Positions 1-64,000 of a stretch of 64,000 bases of DNA are shown here, piece after piece. Location: contig CAJNDT010005880.1 in assembly GCA_905221615.1 (NCBI GenBank), positions 359,501 to 423,500 of the forward strand. Direction: 5' to 3'. The first letter of the stretch is position 1, and every line of letters starts with the position of its first letter. Made by a program: the position numbers and the translations under genes. The DNA is from Symbiodinium sp. CCMP2592 (lineage: Eukaryota > Sar > Dinophyceae > Suessiales > Symbiodiniaceae). The notes under the pieces are model-generated. The model made no database searches. It worked only from the letters and a program-made list of their open reading frames with translations, and was not told where the DNA came from.

Positions 1-60
1 GGTTTAGGGTTTAGGTTTGGGGTTTAGGGTTTGAGTTTGGGACTGTTTAGTCTTTGGTGG
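1..60 (+). repeat. Degenerate TTTAGGG tract
   Basis: The window opens with imperfect GGTTTAGG/GGGTTTGG units. TTTAGGG is the telomere unit of dinoflagellates and plants. The units are decayed and the same motif recurs throughout the window, so this is interstitial repeat and not evidence of a chromosome end. Confidence 0.7.
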
Positions 61-238
61 CATTGGTTTGTGAAGGGTGTGGTTTCTTTGTAAAGGGTTA
101 CTGAAGGCTAGAGTGTAAGCACCGATGTTTACGCATCACGGGTTAGGGTTGTTATGGCTGGGTCATAGTAGCTCGCAGTCGCAGGGTTCATGCCGTATCA
201 CCTGGACTCTTCGACGATAGAGGTGGGCCATCCTAAAT

Positions 239-370
239 TCGAGCCTTACCCAAACCTCGAAACCTCTAAACCCCTAAACCCCTAAACCCTAGACCTTAAA
301 CTCCCAAACCGGAGACCCTAAACCAGCCCTAGACCCTAAGCCCCTAAATCCCTAAAGCCACAAATCCGAC
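239..370 (-). repeat. Degenerate CCCTAAA tract
   Basis: About 130 bp of CCCTAAA-like units with many substitutions, ending where the MITE at 374 begins. Confidence 0.65.
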
Positions 371-373
371 ATG

Positions 374-497
374 TACTTAGAGGTTCATGGGACTTAGTAC
401 GTAGGTTATAATTGGGGTTATAAGTCCCCTAAGTGGGGTTATCCTAATCATAACCTACTTATAACCTGACTTACTAAGTCCCGTGAGCCTTCAAGTA
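374..497. mobile_element. MITE family B, copy 1
   Basis: Imperfect palindrome starting TACTTAGAGG and ending with the inverse, built around GGTTATAA..GGGGTTATAAGTCCCC arms. The same sequence recurs near 561, 5410, 9121, 50095, 58239 and 58812. No coding capacity, so non-autonomous. Confidence 0.8.
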
Positions 498-560
498 AAT
501 CCTGAGTACAGAACCCTAAACCCTAAACCCCTCAACCCTAAACCCCTAAACGAACAACCC

Positions 561-792
561 TACTTGAAGGCTCATGGGACTTAGTAAGTCAGGTTGTAAG
601 TAGGTTATAATTAAGATAACCCCACTTAGGGGACTTATAACCCCAATTACAACCTACTTACTAAGTCCCATGATCCTCTAAGTACCCTAAACTCCCCCCT
701 TGTAGAACCCTTATAGACTTATAGATCCCTTAAAAAGGAGCCCTTTAAAGGAACCCGAGGGTTTCTTACCAAGTCCCGTGATCCTCTAAGTA
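561..792. mobile_element. Composite MITE family B copy 2 plus solo half end
   Basis: A complete family B palindrome (561-684) is followed by about 80 bp of linker and a solo B end (768-792). The same composite order, including the linker, recurs at 58239-58461, so the two form one duplicated or co-mobilised unit. Confidence 0.75.
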
Positions 793-835
793 GGGACCAA
801 CGGGCTGCAGAAGCACCCGATAGACAGACATTGAT

Positions 836-988
836 ATAGGGGCGTTAGTCATTAAAAGGTTCCCTAGACGGGGTCTATAAGGGATACTATCGTACTAGTA
901 GGGTTCTATAATATAGGGGCCTTAAATTTTTAGACTAGGGTTTGGGGGTATATTGTACTACATTTATAGGAATGTTAAGGCCCCTACA
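836..988. mobile_element. MITE family C, copy 1 (rearranged)
   Basis: Begins TATAGGGGCG and ends AAGGCCCCTACA. Family C consensus is TATAGGGGCCTAAATAATT at one end and its inverse at the other. The middle carries extra CTATAAGGG-type sequence. Confidence 0.6.
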
Positions 989-1576
989 TCACCCCCCAAA
1001 GTTTATGCCTGCGTGCTTTGTTGGGACTTAAACCCTAAGCCCTAAAACACTAAACCCGCAACTACAAACTCTAAACCCTAAGCCCAACCCCAAACACGGG
1101 GTCTTAAATTCCAAAGCGCTGCACCCAAACACCACCAAAATCCCTCTGAGCCCTAAATCGTGAACTCTAAAATCAGAAAACCGCACACAAGGGGCTTACA
1201 GCCCAAAGCCAATCAAATGAAGCCATTTTGCAATCAGTTCGACTCGGTCAGTTTTACCACAGGGGTCTTTATGATTGGGCTTTGGCATTTAGGGTGTAGG
1301 GACCATCCTTATCAAAGGGATTGTGCAGAATTTTGTGCGAAAGTACTATACTGGTAGTGCACCGCGCAAAGCCACAGTCTGATCATTCGACCCTAAACCC
1401 TAAACCCTTATAGTACCCTTGAGAGGAACCCTAAGGTACCCCCTAATTTTCGGAAACCACCCAATGTCGCTCCATTATGCAGGTTGCCCGTTCGCAGAAG
1501 TCGTTTTCAGTCATGTGTAAGACGGGAGAGACATTCAAGACACCCTTAAGACCCAAACCGCTTGAAGCGCTCCGGG
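989..1576. other. Gene-free stretch, 989-1576
   Basis: Contains scattered CCCTAAA-like units (about 1030-1170 and 1390-1420) and unique sequence. A 65-codon open frame at 1160-1357 lies partly in repeat DNA and has no recognisable motif; I do not call it a gene. Confidence 0.5.
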
Positions 1577-1628
1577 CAACATAGCCCCGGTTGCGGCATG
1601 CCGGCCATCGATTGATCCGAAGCTGGAG
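1577..1628 (+). promoter_or_regulatory. Conserved 5' leader of RCC1-like gene
   Basis: About 52 bp ending GATCCGAAGCTGGAG align with 55771-55824 upstream of the paralogue at 55833. In that paralogue the block lies 8 bp from the ATG; here about 74 bp of extra sequence separates it from the ATG. Conservation suggests a shared 5' UTR or proximal promoter. The exact function is not visible. Confidence 0.6.
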
Positions 1629-1700
1629 GGGTTAAGGGTTTAGGTTTAGGGTGCAGGGGTTTAGGGTGTAGGGTTTAGGATTTAAGCTCCAGGGTTTTAA
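1629..1700 (+). repeat. Telomere-like insertion in a gene leader
   Basis: About 70 bp of GGGTTTAGG-type units separate the conserved leader from the start codon at 1703. They are absent from the paralogous leader at 55825-55832. The borders read AAGCTGGAGGG and AAGCTCCAGGG, possibly a decayed direct duplication. Confidence 0.65.
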
Positions 1701-1702
1701 CC

Positions 1703-3010
1703 ATGTCGCCGACGATTGAGGTGAGTCTCATAAGTGGCAAGACTGTTTCGCTGCAGACGCACGAGGACGAATCTGTGGAGACACTGAGGCAGCGTGCGGA
1801 GACAGCCCTAGGAGTTGGCAAAGGTCGACTCTTGAACTCCGCTGGAAGCATTCCTCATGGAGGTATGTCGCTAAAGAAGGCCGGGCTTAAGGCTGATGAG
1901 CCGCTAACATTACAGGTTCGAACAGTCGACATTCAAGCAACCCACCGGGGCTTTGCTGTGATCCTGGGGGATGGCTCCGTCGTGAGCTGGGGGCGTAGCA
2001 GTAGCGTTCGAGATCAGCTGCAGGATGTGCAGCAGATTCAAGCAACTCGGGATGCCTCTGCTGCGATCCTGGCAGATGGCTCCGTCGTGACCTGGGGTAG
2101 TGCTAGTTTCGGTGGTGACAGTAGTGCCGTGCGAGATCAGCTGCACAACGTGCAGCAGATTCAATCAACCAATCAGGCTTTTGCTGCCATCCTTGCTGAT
2201 GGTTCCGTCGTGACCTGGGGTCATGCTAGTTTTGGTGGTGGCAGCAGCACTGTGCGAGATCAGCTGAAGAATGTGCAGCAGATTCAAGCAACCAATGAGG
2301 CCTTCGCTGCGATCTTGGAGGGTGGCTCTGTTGTGACCTGGGGCGATGCTGGCTCTGGTGGTGACAGCAGTACTGTTCGAGATCAGCTGGAGACTGTGCA
2401 GCAGATTCAAGCAACCGCCTTTGCCTTTGCTGCGATCCTGGCAGATGGCTCCGTCGTGACCTGGGGTCATGCTAGTTTTGGTGGTGACAGCAGTACTGTG
2501 CGAGATCAGCTGAAGACTGTGCAGCAGATTCAAGCAACCGCCTTTGCCTTTGCTGCGATCCTGGCAGATGGCTCCGTCGTGACCTGGGGTCATGCTGGTT
2601 CCGGTGGTAACAGCAGTACTGTGCGAGATCAGCTGAAGACTGTGCAGCAGATTCAAGCAACCGAATATGCCTTTGCTGCGATCCTGGCAGATGGCTCCGT
2701 CGTGACCTGGGGTCGTCCTGATCTTGGTGGTGACAGCAGTACTGTGCGAGATCAGCTGCACAACGTGCAGCAGATTCAATCAACCAATCAGGCTTTTGCT
2801 GCGATTGTGGAGGATGGCTCTGTCGTGACCTGGGGCAATGCTGGCTACGGTGGTGACAGCAGTGCTGTGCGAGATCAGCTGAAGAATGTTCAGCAGATTA
2901 AAGCAACTGATCGTGCCTTCGCTGCGATCCTGGCAGATGGCTCCGTCGTGACCTGGGGCAATGCTGACTTCGGTGGTGACAGCAGTGCTGTGAAGCATCA
3001 GCTCAGCTGA
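1703..3010 (+). CDS. Ubiquitin-like/RCC1-like repeat protein (intronless copy 1)
   Basis: A 435-residue protein. Residues 1-75 resemble a ubiquitin-like domain (EVSLISGKTVSLQ, then an LRQRA helix and GRLLNSAG, ending LTLQVR). The rest is nine tandem repeats of about 41 residues, each carrying a DGSVVTWG-like core and usually a DQLxNVQQIQAT linker. The G-x-V-x-x-W-G core is the RCC1 signature, so a beta-propeller-like interaction domain is likely; the partner is unknown. The first repeat is shortened because it lacks the GGD segment. Repeats are very similar at DNA level, suggesting recent expansion or gene conversion. The start at 1703 is supported by the paralogue at 55833, which begins at the same residue. 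Long minus-strand frames here are shadows of the repeats. There are no introns, unlike the related gene at 21408. Confidence 0.85.
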   Translation: MSPTIEVSLISGKTVSLQTHEDESVETLRQRAETALGVGKGRLLNSAGSIPHGGMSLKKAGLKADEPLTLQVRTVDIQATHRGFAVILGDGSVVSWGRSSSVRDQLQDVQQIQATRDASAAILADGSVVTWGSASFGGDSSAVRDQLHNVQQIQSTNQAFAAILADGSVVTWGHASFGGGSSTVRDQLKNVQQIQATNEAFAAILEGGSVVTWGDAGSGGDSSTVRDQLETVQQIQATAFAFAAILADGSVVTWGHASFGGDSSTVRDQLKTVQQIQATAFAFAAILADGSVVTWGHAGSGGNSSTVRDQLKTVQQIQATEYAFAAILADGSVVTWGRPDLGGDSSTVRDQLHNVQQIQSTNQAFAAIVEDGSVVTWGNAGYGGDSSAVRDQLKNVQQIKATDRAFAAILADGSVVTWGNADFGGDSSAVKHQLS

Positions 3011-3244
3011 ACGGACGCTACGGGTAGCAGACAAAACAGTCTGATATATCTCGAGCATTCCCTGGTAACAGTAGCTCATATGTTCAACCCAACCCGAATA
3101 AAAGCCTGCAAGGCCCCCTACGAACATCAGACCAGCCATAGAACGTCCTTGTAAGCACACTGCACTGTCTTTTCAAGCCCCTTCACGACCTGAGCCCCTC
3201 CGCGACCCGATGACTTCCTGGAGCCACATACAAAGTGTTATTCA

Positions 3245-3353
3245 TATGGGAGTTTCCGAAAATTAGGGGTACCTTATTTTTGGGTCCTTACAATAAGGAT
3301 CCTACTATTTAGGGTGCTATATTAGGGTCCCCTAATCTCGGAAACTCCCATAT
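3245..3353. mobile_element. MITE family A, copy 1
   Basis: Inverted ends TATGGGAGTTTCCGA / TCGGAAACTCCCATA, with the GGATCC-containing centre typical of this family. Full-length, about 109 bp. Confidence 0.85.
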
Positions 3354-3577
3354 AGCGCCCTGTTGCCCACTAAGGGATCATGCCCTTAGGTAATCATTCA
3401 TTCGCACCGGTAGCGTCATCTCCTGACGCACGCCTAGCATTGAATTCCGGTGAAACGAAGAACGAAAACGGAACAGAGGGTCAAAGAGCTGACGCCATGC
3501 CGCAGCGGTCAAACCTGTACCTTAGGTAAGGGTCACATGACTGATGATCTCTGTCACAATTACGAAACCATGGTCTT

Positions 3578-3676
3578 AGGGGTACTTAGAGAAATAACTT
3601 TTCACTTTTGGTTATTATAACCTTTAGGAAACAGCTAAATTTACAATTTTTGCTAGGGTTCCAAGTTCAGTATAGT
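3578..3676 (+). mobile_element. Element L, copy 1 (no inverted ends)
   Basis: About 95 bp starting AGGGGTACTTAG with an internal GAAACAGCTAAA and ending AAGTTCAGTATAG. Similar sequences are at 25406-25496 and 49143-49243, all on the + strand. No terminal inverted repeats, so it differs from the MITEs around it. Confidence 0.6.
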
Positions 3677-4242
3677 TTCCTTGTGCAGGAGTATTGAAGT
3701 CGTTGGGTCCTGCATGGATGTAGTTCTACAGATGGGCTAAGCCCCAAACCCACAAGGTCTATATCTACCTTTTGACATCGTTGGATGAGTAACCCTAAAC
3801 CCTAAACCCTAAACCACGGGGGAGCGGGCCTTTTGACGAGTCCTGCAACCTGCAGCCCTCCAAGGTCATGGGTTTTAGGGTTGGCGGTTTTGCGCTAAGC
3901 CCTCGTCCTACAGACCTTGCCTTAAGTTATGAAAAACTGTTTTGTTGCAGGTTTCCTTTCAAGTTCTTTGTTCGGGTTCATAATCAGAACCTACAGACAA
4001 GTAGATTGTGGGATGTTAAGGTAGACCCTAGCAAATTCCATAAACTTCAAACCCTAAACCGCGAAACCCTAAACCCTTAAACTCTAATATGCCCTACACC
4101 CTTCAACCCTTCAACCCTTCAACCCTTAAACCCTTAAGCCCTGAAGCCTAAACTCCCAAATCCCGAAACCCTTAATTAAACCCCCTTAAGCTCAATACCC
4201 TAGACCCCTAGGCCCCACAACCTTAAGCCCTCAAGCCCTAAG
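3677..4242. other. Gene-free stretch, 3677-4242
   Basis: Holds CCCTAAA-like tracts (about 3790-3815 and 4040-4235) in otherwise unique sequence. A 70-codon frame at 3868-4080 runs into the repeat and shows no domain. Confidence 0.5.
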
Positions 4243-4379
4243 ATCATAGGGATCCTTAGGGGTGTAGGGGGAGGGGGGGTAGGGGGCCTTAAGGCCCATA
4301 ATAAGGACTAATAAGGCCTATTTAAGGAAATATAGTCCCCTACACCCCTCCCCCCTACACCCCTAAGGATCCCTATGAT
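4243..4379. mobile_element. Large palindrome, probable MITE (single copy here)
   Basis: Arms of about 35 bp (ATCATAGGGATCCTTAGG near 4243 and its inverse at about 4362-4379) flank a G/C-run centre. No second copy was seen in this window. Confidence 0.6.
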
Positions 4380-4788
4380 AAGACCGAGATTCCAAGGTGC
4401 GGCCTCGGTTGGCGCTCCTCGATTTAGCATCGTCGGATCCTGGAATAACTGGGAGTCACCAGAGGCCCCCTGCCAAAGATCTCCTTTCAACTATCCTAAC
4501 AATTGATATTATGGGAGCTAAGGAGCCAGAGATGATGATAATCCCTATTAGATAAGGAGCTAAAGAGCCAAGGGAACCCCAAAACCACTGGTTAGTATCG
4601 GTTTGAGTTTTGAGGCTTTAGGACTATGGGCTTTCGGTTTGGGGGTTTGGGGGTTTAGAGGTTTAGAGTTCAGAGTCGCTTAGGGTTTAGGGAGGAATGA
4701 TTAAGGTCATGGGTTTTGGGCTTTTAGCGCTGTTAGGGCCTAGGGCAGGATTTCGATTATTTCGAGGCCAAGCTTCTGAAGGAGGAGT

Positions 4789-4971
4789 GGGTGGTTGTCA
4801 AAAATAGGGTCCCTTTTTGGGTCCCTCTTATTAACGGACATCAGTCGGTCGTTTGCATGAAGCACTCATTGGTGCACGTGAAACATGAATGGAATTTTTG
4901 GGTCCCTCTTATAATACGGCACCTAATACTTAGGGTACCCAAAAAGGGATCCTAATTTTGACAACCACCCG
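4789..4971. mobile_element. MITE family I, copy 1
   Basis: Inverted ends GGGTGGTTGTCAAAA / TTTTGACAACCACCC. The centre includes GGGTCCCTTTTTGGG and about 60 bp of unique sequence absent from shorter copies near 16768 and 27022. Confidence 0.75.
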
Positions 4972-5221
4972 AGTGGCGTTTCAGAGTCCCGGTCATGTTG
5001 GTTTAGGTCCACGGGTTAAGGGTTTTAGGGTTTAGGGCCTTTTGTTTAGTTTTCCTTATCTTGGTTACGGCTTCCGTTCATGCTGCGAAAACCACACCGT
5101 CTCGAGTGGTCCTGTTTGCAGATCGGTTTCGGGCTGGCTTGCCAATGGAGTTGCAGGGCTTCCATGAAGGATGTTGAGGGACGTGCAACCGTGGTTCAAG
5201 TTCTCCTGGCAGCCACAAGTT

Positions 5222-5283
5222 ACCATGACTACTATTACTACAACAACAACTACTACTGCTACGACGACGACATACTACATATA
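5222..5283 (+). repeat. Trinucleotide microsatellite (ACT/AAC/ACG)
   Basis: Imperfect triplet tract. Several overlapping frames on both strands exist only because triplet repeats lack stop codons. Confidence 0.7.
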
Positions 5284-5409
5284 CCATTGTTGGATAAACA
5301 AGCTCGAAACATGCAGCGCTTGGAGCCTGCAGAGGTTGAAAGTGTGGGCTTTACTCGAATCCACTTCACTTTCATGTGCTTTTGTTGGGCATGTCTAGTG
5401 TTTAGGGTT

Positions 5410-5533
5410 TACTTAGAGGATCATGCGACTTAGAAAGTAGGTTATACTTGGGGTTATAAGTCCCTTAAGTGGGGCTATCCTAATTATAAGCTACTTATAA
5501 CCTGACTCACTAAGTCCCATGAGCCTTTAAGTA
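5410..5533. mobile_element. MITE family B, copy 3
   Basis: Full-length family B palindrome, TACTTAGAGGATCATG to TGAGCCTTTAAGTA. Confidence 0.8.
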
Positions 5534-5639
5534 GGGCATGAGTTAAAGTCGGCCAAAGGCTCGAGGCTGTAGAGCTTCGGCTAAAGGCTTTGGTGGAGCG
5601 TCTGGGTGACAGCACAGGAGAAGAGGTTTAGGGTTTAGG

Positions 5640-5701
5640 GTAATAATAGTAATACTATTAATAATAGTAATAACAATAATAGTAACAATAATAACAATAG
5701 C
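5640..5701 (+). repeat. AAT/AAC microsatellite
   Basis: Imperfect TAA/TAATAG/AACAAT triplets for about 60 bp, directly after a TTTAGGG unit. Confidence 0.8.
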
Positions 5702-7507
5702 CAATCAGCCACCTGGTCACTTGGGGCCAACACCCTGGGATTTGCTTATGCGCTTTCGGTGCTGGGTTAGAGCATGGGCTTAGGGTTTGGAGTTTGGGGC
5801 GCGTATCTGCAGGACATGGTCTTTGACGGCGAATGCTACAAGTGCCTTGGCCACATTTACCTGCGCTCTGAACCCGTGGCGGTATCGATTGTGGGCTGTT
5901 GGGGATCAAGAGAAACGAGCCCTCTGTAATGATGATCTAGACAGTGGCTCCGTGTGGGACTCTGCATGTAGCATACTGCAAGTATCGCCCGTAAACGCTA
6001 AGCCTCTAAGCCTAAACGCTAACACCTAGCCCCTAACCCTTTACCCACAAGCCAAAACCCAAAACCTAACGCAAAACTTAAATCCAAAACCTAAACCCAA
6101 ACCACTTTGCCCTAACAGTAGCCTGAAGCTCACCTTATGTTGGCAAGCTTGAGGCCTCATTTGGGACCTTTTACGAGGTTTGGGGTCTCGAGTTTACACT
6201 TTAGTACTCTTAAGAGTTATCTTTGGTTTTTTAGAGCAGAAGTCCAAGGGATTTGTTAAACATGATAGATGTATTATGGTTCTAAAGCACTAAAGAACAG
6301 GCCAGGTTGTGGCATCTAGGCATGCAGCATGATACCAGAGAATTTTGTGTTGGGCCTTCGAGTCAAGAGCAGGGAGCTTCAAGATTTAGTTTCGGAGTGG
6401 GTTCAGGGTTTAGGGTTTGGGGTTCAGGGTTTAGGAGGGTTTAGGGGTTCAGGGTTTAGGGTTTAGGGTGCTTCGGAATCATACTCTAAGCTCCGATACA
6501 GCCCAATCAAGCCCGCACACCCTCAGGCAAGGCCACTACTGTTTTGGCACGCAGCTCTCCGGCACGTAGTAGTAGCTATATCCAAGACTGTGATTGGTCA
6601 CTTCCGACATGAATTGCAATGTTCAGACAGAAGCCAGAATGAATATTGATATTTGCTTTGGGTTCCTTCTAATCGCCGAATGACTATTTGTTGAGGTACC
6701 CCTAAACCCTAACCCTAGACCCCAAACCCCAAATCCGTGGCCTAAGCTACCATAACTGCCCTTCTGTAGGTTCTTATTGTAAACCCTAATATCCAATGTA
6801 TCGAAACCCTACAGGTAGACCCTAAACCCATGTTCTAGGACCTAGAGTAGGCCCTTATTCCCTTGTTTTAGGGTTCAGGTTCCCTTATAAGCCCCTTTAA
6901 ACCAAAAAGGGCACCCTTTCTATTCCTTGGTTACTCTTGGGTCTAGTGTTATGGTGAAGACTTCCACAGTGAAGCGTTGAACCTGCAGTCGCCAGATACA
7001 CCCCAAACCCGTGTATTTAGTAGTTAGTAGTAAAAGGATGTGTCGTAGATCATAGTTGCCTGGGCAGTACAGCTTTGCTGAGTTTTCTCTCAAAAATATT
7101 TTGTAGTAAAGTGTAGAATAGTATAATATGGTGTAATATATTATAGTGTATTGTAATTAAGTGTTGTTTTTTTATGCTCCAATCCTCTAACCTAAACCCC
7201 AATCCCCTACAGTAGAAGCCCAAAAGTTGGAAACCCAATAGCCTCAGTCCTTAAGAGTAATGTATAGGGAATCCCAGCACTCTTTGGCCTTAATCAGGTT
7301 TCCGACTTTTTGGGGTTTTCCGTGATACTCCAAACCCCAATACCCTAAACTCTAATGCCCTAATTCCCTAATACCCTAAACCTTAAGTCACTGCCAGGTC
7401 GACCATCACCATGGGAATCAGGCCGGCCAGAGACGGTTGGATTTCGGGGTGGGGGGGGGGGCTTAAAAATCAGACTAGTGTTTCTTCTGGGCATACTGTT
7501 CTGGTTT
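5702..7507. other. Gene-free stretch, 5702-7507
   Basis: Contains CCCTAAA/AAACCC tracts (6000-6110), TTTAGGG units (6405-6470), and an E-related element at about 6834-6955. The block at about 6480-6660 is unique sequence without a recognisable coding motif on either strand. Confidence 0.5.
6834..6955 (+). mobile_element. MITE family E-related, copy 1
   Basis: Shares CTAGGACC.AGAGTAGGCC and the GCACCCTTT..TATT segment with 15247-15358. It resembles family E (CCCAGTAGTACCCTTATTCCC) but has diverged ends. Confidence 0.5.
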
Positions 7508-7578
7508 TAAAGGAATATACCATAATTCCCGTCGTTTAGGGTCCTTAAGGCAATGCAGGGTTTACATCATCAACCGTA
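7508..7578. mobile_element. MITE family F, right half only
   Basis: GGAATATACCATAATTCCC to GGGTTTACATCATCAACCGTA matches the right arm of family F; the left arm is missing. Confidence 0.6.
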
Positions 7579-7777
7579 TCATAGTATGTAAATATTTCGG
7601 TACGTTTTAGTTAGGGGCCTTAATGGTTTGAATAGGGATTTGGGGCATATAAAATGGCTTATGTTTGGGATCGCAATTTTGCCATCCTTTTCCGTGCCCC
7701 CCCCAACCCCCAATAAAATCGTATAGGTAGTGATTTAGGCCCCTATTTTAGATCCTCTTAGGGCCAGGAATATTGGA

Positions 7778-7917
7778 AATACCCTAACCCCTAACCCCTA
7801 AACCGTAAACCCTAACCCCTAAAACCTCAACCCTAAACCCTAACCCCGAAACCCTAGACCCTAAACCCTAACCCCTAAAGCCTAAACCCTAACTCCTAAA
7901 CCCTAAGCCCTAACACT
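7778..7917 (-). repeat. CCCTAAA/CCCTAAC array
   Basis: About 20 units of CCCTAAA and CCCCTAA variants with few interruptions. Confidence 0.8.
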
Positions 7918-7992
7918 AGGCTCTGTACGCAGGACCGTTCAGGATGGAGGCAGCTGAACGCTTCTGGTCAACGTACAGTTCAAGGGGAGCAG

Positions 7993-8120
7993 TACTTGGA
8001 GGGGCAGGGGACCTAGTCGGTAGCTTATAAGTAGGGTTTTAATTGGGGTAACTCCATTTAGGGTACTTACAAGTCTACTTATAATTTTCCTACTTACTAC
8101 GTCCCCTGCCCATCCGAGTA
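7993..8120. mobile_element. MITE family B', copy 1
   Basis: Palindrome TACTTGGAGGGGCAGGGG ... CCCCTGCCCATCCGAGTA. Shares the TTATAA-rich arm design with family B but is a distinct subfamily, also seen near 14469 and 53721. Confidence 0.75.
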
Positions 8121-8126
8121 AGTAGG

Positions 8127-8245
8127 CTGGGTTCTTGTTAAAGGGCGTAAATTAAGTTAGCATAACAAGGAAACCATCGTATTTACCATAGATTCCTACT
8201 ATGGTAACTTAAGCTAAGTTCCTCAATAAGAATCCAGGTTAGGAG
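8127..8245. mobile_element. Palindromic element, single copy
   Basis: CTGGGTTCTTGTTAA at the left and CAATAAGAATCCAGG at the right are approximate inverses. The interior is A/T-rich. Confidence 0.5.
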
Positions 8246-8305
8246 AACCTCATTTGCATTAGTCAGAACCCCGATCACATCCTTTTTTTCGCGAGTCTCT
8301 TGACC

Positions 8306-8500
8306 ATCACACCATAAATCCTAAACCCTTAAACCCTAAACCCTAAAACCCTTAAACCCTAAACCCTTAAACCCTTAACCCTTAAACCCTAAACCCTTAA
8401 ACCCTTAAACCCTAAACCCTTAAGCCCTTAACCCTTAAACCCTAAACCCTTAAACCCTGAAGCCCTAAAGCCCTAAACCCTAAAGCCGACACCCTAAACC
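8306..8500 (-). repeat. CCCTAAA/CCCTTAAA array
   Basis: Nearly 200 bp of CCCTAAA and CCCTTAAA units, one of the longest telomere-type arrays in the window. Confidence 0.85.
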
Positions 8501-9000
8501 CCAAGGAACCATGCAGCATCCCCAGGAGCGAGGAAAGCTTTCAGATTCTCATGGACGGACTGTGGGAACGTCGCTGTGCAGCAGAGGGTCTCGAATTTTA
8601 AATTTTGCTCCAGGTGATGGATTTTGGGAGGCGTTCCCTAAACCCTAAATCCTAAACCCTGTTTTGGGTTTCGAGCTCAGTTGTGTGTTGGTGTATTTTG
8701 CTCTTCCTAAACCACCTCTCAAAGGACCATGCCTTGTTCGGGAGCGGTATCTATTAGCGAAACTCGTGATGAAGGAGCTTGGCTTAAAAATAAGGTACAG
8801 GTAGACGGGACACTCTCAATTTCACCGCACGTCGCAGAAGATCGGTTTTGGAAGTGTGATAGCTTCGTGGTATCATCAGAGGGGTCCGCCCGTAGCGCGC
8901 TGAGTTGGGTTTACTGGGGTCAGGTTTGTGCTCGTGAACTCACAACCTGCATCTTCCTAGGATGAGTTGCGCTAACTAGACCCAAACCTGCAAGTCCATA
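8501..9000. other. Gene-free stretch, 8501-9000
   Basis: Mostly unique DNA. A 78-codon frame at 8729-8965 begins with ATG and has ordinary composition, but shows no domain and no splice context I can support; it could be an exon of an unrecognised gene. Confidence 0.35.
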
Positions 9001-9120
9001 AGTTTGTTCAATCCTAAACCCTAATCCCTTAATCCCCCAATCCCTTAAGCCCTTTAACCCCAAACCCTTAAGCCTAATCCCCTAAACCTTCAAAGCCTTC
9101 AACCCCTATATCTTAAACCC
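9001..9120 (-). repeat. Degenerate CCCTAAA tract
   Basis: CCCTAAA, CCCTTAA and CCCCTAA variants up to the MITE at 9121. Confidence 0.7.
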
Positions 9121-9244
9121 TACTTAGAGGATCATGAGACTTAGTAAGGATGTTATGATTGGGCTTATAAGTCCCCCAAATCGGGTTATCCTAATTATAA
9201 CCTACTTATAACCTTACTTACTAAGTCCCATGAGCATTTAAGTA
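9121..9244. mobile_element. MITE family B, copy 4
   Basis: Full-length family B palindrome lying between two telomere-type tracts. Confidence 0.8.
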
Positions 9245-9425
9245 AACCCTAAACCCTGAACCTTTGAGTATAGAACCTTAAACCCTGATCCCTAAACCCC
9301 TAAACCCTAAACCCCTCAACCCTAAGCCCCCAAACCCCTAAACCCTGAGCCCCTAAACCCCTAAACCCTAAACCCCTCAACCCAAAACCCCAAAACCCTA
9401 AACCCCTAAACCCTGAAACCCTAAG
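9245..9425 (-). repeat. CCCTAAA-derived tract
   Basis: Units of CCCTAAACCCC type; minus-strand frames here translate into Gly/Leu/Arg repeats and are artefacts of the repeat. Confidence 0.75.
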
Positions 9426-9522
9426 CTCCCAGAGCTTCTGCGCAGTGTCATGTCGGTTGGGTTCCGCTTTCTCGGCCCAGGCATCCTCCATCCGGACAGG
9501 CCGGCGTGGCCCAGGTTTGTCT

Positions 9523-9615
9523 CAATAGGGGCCTTAATAATTAGAACAGGGTTTTGGGGCCCATTCTTTATACTATAATTATGATAAGGAGCCCCCAAAA
9601 TAGTATAGGTAATTG
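9523..9615. mobile_element. MITE family C, copy 2 (right end eroded)
   Basis: ATAGGGGCCTTAATAATT followed by the GGGTTTTGGGGCCCAT and ATAATTATGATAAGGA blocks of family C. The inverse end is incomplete. Confidence 0.65.
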
Positions 9616-10447
9616 TTGATATCTCAGTGTAAGGTCTAGGGAGGCAATGTCTAATCCTTGTTTCAGACCGGATGTTGGTATCTCGGATCTAAAAGACTAG
9701 CCATATTAAGCATATAAGCCCAGGCATGCTGACAAAAACCAGCATGCAGGCTTGCATCGTTTCAGGTTCGGGGCCGGCCGATCCAAATCCAGCTGTCATT
9801 GAACCAGGCTTCACGAGTTTAGAGTTCAAGGGTTTCGCGGTCTCCGCAACTGTTGTTCGTTGTGTTGTGCGACTGTGAGTTGTCATGCGCCACCGCGGCG
9901 TTCGGCCTTGTACTTTAATTTAAGAGTTGATGACCTGCTGTGATTCTTCAACCGGTAGATGTTGTCCCTCCATCGATCTGCTTGCCTTGGATCCGCCACC
10001 CTAGACCCATGCCCCCTCAACAGCCTCGCACTCCAACCTAAGTTATCGCTCTTAACAGTCTTAACATCTGTTAACCCTAGGCCCTACAAACTCAAATGTC
10101 CAATCCGCAACCCCAGAAGAGAAAAATCTAAAGTCCAACTACTTGACCCTGCACCGAAACCCGTAGCACTAAACCCTAAACCGAAAACCCTAAACCCTAA
10201 ACCTTAAACCCTAAACCCTAAACCGAAAACCCTAAACCCTACCCCAAACCTCTTAGCCCCAAACCAAAGCCATATGCTTTCCCTCGGGGTCCATGCATCC
10301 AAATAGAGATACATGAGCCCCAAAGTACCTCTATGGGGACTACATTAAGGCCAATGTACCAAACCAAAGCCAGCTCATCGTACACAGGGCCGACGCCTCG
10401 CCTTTCGTTTCCCACGTACTTCAGGGGCCCAGTCGGGGCCTTGATTC
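9616..10447. other. Gene-free stretch, 9616-10447
   Basis: Unique sequence plus CCCTAAA tracts at about 10170-10250. Open frames at 9689-9886 (minus) and 9959-10207 (plus) have no visible domain and partly consist of repeat. Confidence 0.45.
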
Positions 10448-10627
10448 GGAGTCTCCGAAAATTAGGGGTGCCTTTAAAGGGTTACTATAAGGGTACTATA
10501 AGGGTTCCTTTAAAGGGCTCTATAAGGGTTTAGGGTTTCCGAAAGTTAGGGGTATTTTGGGGTCCTTATAATAAGGATCCTACTATTTCGGGTAATATAT
10601 TAGGCCCCCTATTTTCGGAAACTCCCA
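10448..10627. mobile_element. MITE family A, copy 2 (composite)
   Basis: Two A-type left ends (10448 and about 10531) share one right end (CGGAAACTCCC). CTATAAGGG units and a TTTAGGG unit lie between them. Confidence 0.7.
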
Positions 10628-12417
10628 AATCACAGGTTATGGTTTGGGGTTTAGGGTTGAGGCTTCGGTTTTACGGGTGCCAGTGCCCCTCACGTGACAC
10701 ATTACGATGTTGGGTTTGGGGTTATATAAGGCTCCAGGTCTCGGGCAAGTTCTCTTTGTACGTCTTAGGGTTTAGGGGTAATGGGGCTTGAAAGCCAAGC
10801 GAGACCCCCTGCATCTGAAGCAAGCGGTATCCGCAACATCGACGAGGGATCTTCCATAGAGTCCTAAACCGTAAACCCTAAACCCTGAACCCTAAACCCT
10901 GCCACAGAGACGGAGACGTTACAAACCTCAGTTCGGAAAATAGTGGAGCAGCATGAGCCACAATGCAGCTCTTGTGCTTTGCTCCTGGAGTCTCGAGGCA
11001 TCAATGCGCATGGGCTCAACTGGACCGTCGGGAGGCACTTGGGTAACGACGAGCGCTGAAATGTCGAAAGAGAATGGGGGTGCAGCTGCCCAGGTGCCTG
11101 AGGTGTAGCTGGGGCTTCATTATTTTTTGTAGTTTCGTCTTGGGCTTCACTTTCCAGTGGCTCGGGGGTTCATTCATGTAGAGAAACTTAGGTAATCTGC
11201 CTGCCTGTCTGCCCGCCTGGCATGCCTGTTTTCTTGCCGACAAGTGCACAACTTTTTATGCCAGGGATGGAGGCCTCATGGGGACCAAGTACGAGGCGGC
11301 GGCACAGAAATCAGAACCCAAGACTTAGGATTTAGAGCGGTTCGGGTTTCGGGGTTAGGGGCAGGGTTAAGGGTTTAGGGTTGAGAACTTTACCCCTAAA
11401 CCCGAGAATCTAATTAGGTTTGCAGGGTTTTGGGTTTATAACTATATCCCCAAACCTAAAACCTAAGATGGGTTTGCAGGGATTTCGGTTAGGGTCAAGA
11501 ACTATATCCATACACCCTAAACCCTGAACCCTATATCATTGTTACAGGTGCTTGGGTTAGGGTTTACCCTCGATTCGAACCGCAGGTCAGATAATGCCTG
11601 AGCCAAGGATGCTCACTGAAGATGCCCAGACCACAAGCCCGAAAATCCTACTTTAAACTACCGCAGCCTATCTTTTTACCTTCTGATTCTGAACCCTAGC
11701 ATAGATTTTTGTAGGGACCCTACATAAAAGTAGGTATTGGTAGTTTCAGGTGAGGTATGGGGTTTGCTTGAACTGTCAAACCCTAAACCCTAAACTACTA
11801 AACCCTAAACGCTAAACCTCGAACTCGAATCAGCCGTAGCATGCTGGACCTTGAACTTCAACGATTGAACTCACCACGTACATGTGGACCTCAAGCTGCG
11901 TTCTCAGGCAGACCCTTAACCCTAAACCCCAAAGCCAAGGAAGCATCAGGGCTTTCCTTTGCGAGGTTAGGTGGGCTGGCACCCTTAAACGCGAAAGTGT
12001 AAAGTCGCAACACCTGTTGAGCCCTAAACGCATTAAGCCCTAAGCTTGAACACAGAAACCTCCTCCCTATATCCTCAACCCCTAAAAACCACCAACCCCA
12101 ATACCCCGGGCCAGATCCGGCTGAATTTGACGAAGCGGGGCCATCCGAAGAATGTTGACTGGAGGAAGATTGCCAGCGGCTCAGATACGCCAATCAGCAC
12201 TCGGGGTTTTAGGGTTTAGGGTGTAGAGAATTTTGTAAGACTGCAAGGAAACTGCAACAACAGGTATCTTGACGGATCTCACACCCGAAGCCTCCAAGCA
12301 AGTTGCACATGAACCTCTGCAAGCCCTGAAACTTTAAAATTCCTAAACCCTAAACCCCAATCACGCTTGTCGGGTTCGGGAATTGGAGCCCTTTGGGCTC
12401 AGGCGGGCTTCAAGACT
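10628..12417. other. Gene-free stretch, 10628-12417
   Basis: Mixture of TTTAGGG/CCCTAAA units (about 10640-10680, 10860-10900, 11340-11580, 11775-11815, 12215-12225) and unique DNA. Frames on the minus strand at 11016-11249 and 11891-12193 lack any recognisable motif. Confidence 0.45.
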
Positions 12418-12527
12418 AGGATGCCCAGTAGTACCCTTATTCCCTTTTTGTAGTCCTAGGTTCCTTATAAAGTTACCCAATACCGAAAAGAGAGGCCTTT
12501 TTATTCTTAGGCTACTGGGTATCCTAG
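12418..12527 (+). mobile_element. MITE family E, copy 1
   Basis: CTAGGATGCCCAGTAG at the left and TACTGGGTATCCTAG at the right are inverted ends. The interior CCCTTATTCCCTTTTTGTAG is shared with 13533, 19361 and 50592. Confidence 0.8.
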
Positions 12528-12560
12528 AAGACGGACCAGCTCAGGACTCGTGGGGCTTCT

Positions 12561-12716
12561 TACCTTTGGTAGGGAATGGAGGAATTGGGTTTAGGGTTCA
12601 GGGTTTAGGGTTTACGGTAGTAGGGTTTAGGGTTTAGGGTTAGTAGGGAATGGAGGAATGGGGTACAATTTTAAGTACTATTGCTACCATTCCTCCATTC
12701 CCTTCTAACCAAAGGC
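12561..12716. mobile_element. MITE family H, copy 1, with telomere-like insertion
   Basis: Inverted ends CCTTTGGTAGGGAATGGAGG / CCTCCATTCCCTTCTAACCAAAGG. Inside the left arm about 55 bp of TTTAGGG-type sequence lies between two copies of TAGGGAATGGAGGAAT (12570 and 12644). Confidence 0.75.
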
Positions 12717-13532
12717 AAGGCTTTTGGGCTTCAGCGCCATGCGTACATGGATGTGGCGGTGTTTGGAATTCAGGTGATTCCTTCACGTCTTAAACCACAA
12801 GCTCGAAGTTTTTGATCAGGGCACCTTCGGAATACCGCATCTTCGACTCATCAAAGAGTATAACTGCTGCTATCTGGGAAGTCTGAGCCGTCCCTCCGCA
12901 TCCTGAGATGTCAGATATCTGGATGCTGTAAGCTTGAAGCGATTCATTTGTGCGTGGCGTTCTTTGAAACTCCAAACCCCCAACTCTTACCAGCCCCATA
13001 ATGGCTGGTTCTTCCGATTGAAGCTGAAGCCAAGGTCTTTCGGGGGAATCTGCGTTGCAACCTACGGTCAGAACTTATTGCTAGTCCTACCGATCAGAGT
13101 TACCCCATTCCAAGCATTGAAGCTCCTGTGTTAGCTAACTGGGTCCCTCGACTCAAATCATTCACAAGCCTCAGCATGGTAAAGTTTAGGGTTCAGGTTT
13201 TAGGGTTTAGATGCAGGTCTTCTTCTGAGTGTGACATTGATATCAAGCCTGGAGCCCTAAAGCCTGAACCCTAAAACCCTCAACCCTAAATAAACCCTGA
13301 GACCATAGACCCTAAACCCTCAAACCCTAGTCCCTATGCCCCAAACCCTAAGCCCTAAAAGGTTAAACCCTCAAACCCTAAACACCTGACGAACACATAA
13401 CAGCCTGTGTTTACACGAACTCCCGATGCTCAATGGTCCGGAGATCTTGGCTAATGCTGAACCTTAAAAAGTTTCAGGTTTAGCGTATAGGCCTTCCTTA
13501 AAGCCTCCCGAAAGCCAACCTACGTTGTTTAG
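12717..13532. other. Gene-free stretch, 12717-13532
   Basis: Unique DNA at about 12720-13170, with short open frames on both strands but no domain, then CCCTAAA-like tracts at 13250-13385. Confidence 0.45.
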
Positions 13533-13644
13533 CTAGGATTCCCAGTAGTACCCTTATTCCCCTTTTGTAGTCCTAGGTTCCTTACAAAGTTACCCAATAC
13601 CAAAAAGAGAGGCCTTTTTATTCTTAGGTTACTGGGTATCCTAG
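13533..13644 (+). mobile_element. MITE family E, copy 2
   Basis: Full copy with CTAGGATTCCCAGTAG and ACTGGGTATCCTAG ends. Confidence 0.8.
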
Positions 13645-13762
13645 TATTAGGGTTTCGCCTCAAGGCCCCCTGTGCCGCTTAGAAGCCGGAAGTATTCCGG
13701 TACCCGCACTAAAGAACGGCTCGAAGCTGAATGTAGAGGATTGAATATTTTAGTGAGAGTAT

Positions 13763-13830
13763 TCCCCAGAGTTCCTGAATAGAAGGATTACACATTACCC
13801 AGAGCTCCTGAATAGAAGGATTGCACATTA
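13763..13830 (+). repeat. Tandem duplication, about 34 bp x 2
   Basis: The segment CAGAG(T/C)TCCTGAATAGAAGG plus its continuation appears twice in a row with two differences. Confidence 0.7.
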
Positions 13831-14468
13831 TCATCCCAAAATCCCTAACCCTAAATTATTCAGGCTTCCGTATTAAGCTGTTCCCATGGGCGACCAAGGA
13901 CTGAGCCATAGCGGCGTTCGACTGAATAAGAGCTTTCACCAGCCGTTTAGAGTTAGGGTTTAGGGCTCGGGTTTTGGGTCCGTGGTTTAGCGTTTTGGGC
14001 CAAAGGGTGCAGGCCTCAAGATTTACACAGGTTTGAGTTTGTGGATTCGGGTTTGAAGGCGTAAGCAGCTGACATAGATTTTCGGGTGCAAGAAGCTTAA
14101 GCTTACGCTTAAGGGAATAGTGTGGGAGTGCGTGCGTGCTTCAGGTTTAAGGTATCGGCGCTATGTCCGCTTCCATTCGAGTTCCGCTGCACTACCGCAG
14201 AGGTTCGCTTTAAAAGACGGCGTGCGCTGGCGTCCTGTGGTTTTAGGTTTGATTTCAGTGAAGACTCAGAAGCCTTTCTTCCGTAGCCTTAAATCCTGTT
14301 GTTGCATTGAAACCCTAGTGAGTGGAAGTTGATCTCCTCACAGACGGGAAAAAAGCGTTCAGACAAAAAACATCGAAACCCCTGAAGCTGTTATTGCAAC
14401 TGAACCCAAAACGCTGCAGCCGTGGTCTTCAAGACGTGGAGGCCTCGTACGCCTCTGGGATCATGGTC

Positions 14469-14606
14469 TACTTGGAGGGTTGGCGGACTTAGTAAGTAGA
14501 TAACAAGTAGACTTATACGTATCATAACCCCAATTAGGGTCTCTTCTAGGGTACTTATATAAGTCTGCCTACCATCTACTTACTAAGTTCCCCGACCCTC
14601 CAAGTA
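14469..14606. mobile_element. MITE family B', copy 2
   Basis: TACTTGGAGGGTTGGCGG ... CCCGACCCTCCAAGTA inverted ends with TTATAA-rich arms. A solo right end of the same subtype is at about 57803-57836. Confidence 0.75.
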
Positions 14607-14649
14607 TGGTCCCCCAATCTTACAGGCCCATCGCAAAATCCTATCACTG

Positions 14650-14749
14650 ACCTAGGTAGGCCTTCAGGACATTTCATATTTTCCCTTATTGGGCTTAATA
14701 GGGCCCTATTTACGAATATATTCCAGAGGCTTTAAAGGGTTAACCTAGT
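14650..14749 (+). mobile_element. Element M, copy 1
   Basis: About 100 bp from CTAGGTAGGCCTTC to TTTAAAGGGTTAACCTAG, repeated at 54032-54130. Short inverted CTAGGT/ACCTAG ends. Confidence 0.65.
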
Positions 14750-14819
14750 GACGTTCTGAGTGACGGAGAAAGGCGGCCCTGCAGCTCCAGTCCCGGAAGC
14801 AAAAACACCATACATGAAT

Positions 14820-14927
14820 GGGGGTTTCCGAAAATTAGGGGTACCTTATTTTAATTTTGGGGTCCTTATAATAAGGATCCGACTATTTAGGGTGCTATAT
14901 TAAGGTCCCCTGTTTTCGGAAACTCCC
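14820..14927. mobile_element. MITE family A, copy 3
   Basis: GGGGTTTCCGAAAATTAGGGG to TTTTCGGAAACTCCC with the GGATCC-like centre. Confidence 0.8.
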
Positions 14928-15011
14928 AAATCACATAGATGAGTAGTCCCAGTATGAGAAGCAAGCAGTACTACAACCGTGGCCAACCTGCTTCCACTGA
15001 AGCTGGGTCCC

Positions 15012-15116
15012 TAGAGACTCCAATATCCCTTAATTAAGGAATATACCTTAAATCATATTAGGGATCCTACCATAATTTAAGGAATATTCCTTAATTAAGG
15101 GATATTGGAGTCTCTG
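15012..15116. mobile_element. MITE family D, copy 1
   Basis: Near-perfect palindrome, AGAGACTCCAATATCCCTTA to its inverse, about 105 bp. Confidence 0.85.
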
Positions 15117-15246
15117 GGTCTACGAGGCTCCCAGTCGTTCTTTCAATGGAAGTCTCAGAGAATGAAGCCCTCTAGTTAAACTCCCGACTAGCAAGATTCT
15201 TGCTATAAAATCCCTCTCATTGTGATTAAGGAAAGGCTTTGCTTCT

Positions 15247-15358
15247 AGGACCCAGAGTAGGCCCTTATTCCCTTTTTTAGGGTTCAGGTTCCCTTATAAC
15301 CCCCTGTAAACCACAAAGGGCGCTCTTTTTATTGCTAATTAGGCTAATTTTAGGTCTA
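15247..15358 (+). mobile_element. MITE family E-related, copy 2
   Basis: Second copy of the element at 6834-6955: CTAGGACCCAGAGTAGGCCC to TTTTATTGC..TTAGGTCTAGG. Confidence 0.5.
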
Positions 15359-15456
15359 GGCTTCGACCTCTTGATAAAGCCCAAGATCATCTTCCTCTCG
15401 TCCCTTCTCTTCACACTCCACCATTGCTCGTCCTCACCCTGGTCGCCATGCGCTTA

Positions 15457-15528
15457 GGAGTTTCCGAAAATCAGGGATGCCTCATTTTGGGGTCCTTGTA
15501 ATAAGGATCCTACTATTTCGGGTACTAT
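15457..15528. mobile_element. MITE family A, copy 4 (right arm lost)
   Basis: GGAGTTTCCGAAAATCAGGG followed by the centre with GGATCC, but no inverse end. Confidence 0.65.
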
Positions 15529-15728
15529 CACCATCGACGTAAGCTGGTTTATCTTCAGCAGTAGCAGCAGCACCACTGCCACGAAGTGCACCGTCATAGT
15601 CACAGTCACCATTTTCGTCGCTGTGATCCTCCTCCTCGTCCTAATCACCACCATCCTCATCAGAAGCGTGTCACTTCATCTGCCATGATGACCAATTCTC
15701 TCCTTTACTTGTGACTTTCTTCATCCCT

Positions 15729-15836
15729 AATGTAGGGGCCTGAATGCTAATGGAATGGGTTTGGGGATATAGTACACTCATAACCATAATAAGGAACCCC
15801 CAAAGCCCTATGCTACTTATTCAGGCCCCTACATTA
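15729..15836. mobile_element. MITE family C, copy 3
   Basis: TAATGTAGGGGCCTGAAT to ATTCAGGCCCCTACATTA, inverted ends. Lies about 150 bp upstream of the gene at 15986. Confidence 0.75.
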
Positions 15837-15985
15837 CCCTGTAATTACAATCAGCACCATCCGGAGCATCGTCTTCCTTTCTGTGCCATGTTTTCTAGTA
15901 AACCGCTGGGGGACGAGAGCCGTGATCCTAAATCCTGTTCCGCAGCTGTTTTCGAGCTGAGAGAAGTTGACTCGGTTGCGCAGCC

Positions 15986-16660
15986 ATGAAGAAGAAGACT
16001 CCGGCGAGCTCGTCAGCTCCGAACAACAACAGAGCTAACCAGATGAATCGGAACAACCCGGAATTTTATCGCTGTCGCGGCATACCAATGCCGCCCAAGG
16101 CAGCAAAGGCACAGTCGATCGAAGCGACGCGGGCTGCAGGATATCGCGAGGCAGAGATCAACATCGCCGCCCACGAACCCAACAAGGCAGCTTACGGCCG
16201 AGACAATCGCAAGATAGAGTCGATTGTGAAGCGTGTGTTCGGCCCCCAAGCAAGCATCCTGAAAGGAGGATCGCGGGCGAAGGGGACCAACTTGCAAAGC
16301 TCTGACAACGATGTGAAGGTAAGGCTCCCAAATAACAGAGTCATGACCGAACAGGATCGATCGGTTTTGCACCACGCCTTGAAAGCAGCATTCGGACCTG
16401 AACGAGTGGATGCCTCCAATCCTCGCATTCTCAAAGTTCGAGGTGAAGCATCAGAAATAGATGTCGTTCCGGTCCACAGTACATACGCAGGCCCTGGATT
16501 CCATGCCGGATATCCGAAGAAACCCTTCAAGGACAATCCCAAAGCCCGGACAGCCGTGCGGGACGTGAAGCTGACGGCAGAGGAGCAGGGGATCCATCTA
16601 AGGGGCTACGACATTGAGAGGGCGGTTCTCTCACAGCAGCACCTCGGCTCAGGTGTATAG
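15986..16660 (+). CDS. Nucleotidyltransferase-fold protein, 3' end at a MITE
   Basis: The reading frame is 224 residues. Residues 94-110 read GGSRAKGTNLQSSDNDV, the hG[GS]...DxD motif of the DNA polymerase-beta/CD-NTase nucleotidyltransferase superfamily, with S96, D107 and D109 in place. A third acidic residue fits at D159 (SEIDVVPV). The combination of GS, DxD and a later hDh is the expected metal-binding set for enzymes that transfer a nucleotide, such as 2'-5' oligoadenylate synthetase-like, cGAS-like or MNT-type enzymes; the substrate cannot be told. Residues 1-45 are Asn/Ser/Lys-rich and look disordered. The frame ends inside GTGTATAG, where a family C MITE begins, so the usual C-terminal half of such enzymes is missing. 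CTCAG followed by GTGTAT could instead be a splice donor, making the MITE part of an intron; I could not identify a following exon. Start ATG at 15986 is the first in frame after unique sequence. Confidence 0.65.
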   Translation: MKKKTPASSSAPNNNRANQMNRNNPEFYRCRGIPMPPKAAKAQSIEATRAAGYREAEINIAAHEPNKAAYGRDNRKIESIVKRVFGPQASILKGGSRAKGTNLQSSDNDVKVRLPNNRVMTEQDRSVLHHALKAAFGPERVDASNPRILKVRGEASEIDVVPVHSTYAGPGFHAGYPKKPFKDNPKARTAVRDVKLTAEEQGIHLRGYDIERAVLSQQHLGSGV

Positions 16661-16755
16661 GGGCCTAAATAATTAGCTATACTACTTCGGGGTTCCTTAT
16701 TATGGGTTTTCGCCTAACATACCCAGAAGCTTTTTTATTTTTTAAGCCCCCTATA
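16655..16755. mobile_element. MITE family C, copy 4, abutting a coding region
   Basis: TATAGGGGCCTAAATAATTA to AAGCCCCCTATA. Its left end supplies the TAG stop of the upstream frame. Confidence 0.75.
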
Positions 16756-16767
16756 GCCTATAGTACA

Positions 16768-16854
16768 CCCGAGTAGTTGTCAAAATTGGGGTCCCGCATT
16801 ATATTAGGGACCCAAAAAAGGACCATAACTTTGGGCAACCACCCACCCGGCAAG
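16768..16854. mobile_element. MITE family I, copy 2
   Basis: GAGTAGTTGTCAAAATTGGGG to TTTGGGCAACCACCC, a short version of the element at 4789. Confidence 0.65.
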
Positions 16855-17605
16855 CCAGGGAGAGGCTCCCTCACCCTATGGTTTAGGGTTTAGGGTTTAG
16901 GGTTTAGGGGCAACTTGCAAGGTCAGTTTTTGCTAAGAGCTTGGGGCCTGGCATGCAAGATTCGGGCTTAGGGTTTAGGGTTTAGGGTGTCAGAGTTGTT
17001 CTTAGCTCTTGAAGCATATCTCGCATTGCTGATGTGGGTCTTCAACCACTTTGTCTTTCTATGTCTTGGACATTCTTGGAGGAAGTCAGTGTGCGTCTGG
17101 AACGGGCTTGCAGCACTCCCTACAGTGTCTGATGTCATATGTACGGAAGTGTCTTGTTGACGGAGGGCTTCTTCAGAACATGTCTGGGTTCGACCACTGC
17201 TCCCTCATCTTTCAAAACGTGCCGAACGTGGACACTTCCTTATAAGTACCTGTCAGTTCCCTGTAACTTCTCTTCACGCAGTCTGATTCTTCGTCAGTCT
17301 TTCAGAGGTTTGTTCTCACTCCAGGATGTTATGCATACACGTTGTGGGGATCTTTTGGCATGGTTTGTTGTTGGTCTTCTGAAGGATCGCTGGCAGGTAT
17401 CATGTATGGTCTGCACATTTATGGCTGAGACGATGCACGGCATACCCAGCAAGAAATCTCCATACTCAGAACACTTCAAGCTATTGTAGATCTGGTCTGC
17501 AATGGTTTATTCTGGGTTGCGCTAGGAGGTGCGTGAACAGGACACCTCTCGAAGAAGGATCACCGGGGACTTTGGTGTGGCAAGTAGAGCCACTGCGGTT
17601 GATTA
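16855..17605. other. Gene-free stretch, 16855-17605
   Basis: TTTAGGG units at 16880-16910 and 16970-16990, then about 530 bp (16990-17530) free of repeats and MITEs. The repeat-free block has open frames on both strands (plus 17139-17489, minus 17294-17479), but none shows a domain and I cannot choose between them. Confidence 0.4.
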
Positions 17606-17632
17606 TATATATATATACACACACACACACAC
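17606..17632 (+). repeat. (TA)n(CA)n microsatellite
   Basis: Short dinucleotide tract next to a family F MITE. Confidence 0.7.
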
Positions 17633-17722
17633 ATCCTGTATTACCTTAAGGACCCTAAAGTATGGAAATTGTTGTATATTCCCTATTCAGGGTAACGCAG
17701 GATTTAAATCATCAACAGTAGG
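17630..17722. mobile_element. MITE family F, copy 1
   Basis: ATCCTGTATTACCTTAAGG to GCAGGATTTAAATCATCAAC, same design as 22239, 28698, 50744 and 54319. The left end is fused to the microsatellite. Confidence 0.7.
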
Positions 17723-19360
17723 AGTTTGCTTTGCGAGGCACCTCTGAAACGAGCCCAACTTGGCTGCAACTGAGGCAGGAGCATTCCGGGGAAGAATGGT
17801 GGGAGACGTCCTGGAGAGCCAAGTCACAGCTTGGAGTCCTTTGAACGAAAGCCTCGCAGGAGGATAAGGGTTTCGGATGTCCCAAGAAGAGGGGCAGGTT
17901 TGTCGATCAAGTTGAGGCTCTTGAAAGCAGGTCTTGCGGGCATAGTACAGTGCACTTACAGAAAGGACTGGTTATTTAGGCTTCTATGCTAAGTTATTGC
18001 TCGTGTGGTTGCAGCTTTCTCACTGAATCTAGTATTATCTCGCGCAAGACGATTGATGTACAAGAGTCGGGCACCAACGACGCAAAAGGCCGGAGCATTT
18101 TTTTCACCGGCGCATCAAGCTGCCATTGATGTGGATAGGGGCTTGGGGTTTCGGGATTAGGGCGGAAAGGCCTTCACCAGTCGAAGGTGTGCTCTGGTAC
18201 GAGTTTGTAGCTACAGCGAGCAAGCAGAGGAGATGACGCTTTAACTCGCATGACTCCTGACGAAAGCGCCAAATCCTGTACTTCTTGCGCAGCCTAGCTT
18301 ACTGTTGGCATAGAGGTCGGGATAAGTCGTACGACTAGTCCTTGTTATAGCTTTTGATGTACCTGTACAAAAATTATCCACTCCGAAACCCTCTTCAAAG
18401 CATGGAGGCTCCTATAGTTAACCTATGTTGGCAACCAGTATAGAGGAGTCGGAACATGCAGCCACCCATAGAGCACAATACCCCTGCATCAAGGAAGATA
18501 CCTTAAATTGTGATATGCAGCCCCTGATAATTTAAGGTATATTCTAAACCCTAGCCCCTAAGCTTAGTTGAGGGTATCGGGCTCTCTGAGCATGTGGAGA
18601 TGCTCGCAAGGCTGGCAGCCTGGCTCGAGCCAGGGCTTTAAAGCCTAGACCCAACACCCAAGGCCCCAGCCCCGAAACCCCCCCAAACCCTATTGGGTTC
18701 CTCGTTCCTTCTATGTGTCCCCCACGACTCCAAACCCCTGAAGCAAAGGCACTACCATTTTTAGATTGAAAGGTCGGCCTTTGGGGGTTTAAGGTAAACC
18801 CTCTGCGAGAAGCTCCTAGCCTCAAATAGACTTCACCCGAAGATGTACGAGGCATTTCTAAACGTAGCTCAAACGACCATTACTTTGGGGTTAGCCTCGT
18901 GATGGCCCAAGCACTACACCCAGACCCTCACACCCTTAAGCCACCCTAAACCCCTAAACTATGAGCCCTAAAAGTTAAAACCGCAAACCCTTAAAGCCCT
19001 TAACCCTAAATCCTACACCGAAACCCTAAACCTGAACCCCCCAAAAAGACCCTACAACCTTAACTCGTAGAACCTACTTTTTTGGACCCTAAACCTAAAC
19101 CCTGAAAAAACCCTACAACCTTAAATCGTAGAACCTACGCCTAAACCCTGAAAAAAGCCCTACAACCTTAAATCGTAGAACCTACTTTTTTCGGCCTGGC
19201 AGAGACTGTGACGATGCCTTCTTCGGCCGCTGGGCTTTCGAATCAGACGCTGGTTTGTAGCTAGGATGCTCAGGGCTTAAAGGGATCTATAAGGGTTCCT
19301 TTTAAGGGGATCTATAGGGTTTAGGGTTGAGGGTTTAGGGTTGAGGGTTTAGGGTTTAGG
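17723..19360. other. Gene-free stretch, 17723-19360
   Basis: Unique DNA to about 18500. Palindromic remnants of a TTAAGGTA-type MITE at 18480-18545, CCCTAAA-like tracts at 18930-19030, a triplicated unit at 19038-19192 and TTTAGGG units at 19316-19362. No gene can be supported. Confidence 0.45.
19038..19192 (-). repeat. Tandem repeat, three imperfect copies
   Basis: A unit containing CCCTACAACCTTAA, TCGTAGAACCTAC and CCTAAACCCTGAAAAAA occurs three times with small indels. Confidence 0.75.
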
Positions 19361-19467
19361 GTGCCCAGTAGTACCCTTATTCCCTTTTTGTAGTCCTAGG
19401 TTCCTTATAAAGTTACCCAATACCGAAAAGAGAGGCCTTTTTATTCTTAGGTTACTGGGTATCCTAG
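19361..19467 (+). mobile_element. MITE family E, copy 3
   Basis: GCCCAGTAGTACCCTTATTC to TACTGGGTATCCTAGG, inserted between TTTAGGG-type tracts. Confidence 0.8.
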
Positions 19468-19469
19468 GT

Positions 19470-19995
19470 AGGGTTTTAGAGTGTGTAGGGTTTTTTCGGG
19501 TGTTTAGGGGTTTATAGGTTTTAGGGTGTGTCGGGTTTTTTAGGGTTTAGGGTTTTAGGGAGTGTAGGGCTTTAGGGAGTGAAGGGTGTTTAGGGTGTTT
19601 AGGGTGTAGGGTTTTAGGGTGTTTAGGGTGCTTAGGGTTTTAGGGTGCTTAGGGTTTTATGGTGTTTAGGGTGCTTAGGGTTTTAGGGTGCTTAGGGTTT
19701 TAGGGTGTTTGGGGTGTATAGGGCGTTGAGGGTGTATTAGGTGTTTAGGGTTTTAGGGTGTTAAGCGTTTTAGGGTGTTTAGGGCCTAGGGTTGTGGGGG
19801 TTTAGGGCTTCAGGGTTGTAGGGTTTCGGGGTGTTCAAGATTTAGAGTGAAAAAAGTTGTAAGGGATGAGGGTTTAGGGTTTAAGGGTGTTAAGGAATAG
19901 GGTTACAGGGTGTTGGCAGCGTGTTAGGGTTTAGGATGTAGGGTGTTTAGGGTTCAGGCTGTAGGGTTCTAGGGTTTAGGGTTTGGGTCGGGTTG
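19470..19995 (+). repeat. Long degenerate TTTAGGG field
   Basis: More than 500 bp of GGGTTTTAGGGTGTTTAGGG-like variants, including GTGTTTAGGGTGCTTAGGGT higher-order patches. Confidence 0.8.
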
Positions 19996-20110
19996 CTTGA
20001 AGGGTTCCTTGGAGGTGCTGTCAGGGTTCTATCACACTAGGGTTTAGGTTTGAGCTGCTACCGGGTGTGAGTTTAAGTTTAAGCCTTTTTGGCCACACTC
20101 AACTTTCAGA

Positions 20111-20192
20111 ACCTAAACCCTAAACCCTAAACCCGAAACCCGAAACCCTAAACCCTAAACCCTGAACCCTAAACCCTAAGGGTTTAGGGTTT
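20111..20192. repeat. CCCTAAA array meeting TTTAGGG (diverging junction)
   Basis: Ten CCCTAAA-type units run directly into AAGGGTTTAGGG. The order CCCTAAA then TTTAGGG is opposite to that of an end-to-end telomere fusion. Confidence 0.75.
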
Positions 20193-20316
20193 TATGGTTG
20201 CCCTCGTTAGTTTCGACGGGGATTCTGATGTAATACAACCTTCAGGCCTTACTCCCACCTCCCATCTTTCGGAAGGCGAGACCCTAAGCTGGGGTCTGTG
20301 AAACTCGCATTGACCG

Positions 20317-20399
<83 letters not shown>

Positions 20400-20416
20400 G
20401 GAGCGAGGGAGAGAGC

Positions 20417-20448
<32 letters not shown>

Positions 20449-20486
20449 CGAGAGGTAGCGGGAAGGGAGAGGGAGAGGGAGAGGGA

Positions 20487-20535
<49 letters not shown>

Positions 20536-20572
20536 AGGGAGAGGGAGAGGGAGAGGGAGAGGGAGAGGGAGG
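20317..20572 (+). repeat. (GA)n/(GGGAGA)n microsatellite
   Basis: About 255 bp of purines on the + strand: GA dinucleotides, an imperfect centre with AGCGAG, then GGGAGA hexamers. All three frames on both strands are open through it; none is a gene. Confidence 0.95.
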
Positions 20573-20703
20573 GGCACAACATATTCTGATATTCCTTCTA
20601 TATACAAAAATATACGATCACCGACTATGACAACACCATACCATGATGCACTCGAGAGGGAGAGAGGAAAAAGGCAGATCCTGCTCCAAAAAGGGTAGGG
20701 CGG

Positions 20704-20914
20704 AGAGACTCCAATATCCCTTAATTAAGGAGTATACCTGAAACTATTTTAGGGATCCTGAAATGGTTTGAGGTTTATGGGAGTTTCCGAAAATAGGGGA
20801 CCCCAATTTAGTACCCTAAATAGTAGGATCCTTATTACAGGGACCCCCCAAAACAAGGTAGCCCTTATTTTCGGAAACTCCCATATTCGTTACTTAAGGG
20901 ATATTGGAGTCTCT
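20704..20914. mobile_element. MITE family D copy 2, interrupted by family A
   Basis: Left D end AGAGACTCCAATATCCC at 20704 and right D end GGGATATTGGAGTCTCT at about 20897-20914, with a complete family A element between. Confidence 0.85.
20776..20885. mobile_element. MITE family A, copy 5 (nested in D)
   Basis: TATGGGAGTTTCCGAAAATA to TTTTCGGAAACTCCCATA, full-length, inside the family D copy at 20704-20914. Family A inserted after D. Confidence 0.85.
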
Positions 20915-21407
20915 GAGGTTCATACCCTACCATGGTGGGAGCTCTTAGCTGAGGCTCAAAGTAGCGGCTTGGGGCACATGGCCCAGAAGTACTGTAGTGA
21001 GCTGAAGATATCGTGGTAGTCTTTGAGGTTCCCTCCTCATATATTCCAGACATATCCTTTTGGGGGAGATTCTCTCGTACTTAGTATAGCAACCCAGAGC
21101 CCAATTTAAGGTCCCTTCTTTAAGATCTCTACTACCACTTCAAGGCATGAATCACAGAGCCCTTGAGGCCGAAAACCTTACACCCTAAACCCAAGACCCT
21201 GGAGTCAGGGACATTCATTCTTTTGGAAAGTCTTGAGCCAAGCACTCCAAGCCGACCAGGGTTTAGGGTTTTCAGAGCTCCAAGCCTTGGCCGACATCCC
21301 GGGTCTTGTAGTCTCCTATCTGAAGGTCAGGATCTAGACGGTTTGGGGGTTTAGGGCTTAAGGTTCGTTGTGAAAGAGCGTAGGAAGTGGCTTAGGCTTC
21401 AGGAGCC

Positions 21408-24400
21408 ATGTCGGTTCGTCTCGATGTGGTGGTCATGAGTGGAAGGAGGGCTCAGATCTCCGCTGATCTGGGTACAACTATCCACGAAATACAGCAGCGC
21501 GCACGAAGGATATTGGAAGTTGGACATGGCGTGCTATTGAACGCTATGGGGGAGAGGCTTGCCTCCATGGCCACTGTGCGGCAAGCTGGCCTAGAAAATG
21601 GGGACGTCTTGACCTTGCAGGTAAGGCCTGCGTGCATTGCAAGCTCCTCTGAAGCAATTGCTGTTATTCGCGGAGACGGCACTGTGACAAGCTGGGGAGA
21701 TCCTGTCCACGGAGGCGACTGTCAGGCTGTACTGAAGGAGCTGCACGACATAGAAATGATCAAATCATGCGATTCAGCCTTTGCCGCCATACGAGCAGAC
21801 GGGCGTGTTTTGACTTGGGGACATCCCAGTTTCGGAGGAGATAGCAAAACCGTGCAGGAACGTTTGAGTGGCGTGATGCGGATTCAAGCTTCGGAAAGGG
21901 CATTTGCTGCAATCCTCAAAAATGGGGATGTTGTGACTTGGGGCCATGCATCCTATGGTGGTGACAGCAGCTCCGTCCAGCATCAGCTGCGGAATGTGCA
22001 ACAGATACAGGCCTCCAAGGGGGCCTTTGCTGCGATCCTGGCTGACGGATCTGTTGTTAGTTGGGGCATTCCAATGTATGGCGGCGATAGCAGCTCTGTC
22101 CAAGGCCAGCTGAGGAACGTGCAGCAGATTCAGGTGACACTGGCGGACTACGGCGGAGCGTTTGCCGCTCTGCTGGAGAGTGGATCTGTTGTGACCTGGG
22201 GTGCTCGTTATCATGGTGGCGACGCTTGGACCTTTTCATACTGTTGATGATATAAATCCTGCATTACTCTTTTATCAGGAATCTACCATAGTTCCCATAG
22301 TTTAGAGTCCTCAGGGTCATGCAGGATTTTGTCCATCAGCTGTATCCACTACCCTAGGACCTCTTGATCCAGTTAGAACCTTACCTGAACATGTGCCCCC
22401 CGCAAACTCTCCGAAGACCTTGATGAGCCCAAGGACAGCAGCTCCGTTCAGCATCAGCTTCGGAATGTGGCTGAGTAGTAAAATAAGTAACCTTTCACCT
22501 TTGTGATGTAATCCCCCTAGGATAGCAAAGGCTAACCTCTGGTTCCCCAGGACAAAACCCTAAACCCTAAACCCCAGGATACGATTCAGAAGCAAGTAAC
22601 CCAGAGGGCCCATTACCCCTTAATCAAGGAAGATACCTTAAGTTATACAGGGCTACATATTATGATCTAAACTTTCTTCCTTCATTCAGGGGCAGTAAAC
22701 CACATAAAACCAATAACAAAGCCCTTCAAGGGACCCTTTAGTGGAACCCCAGCTTGAGGATATATTCCTGAAGCTGTACGTACTGGGCTCCCTGGGAAGC
22801 CCAGAGACTCCAATATCCCTTAATGAAGGTATATTCCTCAAATCATATTAGGGATCCTATTCGAATTTAAGGAAAAATCCTTAATTAAGGGATATTGGAG
22901 TCTTGGGGGGGCAGAACCCTAAACCCTGAACCCTAAACCCTAAACCCTGGGAGGTGGAATCCATCCAAGCCTCCGACAGCGCCTTTGCAGCTCGGAGGAG
23001 GGATGGGTCTGTCGCCTCTTGGATCCGTAAGGGCTCACCAAAGGGACCCTACAAGGGATTTATAAGGGATCCTATAAGGGATCTTTCATAAGGATTCTTT
23101 AAAGGATCCTATAAGGGATCTATAGTAAGGGTTCTATAGTGGATCTTTTACAGTATGGTAAGGGATCTATAAAAGACCTTACATAAGGGATCTTTACCAG
23201 AGAAGACCCGTCTTTCGAATTTGACGCCAAGGGTTGAATGTTTGACGCTTTGGCGTTTCGGGCTTTCGAACTTCAGGGAAAGACGGTTTAGGCTTTAGGC
23301 GTTTTCAGGGCTTGATTTATATCATCAGCAGTGCCAAGGTGACCTGGGGAAATTTCTTCTCTGGTGGCGACAGCAGCCAGGTGCAAGATCAGCTGGCCAA
23401 CGTGCAGAAGATTCAAGCCTCCTACCGGGCATTCGCGGCTCCTGGGTTGCCCTTAATTAATTGATAAGGAACAGGGTTTAGGGTTCAGAGTTCAGGGTTT
23501 AGGTCCTGGGTTCCCCTTAATTAATTGATAGGGAACAGGGTTCAGGGTTTGGAGTTTAGAGTTTAGGGTTTAGGTCCTGGGTTCCCCTTGATGAACTGAT
23601 TTGGAATAGAGGTTACGGTTACACTATACCCGGGGCTTCAGATTGAATTATGATTGAAGCTATTTCCTTAGTAAAGGGGTGTTGAGCTCTCTGGGTTCTT
23701 GTTGAGAAACTGAGGCTGGCTTACCATAATAGTTAGGTCCCCCAGTAGTATGCTTTTACCCTTTGCATTTCGGGATCCCCATATCAAAACTGAAGCACTA
23801 GGAAGAAGCTTACACTTAGCACACCAACCTAGGTAGGGGGCAAAATTTATCGTGAATCAGATGTTTTCCTCGCCCTAATCCCTAAAACTAAACCTTTACC
23901 TTAAGTTCATGTGGGGGTTTCCGAAAATAGGGGACCCTAATAGTAACATAAATAGTAGGATCCTTTTTTCAGGACCCCCAAAGTAAGGTACCCCTCATTT
24001 TCGGAAACTCCCATGTTCTCAGCAAGAACTTAGGCTCTGCTGGGGAACGGAACTGTGGTGACCTGGGGCCATCCCAGCTTCGGTGGCAACAGCAGCCACC
24101 TTCGGGAGCAACTGAAGAACGTCTGTCAGATCCAGGCGTCAGGTGGGAGGTTCAGAAAAGAGAGTTTAGAGTTTACGGCTTAGGAAATGGGTTTGGGCTT
24201 TTTGCAGAGACTATAAGACCCAGAAGGATCCTAATTGTATTGACGTTGGGCCCCGCAATAAGGAGATCGTAATTCCGAGCAGAGTTCAGGTGGTGCTTTT
24301 GCTGCCGTTTTAGAAGACGGATCGGTGCTGACCTGGGGAAACGACGAAGATGGTGGCAACAGCAGCTCCGTGCAGGAGCAGCTCAGTAATGTACGGATGA

Positions 24401-24636
24401 TTCAAGCATCCAATGCAGCCTTCGCTGCCGTCAAGAACGATGGGTCCGTTCTGACATGGGGCGATGACGACTATGGCGGTGATAGCAGCCATGCTCTCAG
24501 GCAGCTGAAGCCCGTGCACCAGGTACAAGCCTGCATCGCGAACAGACACGGCACCTTTGCTGCCAGCCTTGGCGACGGTTCGGTCGTAAGCTGGGGCAGA
24601 TACGCTGTTTGCAGCTTCTGCAGCAGCACTGCTTAG
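21408..24636 (+). CDS. Ubiquitin-like/RCC1-like repeat protein, six exons
   Basis: I infer exons at 21408-22220, 22434-22466, 22954-23013, 23339-23437, 24034-24142 and 24290-24636. Joined, they give one frame of 487 codons including the stop (486 residues), almost the length of the intronless paralogue at 55833 (484). The N-terminus (about 1-75) is ubiquitin-like (SVRLDVVVMSGRR...LTLQVR). Ten repeats of about 41 residues follow with cores such as DGRVLTWG, DGSVVSWG and NGTVVTWG. Every junction rebuilds a repeat exactly; for example exon 3/4 restores DGSVVTWG and exon 1/2 restores GGDSSS. Introns are GA-AG, GT-AG, GC-AG, GC-AG and GT-AG, as known in dinoflagellates. Repeats are more diverged than in the intronless copies. 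The C-terminus (VCSFCSSTA) is unlike the paralogues. The role is probably protein-protein binding; partner unknown. The alternative is a pseudogene, but perfect phase across five introns argues against it. Confidence 0.8.
22221..22433 (+). other. Intron 1, GA-AG
   Basis: Donor GGC|GACGCT, acceptor CCCAAG|GACAGC; GAC is present at both borders. Contains a complete family F MITE. If unspliced, the frame would stop at 22245-22247. Confidence 0.75.
22239..22345. mobile_element. MITE family F, copy 2 (intronic)
   Basis: TACTGTTGATGATATAAATCC to GGATTTTGTCCATCAGCTGTA, occupying half of intron 1. Confidence 0.75.
22467..22953 (+). other. Intron 2, GT-AG
   Basis: Donor CGGAAT|GTGGCT, acceptor GGGAG|GTGGAA; GTGG at both borders. 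Contains family D copy 3, a palindromic remnant at about 22600-22800 and CCCTAAA units just before the acceptor. Confidence 0.75.
22802..22904. mobile_element. MITE family D, copy 3 (intronic)
   Basis: AGAGACTCCAATATCCCTTA to GGGATATTGGAGTCTT inside intron 2. Confidence 0.8.
23014..23338 (+). other. Intron 3, GC-AG
   Basis: Donor TCTGTC|GCCTCT, acceptor GCCAAG|GTGACC. Filled with CTATAAGGGATC-type repeats. The borders were chosen because they restore DGSVVTWG; this is the least certain junction of the five. Confidence 0.6.
23438..24033 (+). other. Intron 4, GC-AG
   Basis: Donor TTCGCG|GCTCCT, acceptor ACTTAG|GCTCTG; GCTC at both borders. Contains three tandem copies of a CCTGGGTTCCCCTTAATTAA unit (23440-23600) and a family A MITE near the acceptor. 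Confidence 0.75.
23912..24013. mobile_element. MITE family A, copy 6 (intronic)
   Basis: TGGGGGTTTCCGAAAATAGG to TTTTCGGAAACTCCCA, 20 bp upstream of the intron 4 acceptor. Confidence 0.8.
24143..24289 (+). other. Intron 5, GT-AG
   Basis: Donor GCGTCAG|GTGGGA (24143), acceptor GAGTTCAG|GTGGTG (24289); CAGGTGG spans both borders. Confidence 0.8.
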
Positions 24637-25145
24637 AGCTGCCAGTGAAAAAGGAGGCGATACACGAAGTGCTGGGATGGTGCTTGGTTTGAAGGAGTTA
24701 TTTCTCTCACTGACATCCTTTACATCGTTTTACCGTCATTGACTTGTTGCCCTAAAACCCTTCATAAATCCCCCTAAGCCCTAAACCCGAAAAGCTGAGG
24801 GTTGCTCCCTAATCCTGACTTCCCAATGCTTCAACATGCGGCAAAGTGGAAGCCGGAAGCCAGACAGTGATCCTTGAATCCTGAGCCCTGAAGTTTATCC
24901 AAAGCTTGAACCCAGCATCAGGGCCTCCTTACAGTGACCCTTATGGTAGCGGTTTAGGGTTTAGGGTTAGGGTTTAGGATTTAGGGTTTAGGGGTTTAAG
25001 GTTTAGGGCTTAGGGAGGGAGCTCTTAAGCTTGAGCAGCCTCGCATTTCCTGAACTCTGCATCAGGTCTCTCCTTCGGTGGTGGAAGTTTACGGAACTGA
25101 GATAGCCCTGAATCCATTTCCTCAGCTTACAGCCCTAGAGCCCCT
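24637..25145. other. Gene-free stretch, 24637-25145
   Basis: 3' flank of the RCC1-like gene with a TTTAGGG tract at 24955-25015. Nothing coding recognised. Confidence 0.5.
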
Positions 25146-25290
25146 AGGTTCCCTTTAAAGGGGGTCTATAAGGGATCTATAATAGGGTTTAGGGTTCCCT
25201 TTAAAGGGGGTCTATGAGGGATCTATAATAGGGTTTAGGGTTCCCTTTAAAGGGGGTCTATGAGGGATCTATAATAGGGTTTAGGGTTTA
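25146..25290 (+). repeat. Tandem repeat, about 45 bp x 3
   Basis: Three near-identical units of GGTTCCCTTTAAAGGGGG followed by TCTATGAGGGATCTATAATA and a TTTAGGG link. Confidence 0.85.
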
Positions 25291-25374
25291 GGGTTTAGGG
25301 CTTAGAGTGGGTCGGTTTGAGTTTTCAGGAACCAAAGGCCCCTGATTGGCGGCAGGGTTCAGGGCTTCCTTCAT

Positions 25375-25405
25375 AAAACAGGTACTCTAAAGCCAGTGGC
25401 GTTTA
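25375..25405 (+). repeat. 31-bp direct repeat, left copy
   Basis: Identical to 25497-25527 over all 31 bp (AAAACAGGTACTC...GCGTTTA). The pair brackets element L copy 2. Confidence 0.9.
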
Positions 25406-25496
25406 CTTAGGGGTACTTAAAAATAATTGTTGGTTAATATAATCCCTAAGAAACAGCTAAAACTATAATTTTTCTAGTGTTTTAAGTTCAATATCG
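25406..25496 (+). mobile_element. Element L, copy 2, between 31-bp direct repeats
   Basis: 91 bp, CTTAGGGGTACTTAAAAATA to GTTTTAAGTTCAATATCG, matching 3578-3676 and 49143-49243. No inverted ends. The flanking 31-bp perfect duplication looks like an insertion footprint. Confidence 0.75.
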
Positions 25497-25527
25497 AAAA
25501 CAGGTACTCTAAAGCCAGTGGCGTTTA
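25497..25527 (+). repeat. 31-bp direct repeat, right copy
   Basis: Right copy of the duplication at 25375-25405. Confidence 0.9.
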
Positions 25528-26229
25528 TAGTCTTTCCTGTAGTGCTGGTAAAAGCTCCTTGGCCGGTCCCAAAAGGAAACGCGCGCATCACAGCCCAACA
25601 CCCCAAACCTAAAACCCTACAAGACCCCCTTTGCACAACCTTCCACGCACGGGGGAACAGAATTTTGAACAGATTTTTGATCCTGGAGTACAGCCCTCTC
25701 AAGCCTTTTGCAACCGACGTTTTCAACTTGCTTAGCCCCACCGAAACCAAAATCCTGAAGCTTAAAAGGCCTGCAGGACTGAACCCTCAAAGAACACGTA
25801 GCATAGCAGCTGCGGGAAACCTTTGCACTACCATACAAAAACTCAGATCGAAGACCTTACACCCTTAGCCTAAACCCTGAGCCCGAAACCCCAAACCCTA
25901 AACCCGAACCCTAACCCTCCTAAACCCTCATTCAACCAGCAACCGAAAGCCCAACACCCTGAAGACCTGCCCCCAAAGGAGCCCTTACAGGAACCAGTAG
26001 GTCTTCCGTTAGGTTTCCTCGAAAGGATCTATAAGGGTTCATAAACTCCTACACCCTAAAGCTAAAGCCTTCGGATCTATAAGGGTTCATAAACCCCTAA
26101 ACCCTAAAGCCTTCAAGGCTTAAGCCAAACCCAGGATCTGCTTTGGACCCAAGCCGCGACCGGCTGCTTGGGCAGAGTGGAAAATGCCTGGGAGTCAGCC
26201 CCGGGGCCTGCAGTAGAAGAGGGCTGAAC
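25528..26229. other. Gene-free stretch, 25528-26229
   Basis: Unique DNA to about 25860 with open frames on both strands and no motif, then CCCTAAA-like tracts and GGATCTATAAGGGTTCATAAAC repeats (26030-26110). Confidence 0.45.
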
Positions 26230-26381
26230 AAAGGAGCCTAAATAATTACCTATACAATTTTTGGGGGTTCCTTTAACGGGAGTCCTTCAAGGGGTCTATT
26301 GTGGGTTCTGCGATATAGGAGCCTAAATAATTGCCTATGCGGGCCCCAAAACCTTATTCTAACTTTTGAGGACCCTATACC
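26230..26381. mobile_element. MITE family C, copy 5 (expanded)
   Basis: AGGAGCCTAAATAATTACC occurs at 26233 and a related AGGAGCCTAAATAATTGCC at 26317, followed by the GGGCCCCAAAACC..TTCTAA right half. Confidence 0.6.
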
Positions 26382-26763
26382 AGTTTTGCGGTTGATAGGG
26401 TTCCTTTTAAGGCTACTGTAGGCTAGTATAATAGGGTTCCCTTTAAGGGTTTAGAGTCTGCCATTAACTGGTGTTTCGGGTTGAGGGCAAATTCTTATGA
26501 AACAGGAGCCTTAGACAATTGGAACAGGATTCCTCTAAAAAGGATCTTTGAAGGGCTTCTATAGCGGGTCTATAGGACTTGTACGGTTGTAGGTTAATTA
26601 GGCCTCAATGGCTGGAAAATTGGCTTGGGAGTATAGTAGACTATATGCTTGTATGAAAAACCCCCAACTAAACATGTAGATGATTACACCGGCCGCTCAT
26701 ACTTTCGACGTGCTCAACACACCGCTGCTCATTGTAAGATCGCTTCAACAGTTTACTTACCTT

Positions 26764-26838
26764 TGCTTAGTAGGGAATGAAGGGATGGGATACACTTATA
26801 ACTACTATTACTACCATTCTTCCATTCCCTACTAGCCA
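26764..26838. mobile_element. MITE family H, copy 2
   Basis: GCTTAGTAGGGAATGAAGGG to CATTCCCTACTAGCC, short palindromic copy. Confidence 0.75.
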
Positions 26839-26876
26839 ACGATAAGTAAACCCTAAACCCTAAACCCTAGCCAACG
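26832..26876 (-). repeat. Telomere-type patch between 10-bp direct repeats
   Basis: CTAGCCAACG (26832-26841) and CTAGCCAACG (26867-26876) flank GATAAGTAAACCC plus CCCTAAA units. Confidence 0.75.
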
Positions 26877-27021
26877 GTTTAGGGGGACCCCCTGTTTCCG
26901 AAGCCTACAAAGGCTCGTAGCAACTTGGAGCCATCCCCTACACTCCAGAAGGAATGGTTCCCAGGGTTCCTTGAGGGTTCCTTTCAGGGATCTATAGGGT
27001 TTAGGATTACGGGGGCAACAT

Positions 27022-27135
27022 TGGGGGGGGGTGATTGTCAATATGAGGGTCCCTTTTTGGGCCCTGATTGTAATACGGCACCTAACTAATACTTAGGGTA
27101 CCCCAGAAAGGGACCACAATTTTGACAACTGCCCA
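27022..27135. mobile_element. MITE family I, copy 3
   Basis: GGGGTGATTGTCAATATGAGG to AATTTTGACAACTGCCC. Confidence 0.65.
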
Positions 27136-27424
27136 GATGACACTACAGTCTTCCCGCCCACCTAGCTTCTCATGAATCCCAAACCCCTTTCTGTAAGCAT
27201 TGCTTGTAACCCCAAATGGTGTTTCGTGGAAAGGTGCCTTAAACGTAAATATATTGGTCTTGGAGTTACAAGTACACCCTAAACCCGGAGCCTAAGCTCA
27301 AAAAGAATCGGTAACCCTAAACCCTAAAACCTGAAGCTCAAGGTTCTGCGGCACGAGCGTGATAGTGGGCACATAACGAAGCAGCACCTGAAGAAGGTCG
27401 CCTCGGCCATCAAGGCCTCAATTT
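27136..27424. other. Gene-free stretch, 27136-27424
   Basis: Unique sequence with a short CCCTAAA patch at about 27312-27330; nothing recognised. Confidence 0.4.
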
Positions 27425-27549
27425 CCCAGACCCCCGGGAGGATCCAAAACGTAGATCCCTTAATGGGGGTTCCTATAAAGTACCCTTAGTAATTAGTATA
27501 GGGCCCCAAATTAAGGGATCTACTTTTTGAATCCTCCCGGGGGTCTGGG
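27425..27549. mobile_element. MITE family G, copy 1
   Basis: CCCAGACCCCCGGGAGGATC to GATCCTCCCGGGGGTCTGGG-type ends; the interior has AAGTAGATCCC and GGGATCTACTTTTT arms. Confidence 0.85.
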
Positions 27550-28310
27550 TTCCCTTCTGTGGCCACGTTTTTTTGGCGTTCAAGGTTCATGGTGTATGGG
27601 TTCAATTAGAGCTTTCGGGTTTTGGGTTAGAGTTTTGGGTTTGGGGCTTGAGGGTCTGATGTTTAAGGGTTTAGGGTTTCGGGTTAGAGTTTAGGGTTTA
27701 GGGTTTGAGGGTTTGACGTTGCGTCTAGGGTTCAGGGCTTGGGGGTCAAGGGTGTGATGCAGTCTGATGTCGGTTGTGGGTACTTGGTGATTCGGTCCCC
27801 AAACCCTAGACACCGCATCCTACACTAGAGCATTGACGTGTTTAAAGACCCGTTTTGCTTAGGCTTCGAGGTTTCGAGGGTTGTATGGCTTGCGGCTCAT
27901 AGACATTACGCGATCTTGTAATTGAACAATGGCGGAGCCATGGTGCTGGTCATGGAGGCAATGGCCGTGGCGAGCTTCTTTTATTTGGTTGTTTTTTTCG
28001 CTTGTCGATGATCTCGTGTTGGTGTTGGCACGTAGCAGCAGCAGTCGCCCCCCGTCGCAGCGTTGGCGCTGTTGTCTGTTAAACAGTAAGTCCTGCAGCA
28101 GGCTAGTACCGTCAAGCATGGGACGACCCTCCAAAAAATGTATCCCGACCCCTAGTAGGTCTCGTAAGACGAACCAGTCGGAAAAGAGTGCCCATGAACC
28201 TTAGTTTCTGGCACCCTAAACCCTAAATCCTAGACCCGACCCCCACGAGCCTTTGAAGACCCAGAATCTGTCATCAACGGGCCCCAGACGAGGTCCCCTA
28301 ACCACAATGA
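27550..28310. other. Gene-free stretch, 27550-28310
   Basis: TTTAGGG-like field at 27600-27740, then unique DNA. Overlapping frames at 27859-28134 (minus) and 27929-28204 (plus) have no domain. Confidence 0.45.
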
Positions 28311-28427
28311 CCAGACCCCGGGAGGATCCAAAAAGTAGATCCCGAAAGGGGGTTCCTATAAAGTACCCTTAGTAGTACAGGGCCCCAAATTAAGGGATCT
28401 ACTTTTTGGATCCTCCCTAAGGTCTGA
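28311..28427. mobile_element. MITE family G, copy 2
   Basis: CCAGACCCCGGGAGGATCC to GGATCCTCCCTAAGGTCTG. Confidence 0.8.
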
Positions 28428-28697
28428 AGAGCCTGCAGCCAACTCTCGAAAGCAGCGACGCTCATAGGCTAAAGCAGAAAAAACGTGCCAAAATGTCACC
28501 TGGACCCTCAGGAACCTGTTCCTTACTTAGTTTACTAGAGCTCCGTATTAATTAAGACTTTTATATAAGTCCTTGAAAAGAGTAGGTTTTTTAGGGTCTT
28601 GGTAGGAACTATCACTGGCTGCAGATGTGCCCCGTAGCTCTCAGGCTTGCTAAAGGGCCCAATACCCCTTACTTAAAGATTAGAGCTTCGGTTTAAG

Positions 28698-28804
28698 GTA
28701 CTGTTGATGATATGAATCCTGCATTACCTTGAGGACCCTAAACTACGGGAATTATGGTGTATTCCTTATTATGGGTAATGCAGGATTTACATCATCAACC
28801 GTAT
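28698..28804. mobile_element. MITE family F, copy 3
   Basis: TACTGTTGATGATATGAATCC to GGATTTACATCATCAACCGTA; best-preserved copy of the family. Confidence 0.85.
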
Positions 28805-28916
28805 GTTCCTTACTTCAGGACTATGAGGCTCCTCATCGTAATGTGAAGCCCTTCATAACTTCAGGAATACTCCATTTTTCGGGGGTCTATTGGGCTCTCA
28901 GTGATACTCGTCTCGA

Positions 28917-29273
28917 CCCAGACCCCCGGGAGGATCTAGAAAGTAGATCCCCTAATTTGGGGCCCTGTACTACTAAGGGTACTTTAGAGGGACCCCCAAC
29001 AAGGGATCTACTTTTTGGATTCCTCCCCTAAGCCCTAAACCCTAAACCTTAAAACCATCTAGATCCCTTAAAGGCCTTAAAGGGACCCTTAAAGGAACCC
29101 CTTAAAGGAACCCCTAAAGGAACCCCCAATAAGGGATCTACTTTTTGGATTCCTCCCCTAAGCCCTAAACCCTAAACCCTAAAACCCTACAGATCCCTTA
29201 AAGGCCTTAAAGGGGCCCTTAAAGGAACCCCTAAAGGAACCCCCGTTGCTTTTTGGATCCTCCCGGTGGTCTG
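28917..29273. mobile_element. MITE family G, copy 3, internally expanded
   Basis: Left end CCCAGACCCCCGGGAGGATC; true right end GGATCCTCCCGGTGGTCTGGG at about 29253-29273. Between them the AAGGGATCTACTTTTTGG arm plus CCCTAAA units and CCTTAAAGG/AGGAACCCC blocks is duplicated as a unit of about 120 bp. Confidence 0.7.
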
Positions 29274-29355
29274 GGTGTCCAGGATCTGTCCAGCGTCATG
29301 AGGGTGGACCAGCCCATGGACTGCCCCGCGGCTGAATGGTTCCCAGAGACTTAAG

Positions 29356-29447
29356 GTAGAAGCCAGAAAGTTGGAATATGATTATCCTAACCCTTCTATG
29401 GTAAACTATAGGGTATCCTACCATGAAACCATATTCCAACTTTCTGG
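29356..29447. mobile_element. MITE family N, target of the LTR element
   Basis: CCAGAAAGTTGGAATATG to CATATTCCAACTTTCTGG. The giant LTR element inserted exactly at its right end: the target duplication TCTGG is the last 5 bp of this palindrome. Confidence 0.8.
29443..29447 (+). repeat. 5-bp target-site duplication, left copy
   Basis: TCTGG immediately before the 5' LTR, matching TCTGG immediately after the 3' LTR (49128-49132). Five bp is typical of Ty1/copia integrases. Confidence 0.9.
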
Positions 29448-29878
29448 TGCGAACGGACCGCGATGCCTTGTCAAGTTCTAAGGTGTCACTATAAGAGCTG
29501 TGAGCAAGACCGTGTAAAGTGCAAGAGAAGGGGGCACGCTACGCGTCCCTCGACTCTAAGGGGGCACGCTACGCGTCCCTCATCTTTACCTTTCTATGTG
29601 ACCGCCCACGCAACGTTTGGCTCAAGTCAATGCCCATAGCTAAGTGCTATAAGTGTCTTCTATCCTGAGCAATCAGAGCTATCCCGTTGCACAGACGAAC
29701 CGCCGCCGGCAGTGAGTGCAAAAGGAACGGCCGCCGGTTCTGCCTGCATAGGATTGCACGTGTGGAAGTGTGAGAGAGACAGGGTCCAGTCTGTGGAGAG
29801 TGCAAGCCAGCCACACCTACATTCATTACAGCTCTGGTGGGGAGAGCAGCAACCAAGTCGAGATCAATCCCCCACGCA
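29448..29878 (+). repeat. 5' LTR (431 bp)
   Basis: TGCGAACGGA to CCCCCACGCA. Contains a 24-bp unit (AAGGGGGCACGCTACGCGTC...) repeated with a 30-bp period (29528-29551 and 29558-29581). It also contains TTTGGCTCAAG (29616-29626), equal to the 3' end of the conserved dinoflagellate spliced leader. Confidence 0.95.
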
Positions 29879-29895
29879 GGTTATCAGCCGTACGC
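29879..29895 (+). promoter_or_regulatory. Candidate primer-binding site, half-tRNA type
   Basis: GGTTATCAGCCG starts directly after the 5' LTR. It resembles the complement of the initiator-Met tRNA anticodon arm (GGTTATGAGCC), the type of primer used by Drosophila copia and yeast Ty5, with one mismatch at the anticodon. The tRNA identity is uncertain. Confidence 0.5.
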
Positions 29896-29942
29896 GGCTC
29901 TGCCTTTCTACAGCAACGACTACTTGATCTACTACGACCACA

Positions 29943-32900
29943 ATGAACTCGGGATCAAGCCAAGATACGACAATGACTTTCGGTGCCGATGTGGCAGCGC
30001 CAGCCGTTGGTGAGTCAACAGCTGATGACACAGTGGTGCAATCCGTTGATAGCTCCACGGAAGATGACAAAGGTCAATCTTCTGCGCTTGCCATTGCAAA
30101 GGCAGTTCCCAAGGGGAAAGCAAAGAGTCTACCAAGAGCATCTACGCCTTCGCGTCCGACATCCACAGGTTCGAGGACGGGCAAGGCTTCAGAACGACGG
30201 GCCGAAGCGTCTGGTTTTCAGGCACCTCGGACTACGTCCAGGGCCAAGGACAAAGGAGTGAAGACCTTGGAAAAGAAGTCAAGACCATCATCTTCGAGAA
30301 GCTCTTCAGCACGATCGAGGACTTCGGCTACTCGTGGGCGTGACAAATCCATGACTTGGAATCGGATGGTTACCAATCAACCACGTGATGCTGACGATCT
30401 GGATATGACTCTGGACACTATCCCAGCACGTGGCGATGCGTCATCGGTGACCACGCCAGCCATAGCCGATGGTCCGAATGCCTATCAGGAACTGACGATT
30501 TCGCAACAGCTCGAAGCATCTAACCTTGCGCAGCAGATGTACTATCGCAGTCAGATGCAAGAATACGAAGGAGTTGTTCAGACCCTGATGGACAAGATCA
30601 AGGAGATGCAACAAGAAGATGAAGGATCTGGAATTCGCATTGAAGAATTGGAACGACAACGTGACCATGCATGCTTAGCCATGAGGCACATCAACAATGT
30701 CAATCAGGAGATGAAGCGAGACTATGAAACAGCTTTGTTTCGCATGGATGAACAGAACTCTGCTCAACAACGTCAAGCACATGCCGTTGCCGAGGAGTTA
30801 GCTCAACAGCTACACGTGTTCCGCACGGAGGCAGCCACTAACTTTGTGCAGTTGGAGGCAAGAGCGCAAGGCGATGGTGAGCTTATGGCACGTGAGTATG
30901 AGCGTCTGACTCATGAACTTCATGAACATGCCAGAGAGAACTTGGTCCTCCGGTCAAACACAGCAAGTTCGGAACAAGCCTTACAAGCAATGCAGGAACG
31001 ATTCCACTTGGTCAAGAACCAGGAGTTGCGGGCTGTGAACGAGATCCAAGGGCTAGCTGGAAACAGCGCAGCCATTGATCAAGAACGATTTCGGCTTCGC
31101 GAACGTCTTGGTGAAGAGGAAGAGTACCGCAAAATGGCTGTGAAGAGGATGCAAGATGCAGAGGACCGACTTCATCAGAATGAAGATCATGCAAGGCGAT
31201 CATTGCCTACCTTGCACGACGAGCTGAGTGAACTCAGGAAAACGCTCAAAGCACAAGAAGATCTTCAAGCGAGGACACGCAGCGAATTGGAGGCAGCGCG
31301 GAACTCCAATTATGGAGGAGCGACACGGCCTTCAAGCATGCCCATGTCTTCGAGGACTACTGAGTCTGGCTGGGAGCACGTAGGAAAGGAAGTAGTGCCT
31401 GCATTTTCCGTAGGAGGTGAGGTACGATCCCCTGAAATACGGTCCCCAAGTCAAGTTAGTCCAGTCGCCAAAGAGAAGTTCGCATTCTCGGAATCGGACA
31501 AGGACAAGAACCTTGTGATGGATGGAATTCCATTCACCGGTGGAAACTTCTTCACTGGCCGCAATTCAATGCCAATCGTGGCGGATGCAATGCCCGAGCA
31601 CTACGTGCCAGGTATTAGCAGCCCAGCACTTGCGCGTTCCACGCCTAGTGCAGCCACTTTGTTCGGCATACCAAGCGGATTTCATGGGAAAAGTGATGCG
31701 GCAGCCGTGCGTGATCGACAGCTACGCGAACTCTTGGAGGATCGCGGGATGTTGGGATCGAAGTCCACAGCATCTGCCAGCTCCTCAAGACCTGTTGGTG
31801 TCGACGGCATCACCGCATCTACGAAGGGCAACGACCTCATCGGTCCCCCTATTGCCTATGACGATTCCATTCATGAAGCAAGGAGACGTCAGATCGAGAA
31901 AGAGGTCGCGGAACGGTACGAGGAGAAGATTGCCGATCTGCGAAGCGAAGTACTCAAGGCCCAGAAAGCCGAACAACGTCTCAGAGCTGATCGTGATGAG
32001 TGGAGATTATTCGCTGAAACGATTCAGGAGGATAATGGAGACGATGACGGTGACGAGGCTGGCGACGAGAACGAAGATGGAGAGCACGATGAAGGAACCG
32101 GCACGGGGTATGACCCTCCTGACCCGCCTGATGATGATGATGATAAGAAGAAAAGCGGTGGAGGCAAACCTGAATCGGATCCTGGATCTCATGCGCGTGA
32201 TCCTGATGGAGACGCAGATCCTGAAGTCACGGAAGTGAGAATTTCCAGGAGGGAGGCCGACAAAGTGACCGTACCTCCATGGCCTACTCTCACTCACCTC
32301 AACAACTGGCGATCCGTATGCACGGCGAATGTCTTAGGAGCATCAGCCGATCCAAATCATGAGGACTGGATGTTATGGCTGGCACCAGCATTCAACCCAT
32401 TCCCTGATGTCGAAGCACTGAACGATTCAGGACACAAGAAGTTTAAGAGCGTAGACGTCAAATTGGGGATCGCAATGGTCGCAATGCTACGTGCTGGTGG
32501 TGACAAATCTGCTGACCTGTACCTGGAGGTGAACCGGAAGGCCAACGATTACATCAGCAGGCCCGAAGGGAAGATCATCAAAGGACGACAAATCATTGCG
32601 ATGATGTATGAAAGCTTTCGAACGCATGATCGTCTCGACATGATCCTCACTCTCGAGTATCTGGTGAAGCTCCAGTACCAAGGCGACAACAAGCTTCATA
32701 CGTTCAAGCAGACGTGGTTGGAAGTTCTGGGACGGATGAGGCCAGAAGACATACCATCCAAAACAGCTCTCCGTGATTGCTTGTACAGCAAGATCAAGGA
32801 CTCGCCCGCAATGAAGATGGAGTTGGGCATGCACTACGAACACTTGCCCTACAATCATGAAGACCGATCGTACGACAATTTGATGAAGATCATTGACCGT

Positions 32901-35900
32901 ACCATCATGCGGAGACGAGAACAATCAAATCTCACTCAGACCCAAATTGGCTTGCGCCAGATGCTTGAGGGCAAGGATTTGCTTGCTGCACCGGCCAAGG
33001 TACCTGAGAAACCAACGCCTAACGCAGCTCCATCCGCAAAGGTCAAGGCTTCGCCGACCAAGCCGGATAAAGCAACACCTGTACTACCTCAAAGCAAAGC
33101 GAAGAGTCATGCGAAGACCAAGCCAAAGCCCAAGAAGAAGACGAGGAGTGAGTCAGCGGACAACAGAGGTGACAAGAGCAAGAAGCAAATCCGCTGCAAG
33201 TTCCATTTCACAGATGCAGGGTGTCGAAATGGTGACAAGTGCCCATTCAGTCACTCGAAGAAGACTCCAGAGCGACCCTTTACGCCGAGGACGAGAACTC
33301 CAAGTCCATCTGGAGGAGGAGGAAACAGGATATGCTACTCGTTCAAGAACACAGGCTCGTGCTCAAGAGAGAATTGTCCTTTCAAGCATGAGGCAGCAGC
33401 TACCCCAGCTCCGGAACCAAAGGCAAAAGCTAAAGCCAAATCCGAAGCGAAGGCAGCTCCAGCGAAGCCGAATGCCAAGGCCAAGGCGCTCCCTGCGGCA
33501 CCCGCCATCAGATTGTGCCGAAGGTGGAATCCATCAGCTCCGGCTATATGGAAGCGATCTTCAAGACAAGATGAGGAGGAGTCAGATTGTCCATCCGTTG
33601 ACAGCGACGCTGATTCGGATTGTTCAACAGACGACGAATCCTCGGGACCGACTACGTCGACCCGAAAAGAGATAAAGCGTAATGTGACATTCGCCGATGA
33701 CGTGAAGTTCATTTCTTCGTGTCCTAGAAGATCGAAGAAGGACAAAGAGCGGAAGGTGAAGTACGTCGACATGGAAGCGCTTGTCAACGATGAGGATCGC
33801 GCCGTGAATTTGGAATTCGCCAAGCACAAAGCGAGATTGAGGGCACAGATTATGAGAGACATGGTTGACGACGATGATGATCAATGTGGAGATCGAGTTT
33901 CATTCGTGCGAATCCCAGGAACGTCTCGGGTGGAGGAAGTCTCCTTCTACGACGGTGAGGATTCCATCGTTGAGCGTGAACTCGATGCTGCGCACAGCAA
34001 GCGGATCATCAATCAAGGTGTATGCAAATGCATGGTTCAACCAGTCATCCTCAAGAAGAAGATCAAGTTTCTCATGGACACTGGGTGTGGCCACGACCTC
34101 ATATCTCAGAAGAAGATCGAGAAGCATAGTCTCGAGACACTCGTGACTCCAGAGCCCATATCATTTCAGACAGCAAATGGAATCACCGATACCGATCTCG
34201 TGTCGAATTTCCAGACTGAGTCGTTCGAGGAACCGATCAACGCTTACGTGTTGGACGACACACCATCGGTGCTTTCCATAGGCAAGAGATGTATGAACTT
34301 CAACTACGGGTTTGTGTGGCCACCCGGAAGGGAACCATTCATGATCAACCCGCAGGGCAAGAGGATATCTCTGTTCGTGAACGGTGACATCCCGTACATT
34401 CGTGCCGGGAGTTCCAAGTCACTTGTTCATGATGATCCGGAGGCCAAAGCGATCACCGAAATCTTCAAGAGTGTGCTAACCGCAGGTGACGTTGACGTCA
34501 GTGTCGCAGCTGCCGCTGAAGCTGCACCAAGCGAGGTTGAAGCAGAAGAAGAAGGTGACGATCATGAACGGCCTCCTGATCCTGAACCCCAAGAACCTCC
34601 TATAGAAGAAGTGCCAGAGTCCGAGGCCGGACGACCTCCGGACGACGACGAAGGAAAAGGAGTGGGTGAAATTCCATTGGACGGTGACGATGAGGTGATC
34701 ATTGATGTAGAAGGCGACGGTGCGCCGAGCCGCAAGGCCAGAGTCGGAACACTGAAAGCCGAAGCTAAGACGTTGGCACATCTGTGTACTCATCGCTACC
34801 GCAACCCATATTGCGAATCGTGCATACGCGCGAAGATGAAGCACTTGCGGACACAACGAGGTGCGTTTCAACGTGTGATCAAACACTGGGGAGATCTTGT
34901 GACGTTCGACTTCCTCGATATGCGCAAGGCCGCCGAAGCAGGTATCGGACTCGATGATGGAGCACGTGAAGTTCTAGTCATCAGAGACATCGCCACCAAA
35001 ATGATCGCAGCGATACCCACGGCTTCAAGGAGCACTGACGAGGTCGTCATGGCCATCAGACGCCTAATGGGAAGACGCAAGATTCATATGGCGTATAGTG
35101 ATGAAGCACCAGAGTTCGATTCAGCTATGGCGCAGTTGAAGATCGTGATAGATCATTCCCTTCCAGGGAAACCCAGTAACAATTCACTCGCTGAACGGTC
35201 AAATCAAGAAGTGATCAACACAGTCGCAGCATCCATGCTACACGCCGGATTACCCGCCCAATACTGGTCTTTTGCGCTGAATTGCGTGATGCAGAACCTC
35301 AACATCGAAGACGTGGAGGGCGATGGTGATTCAGCATGGAAACGTATGACTGGAAAGGACTTCGAGGGAAAAGCCATACCCTTTGGGGCCAAAGTCTTCT
35401 TCAAGCCTACGGATACAAGGCCGAAGACATATGGCAACAAGTTCGATCCAAAGGGGATCCCAGGCATTTTCGCCGGATACATCATCACTGCTGGTCAAGG
35501 ATGGTCCAAGAAGTATCGCGTGTGGGACATGAAGGAATTTGCCAATGCGAACTTGTCAATGGACGCATCTGTTCCCAGAAAGTTGATGAGACCGTACGAG
35601 ACAGAAGTTATCTACTTCCCAGAGGAGATAACGTTTCCCCTGAAAGCCGAGTACGAGAGGATGAACTCAACCATTGAGGGACTAAGGGACAACGTTGACC
35701 TTGCTGGCAAGGAGATAAAAGACGTCGATGACGGGGATGACGGTCCGCCTGGAGGAAATGGTGGCAACGGGGATGATGATGATCAAGATGGTCTTCTTCC
35801 TCCACCGGATCCCGGAGAAGATCCCGACTTACAGGACATAGATCCATCTGACATAGAGACGGAGCCGTCCGGCGAAGTCTTCAAGTCAGCAGAACATGAA

Positions 35901-37487
35901 GCTATTGATGCTATAGGAGACAAAAGACTCGAAGAACTAGACGAAGAACTAGGTCTACGTGCAGCACCGCCTCCTTCTGAACCAAAGGTCACTGGAAAAG
36001 ATCGACGATCGCCCCGCGAAGTCGGTCCAACCGGTAGACTCATCCCCGAAGGAGACATCGAAGAACCTGGAGAGATTATCAAGATCTTGAAGGAAAAGAA
36101 GTTGGCTCCCGAGGAGATTGAACATTGGAGTACGGGGAAGAAAGGGGACGGCATTGTATATCTCACCGACGATGGTGAAGCCTGCAAGATCGACAAAAGG
36201 GGAGTTCCGTACAAGATCCGAAGTGATGGTCGACGAACACTTCCTACACGGCGACCTATCCATTCCTATTCTCCGGAAGCATGGAAGAAAATGAGTGAAG
36301 CGGAGAAGAAGGCAGCGTACAAGAAAGAAAAGCGAGACAAAGCTCGAGTTGCCAAGAAAGACCGGAAGAAGGCTGTGATAGGGAAGAAGATAGTCACCAA
36401 GATTTTGGACAACATGATCTTTCCCAAGATTGTTCCATGTGAAGAAATCGATCTGCAACTCAACGTGTCCATTGATGACGACGATGGATGGTCTTGGGCA
36501 CAATCCTATGTGGATCAATACACACAAGAACAATTCTTGGCGGACGTCGTGCCGGCTGTTCCGGCACACATGGTCATGGATGACAACTGGATTCCGTCTA
36601 TGCCGTGTACGACTTCTCACAGAAACGTACATCGGGAAAAGAATCAGGCAGGAGGATCATGCTTCAATGCCATGGTCACTCGACCCGTCACACGCAAGGA
36701 GATGGTCAACAACCCCAAGGCCATGGAAGCTTTCATGAAAGAATGGAAGGGATTGTGGGACCAAGAGGTGTTTGATTTCTCAACTACGCGTGAATATGAC
36801 GACGTCGTCGCTGAGGCAAAGAAGAAAGGTGAGAAAGTACATATGGCGCGAGTACATGGACTGATATACGAGAAGAACTATCAGCTCAAAGAGGACGATC
36901 CTGCCAGGAAGTTCAAAGGGCGAGGTGTACTACTCGGTGATCAGGTCAAAGACCAGAACATGGAAGCCGCATTGTTTCAGGATTTGGGGAATTCCCCGGC
37001 TACGTTTGACGCCTCACGGTGGGCAGATTATTACGGATGCCTTCCTGGCAACGATGTCCAGATGGCGGATGCTATCCAAGCATACATTCAGGCGAGACTA
37101 TCGGGAACTCCATGTTGGGTTGAACTGCCTGATGAAGCCTGGCATCCATCTGCGAAACGGCATAAATTCCGTAGGCCTGTGTGCCGCCTGATCAAAGCTC
37201 TATATGGACATCCTGACGCAGGAACCATGTGGGAACAACATTGCCATACCGCGGTACAGAAAGTAGGATTCAAGCCGATTGGCGACGAATGGCCATCATT
37301 GTATTTCCACCCGCAAATGAAGCTCTTACTTGTCATCTACGTGGATGATCTCAAGATGGCAGGACCCAAAGAGAATCTACCCAAGGGCTGGGACATGCTG
37401 CGCCAAGAACTCCGATTGGAAGAAGAAACGCCACTAGGGTTTGTATCTGGGTTGTCGCATCTCCAAGGGCGAGGCAACGTTGCATGA
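29943..37487 (+). CDS. Gag-Pol polyprotein, main frame (2514 residues)
   Basis: Starts at the first ATG of the internal region, 64 nt after the LTR. Residues 1-170 are Ser/Arg/Lys-rich; about 180-690 is largely coiled coil followed by an acidic Asp/Glu tract. About 778-1000 resembles a copia Gag core. Two CCCH fingers follow (C-x8-C-x5-C-x3-H from about 1084 and C-x8-C-x4-C-x3-H from about 1129), where most copia Gags have a CCHC knuckle. Protease: LMDTGCGHDLIS with D1379. Integrase: H1613, H1617, C1624, C1627 zinc site, then D1656, D1720 and E1751; D-E spacing is about 30, shorter than the usual 35. Reverse transcriptase: D2376 in motif A and YVDD at 2466-2469. The frame ends a few residues after ETPLG; Pol homology continues in frame 1 from 37438, so a +1 shift at GGGTTTG is needed. 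Confidence 0.9.
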   Translation: MNSGSSQDTTMTFGADVAAPAVGESTADDTVVQSVDSSTEDDKGQSSALAIAKAVPKGKAKSLPRASTPSRPTSTGSRTGKASERRAEASGFQAPRTTSRAKDKGVKTLEKKSRPSSSRSSSARSRTSATRGRDKSMTWNRMVTNQPRDADDLDMTLDTIPARGDASSVTTPAIADGPNAYQELTISQQLEASNLAQQMYYRSQMQEYEGVVQTLMDKIKEMQQEDEGSGIRIEELERQRDHACLAMRHINNVNQEMKRDYETALFRMDEQNSAQQRQAHAVAEELAQQLHVFRTEAATNFVQLEARAQGDGELMAREYERLTHELHEHARENLVLRSNTASSEQALQAMQERFHLVKNQELRAVNEIQGLAGNSAAIDQERFRLRERLGEEEEYRKMAVKRMQDAEDRLHQNEDHARRSLPTLHDELSELRKTLKAQEDLQARTRSELEAARNSNYGGATRPSSMPMSSRTTESGWEHVGKEVVPAFSVGGEVRSPEIRSPSQVSPVAKEKFAFSESDKDKNLVMDGIPFTGGNFFTGRNSMPIVADAMPEHYVPGISSPALARSTPSAATLFGIPSGFHGKSDAAAVRDRQLRELLEDRGMLGSKSTASASSSRPVGVDGITASTKGNDLIGPPIAYDDSIHEARRRQIEKEVAERYEEKIADLRSEVLKAQKAEQRLRADRDEWRLFAETIQEDNGDDDGDEAGDENEDGEHDEGTGTGYDPPDPPDDDDDKKKSGGGKPESDPGSHARDPDGDADPEVTEVRISRREADKVTVPPWPTLTHLNNWRSVCTANVLGASADPNHEDWMLWLAPAFNPFPDVEALNDSGHKKFKSVDVKLGIAMVAMLRAGGDKSADLYLEVNRKANDYISRPEGKIIKGRQIIAMMYESFRTHDRLDMILTLEYLVKLQYQGDNKLHTFKQTWLEVLGRMRPEDIPSKTALRDCLYSKIKDSPAMKMELGMHYEHLPYNHEDRSYDNLMKIIDRTIMRRREQSNLTQTQIGLRQMLEGKDLLAAPAKVPEKPTPNAAPSAKVKASPTKPDKATPVLPQSKAKSHAKTKPKPKKKTRSESADNRGDKSKKQIRCKFHFTDAGCRNGDKCPFSHSKKTPERPFTPRTRTPSPSGGGGNRICYSFKNTGSCSRENCPFKHEAAATPAPEPKAKAKAKSEAKAAPAKPNAKAKALPAAPAIRLCRRWNPSAPAIWKRSSRQDEEESDCPSVDSDADSDCSTDDESSGPTTSTRKEIKRNVTFADDVKFISSCPRRSKKDKERKVKYVDMEALVNDEDRAVNLEFAKHKARLRAQIMRDMVDDDDDQCGDRVSFVRIPGTSRVEEVSFYDGEDSIVERELDAAHSKRIINQGVCKCMVQPVILKKKIKFLMDTGCGHDLISQKKIEKHSLETLVTPEPISFQTANGITDTDLVSNFQTESFEEPINAYVLDDTPSVLSIGKRCMNFNYGFVWPPGREPFMINPQGKRISLFVNGDIPYIRAGSSKSLVHDDPEAKAITEIFKSVLTAGDVDVSVAAAAEAAPSEVEAEEEGDDHERPPDPEPQEPPIEEVPESEAGRPPDDDEGKGVGEIPLDGDDEVIIDVEGDGAPSRKARVGTLKAEAKTLAHLCTHRYRNPYCESCIRAKMKHLRTQRGAFQRVIKHWGDLVTFDFLDMRKAAEAGIGLDDGAREVLVIRDIATKMIAAIPTASRSTDEVVMAIRRLMGRRKIHMAYSDEAPEFDSAMAQLKIVIDHSLPGKPSNNSLAERSNQEVINTVAASMLHAGLPAQYWSFALNCVMQNLNIEDVEGDGDSAWKRMTGKDFEGKAIPFGAKVFFKPTDTRPKTYGNKFDPKGIPGIFAGYIITAGQGWSKKYRVWDMKEFANANLSMDASVPRKLMRPYETEVIYFPEEITFPLKAEYERMNSTIEGLRDNVDLAGKEIKDVDDGDDGPPGGNGGNGDDDDQDGLLPPPDPGEDPDLQDIDPSDIETEPSGEVFKSAEHEAIDAIGDKRLEELDEELGLRAAPPPSEPKVTGKDRRSPREVGPTGRLIPEGDIEEPGEIIKILKEKKLAPEEIEHWSTGKKGDGIVYLTDDGEACKIDKRGVPYKIRSDGRRTLPTRRPIHSYSPEAWKKMSEAEKKAAYKKEKRDKARVAKKDRKKAVIGKKIVTKILDNMIFPKIVPCEEIDLQLNVSIDDDDGWSWAQSYVDQYTQEQFLADVVPAVPAHMVMDDNWIPSMPCTTSHRNVHREKNQAGGSCFNAMVTRPVTRKEMVNNPKAMEAFMKEWKGLWDQEVFDFSTTREYDDVVAEAKKKGEKVHMARVHGLIYEKNYQLKEDDPARKFKGRGVLLGDQVKDQNMEAALFQDLGNSPATFDASRWADYYGCLPGNDVQMADAIQAYIQARLSGTPCWVELPDEAWHPSAKRHKFRRPVCRLIKALYGHPDAGTMWEQHCHTAVQKVGFKPIGDEWPSLYFHPQMKLLLVIYVDDLKMAGPKENLPKGWDMLRQELRLEEETPLGFVSGLSHLQGRGNVA

Positions 37488-38274
37488 CAAAACGAAGGTG
37501 CAGACCGTTACCTACGACATGGAGACGTACCTGGACATGACAGTCAAGAAGTACTGCGACGTGACTGGGTTCGATCCGACAAAATTCAAGACGGTACCAT
37601 CGCCGAGTCCGGCTGAGGAGACTAAGAATCACCCAGCTCGCGCTCCGGCACAGTCAGGTAAAAGCCATCGATGCACGTGGTGTGGACACACCATGCCTGT
37701 TGATAAGGACGGTCGGCTTGTTCCGCCTCCACCTATTCCCAAGGCGCCAGAGGAAGAGGAGATCAACGAGGCTAATCGCGGCGCACTTGCTCCGCAGGCA
37801 GCAAGCATTCTCATGAAATTGCTTTATGCCGCGCGCATTTGCCGCTTTGATCTTCTGCGCAGTATCAACAATCTCGCACGCAAGATCACGAAATGGACCA
37901 AGAAGGAGGATGCTCTTCTTCATCATCTCATGGCCTATGTGCACCAGTCCAAACATCACATGATGATTGGATGGGTCGGGAACTCCTTGGAGGACTCGTC
38001 CATCGGGCTGTTTGCAGATGCGGACTATGCAGGTTGTGGAGAAAGTTTGAAATCTACCTCCGGTGCTCATTTGCACATTCAAGGTTCTCATACAAGATTT
38101 CCCTTGGCGGGACTTAGCAAAAGGCAGGGGTGCTTGAGTCATTCCACACCTGAGGCCGAGATTGTCGCGGCCGACTTTGCCATGTCACGTCTTGGATTGC
38201 CTGCTATCACGTTGTGGCAGCAGCTTGGGGGGCAAGACCCCAACTTCGTCTTTACGACGACAACCAGACCATGA
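37438..38274 (+). CDS. Pol continuation: RT thumb, Cys/His insert and RNase H N-terminal part
   Basis: Frame 1 carries YLGCRISKGEATL, the sequence expected after copia reverse transcriptase motif E, preceded by an in-frame TAG at 37435, so it cannot start independently. A connector includes HRCTWCGHTMP, a CxxCxH cluster not usual in copia connectors. RNase H begins at IGLFADADYAGC (first Asp) and STPEAEIVAA (Glu). The homology leaves this frame inside a run of six G (38227-38232) and resumes in frame 3. It is not a free-standing gene. Confidence 0.85.
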   Translation, partial: GLYLGCRISKGEATLHDKTKVQTVTYDMETYLDMTVKKYCDVTGFDPTKFKTVPSPSPAEETKNHPARAPAQSGKSHRCTWCGHTMPVDKDGRLVPPPPIPKAPEEEEINEANRGALAPQAASILMKLLYAARICRFDLLRSINNLARKITKWTKKEDALLHHLMAYVHQSKHHMMIGWVGNSLEDSSIGLFADADYAGCGESLKSTSGAHLHIQGSHTRFPLAGLSKRQGCLSHSTPEAEIVAADFAMSRLGLPAITLWQQLGGQDPNFVFTTTTRP

Positions 38275-38600
38275 TCGGGGTGATTCGCACGGGCAAGAAT
38301 CCGACTATGCGTCACTTGGAACGTACCCACGGCATCTGCATTGGTTGGATGCATTCTATCTTTCAGGAAGGTTACGTTTCTCTTGCCTATGAGGTCACTG
38401 CCAAGATGTCCGCGGACATACACACCAAGTCGTTCAAGGATTCTGTGTCCTGGACACATGCGTGTCAGCTCATCAACATTTTTCCGCCGGCTCTCATTGG
38501 CTCCCAAGAGATTATGGATCTGATGCGCCCTACTCATACCCAAAGTACGGATGAGAAGGGGCAACAGCATTACTCGTTCAAGAGCGAGGTGCCTTGTTTT
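38214..38600 (+). CDS. Pol continuation: RNase H C-terminal part
   Basis: Frame 3 contains LRLYDDNQTMIGVI (third catalytic Asp near 38256-38261), the H-x-E-RTHGICIGW block and KMSADIHTKSF, which matches the QxADxxTK signature closing copia RNase H. The open frame continues to 39242, but after about 38600 the natural-looking sequence lies in frame 2, so I end the feature there. Confidence 0.8.
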
Positions 38601-39553
38601 CCTTACACGCAGACGCCGATCCTCCCTCAGGTGTTGTATCGGCTGGATTGTCGAGTAAGGAAGGCTTGCAAGAACATGACAGTGTGGACCCCATCCTGGT
38701 TGTCAAGTTCCCGCGCATGTTGCGGGGGCCGCCTTCCGCGTTGCCGCCTGGTCGTTACCTTCGGTCGACTTGGATTCTTCGCGAAGGGCAGTGGCACCAG
38801 ATGGAGGATCGTGCTGCTATCCTTGATCAACCGGGCAAGTTCGACCGCTATGTGGAGCGTGCTGTGTTTCAGTACCATCCGGTCCGGGGGCATTTGCGCC
38901 CCGCAGCTATTGCGGACGTCCTTGCGCCGCCGTTTTTGCCTCCTCCTGAACCGCCTTTGGGCCAGTCTTATGTGCGCGCCCTGCCCGCCAAATGGCGAGC
39001 GGTGGTTGTCACACTGGCGCGTGCCATCCATGGGGGGTACCAGGGCTTTACATTGCCTCTTTGTTTCAACGGCCAGTCCAAAAGTCAAGCCTCTCAATTC
39101 GGTTATGACCACTGGTCGTCAGTGTACGAGGATGTATGGCATGATGCGGCTGAACAGAAAAGGGAATATCAAGGATACGATGGAGCAATTGTGCCTCACG
39201 TGGTCAATTTCGCCGAAAACAAACCCAAGGAGGGCCTGGTGATCCAATTCCTCGACCACGATGGAGGGTTGGTCCATACCTACAAGAATCCTTACAGCCG
39301 GTGGAAGTACCGTATCACTATCAAAGATGCTCCAAAAGCAGTGACGGTGTGGACATTGGTAGGGGTCGATGAGGAGAACTGGTGGAATGAGTATGCTCCA
39401 GGCAAGGATTGCATTGCACAGCATGCTCCCGATTCTCACTATGACCCTGGGCTGCAAGTAAATGTTCTGAGTATGGGGCGAGAAGTTGACGACGCCATGT
39501 GCGCCTACCTCTTCGATGTGGTGGAAGCAAGGAAAACAACCCTAACTCCGTGA
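38594..39553 (+). CDS. Unrecognised retroelement ORF X1 (about 319 codons)
   Basis: Frame 2, with no ATG at its left edge (it opens with TTG inside the end of RNase H), so it is probably a continuation of Pol reached by a -1 shift. Contains Pro-rich GPPSALPPGRYLR and PPFLPPPEPP, then a folded-looking part with GYDHWSSVYEDVWHD, VIQFLDHDGGLVHTYKNP and WTLVGVDEENWWNEY. No family recognised. It ends shortly after DVVEARK, where the frame 1 ORF takes over. Confidence 0.6.
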   Translation: MFSLHADADPPSGVVSAGLSSKEGLQEHDSVDPILVVKFPRMLRGPPSALPPGRYLRSTWILREGQWHQMEDRAAILDQPGKFDRYVERAVFQYHPVRGHLRPAAIADVLAPPFLPPPEPPLGQSYVRALPAKWRAVVVTLARAIHGGYQGFTLPLCFNGQSKSQASQFGYDHWSSVYEDVWHDAAEQKREYQGYDGAIVPHVVNFAENKPKEGLVIQFLDHDGGLVHTYKNPYSRWKYRITIKDAPKAVTVWTLVGVDEENWWNEYAPGKDCIAQHAPDSHYDPGLQVNVLSMGREVDDAMCAYLFDVVEARKTTLTP

Positions 39554-40833
39554 TCTTCATTGGTGCAGGGGTGTTAGGCAAGAATTCGTGGCTGAGTCGG
39601 AAAATCGCTGACAACCCTGAAAGGGCCAAATTGCGGACAGACTACCCATGGGGGGAGGTCGTCCAAAGAATTGCGCGCAGAGCGGCATCATGGGGGTTCC
39701 AAATCATCATCGAAGTACCTCCTCGAGTACCAGTCCAGGAAACCAAGCAGTACAAGGGACTTCAGGAAGATGCCATGTGGAAGAGCATCAAGATCCAAGG
39801 ATGCACTCACGGGCAACGTTATACCTTTCGGGATCCTGTATCTCCCGGAACCGCCGTCGAGCTCGGCTACTGCAAGGATGAATGGGAGTACATTGCCGCA
39901 AACGTCGCGTTGCATCCTAAGTCGTCTGACGTGTGCTCGTCCAAACATTTGCACATGACCGATTCGGACGCTAAGGATCGATCTGATAAATGCGAGTTGA
40001 CTAGCCAAATCTCCAGGAGATTGCTTAAAGCCTTGAAATTTCAGGCAACGGGCGATGGGAGATTGGTAGCCATGCCGTCGAAGGCTGGTGGACGAAAGCC
40101 TGACCGCATGATCGTTGACCTATGTGGCTTGGGCAATGGCTACGCCGTGCCTAAGTCCACTAAGGGATGCGCTCGCATAACTTGCAAGGAGCTGATTGGC
40201 TCTAAGGCCGATGAGGACAGCCTTATCGGTGCGATGAAGGATGCGTGCCGGAATGACCTGCGCACACCTGTGCTATTCGTGGCATCGCTTTTGCGATCAG
40301 GTGCTGGTCCTGGAAGTAGTGAAGGGGCTTGCGTGGGGGGTGAGAAACGTTCCGGTGGGAAGTACAAGGTTTTCAGAAGTGTCTTGAAATCTCTCAAACG
40401 CCTGCTGAAGAAGTGTGCGGAATTTTCCGACGTCTATTTTTCGCTTGACATGCCTTCTTCATGTTCATGTTGGTCTTGGCCAGAGTTGCATGCTCTTGTT
40501 TCAAGTGGCAAGGTGACGAAGGTTAAGATTGATGACCATGTTGGTGCTGGTGGCGATGGTGGTGGACGCAGGATCATGTTCTCTAACATGCCTGAAGCGG
40601 ATCGTTTGATGGTGAGACTGGATGATTGCTTGGACCATGAATCGAAGAGCAGTTTGTCGCAGCGCATTGATGTTTCATGGCGGTCGATTGCGAGGAATGT
40701 TCGCAGCCTTGTTCGAGCTCATGTCAGTGTCAGTCACGATGCACATGAATCTGAGGACATTGCATGGCAGCAACATCAGTGTGTAGACGCTGATGAAGGG
40801 GCTATTAGACAGCCCCAACTAAGGAACAACTAA
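39499..40833 (+). CDS. Unrecognised retroelement ORF X2 (about 444 codons)
   Basis: Frame 1, opening with GTG inside the end of X1; natural sequence starts around ENNPNSVIFIGAGVLGKNSW. Visible blocks: a basic region with GWQ-like WGFQIIIEVPPR; DLCGLGNGYA (about residue 230), slightly reminiscent of a nucleotide- or SAM-binding loop; LFVASLLRSGAG; and FSLDMPSSCSCWSWPEL. I recognise no family and do not assign a function. It ends with TAA at 40831-40833, the only clear termination between Pol and X3, so Pol-X1-X2 may once have been one polyprotein. Confidence 0.6.
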   Translation: MRLPLRCGGSKENNPNSVIFIGAGVLGKNSWLSRKIADNPERAKLRTDYPWGEVVQRIARRAASWGFQIIIEVPPRVPVQETKQYKGLQEDAMWKSIKIQGCTHGQRYTFRDPVSPGTAVELGYCKDEWEYIAANVALHPKSSDVCSSKHLHMTDSDAKDRSDKCELTSQISRRLLKALKFQATGDGRLVAMPSKAGGRKPDRMIVDLCGLGNGYAVPKSTKGCARITCKELIGSKADEDSLIGAMKDACRNDLRTPVLFVASLLRSGAGPGSSEGACVGGEKRSGGKYKVFRSVLKSLKRLLKKCAEFSDVYFSLDMPSSCSCWSWPELHALVSSGKVTKVKIDDHVGAGGDGGGRRIMFSNMPEADRLMVRLDDCLDHESKSSLSQRIDVSWRSIARNVRSLVRAHVSVSHDAHESEDIAWQQHQCVDADEGAIRQPQLRNN

Positions 40834-40945
40834 GGTCTGACCGGACGGATCGGGGAAGGGTGCCTCTTACGGAGAACCCGGAACCGTGAAGTCGAGTAGG
40901 GTGTAGGGACTTCTCTCCTACGGAGGAAGGACCGAACCCCGAGCC
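40834..40945 (+). other. Spacer before ORF X3
   Basis: 112 bp between the X2 stop and the X3 ATG, stop codons in all frames, ending in GAGCCATGG (a strong Kozak-like start). It could hold a splice acceptor, a trans-splice acceptor or an internal initiation signal; none is proven. Confidence 0.5.
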
Positions 40946-42952
40946 ATGGCTGAAAGCTACAATGCCTACGAGCTGGCCTTCGAAGGAGTGGACCACGAAG
41001 AAGTTTTCCCATCTGGTGGGATGCTGCGGACGTTTCTGAAGTTCCACAAGTTCCTGGAGATGTATTCTGGGGATTCGTCGCAGAGCGTTTCGCTCCCGCC
41101 AAAGATTACGAAAGACAAAGTGGTCGACAATGATCTCATTCGCACATGGGCAGCTTTCAAAGCACCTCCGTTGGTCTTGCTGTTCACGTGTGCAAATCTG
41201 TCGCCAGGAGGGGATCTTTCCATTCGAGTCCGAGAAATCCTCAAGGCTTGCATATTTGCTGCCCCGGAGGAGTACATGGACAAGCCCTATGGGGAGATAC
41301 TCGCCATGGTCATCAAGTTTGGTGGAGGTCTCAAACACATTGTTGCTGACTACGAAGGGAAGTTCAGTGCCATCACAAGATTTATGGTGGACGAGGAAGT
41401 GATCCGCGATGATGCAAAGTTGGCTGTGGTTGAACTGGAACAAGAAAGAAAACAAGTTCGGTTCGACTTGAACACTGCGACCAGGAACATCGTCAGCGCG
41501 GACGTGTACTACAATCTCGCCGTTCTCATCAACTCCGTGGAGACGCCCTACCAGACCGTGACAGACACGAGAATTCAACAATGGTATACGGTGAATCAGG
41601 ACTACTACCACAAGTTGCCCATGTCAGGCAGAGCACCTGACCAATCCGACTTGTTGGGAGAGCCTACGTTATGTAGGGTGTGCAAGCTGATGTACATGTT
41701 CGCAAAGCACACTGGGTATGGACTTCGGACCTACAACCAGGAATGCGCAGCGAGCAACGATGGCGCTACGCCAATCAACGTTCACCAGCTGGCTTTGATG
41801 ATGCGCACATTGCCTCAAGGCATGGGACATCCGCTCGCCTTTGCGATGAACTCACTCCAGGCGTTCAGTGTCTGTCTCCACGTGCTTCATTCCTACGTAT
41901 CATGGGTCGATCCACAAACTGGACTCCCGCATTACAGATGGTCTAACGACGTGCTCCCTGATTCCGACTACACCACGTATGCTTTCCTCAAGTACCATGT
42001 GGATGCCGTATGTGCAGCTCAGGACAAGAACGGTTTCCAATTGCCGGATGCGTTCCGTGGCTACACCTGGAATCAATGCGGAGTTGAATCTGGGTACGTG
42101 GTCGACTGCTCTACCAAACGCGCCACATTGGGCATATGGGAAGCGGAATTCCAACAGATGAGGGCACCAAATCCGCTTATGCAAGATGATGGCCTATTTC
42201 CGCCCAACCTTCAACGGCATCCTAGCTGGGTATACTCAACGGGGAGAGTTGCGATGCCTACGGCAAGCAACCTCGAACCGGAAGGAATCGTGCACCCTGA
42301 GCATGGAAGAACGCCGGAACAATCGCAAGGATCCGCTGCCGGACCTCGAGCCACCCCTAGCCACGGACCAAAGAGGGCAAGGACGGACGAGGCAACGGCA
42401 TCGGCGTCGTCATCTTCTGCGGCACCTCCTCCACAACAACCGACTTCGCAACCGGAAGAGGAACCATCGCAACCGACATGGGAGGAAGCTCCAATCCCCG
42501 CTGGCGCTCAGGAAAGTTGGTACCATTATGTCAACATCGATGAGAAGGGCTGTCGCTCGATCTTGCTGACGACGACCCGTGATCAAGACGAGTACCCACC
42601 TACCATTGATGAGACGCCAAAGTTTGTGGCCAACCACGACGTGGGGACCACACCGATTCAGCATTACGTCAGAAGACTGGTGACCTATTTGGCAAGGATC
42701 CGTTCCGTCTCTCAAAGTGATGACAAGGGTCTCAACCTGAAGGTCTACGTGAAGCTGAGTACGAAGGTGTGGTTACGGATGTATTCACGGCTGTACCATG
42801 CATTGGCATTGGTGTCATGCGTGCATCTTCCTTCTCCTCCAATGCTTACCTCGGCAGTGATGATCGAGGCAGACGCGATCTTGTCGACAACGATGAATTC
42901 CGGAAGAAGCAAGGATCAACACCATGAACACGCTGAACGGATTTCGCAATAG
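40946..42952 (+). CDS. Unrecognised retroelement ORF X3 (668 codons in frame 2)
   Basis: Starts with ATG in context GCCATGG: MAESYNAYELAFEG. About residues 1-440 look like a folded alpha-rich domain (TFLKFHKFLEMYSG, YYNLAVLINSVETPYQT, HQLALMMRTLPQG). A Pro/Ser/Glu linker (about 445-525) follows, then a short domain (SWYHYVNIDEKGCRSILLTT). No known family recognised. Near 42724-42760 the plausible sequence moves to frame 1 (PEGLREAEYEGVVTDVF... to about 42924), a -1 shift. Frame 1 then stops at TGA 42925-42927, overlapping the next ATG as ATGA. The frame 2 tail after 42760 is probably not real protein. Confidence 0.65.
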   Translation: MAESYNAYELAFEGVDHEEVFPSGGMLRTFLKFHKFLEMYSGDSSQSVSLPPKITKDKVVDNDLIRTWAAFKAPPLVLLFTCANLSPGGDLSIRVREILKACIFAAPEEYMDKPYGEILAMVIKFGGGLKHIVADYEGKFSAITRFMVDEEVIRDDAKLAVVELEQERKQVRFDLNTATRNIVSADVYYNLAVLINSVETPYQTVTDTRIQQWYTVNQDYYHKLPMSGRAPDQSDLLGEPTLCRVCKLMYMFAKHTGYGLRTYNQECAASNDGATPINVHQLALMMRTLPQGMGHPLAFAMNSLQAFSVCLHVLHSYVSWVDPQTGLPHYRWSNDVLPDSDYTTYAFLKYHVDAVCAAQDKNGFQLPDAFRGYTWNQCGVESGYVVDCSTKRATLGIWEAEFQQMRAPNPLMQDDGLFPPNLQRHPSWVYSTGRVAMPTASNLEPEGIVHPEHGRTPEQSQGSAAGPRATPSHGPKRARTDEATASASSSSAAPPPQQPTSQPEEEPSQPTWEEAPIPAGAQESWYHYVNIDEKGCRSILLTTTRDQDEYPPTIDETPKFVANHDVGTTPIQHYVRRLVTYLARIRSVSQSDDKGLNLKVYVKLSTKVWLRMYSRLYHALALVSCVHLPSPPMLTSAVMIEADAILSTTMNSGRSKDQHHEHAERISQ

Positions 42953-44480
42953 TTTGGGTATGGGTGGCAAACCCGATGCCGCGACTATGCGCTCTCAGTG
43001 CACAATCCTCGTCCAGGACTTTGACATGGTTGCAAGGACCAGGGGATCAACGCACACGGTGAGAGAGAACCTCGGCATGCATGGATGGAGCGAGGTCTAC
43101 ATTGTGAGCCCGTCGATCACCGCAGGTGCCAACTACAACTTCCAAGTCACAAAAGGATCGTTGGAATCTGTGAATGCGACATTGGATGGCTTGACTGAAG
43201 AGCAGCTTGCAACCGTCACATTGCATTACCATCTGTCTCTCCAGGCGATCCTCATCGAGAACATGTCCTTTCCGATGAGTGAGGTTGGAGACGGAGCAGC
43301 AATTCGCACTGACTTGCAGCGACAGCTCAAGATCACGTACGTTGACCCTATCATTGCGGCAGGGAAGCGTACCACGCGCCCTCCAATTGTCAACATCAAT
43401 CACGACTTACGGTTCGTTGGAGCAGCTAGCAATTACCTTCAGCACAAAGCTTCTCTGTTCAACGGTTTCCACGCGCTGGGAATGTATATTGAACTGGAGT
43501 TGCGGGCCCGAGCATGCGTGGTGATTCATGGATCTTCGTTTTGGTCAAGAATGTACAGCCAGATGAAACATGCGTCGTCAGGCGTGCATACACTGTCAGC
43601 CGAAAAGGTGCCAGCACCGGACAATCGGGTCAGGTTCAAATTGGGCTTCGCTATCTACGAGAAGCAGCTGTTCTGCGAGAAGATGGTATCCACGTGCTTT
43701 GTTGAGGCATCGAAAGTTCGCTCATGGGACGAAACTGTCCGCGCCGACTCAGTCGCTCACCCGTCGCTTGTCGAGATTTGGGAGGACAAGAGTGAAGTCA
43801 AGACGTCCACCAGGATTTCGCAGACATGGTTTACGGGAGAACAGCAGCAACAGATCAGGTCGGGTGCCCAGGGTGACACGGTCGCTGAATCGTCCACAGT
43901 CACCTGGCAGGATTTTGACATCGCCATGACCGTTCCCGAAGCCTACTACGACAACAGGCACTACTGGTTCCGGATCGACACCTATGCGACCCCGAACACC
44001 GGTTATGTCAAAGGGAGAACGTTCTATTGCCCTGGATGTGACGCAATGAAGTTGGCTGAGTGCTACGCACAGGCCTTCTTCAAGCCGACCGGAAACGGGT
44101 ATCCTGGACACTGCATTGGGTGCGCGCATACTTCAGCCTTGAAGATGCAGCATCAAATCGGCTCCTTCAATGACTTGGTCGCGTCCCAGAAGTACACCTT
44201 GGCTTGCGCAAAGCACCTTTATGACCTGAGGCTTCAATTTGTGGACCCTCGCATGGACATCAAGGAGTTCCTCAAAGCTTGTGCGGAAGTGGTCTACGAA
44301 GACATTGGCAAGACGGTTTCTCACTACGGTGGTCTCCGAATCACAGCCAGTCAGGCCATCGAGTACGCGGCATGGGGAAAGGCCAAACAGTTGGCATGGG
44401 ACAGGGATACGATTCCGAAGGCAAGACATGCTACATCTGCTACTACGATGCCGGGAACTGCGCTTATGCTGGTTTCATGA
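42924..44480 (+). CDS. Unrecognised retroelement ORF X4 with zinc-ribbon-like site
   Basis: Frame 3, ATG at 42924 within ATGA, so its start overlaps the stop of X3 read in frame 1. The 518-codon frame encodes MNTLNGFRNSLG..., a long beta/alpha-looking region, and FYCPGCDAMKLAEC ... GHCIGCAHTS (about residues 368-400), two CxxC pairs that could bind zinc. At about 44396-44410 the natural-looking sequence shifts to frame 2 (DSEGKTCYICYYDAG), another -1 change, so X4 and X5 probably form one protein. Function unknown. Confidence 0.65.
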   Translation: MNTLNGFRNSLGMGGKPDAATMRSQCTILVQDFDMVARTRGSTHTVRENLGMHGWSEVYIVSPSITAGANYNFQVTKGSLESVNATLDGLTEEQLATVTLHYHLSLQAILIENMSFPMSEVGDGAAIRTDLQRQLKITYVDPIIAAGKRTTRPPIVNINHDLRFVGAASNYLQHKASLFNGFHALGMYIELELRARACVVIHGSSFWSRMYSQMKHASSGVHTLSAEKVPAPDNRVRFKLGFAIYEKQLFCEKMVSTCFVEASKVRSWDETVRADSVAHPSLVEIWEDKSEVKTSTRISQTWFTGEQQQQIRSGAQGDTVAESSTVTWQDFDIAMTVPEAYYDNRHYWFRIDTYATPNTGYVKGRTFYCPGCDAMKLAECYAQAFFKPTGNGYPGHCIGCAHTSALKMQHQIGSFNDLVASQKYTLACAKHLYDLRLQFVDPRMDIKEFLKACAEVVYEDIGKTVSHYGGLRITASQAIEYAAWGKAKQLAWDRDTIPKARHATSATTMPGTALMLVS

Positions 44481-47203
44481 GAATGCTTTTGACTCCGGAA
44501 GAGCGCCAAGAATGCTACAGAGGGTCAGCCTTGCCCAAGGAGGAACTCCTGGGTGACACGGTGGAGCTGGCGCTCGGGCTTCTTACAATTGCAATGAGAC
44601 ACCCAAGTCATTTTCCGAATTGGGGTGGCCTTGAGGGAGCAAATGCGTGCGTGAGGGGAATCGAAAGATCATTCTTCCGCTACGCGTCGGCCGAAGCTAT
44701 CGAGCTGATCACGGTTGACTCCCCACGCAAAAGGACACCGCCCAAGAAGAATGAAGCAGTCGCTGAGATCGTCAACAACATGTCCGCTGACCTCGTGATT
44801 GATTTCACAGTGATCGTCGATGGTGATATCTACCCCGTAGAGATTGCGAGAACCGACGAGACACAGGCCGCTGACAACGTCACGGACGATCCAGGGTTCT
44901 CCGTTGCTCCACCAATACCTGCACAGGATGTAGATGTGGATGCGCAACCCGAAGAAGAACAAGGTGCAGAAGGCCCTGATCCCAGGCAGGCGATTCGTGA
45001 AGGATTTGTCGCACAGCTTCAGGACTATGTGGGAGTGCTCGCTCAAGGCGAAATGTCGGTCGGAAGTGACCGCCTCACGTTCTGTATCGCTTGTGGCAGT
45101 GATCTACACACTCTGTCCAATTGCACGGAAAATTCTGCAACCCGGGATCTGGTACTTCGAGGCATCCAGATCATCAAGGAAAGCCTTCTTCGATATCCAC
45201 GTCGAGTACCTCCACAAGAGGCTGAGCCAATGGACGTTGACACCACAGACCATGTGAGTGTTGCATCCTCGGACCGACGACCCAAGGCCAAAGCCCGACC
45301 GCGACGCGGAGGCGAAGCCGTACGGGGTGATGTGGTCTTGATCCGTTATGAGAACAAACACAATCTCTGCACGGATGTGGAAAACCGTCGGGGCCTACAT
45401 GATGCTTGTGGCGTACCACTGCAGGAATCAGGACCAGAGAATAGCCAGCGGGTGGTGGACCTCATTGAGCAGCTTTCGGACCATCGCGACCGACGCCTAC
45501 CTCAACGAGGAGACCGTCCTAGCTTTGCTTTTGACGATACCACTCAGGGCTACACCAATGCAGGCTATGAATGCATCGGCGGCGGAAGGCCAATCCGGTG
45601 CGGGATTCTCGACCTGATCCCAACCAGGGGTGCAAGCTTCATCAACAATCGATGGGACATCGTGAACGAAGTTGTCCTTCGCAACATCACCCGTCAGCGC
45701 AGACTAAACGCGGATTGGGCGCTATCATGCATCCAATCTGACCTGCGTCACAGAATCGCCAGGCGCCCAGGCTCGGAATGGCTTGACAACAGGTGCCAGG
45801 TGGCATTCAACAGCGTCATTCGATGTGATGAAGGAGGGTGGGTGATGATCGAAGACTTGGTGAGGCATGAGCAACTATGGACCCATGAAAGCAGACGCAT
45901 CACCGAAGCGGTCTCAAGGACCGATGAACAACAGAAGAAAAGAGTGTACAATGAAAGACTTCAGCTATTGTTCCAAGGGAACATGCTCGCAGCCACGAAA
46001 CGCCATAAGGCCAAGATTCGGTTGCAGTTCCTGGGAGTGAGAGTGAAGGACCCCGGCACGGAAACTCTTGGATCAGCAGGTTCGAACATGTTGGTATCGG
46101 TTCCTGACCAGATCACGGAGATCCAGAACAATGATCATTGCCGGCACAGCCAGAGGTACCTGAACGTTTGCAACGGCTGGGTGAAGCCATGGGCAGTTCG
46201 GGCTACAAGTGGTCACTCTGCGCACTCAGATCCCCAGAACAATTTGCTTCAGTTGGACAAGAACAGGTTCGCAATATCTCCATCTATGACCCTCTTGCAA
46301 CGTCTCGGAGGAGCGTTCCACGCTACAGCATGTCGCAACTTGGATTCCATTGTCACGCAAGGCATCATGCCTGGTTCGGAGGACCCCGACGGGGACTTCG
46401 ACCATAGGCGCCAATTTCGAGGCAACCAAGGCGGCAGACTCCACAGCTATTGGGGGGTGTTTGCACCGTTCGATCACCGGAACGCGACGACCAAGATGCG
46501 GGTGCATGGACGAGATGCCAAGCACATGCCACTGGCGGTCCTCCATGTCCCATCGCAGGACCTTGCACGAGAAGATGGACGTATCACAGACAGCGGCATC
46601 ATGATCGTTGGCCGAACGATACCGTTCCATTTCGTCAAGGAGGTATGGTTTTGCGTCCCGGATCCTCAAGATACACACTCTTTCGCTCTGGTGGAAAAGA
46701 TCTACGATGAACGATTGGAGAAAGAGCTGGTGTTGGACTACAATGCATCACCGTTGCTCCCTGAGTTCGAGAGATACCGAACGCCGAGCAAGATCATGGA
46801 ATTGCTTTGCGAGATGCCTCCTGGACCCCACGACACCAGCAAGGAGCAGATCATTCGAGACCTCACGACTGTCCTGGAGTCCCACAGGGAGAACACGGTT
46901 CGGCATCACTACATGGACAAAGGGATCAAGTTTGTCATCAAGAATTGGCGACCCGAAGACCTACGCAGAGACGAGGATGGAAGGAGAATGAGGGTGTGCC
47001 CGGCATGCTACAACATCGTTCCAGCATGTTCTCCCGATGCACGTCTTGCTGGTCACAGTTCGTTTCTAGCGGATATTACCAAGGTTCTCCACAACGGGAG
47101 ACTCCTACGGAGATCCCCAGTGACTTCATCGCTCAGACAATGGAAGCCGCAGCAGCAGCAGTGCCTGAGGCGCCCGAAGAGGAGCAGGAAGCCATGGAGG
47201 TAG
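44279..47203 (+). CDS. Retroelement ORF X5 with Tpt1/KptA-like RNA 2'-phosphotransferase domain
   Basis: 974 codons in frame 2; real sequence probably starts near 44405 (KTCYICYYDAGNCAY, a CxxC site). The KptA fold is seen at about residues 480-800: WALSCIQSDLRHRI (LRH motif, R490-H491), DEGGWVMIEDLV (W521), VRATSGHSAHS (R641, H646; family IRAxQGHS), FHATACRNLDSIVTQGIMPG (family YHGTxxxxLxxIxxxGL), GGRLHSYWG (R720, H722; family RxHVHLS) and a late GIMIVGRTIPFHFVKEVWF strand. The family's four catalytic residues R-H-R-R correspond to R490, H491, R641 and R720. Tpt1/KptA enzymes use NAD+ to remove an internal 2'-phosphate from RNA. Differences: about 100 extra residues between W521 and R641, and FHAT for YHGT. 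An acidic linker and FCIACGSDLHTLSNC precede the domain. The far C-terminus enters a CPAC half zinc-ribbon whose partner is in the next frame. Confidence 0.8.
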   Translation: MCGSGLRRHWQDGFSLRWSPNHSQSGHRVRGMGKGQTVGMGQGYDSEGKTCYICYYDAGNCAYAGFMRMLLTPEERQECYRGSALPKEELLGDTVELALGLLTIAMRHPSHFPNWGGLEGANACVRGIERSFFRYASAEAIELITVDSPRKRTPPKKNEAVAEIVNNMSADLVIDFTVIVDGDIYPVEIARTDETQAADNVTDDPGFSVAPPIPAQDVDVDAQPEEEQGAEGPDPRQAIREGFVAQLQDYVGVLAQGEMSVGSDRLTFCIACGSDLHTLSNCTENSATRDLVLRGIQIIKESLLRYPRRVPPQEAEPMDVDTTDHVSVASSDRRPKAKARPRRGGEAVRGDVVLIRYENKHNLCTDVENRRGLHDACGVPLQESGPENSQRVVDLIEQLSDHRDRRLPQRGDRPSFAFDDTTQGYTNAGYECIGGGRPIRCGILDLIPTRGASFINNRWDIVNEVVLRNITRQRRLNADWALSCIQSDLRHRIARRPGSEWLDNRCQVAFNSVIRCDEGGWVMIEDLVRHEQLWTHESRRITEAVSRTDEQQKKRVYNERLQLLFQGNMLAATKRHKAKIRLQFLGVRVKDPGTETLGSAGSNMLVSVPDQITEIQNNDHCRHSQRYLNVCNGWVKPWAVRATSGHSAHSDPQNNLLQLDKNRFAISPSMTLLQRLGGAFHATACRNLDSIVTQGIMPGSEDPDGDFDHRRQFRGNQGGRLHSYWGVFAPFDHRNATTKMRVHGRDAKHMPLAVLHVPSQDLAREDGRITDSGIMIVGRTIPFHFVKEVWFCVPDPQDTHSFALVEKIYDERLEKELVLDYNASPLLPEFERYRTPSKIMELLCEMPPGPHDTSKEQIIRDLTTVLESHRENTVRHHYMDKGIKFVIKNWRPEDLRRDEDGRRMRVCPACYNIVPACSPDARLAGHSSFLADITKVLHNGRLLRRSPVTSSLRQWKPQQQQCLRRPKRSRKPWR

Positions 47204-48432
47204 AGACCGTTGCGGAACCTGAGGAAATCCCAGAGCCATCTGTCATCGCAGAGGACGATCCAGAACAGGAACCTGATGAAGAAATGGACATAGAGCCAGG
47301 AGAGGACTTTGATGACGCAGTACCAGATGCAGTTGCACAGGAACGTCGTCCCGTCTTCATTACCGGCCAGTCTTTGAACATCGATCCTGAGCTACAACTT
47401 GCACGTACCGCCATGCAGCCATCCTACTATTCTGGAAAGCGAAATGCCCATTGCATTGACGCCAACATGGCCGCTCTTTCGTATATGGCATACGTGGTAT
47501 GCAGATCCATCTACAAAGCTTGGTCAGGGTTCGCAAAGTGGGCGACTATGCCGTTGTTCCAGATGAAGGAGAATTTCGCACTTGGCCAACGCTATGATGT
47601 GCTCGGAAAGTGGGGATCTTTGGCGGCAGTGGATAGGGAAACGGGTGTGAGCAAGGATGTGACTGATGAGGAGATCATTCGCTTTGCCAAGGAGCCTGAG
47701 AACCTCAAGCAGTATGATCCCAACGGGACTTACACTTTGAAGCGCTTCCGGACGAATCAGATGCTTTCGTTGCTTACACGGGGAGCCAACATGATGGGAA
47801 TTGGCAGGGACAACTTCAACCCTACTACGTACTTGAAGAGCAACAGGGATGAAGATGTGAAGGCTATGCACTTTTGTTGCCTGAACGTCCTGTGCGAGGT
47901 GATTCCGATGGTGACGGGACACCAACAATTCTCAGTGCTACGACCAACGCCAACTGGACCGGTGGACTTCTTGTACATCGACCCCGTCGGTATCCTGCTG
48001 ACTCATTCCGATCATTCAGTCCAGACCATCGGATTGCTGGTGGACCACAATGTGCAAATGCCTGCGCATTTCATGGACAGATTGAACAGATCCAAGGCTG
48101 AGAGACAGCAAAACCCGACGACCAAGCGTACTGAAGCCCTACACCACATTTCGGCCGCTGACTATCTCCCTCCAGGTGGTACTTCCATCCTGGACACGCC
48201 TGTCACTACGGAGGAACGTGCAAGCGCTTCTTCGGCCAAGGGACCTTCAAAGGGGCGTGAGAGAGCCGGAGGTGAACAGCATGGAGGCTGGAACGCCAAC
48301 ACCTACTATGACTACACCGCCGGCAAAGGCCGAAACAAAGGCAAGGACAAAGGAAAGCAAAGGGAACAGTATCCAGAGGAAAACCTCCGGCCCTGGGACC
48401 GCGATCCTGCGACCACGCGAAGATGGAGATGA
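46807..48432 (+). CDS. Retroelement ORF X6, C-terminal continuation
   Basis: Frame 1. The first 70 or so codons are a shadow of X5. Natural sequence begins near 47020 with SRCTSCWSQF, which supplies the second CxxC of a zinc ribbon whose first half (RVCPACYNIV) is in frame 2 of X5; this indicates one protein split by a -1 shift. An acidic Glu/Asp-rich linker (about residues 120-180) follows, then a folded region (HCIDANMAALSYMAYVVCRS, DVTDEEIIRFAKEPENL, FDFLYIDPVGILL-like) and a basic Gly/Lys tail (GKGRNKGKDKGKQRE) that may bind nucleic acid. No family recognised. Stop TGA at 48430-48432. Confidence 0.65.
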   Translation: MRDASWTPRHQQGADHSRPHDCPGVPQGEHGSASLHGQRDQVCHQELATRRPTQRRGWKENEGVPGMLQHRSSMFSRCTSCWSQFVSSGYYQGSPQRETPTEIPSDFIAQTMEAAAAAVPEAPEEEQEAMEVETVAEPEEIPEPSVIAEDDPEQEPDEEMDIEPGEDFDDAVPDAVAQERRPVFITGQSLNIDPELQLARTAMQPSYYSGKRNAHCIDANMAALSYMAYVVCRSIYKAWSGFAKWATMPLFQMKENFALGQRYDVLGKWGSLAAVDRETGVSKDVTDEEIIRFAKEPENLKQYDPNGTYTLKRFRTNQMLSLLTRGANMMGIGRDNFNPTTYLKSNRDEDVKAMHFCCLNVLCEVIPMVTGHQQFSVLRPTPTGPVDFLYIDPVGILLTHSDHSVQTIGLLVDHNVQMPAHFMDRLNRSKAERQQNPTTKRTEALHHISAADYLPPGGTSILDTPVTTEERASASSAKGPSKGRERAGGEQHGGWNANTYYDYTAGKGRNKGKDKGKQREQYPEENLRPWDRDPATTRRWR

Positions 48433-48690
48433 ATCAACGCTTGGTCTTCCTCGCCTATCAGTTCGTGACCTCTGAGCTTCGCCCATGGAATGCCATCGCG
48501 AATGCTTCTTTCTTCGGTGACGCCTGATTCGTTTGCCATTTCAGGGGATCGTTACTGACGTAGATGAGTGTCACAACGCTTCTAATTGGGATGCAAAGCT
48601 CTGATTTTCAATGTCAACGTTGCGGCGGAACATTTTCTGTTGTCCTATCGTGCCATCTTCCGGGTGAGCAGCGTCGGAGACGCAACTCAT
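48433..48690 (+). other. 3' untranslated part of the LTR element
   Basis: No coding signal; unique sequence between the last stop and the G-run before the 3' LTR. Confidence 0.6.
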
Positions 48691-48696
48691 GGGGGG
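48691..48696 (+). promoter_or_regulatory. Candidate polypurine tract
   Basis: GGGGGG directly before the 3' LTR, preceded by ACTCAT. Very short for a plus-strand primer, but it is in the right place. Confidence 0.5.
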
Positions 48697-49127
48697 TGCG
48701 AACGGACTGCGATGCCTTGTCAAGTTCTAAGGTGTCACTATAAGAGCTGTGAGCAAGACCGTGTAAAGTGCAAGAGAAGGGGGCACGCTACGCGTCCCTC
48801 GACTCTAAGGGGGCACGCTACGCGTCCCTCATCTTTACCTTTCTATGTGACCGCCCACGCAACGTTTGGCTCAAGTCAATGCCCATAGCTAAGTGCTATA
48901 TGTGTCTTCTATCCTGAGCAATCAGAGCTATCCCGTTGCACAGACGAACCGCCGCCGGCAGTGAGTGCAAAAGGAACGGCCGCCGGTTCTGCCTGCATAG
49001 GATTGCACGCGTGGAAGTGTAAGAGAGACAGAGTCCAGTCTGTGGAGAGTGCAAGCCAGCCACACCTACATTCATTACAGCTCTGGTGGGGAGAGCAGCA
49101 ACCTAGTCGAGATCAATCCCCCACGCA
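48697..49127 (+). repeat. 3' LTR (431 bp)
   Basis: Same length as the 5' LTR and 98.6% identical (6 substitutions, no indels by eye). The spliced-leader-like 11-mer is at 48865-48875. Confidence 0.95.
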
Positions 49128-49132
49128 TCTGG
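49128..49132 (+). repeat. 5-bp target-site duplication, right copy
   Basis: TCTGG after the terminal CA of the 3' LTR. Confidence 0.9.
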
Positions 49133-49142
49133 AGTTCCCTGT

Positions 49143-49243
49143 AGGGGTACTTAGAAATATTTTTAATGTGTGGTTATTATAAGCCCTAAGAAACAGCTAA
49201 AATTGTAATTTTTGCGAGGGATCTAAGTTTAAGTTCAGTATAG
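49143..49243 (+). mobile_element. Element L, copy 3
   Basis: GTAGGGGTACTTAGAAATAT to AAGTTCAGTATA, 11 bp from the LTR element. No flanking duplication visible here. Confidence 0.6.
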
Positions 49244-49349
49244 GAGACTCCAATATCCCTTAATAAAGGCATATTCCTCCAAATCCTAGTAGGGATCCTA
49301 CTATAATGTAAGGGTATCTTCCTTACTTAAGGGATTTTGGAGTCTCTAG
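49243..49349. mobile_element. MITE family D, copy 4
   Basis: GGAGACTCCAATATCCCTTA to AAGGGATTTTGGAGTCTCT, directly abutting element L. Confidence 0.8.
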
Positions 49350-49405
49350 GTTGGGGACTTCGGAAGATCCTGATTTTGATGCGCTTCCCACCCTACAAGC
49401 AACTC

Positions 49406-49599
49406 CCCAGGGAGCCCAATACCCCTTGTAGCTTAACCTTAACCCCAAGTAACCTACGTACCTTTTTAAGGACTTACATAAAGAAATCATATTAGGGAAC
49501 CCTAAAAAGGTAGGGTCCTTAGGGCCCAGGTAATAACATGAAGCCCATCATAGTTTGAGGTATATCCCTTATTTCAGGGGTATTGGGCTCTCTGGGTCC
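49406..49599. mobile_element. MITE family J, copy 1
   Basis: CAGGGAGCCCAATACCCCTT to AGGGGTATTGGGCTCTCTGG. An interior segment with AAAGAAATCATATTAGGGAA recurs at 52661-52713. Confidence 0.7.
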
Positions 49600-49703
49600 T
49601 TCAAAGCGTTCGAATCTCAAGTCATTTGTTTGGGGCTGGAGGGTTCAGATCAGCTCTGGGTCCCTTGAGCCCCTGAACCGCCCAACTCTGAAACCTGAAA
49701 AAT

Positions 49704-49803
49704 ACAGACGCCTTAACAATTACCTAGACTATCTGGGGAGTTCCTTATTATAGTTGTATAGTATAATGGGCCCCAAAACCCTATTCTAATTATTGCGGCC
49801 CCA
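49704..49803. mobile_element. MITE family C, copy 6
   Basis: ACGCCTTAACAATTACCTAG to CTAATTATTGCGGCCCC, diverged ends with the family interior GGGCCCCAAAACCC. Confidence 0.6.
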
Positions 49804-49913
49804 ACCTGCGAAATTGAACCCCAAAGCCCAAAGACCCACGCCACCGCTTCACCCTGTACTAAATCCCTACGCCCCCTGAGACCCCTAAAGTGTTAAAGCC
49901 CTTAGGCTACCTA

Positions 49914-50055
49914 CCCAGAGATCCCAATACCCCTTCATTAAGGAATCTACCTTAAATCAGAATATTAAGGCCTTATAAAATAGTAGAAATAAGTAAGATA
50001 TTTAAAAGGCCTCCTTATATTTTAAGGAAAATTCCTTAATTCAGGGACCCAGACC
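49914..50055. mobile_element. MITE family J, copy 2 (diverged)
   Basis: CCCAGAGATCCCAATACCCC at the left; TTCCTTAATTCAGGGACCCAG at the right. Confidence 0.5.
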
Positions 50056-50094
50056 CCCAAAGCCCAAGAAGAGTCCGGGTCCCCTACTTGGAGG

Positions 50095-50209
50095 ATCATG
50101 GGACTTAGTAAGTAGGGTTATAAATGGGGTTATAAGTCCCCTAAGTGGGGTTATCCTAATTATAAGCTACTTTTTACCTTACTTACTAAGTCCCATGAGC
50201 CTTTAAGTA
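50095..50209. mobile_element. MITE family B, copy 5
   Basis: TACTTGGAGGATCATGGG to TCCCATGAGCCTTTAAGTA. Confidence 0.8.
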
Positions 50210-50417
50210 CAGCTACAACTTAAACCCTAAAACCCCAAACCCTAAACCCTCGAACCAGGCTCTACCTACAAGGTATTTCTGACTGCAGCAGGGAGGAAAG
50301 GGCCCGCAACAAAAAAATGTTTTCAACCCAGAAGAAAGCCGGCAGCTCCAAATCCCAACTCAAAGCAACGGACGCTGAGAAGCTAAGACGAAATTTCAGT
50401 TCCAGGGCTTTGGTCCT

Positions 50418-50505
50418 TTAGGTCTAGGCTTTATGGTTTTAGGTCTAGGCTTTATGGTTTTAGGTCTAGGCTTTATGGTTTTAGGTATAGGCTTTATGGT
50501 TTTAG
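50418..50505 (+). repeat. 21-bp tandem repeat x 4
   Basis: GGTCTAGGCTTTATGGTTTT units in tandem, the last with one substitution. Confidence 0.85.
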
Positions 50506-50591
50506 GTTTAGGGTGCAGGGTTTCGGGCTTTCGGTTCGAACTCTAGGTCTAGGTTTTTGGGGGGTGAAGCGCTCTCGGGCTCCAGAGTCGT

Positions 50592-50692
50592 TAGGATGCC
50601 CAGTAGCACCCTTATTGCCTTTTTGTAGTCCTAGGTTCCCTGTAAAGTTACCGAAGGAGCGCTTTTTATTCCTAGGTTGCTGGGCATGCTAG
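50592..50692 (+). mobile_element. MITE family E, copy 4
   Basis: TTAGGATGCCCAGTAGCACC to GCTGGGCATGCTAGG; slightly shortened interior. Confidence 0.75.
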
Positions 50693-50743
50693 GTTACTTC
50701 ACGGCCGGAACATCGCGGAATAAAGTGGCCAACTTGTGTCCCT

Positions 50744-50847
50744 ACAGTTCATGGTATAAATCCGGCATTGCGCATAATAAGGGGTATACCATAACTCCCA
50801 TAGTCTAGGGTCCTTAAGGTAATGCAGGACTTATATCATCAACCGTA
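50744..50847. mobile_element. MITE family F, copy 4
   Basis: ATGGTATAAATCCGGCATTG to GCAGGACTTATATCATCAAC. Confidence 0.75.
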
Positions 50848-51666
50848 GTTGCTACTAAACCTATTGCTGGAATGGTCAGGCTTTCTGTGTAGGTCGACTG
50901 CTATCATGTGTGAAATGTTTCGTGGCTACCGCATTTGTTTGTGATGATAATCACTATGATGATGGTGATGATGACGACGACGCTGATGGCGATGATGGCG
51001 TCGATAGTGATGGCTATGTCGATTGGTACTGGGCCTGCTTTCGCTGTGTCGCTACCACCATTTTTGTTGTACCATTGGTTCAACAACTACAGGACTCAAA
51101 GACTCGTCCTCGATCTTACGCTGGTGTTCCCAGATGTCTGCATGCTGCGGTTTTGCTGTCCGAAGTCCTGCAACGTGCAGTGGCCCGGGGTAGGTAATTT
51201 AGGATTCACGCTAATAGGCTTGTTGCAGATCGCTTTCTCCGGACAAGCATGCGCGGTGTGGCCTTATCTGCAAGCGGGGCACGCCCCCGGACATTCAAAC
51301 AGGAACCAAGCCCTCCAACAATGAGCAACACCCTGCACTCTAAGCCCCCCTCCTCCGCAAACCCCAAACCTGAGTTTTCAGATACAGAGTTTAGGCAGCA
51401 AGGACAGCTTCTGAACTTTCGTCCAGGCTTCGACGACGAGGACAGAGAAGCTGCCTAGCTACAACATGACTTAGGCGCCTTCTTTGTCGGTGTTTGGGGT
51501 CTCGGTTTTTTGTCTGAAAGGGTTGAAATGCTGAAGGTTTACGGATGGAGGTCGCAGGTTTCTGGCCTTGCATTAGCAGGTGGTTAACCCCTTTGCCTTC
51601 CGATCTCAAGCATTGACATATCACCCTAAACCACCCTAAACCCCTAGGTATATCCCTGCAGAAGGC
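50848..51666. other. Gene-free stretch, 50848-51666
   Basis: A GAT/GAC triplet-rich patch (50940-51020) creates open frames on both strands (for example 50910-51197 and 50935-51324); composition explains them. The rest is unique DNA without recognised motifs. Confidence 0.45.
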
Positions 51667-51778
51667 TGTCTGGTGCTTAGTAGGGAGCTGGGGAACGGAT
51701 CCCTATAGTAGTTCCTTTATAATCCCCAATAGTAGTCTCCATAATCCATTCCCCCATTCCCTACTAAGAACCAGACAG
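51667..51778. mobile_element. MITE family H, copy 3
   Basis: CTGTCTGGTGCTTAGTAGGG to CCCTACTAAGAACCAGACAG. Confidence 0.8.
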
Positions 51779-51821
51779 AAGAGACCGGCCTCAGCAGGAT
51801 AGGTGCTATCTTCATATTCGT

Positions 51822-51914
51822 GAGTCTCCGAAGCGCAAAGTCACTTTCAGGGCCCAAAATAAACACCAATTCTCCGAAGCGCAAAGTCAATTTCAGGGGC
51901 CAAAATAAACACCA
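51822..51914 (+). repeat. 46-bp tandem duplication
   Basis: CTCCGAAGCGCAAAGTCA.. to AAATAAACACCAAT occurs twice in a row with two differences. Confidence 0.85.
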
Positions 51915-51991
51915 ATACTATTTTGGGGGTTCCTTATTATAATTACAGTATAATGGGCCCCAAAACCCTGTTCTAATTATTCAGGCCCCCA
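51914..51991. mobile_element. MITE family C, copy 7 (left end lost)
   Basis: ACTATTTTGGGGGTTCC to TAATTATTCAGGCCCCC; a second solo right end is at 52060-52083. Confidence 0.6.
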
Positions 51992-52232
51992 TACTAAATC
52001 CCCATAATACGCTTTATAGTACTCCTTATAAACCCCTTTACAGGAACCCATTAAGGAACGCTATTCTAATTATTAAGGCCCCTACAGTAACTTCAGAACC
52101 TCCAGCTCCTAAGCCCAAGGATTTCAACACGGCGCTGGAGATGCTTCGCGACAGAGACATCCAAGGTAGTGGGCGAGAGTGCGAAGCACTGATGGACTCT
52201 TGTGGGCAATGGCAGCCTCTCCCTGCTGTCCT

Positions 52233-52233
52233 C

Positions 52234-52279
<46 letters not shown>

Positions 52280-52303
52280 CAGTAGTAGTAGTAGTAGCAG
52301 CAG

Positions 52304-52336
<33 letters not shown>

Positions 52337-52365
52337 CAGTAGTAGTAGTCGTAGTAGTAGCAGTG
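52233..52365 (+). repeat. (GTA)n microsatellite
   Basis: About 130 bp of GTA triplets with occasional GCA, followed by CTG/GTT triplets to about 52430. Long frames on both strands (poly-Val, poly-Ser, poly-Tyr) are artefacts of the triplet. Confidence 0.95.
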
Positions 52366-52499
52366 AGTATGACCTGCTGCTGCTGTTGTCGTTGTTGTCG
52401 TTGTTGTCGTCGTGGTTGTTGCTGCTGTGTCACTAAGGCTGGTCTTACAGGCACACTCAAATCCCAAATTCAAGATCCTGGTTCCCAAATCGCAGCGGT

Positions 52500-53720
52500 C
52501 AGCACATGACCCCAATCTCAAAACCCCGTACCTGCAGTAGTCTTGAGCCCGCAACCCCAAAATCCCACAGCTGCATGGAGACGTAAATTCCTAAAGCCCT
52601 ACAGCCTTGGCGGCATAAACACAACCTTGACCACGAGTGACCTCCCTCTTTAAGGCTTTATATAAAGAAATCATATTAGGGAACCTTAAAAAGGTAGGTT
52701 CCTCAGGGTACAGGTACAGCCTTTGAGCCATCCTTGAGCACCCAGAGTCCAAGGCCCTTAGCGGAGCAGACAACAAAACCCCAAATCCTAAAACTCACGC
52801 CCCCCTAAACTCTATGCCACTAACCCAAAACCCTTAAACCCTCAACCCTGAACCCTTAAACCCTTAAGCCCTAAACCCGTAAACCCCTAAACCCCTAAAC
52901 CCTTAAACCCCAGACCCCGCAAACTCGGAATCCACACGAAATTCAGGACCGAGATCTGAGCCACGACCTCCTCATCCGAGCTTGCTGCCTGCAACTCGAC
53001 CGAGCTTCAGGGATAGCATGGACAGACAGTGTCTGTAAGGGAGTCATAGGCTCTATATGATTTTAAAAAAAAAGAGGGTTTATGGGATTCTAGAAGGGTT
53101 GCGCAGCGTTCTATCAGGTGTTCTTGGTGTTTTGTTCAGGTTTTGACATAATTGGTGAAGTCTTCTTCACTGTTGGATGCTCTGAATGTCAGCAGGTTGG
53201 CATCAGGACCCCGAGCCGTTCCGGCAGGAGTATTGAAAAGTACCCTTTAGCACCAACGTGGGACCTTCTCATACCAGCGCATGTATAGGCACCGAAGCAG
53301 ACGTTTTGCTCAGAAGTTGGTGCAAGTTCTGCAGAAGGCGTCGAAAGTCCACGAAAGCCCACCTCGGACCATCCGCCGTTTCCATTGGAGTTTGGCAATC
53401 GGCGATTCCGAAATCAAGGACGATGGCTTCCACTCATCAAATAAATGAAGGTGCCTCAGGACCTGAGCCATCATGCACTCACGTAAAGCCTTCCAAGTTA
53501 ACACCAGAGAACGAAACCCTAAACCCCAAAACCCCAAACCCTAAATCAAAAACGCAAACAAAACGAATTGTTCAAACACCAAGGAGGGCGCATCTCTGGG
53601 CACTCGAGCTCGAACAGTGGCTTCAGGATGTGCTCTGTGGCTGCAGTGTGGAGCTTGGGTATACGAATAATATAGGTAAGGGCCTTAATTCGAATTGGGT
53701 TTTAGGGTATACCTGCATCC
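52500..53720. other. Gene-free stretch, 52500-53720
   Basis: A J-type fragment at 52661-52713, CCCTAAA-like tracts at 52790-52920, then unique DNA (52930-53500) with short unsupported frames. Confidence 0.4.
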
Positions 53721-53826
53721 TACTTGGAGGGGCAGGAGACTTAGGGTTATAATTGGGGTAACTCCATTTAGGGTACTTATAACTCTACTTATAACCTACG
53801 TACTAAGTCCCCTGCCCCTCCAAGTA
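53721..53826. mobile_element. MITE family B', copy 3
   Basis: TACTTGGAGGGGCAGGAG to CCCTGCCCCTCCAAGTA. Confidence 0.8.
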
Positions 53827-54031
53827 AAGTGTCCCACCAAGGCTAAGGAAGCCAGGTACCAAGATGAACCATGTTGGTGTCTAGTCAGTCATTGAATTAA
53901 CGGTTTTAGGGTCCAGGCCGTAGGGTGTAGGCTAGGGTTTTAGAGGGTATAAGTCGGTCTGAGGCGTAAGGTTATTCAAGAAAGTTTCAAGACAGGTTCG
54001 TCTGGTGTGCACATGCAGAAGCAGTCTCGCG

Positions 54032-54130
54032 ACTAGGTAGGCCTTTGGGACATTTTATATTTTCCCTTATTGGGCCTAGTAGGACTCTATTTACGAACAT
54101 TTGTCAGAGGCTTTAAAGGGCCAACCTAGA
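54032..54130 (+). mobile_element. Element M, copy 2
   Basis: ACTAGGTAGGCCTTTGGG to AAAGGGCCAACCTAG, repeating 14650-14749. Confidence 0.65.
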
Positions 54131-54133
54131 GAA

Positions 54134-54272
54134 ACAGTCTAGCGAGCTAATACCCTAAACCCTAAACCCTAAACCCCTAAACCCTAAACCCTAAAACCCT
54201 AAACCCTAAAACCCTAAACCCTAAAACCCTAAACCCTAAACCCTAAACCGTAACAGTCTAGCGAGCTAATAC
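54134..54272 (-). repeat. CCCTAAA array between 20-bp direct repeats
   Basis: ACAGTCTAGCGAGCTAATAC is present at 54134-54153 and again, identical, at 54253-54272. Between them is a 99-bp array of CCCTAAA units. This is the footprint expected if the array was inserted with duplication of the target. Confidence 0.9.
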
Positions 54273-54318
54273 AGTGTTGCTCTGGCCCTCCTCTACAGGC
54301 GGACACTTTCATCCGAAT

Positions 54319-54426
54319 GATACTGCTGATGGACAAAATCCCACATGACCCTAAGGACCTTAAACTATGGGAACTATGGTATAGTCCTTATAAAGGGTAA
54401 TGCAGGATTTTGTCCATCAGCAGTAT
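54319..54426. mobile_element. MITE family F, copy 5
   Basis: ATACTGCTGATGGACAAAATC to GATTTTGTCCATCAGCAGTAT, a nearly perfect palindromic end pair. Confidence 0.85.
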
Positions 54427-54588
54427 GGGGGTTTCCGAAGATAGGGGACCCTAATGTAGTAGCCTAAATAGTAGGATCCCTATTATAAGGCCCCTAAATC
54501 CTAAACCCTAATATAGTAGCCTAAATAGCAGGATCCTAGAAATAAGGACCCCAAAATAAGGTGCCTCCTATTTTCGGAAACTCCCATA
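54424..54588. mobile_element. MITE family A, copy 7 (expanded)
   Basis: TATGGGGGTTTCCGAAGATA to TTTTCGGAAACTCCCATA, abutting family F. The centre is duplicated around a CCTAAACCCTAA patch. Confidence 0.8.
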
Positions 54589-55770
54589 TTCAGGGCATGT
54601 CAACCACATGTTGTTGGCATGCTAAATCACGGAGTGGTCCCGTAGCCAACATTTTGAAGCATGCGTTTACTCTGGTTTTTGAAATCAGAGCTTTGAATCC
54701 TGGCCTTAGCAGCGATTTAGGATACCCTGCAAAAAAATCCCTTAACGTTCCACTGTAAAGCCCTATAAAGCACAAACCGAAAAGCCCGATAAGAACCCTT
54801 GTACCCTAAGCCCTGAACCGGTAGTCTTTAGTACTCCGAAAGCTTTCAGGCTTCAAAGCCTGCCCTCTACACCCGCTTCCCCTAAACCCGAAAGCCCATA
54901 ATCCAAACCCTATAACCCTAAACCCTAAACCCTAAACCGTATACCCCCCCTGAACCCTAAGCTCCGCGCAGCGCCCAAGGCCCCACTTCGACCCAGGGAC
55001 GCAGAAAATGGCCAAAATGGCGGCACCTTGATCTGCGTTTTAAGAGTTAGGGTTTTAGAGGGGTTCTGAAAGGGTTTCGAGTTTTAGGGTTGCTCAAGGG
55101 TGTCTCATGAAGCTTATGAAACGGGGTTTAGAGGATTTCTGCCAGGGTTTAGGGTTTAGGGTGAAATGGTTTATTGGGGGTTCAGGGTTTAGGGTTAAAG
55201 GGTTCGAGAGTGTCATTTGGATTTAGGGCCTTAGGGTGTAAAGGGCTTTAGACGGGTTGCGCATGGGTTTTCCAGAATTTTCAACAGGATTCCATCTTTC
55301 AAACCCCAAACACTGCCGAAACACTGAACCCTGGAGGCCTGTAAAACCCCTAAACACTTAATTAAACCCTGAACCTTCAACAAAATTAAAAACCACCCCC
55401 GAGCCCCAGTATGTCATATTAAAGCCTCAGCCCTGCGTCCTCAGCCACGAGTTCTGGTCGATGTCGAGCTCGGACGTCTGTAAAGAAAAGATGCTGGATC
55501 AAAATATGGGTTTAGGGTTTAGGGTTCAGGGTTTAGGGTGTAGGGTTTTGGGGTTTGGGGGGTTTAGGGTTGGGGTGTAGGGTTTAGGATCGAGGGTCTG
55601 CTGTAATTGGACAGGACAGAAGTTTAGGACTTTAGGGTTTGCTTCAATGCTGCTCTGGGTGGCCGATGGGAATTTGCTTGACAATCCGGTTTGGGAAGTT
55701 CAATATGCTTGACTGCCCCTTGTCTCAATCAAGAAGCACCTGTCAATTTCTAAAGGCCCCTTTCCATTTT
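54589..55770. other. Gene-free stretch, 54589-55770
   Basis: CCCTAAA-like units (54785-54960), unique DNA, and TTTAGGG-like fields (55035-55260 and 55505-55595) before the RCC1-like gene. No promoter motif recognised. Confidence 0.45.
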
Positions 55771-55824
55771 CAACAACAGCCCCGGCTTGCGGAATGCTGG
55801 TTATCGGATGATCCGAAGCTGGAG
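55771..55824 (+). promoter_or_regulatory. Conserved 5' leader of RCC1-like gene
   Basis: Matches 1577-1628 upstream of the first copy, ending GATCCGAAGCTGGAG 8 bp from the ATG. Confidence 0.6.
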
Positions 55825-55832
55825 CCTTCATC

Positions 55833-57287
55833 ATGTCGCTGACCTTTGAGGTAGGCCTCATTAGCGGCAAGACTGTGTCACTGCAGACACAGGGGGACGA
55901 ATCCGTAGAATCGCTGCGGCTGCGTGCACAGAAGGAACTGAGAGTGGGCAAAGGCCGACTCGTGGACTCCAACAGAAGCGTTCTTGATGGTGCAGTGTCT
56001 CTGAAGCGGGCCAGGCTTCAGCACACAGAGCCGCTAATGTTGCAGGTTCGACGTGTCGATATGTACGGTGGAGAGGTGGCCTTTGCTGCGATCTTGGGGG
56101 ATGGCTCCGTCGTGACCTGGGGTGATGCTAGTTTTGGCGGTGACAGTAGTGCTGTGCGAGATCAGCTGAAGACTGTGCAGCAGATTCAAGCAACCCCATA
56201 TGCCTTTGCTGCGATCCTTGGTGATGGCTCTGTCGTCACGTGGGGCGATGCTGGCTTCGGTGGTGACAGCAGAGCCGTGCGAGATCAGCTGAAGAATGTG
56301 CAGCAGATTCAAGCAACTTCGCGGGCCTTTGCTGCGATCTTGGAGGATGGATCGGTCGTGACCTGGGGCGATGCTCGCTTCGCTGGTGACACGAGTACCG
56401 TGCGAGCTCAGCTCAGGAGTGTGCAGCAGATCCAAGCAACTTTGCACGCCTTTGCTGCGATCCTGGGGGATGGTTTCGTCGTGACCTGGGGCCATGCTGA
56501 CGTCGGTGGCGACAGCAGCTTAGTGCGAGATCAGCTGAGGAATGTTCAGCAGATTCAAGCAACTTCGCGGGCCTTTGCTGCGATCCTTGCGGACGGTTCT
56601 GTCGTCACCTGGGGCTATCCTCCCACAGGGGGCGACAGCAATGGCGTGCGACATCAGCTGACCAATGTGCAGCAGATCCAAGCAACCATGGGGGCCTTTG
56701 CCGCGATCCGTGTTGATGGCTCCGTCGTGACCTGGGGCAGTGCTAACTTCGGTGGTGACAGCAGTTCTGTGCAAGATCAGCTGAAGAATGTGCAGCAGAT
56801 TCAAGCAACCCAATATGCCTTTGCTGCAATCCTGGAGAATGGCTCCGTCGTGACCTGGGGCGGTGCTGACTGTGGTGGTGACAGCACTGCTGCGCGAGAT
56901 CAGCTGAAGACTGTGCATCAGATTCATGCAGCGAAGTATGCCTTTGCTGCGATCCTGGAAAATGGCTCCGTCGTGACCTGGGGCAAGGCTCGCAGCGGTG
57001 GTAATAGCAGTGCTGTGCAAGATCAGCTGAAGACTGTGCAGCAAATTCAAGCAACTGAGCATGCGTTTGCTGCGATCCTTGGTGATGGCTCTGTCGTGAC
57101 CTGGGGCGATGCTGGCTTCGGTGGTGACAGCAGAGCCGTGCGAGATCAGCTGAAGAATGTGCAGCAGATTCAAACAACTTCGCGGGCCTTTGCTGCGATC
57201 CTGGCGGATGGCTCGATTGTAACTTGGGGGGCTGCTCTCTCCGGTGGTGACAGCAGTGCTGCGCGAGATCAGCTGAGCTTCGAGTAG
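55833..57287 (+). CDS. Ubiquitin-like/RCC1-like repeat protein (intronless copy 2)
   Basis: 484 residues. Residues 1-75 are ubiquitin-like (MSLTFEVGLISGKTVSLQ...LMLQVR), closely related to the gene at 1703. Ten repeats of about 41 residues follow, with DGSVVTWG cores and DQLKNVQQIQAT linkers. Repeat 2 and repeat 9 are almost identical over a whole unit and their neighbours (GDAGFGGDSRAVRDQLKN), which indicates internal duplication or conversion. The protein ends soon after the last linker (DQLSFE). No introns, in contrast to the ten-repeat gene at 21408. A scaffold-type propeller function is likely from the repeat class; nothing in the sequence shows a catalytic domain such as HECT. The start is supported by the aligned paralogue and by the conserved leader. 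Confidence 0.85.
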   Translation: MSLTFEVGLISGKTVSLQTQGDESVESLRLRAQKELRVGKGRLVDSNRSVLDGAVSLKRARLQHTEPLMLQVRRVDMYGGEVAFAAILGDGSVVTWGDASFGGDSSAVRDQLKTVQQIQATPYAFAAILGDGSVVTWGDAGFGGDSRAVRDQLKNVQQIQATSRAFAAILEDGSVVTWGDARFAGDTSTVRAQLRSVQQIQATLHAFAAILGDGFVVTWGHADVGGDSSLVRDQLRNVQQIQATSRAFAAILADGSVVTWGYPPTGGDSNGVRHQLTNVQQIQATMGAFAAIRVDGSVVTWGSANFGGDSSSVQDQLKNVQQIQATQYAFAAILENGSVVTWGGADCGGDSTAARDQLKTVHQIHAAKYAFAAILENGSVVTWGKARSGGNSSAVQDQLKTVQQIQATEHAFAAILGDGSVVTWGDAGFGGDSRAVRDQLKNVQQIQTTSRAFAAILADGSIVTWGAALSGGDSSAARDQLSFE

Positions 57288-58030
57288 CCTACAAGGCCCC
57301 TATAAGCCTTCGAAGATAGCTTTCGAGCCCTACACGGCCTCTCTGCAACACTATCGGAGCCCATGAAGACGCACAGAAAGCATGTAATGCCATGTTACCG
57401 CATGGTCTTGAATAATGCGTAGTGCATCATTTCCAGATGCTCCCTGGCAGTCCAAAAACACCACTGCAATAAGCAGGGCCCTTATCCCGAAACCTGCACA
57501 TCGTTGTACATCCCTCGAACAGGGTTGTAGGATTCAGGCGGTTTCAGTGACGTGTGTGTTTGCCGAGCCTTTCAGAATTCACTGTTTAGGGTTTCGGAGT
57601 TTAATTTTTAGGGTGTCAGAGTTTGGGATACGGGTTCCATGTGGAGTTAGTAGAGAAGCCCAAATACTAAAGAATTGCCTACATTTTTTCCCAAGGGCTC
57701 CCTGCCATAATTACTACAATGTACCCTTGAAAAGGCCCCTACACCATGGCTTTAGGGTTGTAGAGATTGGGTGTTTGTAGTTTTGGCGCTGTCTATGAAA
57801 TAACTACTTACTAAGCCCCCCCGACCCTCCAAGTAGTAGGTAAGATAGCCCCGTACGTATGACTTGTGTACTGCCTGCACTCTGTGACAGTTGGATACTA
57901 TGCCTACTATATAGAGTTAATATATATATATATATATAGATAGATAGAGCCCTTATTATGTCCCCTACTATCGCCTGTTCTACTATAGTTATATATAGCC
58001 CTTGTTATGACCCCCCAGGGTGGGGGCAGT
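57288..58030. other. Gene-free stretch, 57288-58030
   Basis: 3' flank, a solo family B' end at 57803-57836, a (TA)n/(GATA)n microsatellite at 57918-57948, and C-type fragments. Confidence 0.45.
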
Positions 58031-58134
58031 ACTATAGGGGCGTAAATGATCACTTATGCTATTTCGGGGGCTCCTTATTATAATGATAGTGTAATATACC
58101 CCCAGACCCTGTTCTAATTATTAAGGCCCCTATA
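58031..58134. mobile_element. MITE family C, copy 8
   Basis: ACTATAGGGGCGTAAATGAT to CTAATTATTAAGGCCCCTATA. Confidence 0.75.
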
Positions 58135-58238
58135 TCATAGAACCCTACTATAGATCCCTTACAGACCCCTTTCAGGAACCCTTTGAAGGGATTCTGCACT
58201 ACTCTTTTTATTAAGGCACCTATATTACCCAACCTGAC

Positions 58239-58461
58239 TACTTGAAGGCTCATGGGACTTAGTAATTAAGGTTATAAGTAGGTTAAAAATCAGGATAACC
58301 CCACTTAGGGGACTAATAACCCCAATTATAACCTACTTACTAAGTCCCATGATCCTCTAAGTTCCCTAAACTCCCCCTTATAGAACCCTTAGCAGGATCC
58401 CTTAAAGGAACCCTTCAAAGGAATCCTGGGTTTCTTACTAAGTCCCATGATCCTCTAAGTA
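58239..58461. mobile_element. Composite MITE family B copy 6 plus solo half end
   Basis: B palindrome (58239-58363), linker with AAACTCCCCCTTATAGAACC, then a solo B end (58435-58461). Same composite as 561-792. Confidence 0.75.
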
Positions 58462-58500
58462 GATCTGCAGCTTCCAGGTTCGAGCGTAAGCTGTAGCTAA

Positions 58501-58687
58501 ATGGGACTTTCCGAAAGTTAGGGGTACCTTATCTTAAGGTTTAGGGTTTAGGGTTTAGGGTTTAGGGTTTAGGGTTTAGGGTTTAGGGTTTAGGGTTTAG
58601 GGTTTAGGGTTTAGGGGGGGGTCCTTCTAATAAGGATCCTACTATTTGGGGTACTATATTAGGCCCCCATATCTTCGGAAACTCCCA
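58501..58687. mobile_element. MITE family A, copy 8, with telomeric array inside
   Basis: ATGGGACTTTCCGAAAGTTA to TCTTCGGAAACTCCC. Between GGGGTACCTTAT and GGGGTCCTTCTAATAAGG, where other copies have a short TTTTG segment, there is a pure TTTAGGG array. Confidence 0.85.
58539..58615 (+). repeat. Perfect TTTAGGG array
   Basis: Eleven uninterrupted TTTAGGG units, the most perfect array in the window, inside a MITE. Confidence 0.95.
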
Positions 58688-58803
58688 AATGGGACTTTCC
58701 GAAAGTTAGGGGTACCTTATATTGGGGGGTCCTTCAAATAAGGGTCCTATAAATTCATATGCAGGGTACTATTTTGGGGTCCCCTATGTTCGGAAACTCC
58801 CAA
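58688..58803. mobile_element. MITE family A, copy 9
   Basis: AAATGGGACTTTCCGAAAGT to TTCGGAAACTCCCAAG, in tandem with copy 8 and without the telomeric array; it serves as the empty-site comparison. Confidence 0.8.
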
Positions 58804-58811
58804 GTCTACTG

Positions 58812-58934
58812 AATTTAGAGGATCATGGGACTTCGTAAGTAGGTTATAATTGGGGTTATAAGTCCCCTAAGTGGGGTTATCCTAATTATATCCTGCTTAT
58901 AGCCTTGCTTACTGAGTCCCATGAGCCTTTAAGA
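58812..58934. mobile_element. MITE family B, copy 7
   Basis: AATTTAGAGGATCATGGGAC to TCCCATGAGCCTTTAAG. Confidence 0.75.
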
Positions 58935-59012
58935 ATTGAGGAGTATACCCTAAAATATAGTAGAATCTCTAATATGGTTTAAGGAATATTCCTTAATTGA
59001 GGGATTTTGGAA
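58935..59012. mobile_element. MITE family D, copy 5 (left end lost)
   Basis: GGAGTATACCCTAAAATATAG to AATTGAGGGATTTTGGAAGG; the right arm only is clear. Confidence 0.55.
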
Positions 59013-59520
59013 GGTCTGGGTAAAACCTCGAACTTCAATCTTGAGATCCTGCTGTTTGTGCGATTTTCTGGCCCCAAAACTTTTGAAACCTGAGCCCTTC
59101 AAGTTGAAAGTCAGGTGCACTGCCTGCGGTGGGCCTACAAGGGCCGCGCGGTGGCGGACCGGCTGGAGAGAGCCTTGGCTCGAAGAGAGAAAAGCCGGTT
59201 GCGGTTTATGGCCTTAGGGCCTAGGGAAGAGACAGTACTTCTTTGTCGTGCCAAGGTTCCTGGAAACGTATGCTACACTATGTGGTATCGCCGTTTTCTA
59301 AATTAATATAGCTTAAAATAAATGGATAAAGCCCACCATTTTGCGGTTGCAGCTGGATCGGTGCTTTGCTGACCCAAACCCGAAGCCCGAAACACAAAGA
59401 AGGGGAGTTTGAGGATTGGGGGTTTAAGCCTTAGGGACTTTAAGGTCTTAGGGACTTTAAGGTCTAGAGCTTGATCCTGAAAGCTCTATGGGCTAGCCCA
59501 CGGTGCTAGGCCTGCAGGCC
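59013..59520. other. Gene-free stretch, 59013-59520
   Basis: Unique DNA. A 63-codon frame at 59115-59306 (Arg/Leu-rich, starts MHCLRWAYKGRAV) could be a real exon but has no recognisable motif. Confidence 0.35.
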
Positions 59521-59684
59521 TACCCAGAGAGCCCAGTACTCTTTAATTAAGAGATGTAGGGTTTGGGGTTTAGGGTTTTAGGCTGTAGGGCTTAAGGCTT
59601 GGAGAGCCCAAAACCCCTTACTTAATTCAGGAACATAGTGTAAGCTGTATTCCTTTTAGTCAGGGTTTTGGGCTCGCTGGGTAC
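59521..59684. mobile_element. MITE family J, copy 3
   Basis: TACCCAGAGAGCCCAGTACT to GGTTTTGGGCTCGCTGGGTA, with a TTTAGGG patch and a second GAGAGCCCAAAACCCCTTA left end inside (about 59601). Confidence 0.65.
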
Positions 59685-60308
59685 CCTTGACAAAAGCCGT
59701 AAAGAATGACAGATGCAACCTTGAGAAGATTGGACAGCCAGCCCCCGAATCCTGGTCTCAGGGGAGTACACAAAGCAAGGTTTTAGAACCAAGAACATGT
59801 TTGAGCAGGCCGCCGCCCCCCCCACCCCACATTTGAAGCATTGCAGCCCCAGCGCATGGGTAGTAAGCCAGGGCTCCTCTCTAGATCCCTCGAGGATAGC
59901 TCCCCAATCCCTAGACCCTAAACCCTAAATCTATATAAACGGCACGCTACACAGGCAGGGCAGTGCCCTGATTTGGAGAGCAGCCCCGACTTATCACTTT
60001 AGTTACTGATTTCCTTACAACTGGCCCTACTTTAGAGAACCCAACCCTCTTCCCCATTTTGAGACTTGCCAGGAGGGGAAGCCGCCCCTTCCTTCGCGGC
60101 GGAGCCGCGGGAAGTGCCCCTCGCCGCTTCCACTGTCCTTCTTTGTTCTTGTTTTGGGAATTAAGGGGTTTTTGGTTTGGCGTCCTTGACCCAAAGCCCA
60201 AACCGAAAACAACGAACTCCAAGCCTTAAGCCCTAAACCCTTGGCACCCGGAGAGAGTGATCGCAATGACTAGATGAAGAGCAGCAAGAAAAAGCTGCCG
60301 CGTCGCAG
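59685..60308. other. Gene-free stretch, 59685-60308
   Basis: Unique, locally GC-rich DNA with a CCCTAAA patch at 59910-59930. Minus-strand frames at 59947-60266 show no domain. Confidence 0.4.
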
Positions 60309-60431
60309 CTGTCTTGTTCTTAGTAGAGACTGGTGGAATGGGTTATGGGGACTATTGTTGGGGAGTACTATAAGGGACCCTTAAGGGACTAGAGGGAGCC
60401 ATTCCCCCATTCCCTACTAAGAACCAGACAG
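60309..60431. mobile_element. MITE family H, copy 4
   Basis: CTGTCTTGTTCTTAGTAGAG to CCCTACTAAGAACCAGACAG. Confidence 0.75.
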
Positions 60432-60544
60432 ACAGGCGAGAACAACCTGGCGAAGATGAGACACCTGCCGAAGGTTTTGGGACTTGTTCCAGCTGCAGCT
60501 TGGCTTGAGGGTTAGGGTTTAGGGTTAGGGCAGTCTTCAAAGCA

Positions 60545-60656
60545 TGTCTCGTGCCTAGTAGGGAATCGGGGAATGGATCCCTATAGTAGTCCCCATATAA
60601 TCCTTAATAATAGTCACCATAATCCATTCCCGCAGTTCCTTCTAAGAACCAGACAG
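60545..60656. mobile_element. MITE family H, copy 5
   Basis: TGTCTCGTGCCTAGTAGGG to TCCTTCTAAGAACCAGACAG. Confidence 0.75.
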
Positions 60657-60852
60657 TTTAGGGAGTGATGGGGCTTCACCCAGAGACTCCAAAACCCCTT
60701 AACGAAGAAGGAATTGAAGTCAGGTACTAGGTTCCTGAGTAGTACCCTCTTGCAATTTTTGGATTAGGGTCCCCTGATTAAAGGAGACCTAAAGGGCTTT
60801 TCTCAGAAACCTAGAGTTTTGCGCATAGGGGGATCCTGGCTGGTCTGTTATG

Positions 60853-60981
60853 TCCCAGACCTCTGGGAGGTTCCCCAAAGTAGATGCTTTCATAGGGGGG
60901 CCCCAAAACAGTACGCTTTAGTAGTAGAGGGTACCAAATTAGGCGATCTACTTTTTTAGATCCTCCCCCAAAGTCTGGGTT
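60853..60981. mobile_element. MITE family G, copy 4
   Basis: CCCAGACCTCTGGGAGGTTCC to GATCCTCCCCCAAAGTCTGGG. Confidence 0.8.
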
Positions 60982-61110
60982 AATGCATATTGAACCAGCC
61001 GGGCAATTTCAGGGCCCCGTTTTAGATCCCAAATATGGTGCAGCACCCTTATAGAAAAGGAACCTAAAGGGCACCAACAAAAAGAAGAAGTAAGAGCCTC
61101 GATAATTATA

Positions 61111-61143
61111 GTTTTTTTTTTTTGTTGGGGGGGGGGGGGGGCT
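61111..61143 (+). repeat. Homopolymer pair T then G
   Basis: A run of T followed shortly by a run of G, inside a rearranged C-type element; such runs are error-prone in assemblies. Confidence 0.8.
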
Positions 61144-61197
61144 CCTCCTAAGGATTCCTCTAGCAGAGTTCCATTTAAGGGATCTGTAAGGGTTCTA

Positions 61198-61291
61198 TGC
61201 TATAGGGGCCTCCATAGTTAGAATAGGTGTTTTTTTGGGATCCTTGCTATACTTCCCAAACCCCATTCTAACTATTGAGGCCCCTACATTA
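61198..61291. mobile_element. MITE family C, copy 9
   Basis: TATAGGGGCCTCCATAGTTA to CTAACTATTGAGGCCCCTACA. Confidence 0.75.
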
Positions 61292-61494
61292 CAAGAAGTT
61301 ACGGGAATGAAATCAGACCTGTAGTAATCTAACATGCTGCAGCACAATCTCCATAGCTAAGGTCTTTTCATAATGTGGAAGGGCATTTCTTCCGAAGATT
61401 GCGCGTGGAACATGTAGACTTATGGTTTAGGGCTTAATCCTAAGCCCTAAACTCTGAGATTCTTTCGGGAACCGGCGAGATGATAAATCTCTCT
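61292..61494. other. Unique spacer
   Basis: Nothing recognised apart from a TTTAGGG-like patch at about 61425. Confidence 0.4.
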
Positions 61495-61495
61495 A

Positions 61496-61601
61496 CTATA
61501 GGGGCCTAAACAATGACCTATACTATTGTGGGGTTTCCTTACTATAATTATAGTATAATGTACCCTCAAAGCCCTATTCTAGTTATGAAGGCCCCTATAT
61601 T
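61496..61601. mobile_element. MITE family C, copy 10
   Basis: TATAGGGGCCTAAACAATGA to AGTTATGAAGGCCCCTATA. Confidence 0.8.
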
Positions 61602-62945
61602 ACCTCATGGCAGAGATCAACAACTTGGGCCATAGGATGAAAACAAGAGCAGTATCTATGTTATGGCTCTACGGGCTCTATGGGAAAAGGTTTGGGGTTT
61701 GCGGTTTCAAGAACAGAACCTGCAGTTGCGACGGGCTGAGCAGATGAGAATAGATTCGACTTGTTCATTCTAGCAGGGTCAGGTATATTTGAAAGGTGCG
61801 CAAACATGAAACGTTGATGCTGGCTCTGCTAGTTTGGGAAATTACCGCACAGGGAAAATTCAGACAACAGACCCTATACACCTTCCAGATTCTATCTATA
61901 TAGCTCGGGCAGTCTTCATCCAACCCCGAAACGCATCCCACTGCATCTTTGAACAATGCTTGGCCGATTGTACTATTGATCAAGAAGCAGCACAAGGGTA
62001 AGCCTTAGAAAACTCGTTTAAGACCCTGAACCCCAAAAGCCCTAAACCTTATCCCCGAAACCCTATAAAACCTTAACCCTATAAACCCTAAGCCCTAAAA
62101 GAATGAACCCTGATTCAACTTTCAACCCGCCTAAGTAATGCTGGAGACGAAGAAAACAGGCCCTTGAGACGCGCTCGAAACGATAAAAGTGTGTAAAGCC
62201 GAAATCACGAGAACTGTCTAAGTTCATCCATCTCCGCAGCAGCGAAGCCAAAGCAAACGACCTCCAACAAAGAAATTGTGTTTGTTTCTCGGGTTGGTGT
62301 TTAGGGAGGTGATAATGTAGGCCATCGTATTGGGGCACCACTTTCTCCTCTACTCGGAGGGCCAAGGTGTTGTTGCGCTCGGGGGCTTGGGGCTTTGAAA
62401 AAATATGTAAGGAAAAGAGTCTACTCAAAGGGCTGCTGGAAAGTGGGCAATGCCCGACATGGATTAATCGGACCTCGGTGCTTGAGATACATGTCATTTA
62501 ATTCGCACTCCAGGAGCCACTGCGGACTACACCCCATGCCCGGCCCGTGCCCCTCTAAAGAACAGGTGCCTACGAGGGAACTTGACTGATCATAGCATGG
62601 AAGCGTGATTGGTTATCAGATCTCCCATATATGGCAACTGAAAGCACCTTCCGTTTTAAGGAGCCTGAAGAAACACAGCTAAACCCGAAGCCCCAAAGGT
62701 AGGGCTGGGCATAATATCTCTTTTTTGGCCCTGAATCAGCAGCCCTGCCACGCACTTCCCGACATTGGTCCAGGCCCAAGCACATATTCGCAACAACGTT
62801 CGAATATAGTTCCCACAATATTGTCCCTAGTACCCAGCTTACAGAAATAGTCATGACAATGCGTTACCTTGCGGTCATAAGTGCTGTGGATTAGATAATA
62901 ACTGATGGAGCAGGCATGGGCTAGCAGCCACACCGTCCGCCAAGC
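61602..62945. other. Gene-free stretch, 61602-62945
   Basis: Mostly unique DNA without MITEs, with a CCCTAAA-like patch at 62030-62110. Minus-strand frames at 61765-61995, 62063-62497 and 62570-62854 have no recognisable motif; this could hold 5' exons of the RING-type gene that follows. Confidence 0.4.
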
Positions 62946-64000
62946 ATGCTGAGCACACTAACGTCCAAAGCAGGCATGGACGTGAAATCGCGCTGTTCGC
63001 CAAGCAGACTGAGCTCATCAAAGTCCACAACATCCACAACATCCAAGGAACGGGTGCGGAAGCTGGAGAAGTGCGCGTCTCTGCCCTCGATGTCCCCAGC
63101 GGGCGACATGGGTCGCGGTGTCAACCGGGCTTTGCTGCCGGTGCCACAGCAAGAATGGGTTTCTGAGCAGGGTGTTTGCTTTTGTAGCAGGGCCAAGTTT
63201 CCTCCGAAGGCCCTGAAACCTTGCGAATGCCCTCAGACATGCGCTTGTGAAGCTGGTAGATACTTTCCGCCGTTTGCTCGAAAAGGGAAGACCTGTTCTT
63301 GCAGACAAGCCTTGGGCGCTCTCTACAGCTCAGAGGTCTACAACGCCTTGAACACAAGAGGTGGAGCGTTGTGGGAGCGGTTGCAGTCATCAACGACTGA
63401 GAGGAAGCCCAGCCGAAAGAACTGCCCAATCTGCATAATTTGCATAAAGGCAATTAACCCAATGGGACAAGGTGATGAACAACAGTTTCTGTGGCCTGGC
63501 TGTGAACATCCTTACCATTTCAAGTGCATAGCCCGTCAAAGAGCTTGCGATCCTCGTTCCGGTTGCAGCCGTTGCAGACATGCCTGGGATCCAGCTTTGG
63601 ATTCCATAATCAGAGCAGGCCCAGGTTGCATTCAATGCCCGATTTGCAAGGAGGCAATTCACCCGACGGGACAAGGTGAAGAACAACAGTTTTTGTGGCC
63701 TGGCTGTGAACATCCTTACCATTTCAAGTGCATAGCCCGTCAAAGGGCTGACGATCCTGGTTCCGGTTGCAGCCTTTGCCGACGTGCTTGGGATCCAGCT
63801 CTGGATTCCATAATCAGAGCAGGCCCAGGTGGCATGCAATGCCCGATCTGCATGGAGGCAGTTAATCCAATGGAGCAGGGTGCGTCAGAACAGTTTTTGT
63901 GGCCTGGCTGTGAACATCCTTACCACTTGAAGTGCATAGCCCGTCAAAGAGCTCACGTTCCTCGCCACGGTTGCAGCCTTTGCCGGCATCCTTGGGATCC
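62946..64000 (+). CDS. Tandem RING-H2-like finger protein, 3' end beyond the window
   Basis: Reading frame 3 is open from 62925 to the window end; the first ATG is 62946, giving at least 351 codons. Residues 1-60 are Ser/Thr/Lys-rich; about 75-120 has a Cys cluster (VCFCSRAKFPP, CECPQTCACEAG, KTCSCRQ). From residue 160 three near-identical units follow, each C-x2-C, about 19 residues, C-x-H-x2-H-x2-C, about 12 residues, C-x2-C (for example CPICKEAI, WPGCEHPYHFKCIARQ, GCSLCRRAWDP). This spacing fits a RING-H2 zinc finger, so E3 ubiquitin-ligase activity is plausible, though tandem RINGs joined by a fixed WDPALDSIIRAGPG linker are unusual. The first unit has a 3-residue insertion (CPICIICIK). 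Units repeat every 204-213 nt and are very similar at DNA level. More units may lie beyond the edge. The minus-strand frames here are shadows. Confidence 0.8.
   Translation, partial: MLSTLTSKAGMDVKSRCSPSRLSSSKSTTSTTSKERVRKLEKCASLPSMSPAGDMGRGVNRALLPVPQQEWVSEQGVCFCSRAKFPPKALKPCECPQTCACEAGRYFPPFARKGKTCSCRQALGALYSSEVYNALNTRGGALWERLQSSTTERKPSRKNCPICIICIKAINPMGQGDEQQFLWPGCEHPYHFKCIARQRACDPRSGCSRCRHAWDPALDSIIRAGPGCIQCPICKEAIHPTGQGEEQQFLWPGCEHPYHFKCIARQRADDPGSGCSLCRRAWDPALDSIIRAGPGGMQCPICMEAVNPMEQGASEQFLWPGCEHPYHLKCIARQRAHVPRHGCSLCRHPWD

Follow-up and report, generated by a model that had tools for sequence, protein, structure and literature searches.

Based on sequence comparisons, a 992-residue open reading frame (ORF, counted stop to stop; positions 44225..47203) within a Ty1/copia-type LTR retrotransposon of Symbiodinium sp. 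CCMP2592 contains a domain that is a member of the Tpt1/KptA family of RNA 2'-phosphotransferases. Comparison with related proteins indicates that this domain is a lasting feature of the element group, not an accident of one copy. The element lies in a 64,000-nucleotide stretch of DNA, referred to here as the window; all positions are those of the window and all features of the element are on the + strand. The original prediction, that a Tpt1-type domain is encoded inside an LTR retrotransposon, was borne out by a match to the Pfam family PF01885, by the LTR pair, by the TCTGG target duplication and by the relatives of the element.

Organisation of the element

The element is of the Ty1/copia type and extends over 19.68 kb from LTR to LTR. 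The 5' LTR (431 bp, TG...CA; 29448..29878) and the 3' LTR (48697..49127) were identified as a blastn pair (29446-29878 versus 48695-49127), their ends being read directly, and are 98.6% alike (6 mismatches in 433 aligned bases). A 5-bp target duplication, TCTGG, is present in the sequence of both flanks (29443..29447 and 49128..49132). The sequence just 3' of the 5' LTR may resemble the half-tRNA primer sites of Drosophila copia.

The gag-pol ORF (29928..37487) encodes 2519 amino acids and includes CCCH zinc fingers (the best zf-CCCH stretch, residues 1086-1111, is above the curated Pfam cut-off), a retroviral-type aspartic protease (residues 1376-1423) and an integrase SH3-like region (residues 1819-1869), the last two with Pfam scores under cut-off. 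These are followed by the reverse transcriptase (RT) family RVT_2 (residues 2415-2503; E = 1.3e-6, 28.7 bits against a cut-off of 31.6), which in the relatives P0018 (35.9 bits) and P0083 (39 bits) is above the cut-off. The order protease-integrase-RT is that of Ty1/copia. In the pol of the window Pfam detected the integrase through its SH3-like part only and listed no RNase H family. The coding sequence of pol continues in a shifted frame (37438..38274; 82% identity to P0018 and 90% to P0016) and ends in a further frame (38229..38642; 88% to P0016), which is assigned to RNase H by its position and likeness to copia; no Pfam family was matched by the two window ORFs that hold this end of pol.

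About 10 kb of extra coding sequence lies downstream of pol, before the 3' LTR is reached. It includes a conserved segment (38624..39553; 52% identity to P0018 and 47% to P0016), two 3' extension ORFs found in the ORF list and through relatives (40907..42952, where the C-terminal part matches P0014, and 42897..44480, which matches P0005, P0010, P0013 and P0014), the ORF with the Tpt1/KptA domain and a C-terminal polyprotein continuation (46765..48432; 98% identity to P0001, 41% to P0005 and 37% to P0003). The extra ORFs correspond to one coding unit in the relatives, because single proteins join them: the Tpt1 domain is joined with the upstream window ORFs in P0005, P0010, P0013 and P0014, and with the downstream window ORF in P0002, P0003, P0004, P0005 and others.

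Alignment to the relatives revealed eight frame changes in the window element, near 37.44-37.48, 38.23-38.25, 38.62-38.64, 39.51-39.53, 40.5-41.0, 42.85-42.91, 44.38-44.41 and 47.00-47.03 kb. The Tpt1 domain itself is in a single open frame throughout. The reading frame of the window element is thus not intact, which concerns this copy and not the element group; given the eight frame changes, the copy may be dead, or the assembly may contain indel errors.

The sequence TTTGGCTCAAG, which corresponds to the 3'-terminal part of the spliced leader of dinoflagellates, is found at 29616-29626 and 48865-48875, in the two LTRs only (2 occurrences in the window against 0.07 expected). As the LTRs are copies, the two occurrences represent one event, and the full spliced leader was not detected in the window at up to 3 mismatches. 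Elsewhere in the window are tandem arrays of one related 123-bp unit (1930-3090, 21720-22198 and 55955-57361) and internal blocks of telomere-like CCCTAAA-type repeats (8247-8554, 9226-9465 and 52729-52938).

Family membership and conserved residues of the domain

As had been expected from its motifs, the ORF matches PF01885 (E = 2.2e-6, 28.3 bits against a gathering score of 26) over residues 531-716 (45815-46372), corresponding to profile positions 22-122 of 177; as aligned with relatives the domain comprises 344 residues (45707..46738). The motifs listed in the original prediction are all present in the order and at the places given there, once 18 is added to residue numbers that had been counted from position 44279 instead of 44225. 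They are LRH (507-509), DEGGW (from residue 535), WAVRATSGHS (from 656), FHAT (698-701), GIMPG (from 713) and GGRLHS (from 736), with KIRLQFLG starting at residue 597, and the late strand ending in EVWF is found as KEVWF from residue 805.

An independent hidden Markov model (HMM) was trained on 13 Tpt1 domains taken from copia lineages outside the window clade, among them the nearest ones, P0060 and P0082. It detects the ORF at E = 1.4e-15, compared with 0.15 for the best of the decoys (169 other window ORFs of at least 80 residues, 170 reversed ORFs and 200 shuffled versions of this ORF), which rules out a chance match of motifs. With an HMM of only the three most canonical rows the ORF still ranks first but weakly (E = 0.016 versus 0.39).

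Searches of the PDB with alignment profiles point to the same family. A 10-row profile (the window and nine relatives) gave two matches up to E = 1, both of them Tpt1 structures (E = 0.0015 and 0.019); the single window sequence retrieved no Tpt1 structure from the PDB and gave two unrelated matches at E = 0.14. The more canonical Tpt1 domains of P0080, P0131 and P0083 gave 13 matches up to E = 1, all annotated as RNA or tRNA 2'-phosphotransferases. Among these the best were 7yw2 ('tRNA 2'-phosphotransferase 1', E = 1.4e-17), 7yw3 and 7yw4, in the range 1.4e-17 to 6.6e-16, with all others at 3.7e-8 or weaker. These three structures are, we presume, of eukaryotic (mammalian) enzymes, and this hints at a eukaryotic source for the Tpt1 domain of the elements. 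NCBIfam had no match in the window ORF and three Tpt1 matches in P0080, all far below the cut-offs. In profile-profile comparison the alignment of the window lineage with the canonical copia Tpt1 rows (probability 86.9, E = 4.1e-6) was confined to the second part of the domain. Comparisons of entire 3' extensions recovered the Tpt1 segment at a probability of 93-95 in three of 21 pairs and of about 65 in two, and at lower values in most of the remaining pairs.

The catalytic set of CthTpt1 is given as Arg18-His19-Arg68-Arg121, with an HGT motif at residues 101-103, in the available text of PMC6333775. By alignment the counterparts in the window are R508-H509 (45746..45751), R659 (46199..46201) and R738 (46436..46438), so that the four positions claimed as kept are indeed retained, while the NAD-binding HGT motif corresponds to H699-A-T701 (46319..46327). 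In an alignment built with a profile that contains many of the rows counted, and over all rows covering each position (window included), the tetrad reads Arg in 33 of 33, His in 21 of 33, Arg in 34 of 35 (the exception is Lys) and Arg in 24 of 28, the last count including P0001, in which this position coincides with a gap of the gene model and perhaps should be disregarded. The remaining 12 of the 33 domains have Gly in place of His; nine of them belong to proteins in the RT tree, where all fall in one 17-row clade. According to what is available of PMC6333775, replacement of this His by Ala in RslTpt1 slowed step 2 only threefold, and the ancillary lysine (CthTpt1 Lys66) is non-essential in RslTpt1 and SceTpt1. 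The counterpart of Lys66, two residues before that of Arg68, is Ala in the window. In the HxT motif the His and Thr are kept and the middle Gly is not: the window has HAT, whereas P0080, P0083 and P0131 have HGT.

Against a median share of 38% for the commonest residue over 244 testable columns, the best-kept columns are R599 (36/36), R508 (33/33), G713 (30/30), R659 (34/35), G663 (33/34), I709 (29/30), H664 (32/34), T701 (28/30) and H699 (28/30), with R738 (24/28) in twelfth place. The twelve best-kept columns therefore include the three arginines of the tetrad and the H and T of HxT. The RNA lobe of the window lineage carries large insertions and is about 100 residues bigger; R508 and R659 are 151 residues apart in the window, compared with 50 for the equivalent pair in CthTpt1.

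Distribution, descent and accompanying modules

A search with the Tpt1 domain region found 14 proteins of relatives, and one with the integrase-RT region found 124, of which 120 were listed. Among the matches listed, the Tpt1 domain is present downstream of RT in the same protein in at least 21 cases, that is, in 21 of the 120 pol relatives, and it is positioned after RT, toward the C-terminus, wherever both were placed. This proportion argues that the domain is no chance passenger. Precomputed annotation assigns PF01885 to 11 of the 120 listed proteins. The window-lineage profile adds P0018 (Symbiodinium KB8), P0060, P0082 and P0107 to the carriers, and a wider profile adds P0092, P0123, P0102 and P0124, with P0125 and P0127 weakly (E = 1.7e-5 in a set of 134 proteins). 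PF01885 scores in the relatives reach 82 bits in P0080 and fall under the cut-off of 26 in P0119 (25.5), P0089 (24.9), P0124 (18.8) and P0082 (16.8). No Tpt1 match was listed by the Pfam scan for P0018, P0092, P0125 and P0127 or by the precomputed Pfam annotation for P0060, P0102, P0107 and P0123.

An RNase H match was found in 71 of the 120 listed proteins; in 14 of these it is followed by at least 1,500 residues, and ten of the 14 have a Tpt1 domain. P0077 and P0063 end before the point where the domain would be expected. The stretch past RNase H is 1,504 residues long in P0064 and 1,628 in P0067, shorter than the roughly 2,350 of the window lineage. Two proteins of S. microadriaticum match the window, in keeping with a Symbiodinium-like host: P0001 at 96% over 74% of the query and P0016 at 91% over 524 pol columns and 62% over the whole query. 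P0001 tracks the window ORF as far as residue 728 and picks it up again at residue 887; the remainder of the Tpt1 domain is missing from it, as would happen if a gene model had placed an intron within an element. P0111 (Effrenium voratum) matches the segment upstream of the Tpt1 domain in the same window ORF. A search with the three canonical Tpt1 domains found only 4 proteins, of 171-314 residues. A scan of IMG/VR for DNA of the relatives gave 5 pattern matches for A1, 26 for A3 and 2 for P0083, of which none was confirmed.

The carriers recognised when the 70-row RT tree was made are spread over many of its deep branches. The Tpt1 label requires 16 changes for 16 rows, a value as low being obtained in 500 of 500 shuffles, and hence does not cluster. 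This does not show repeated gain, for most ORFs stop short of the domain, and P0102, P0123 and P0124, later found to be carriers, had been scored on the tree as lacking it. We read the lack of clustering as truncated ORFs hiding the domain, an example of the variation being the near-twins P0109 and P0118, which differ in ORF length; independent gains are also compatible with the test. RT and Tpt1 distances are correlated (r = 0.80 for the 18 of 22 carriers with enough columns, a value reached in 0 of 999 permutations), and near-copies contribute to this correlation. Identities in the Tpt1 domain are lower than in RT (43% versus 89% for the window and P0018; 34% versus 85% for P0112 and P0120) and are about 12-30% overall between groups. 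Divergence as fast as this would likewise be in line with a weakly constrained sequence away from the active site.

Downstream of the Tpt1 domain is a zinc-ribbon-like motif, CxxC-x10-CxxC (46997..47049), the second pair of which is in the next frame in the window. It is found after Tpt1 in 19 of the 24 relatives with tails of at least 100 residues, the exceptions being P0007, P0012, P0119, P0124 and P0131. The pattern occurs 19 times in 8,116 residues of tails and 3 times in 276,664 residues elsewhere. Taken together, the distance correlation and the shared ribbon favour one old acquisition of the Tpt1 domain, followed by inheritance with the element.

A second conserved domain, D2, of about 210 residues is located after pol in the Tpt1-bearing elements, namely in P0080, P0083, P0131, P0119, P0103, P0105, P0112, P0118, P0120, P0089 and P0122, and is characterised by the motifs IEFCCxxxSKL ... 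SLPCxGGSxW ... ExxRxCxYW ... FDGC. Its probable counterpart in the window (40048..40830) is degenerate, with 19% identity to the first row of alignment A4 and LR in place of the PC motif of the relatives. In hhalign comparisons of seven groups, D2 gave a best match with a probability of 97.7-100 in 20 of 21 pairs, two of these matches covering most of the extension; for the other pair the highest-ranking match spans 2 columns and the D2 region scores 94.4. D2 matched no related family in Pfam (one of ten rows had an unrelated match, E = 0.14) and no chain in the PDB at better than E = 2.9. The layout of its motifs resembles that of a methyltransferase, which is a guess. Other domains observed in relatives are a weak SAP-domain match near the C-terminus of P0124 (residues 3233-3265; E = 3.8e-4, below cut-off) and a dUTPase domain ahead of RT in the copia-type polyprotein P0104 (residues 1148-1276; E = 1.6e-39).

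Possible function and relation to known systems

Tpt1/KptA enzymes use an Arg-His-Arg-Arg set and NAD+ to remove internal 2'-phosphates from RNA, and cells use the family to clear phosphates from repaired RNA; the usual source of RNA 2'-phosphates is RNA ligase. Pfam scans of the window ORFs and of the relatives listed no RNA ligase, a point against the account given below. What Tpt1 does in taxa that lack a fungal-type ligase is described as not obvious in the accessible part of PMC6333775.

It is very probable that the domain belongs to the Tpt1 family and has been retained for catalysis. As an account of the whole, it is likely that an old copia group has a polyprotein with a terminal Tpt1 domain, mostly accompanied by the zinc ribbon, that is kept for NAD+-dependent RNA chemistry. 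The linkage in single proteins shows that Tpt1 and RT are made as parts of one chain, and column conservation shows that the domain keeps the residues for binding an RNA 2'-phosphate and NAD+. It might then work on RNA of the element itself, within the virus-like particle or close to it, and take off 2'-phosphates that remain after cleavage and re-ligation, or, as an alternative substrate, phosphates at the 3' end of the tRNA-derived primer; reverse transcriptase would thereby be able to start on the RNA and pass along it. We propose only tentatively, as less probable than not, that such removal of 2'-phosphates (or of a primer 3'-end phosphate), so that RT can proceed, is the particular job of the domain. 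The fuller version, in which an ancient copia-like group stably owns an NAD+-dependent RNA-healing enzyme that frees the primer tRNA fragment and the long template, perhaps with D2 as an RNA-processing module, is more doubtful.

An active domain could instead have as its main job the addition of ADP-ribose to 5'-phosphate ends of RNA, as a protective cap, with internal 2'-phosphates not the target. The available portion of PMC6582358 describes ADP-ribosylation of 5'-phosphorylated RNA by human TRPT1 and S. coelicolor KptA, and the canonical copia domains score best against tRNA 2'-phosphotransferase 1 chains. Nothing in the sequence separates the two reactions, and the best-kept columns include the two arginines of the RNA lobe that engage the 2'-phosphate; we consider capping an improbable main role. 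It is somewhat unlikely, too, that the domain serves in counter-defence, undoing or competing with an RNA-cleaving or RNA-modifying response of the host, its fast change being the mark of an arms race. Nearly fixed active-site residues in a domain of about 12-30% identity between groups would agree with this, as would the discussion of RNA processing and of attack by host effectors, in the part of PMC9503650 available, for the KptA domains of a few RNA virus polyproteins. However, no host target is known, and the neighbouring segments diverge fast too, so that fast divergence is not specific to the Tpt1 domain.

The substitution of Gly for the tetrad His in 12 of 33 domains and the large RNA-lobe insertions of the window lineage (151 versus 50 residues in CthTpt1) could be taken to mean that catalysis has been lost and that the domain serves the polyprotein by binding RNA or in a structural role. 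Set against the presence of three tetrad arginines and of the H and T of HxT within the twelve best-kept of 244 columns, such a loss is quite improbable. Taken by itself, the window copy would leave room for the insertion, or assembly, into this copy alone of a Tpt1 gene of the host or of some unrelated element. This is barely credible, given that the LTRs and target duplication enclose the whole element and that a one-off insertion is contradicted by P0018, P0080, P0131 and other carriers, which have RT and Tpt1 in one protein in the same order, often with the same ribbon.

The domain resembles Tpt1/KptA/TRPT1 (PF01885) in its tetrad, its HxT NAD motif, the order of its motifs and the exclusive matching of this family by its alignment profiles in the PDB. 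It differs in being part of a retroelement polyprotein, usually with a zinc ribbon after it, in the larger RNA lobe of the window lineage, in having HAT for HGT, and in the Gly for His of one sub-group. The element is like other Ty1/copia LTR retrotransposons in its LTRs and 5-bp duplication, gag zinc fingers and protease-integrase-RT order, and unlike them in the roughly 10 kb of extra coding sequence, including Tpt1, after pol. KptA domains are reported, in the text available of PMC9503650, for the polyproteins of Beihai picorna-like virus and Botrylloides leachii nidovirus, which likewise replicate through RNA. Those, however, are positive-strand RNA viruses in which the domain is described as rare, whereas the window element is reverse-transcribing and the domain recurs in its group. 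The string 'retro' occurs twice in that text, the retroviral mention being of 2H domains of retroviruses. Dinoflagellate retrotransposons that acquired a nucleic-acid-modifying enzyme are described in what is available of PMC5890265, but they are Symbiodinium LINE and DIRS elements with cytosine methyltransferases (DNMT), as opposed to the copia-type element with Tpt1 described here; the abundant Copia superfamily is described there as without any DNMT domain. Chromodomains, a DnaQ-like exonuclease and helicases are named as retrotransposon accessory domains in the available text of PMC6338049, which has no mention of Tpt1, phosphotransferase or ADP-ribosylation.

According to the original prediction, no LTR element is known to have been described with this domain, and among the matches listed in the open-licence PubMed Central literature none was seen to describe Tpt1/KptA within an LTR retrotransposon. 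The database already names P0083 (JGI) 'RNA:NAD 2'-phosphotransferase (TPT1/KptA family)', so that Tpt1 in this element group is labelled and yet, as far as found, undescribed. If active, the domain would link reverse transcription with NAD+ and with the repair of RNA and would give Tpt1 a role outside tRNA splicing, and LTR elements would be added to the small number of RNA viruses in which an embedded KptA is known. Whether 2'-phosphates limit retrotransposition would also become testable. Were the RNA-healing reading true, reverse transcription in these elements would depend on the NAD+ of the cell.
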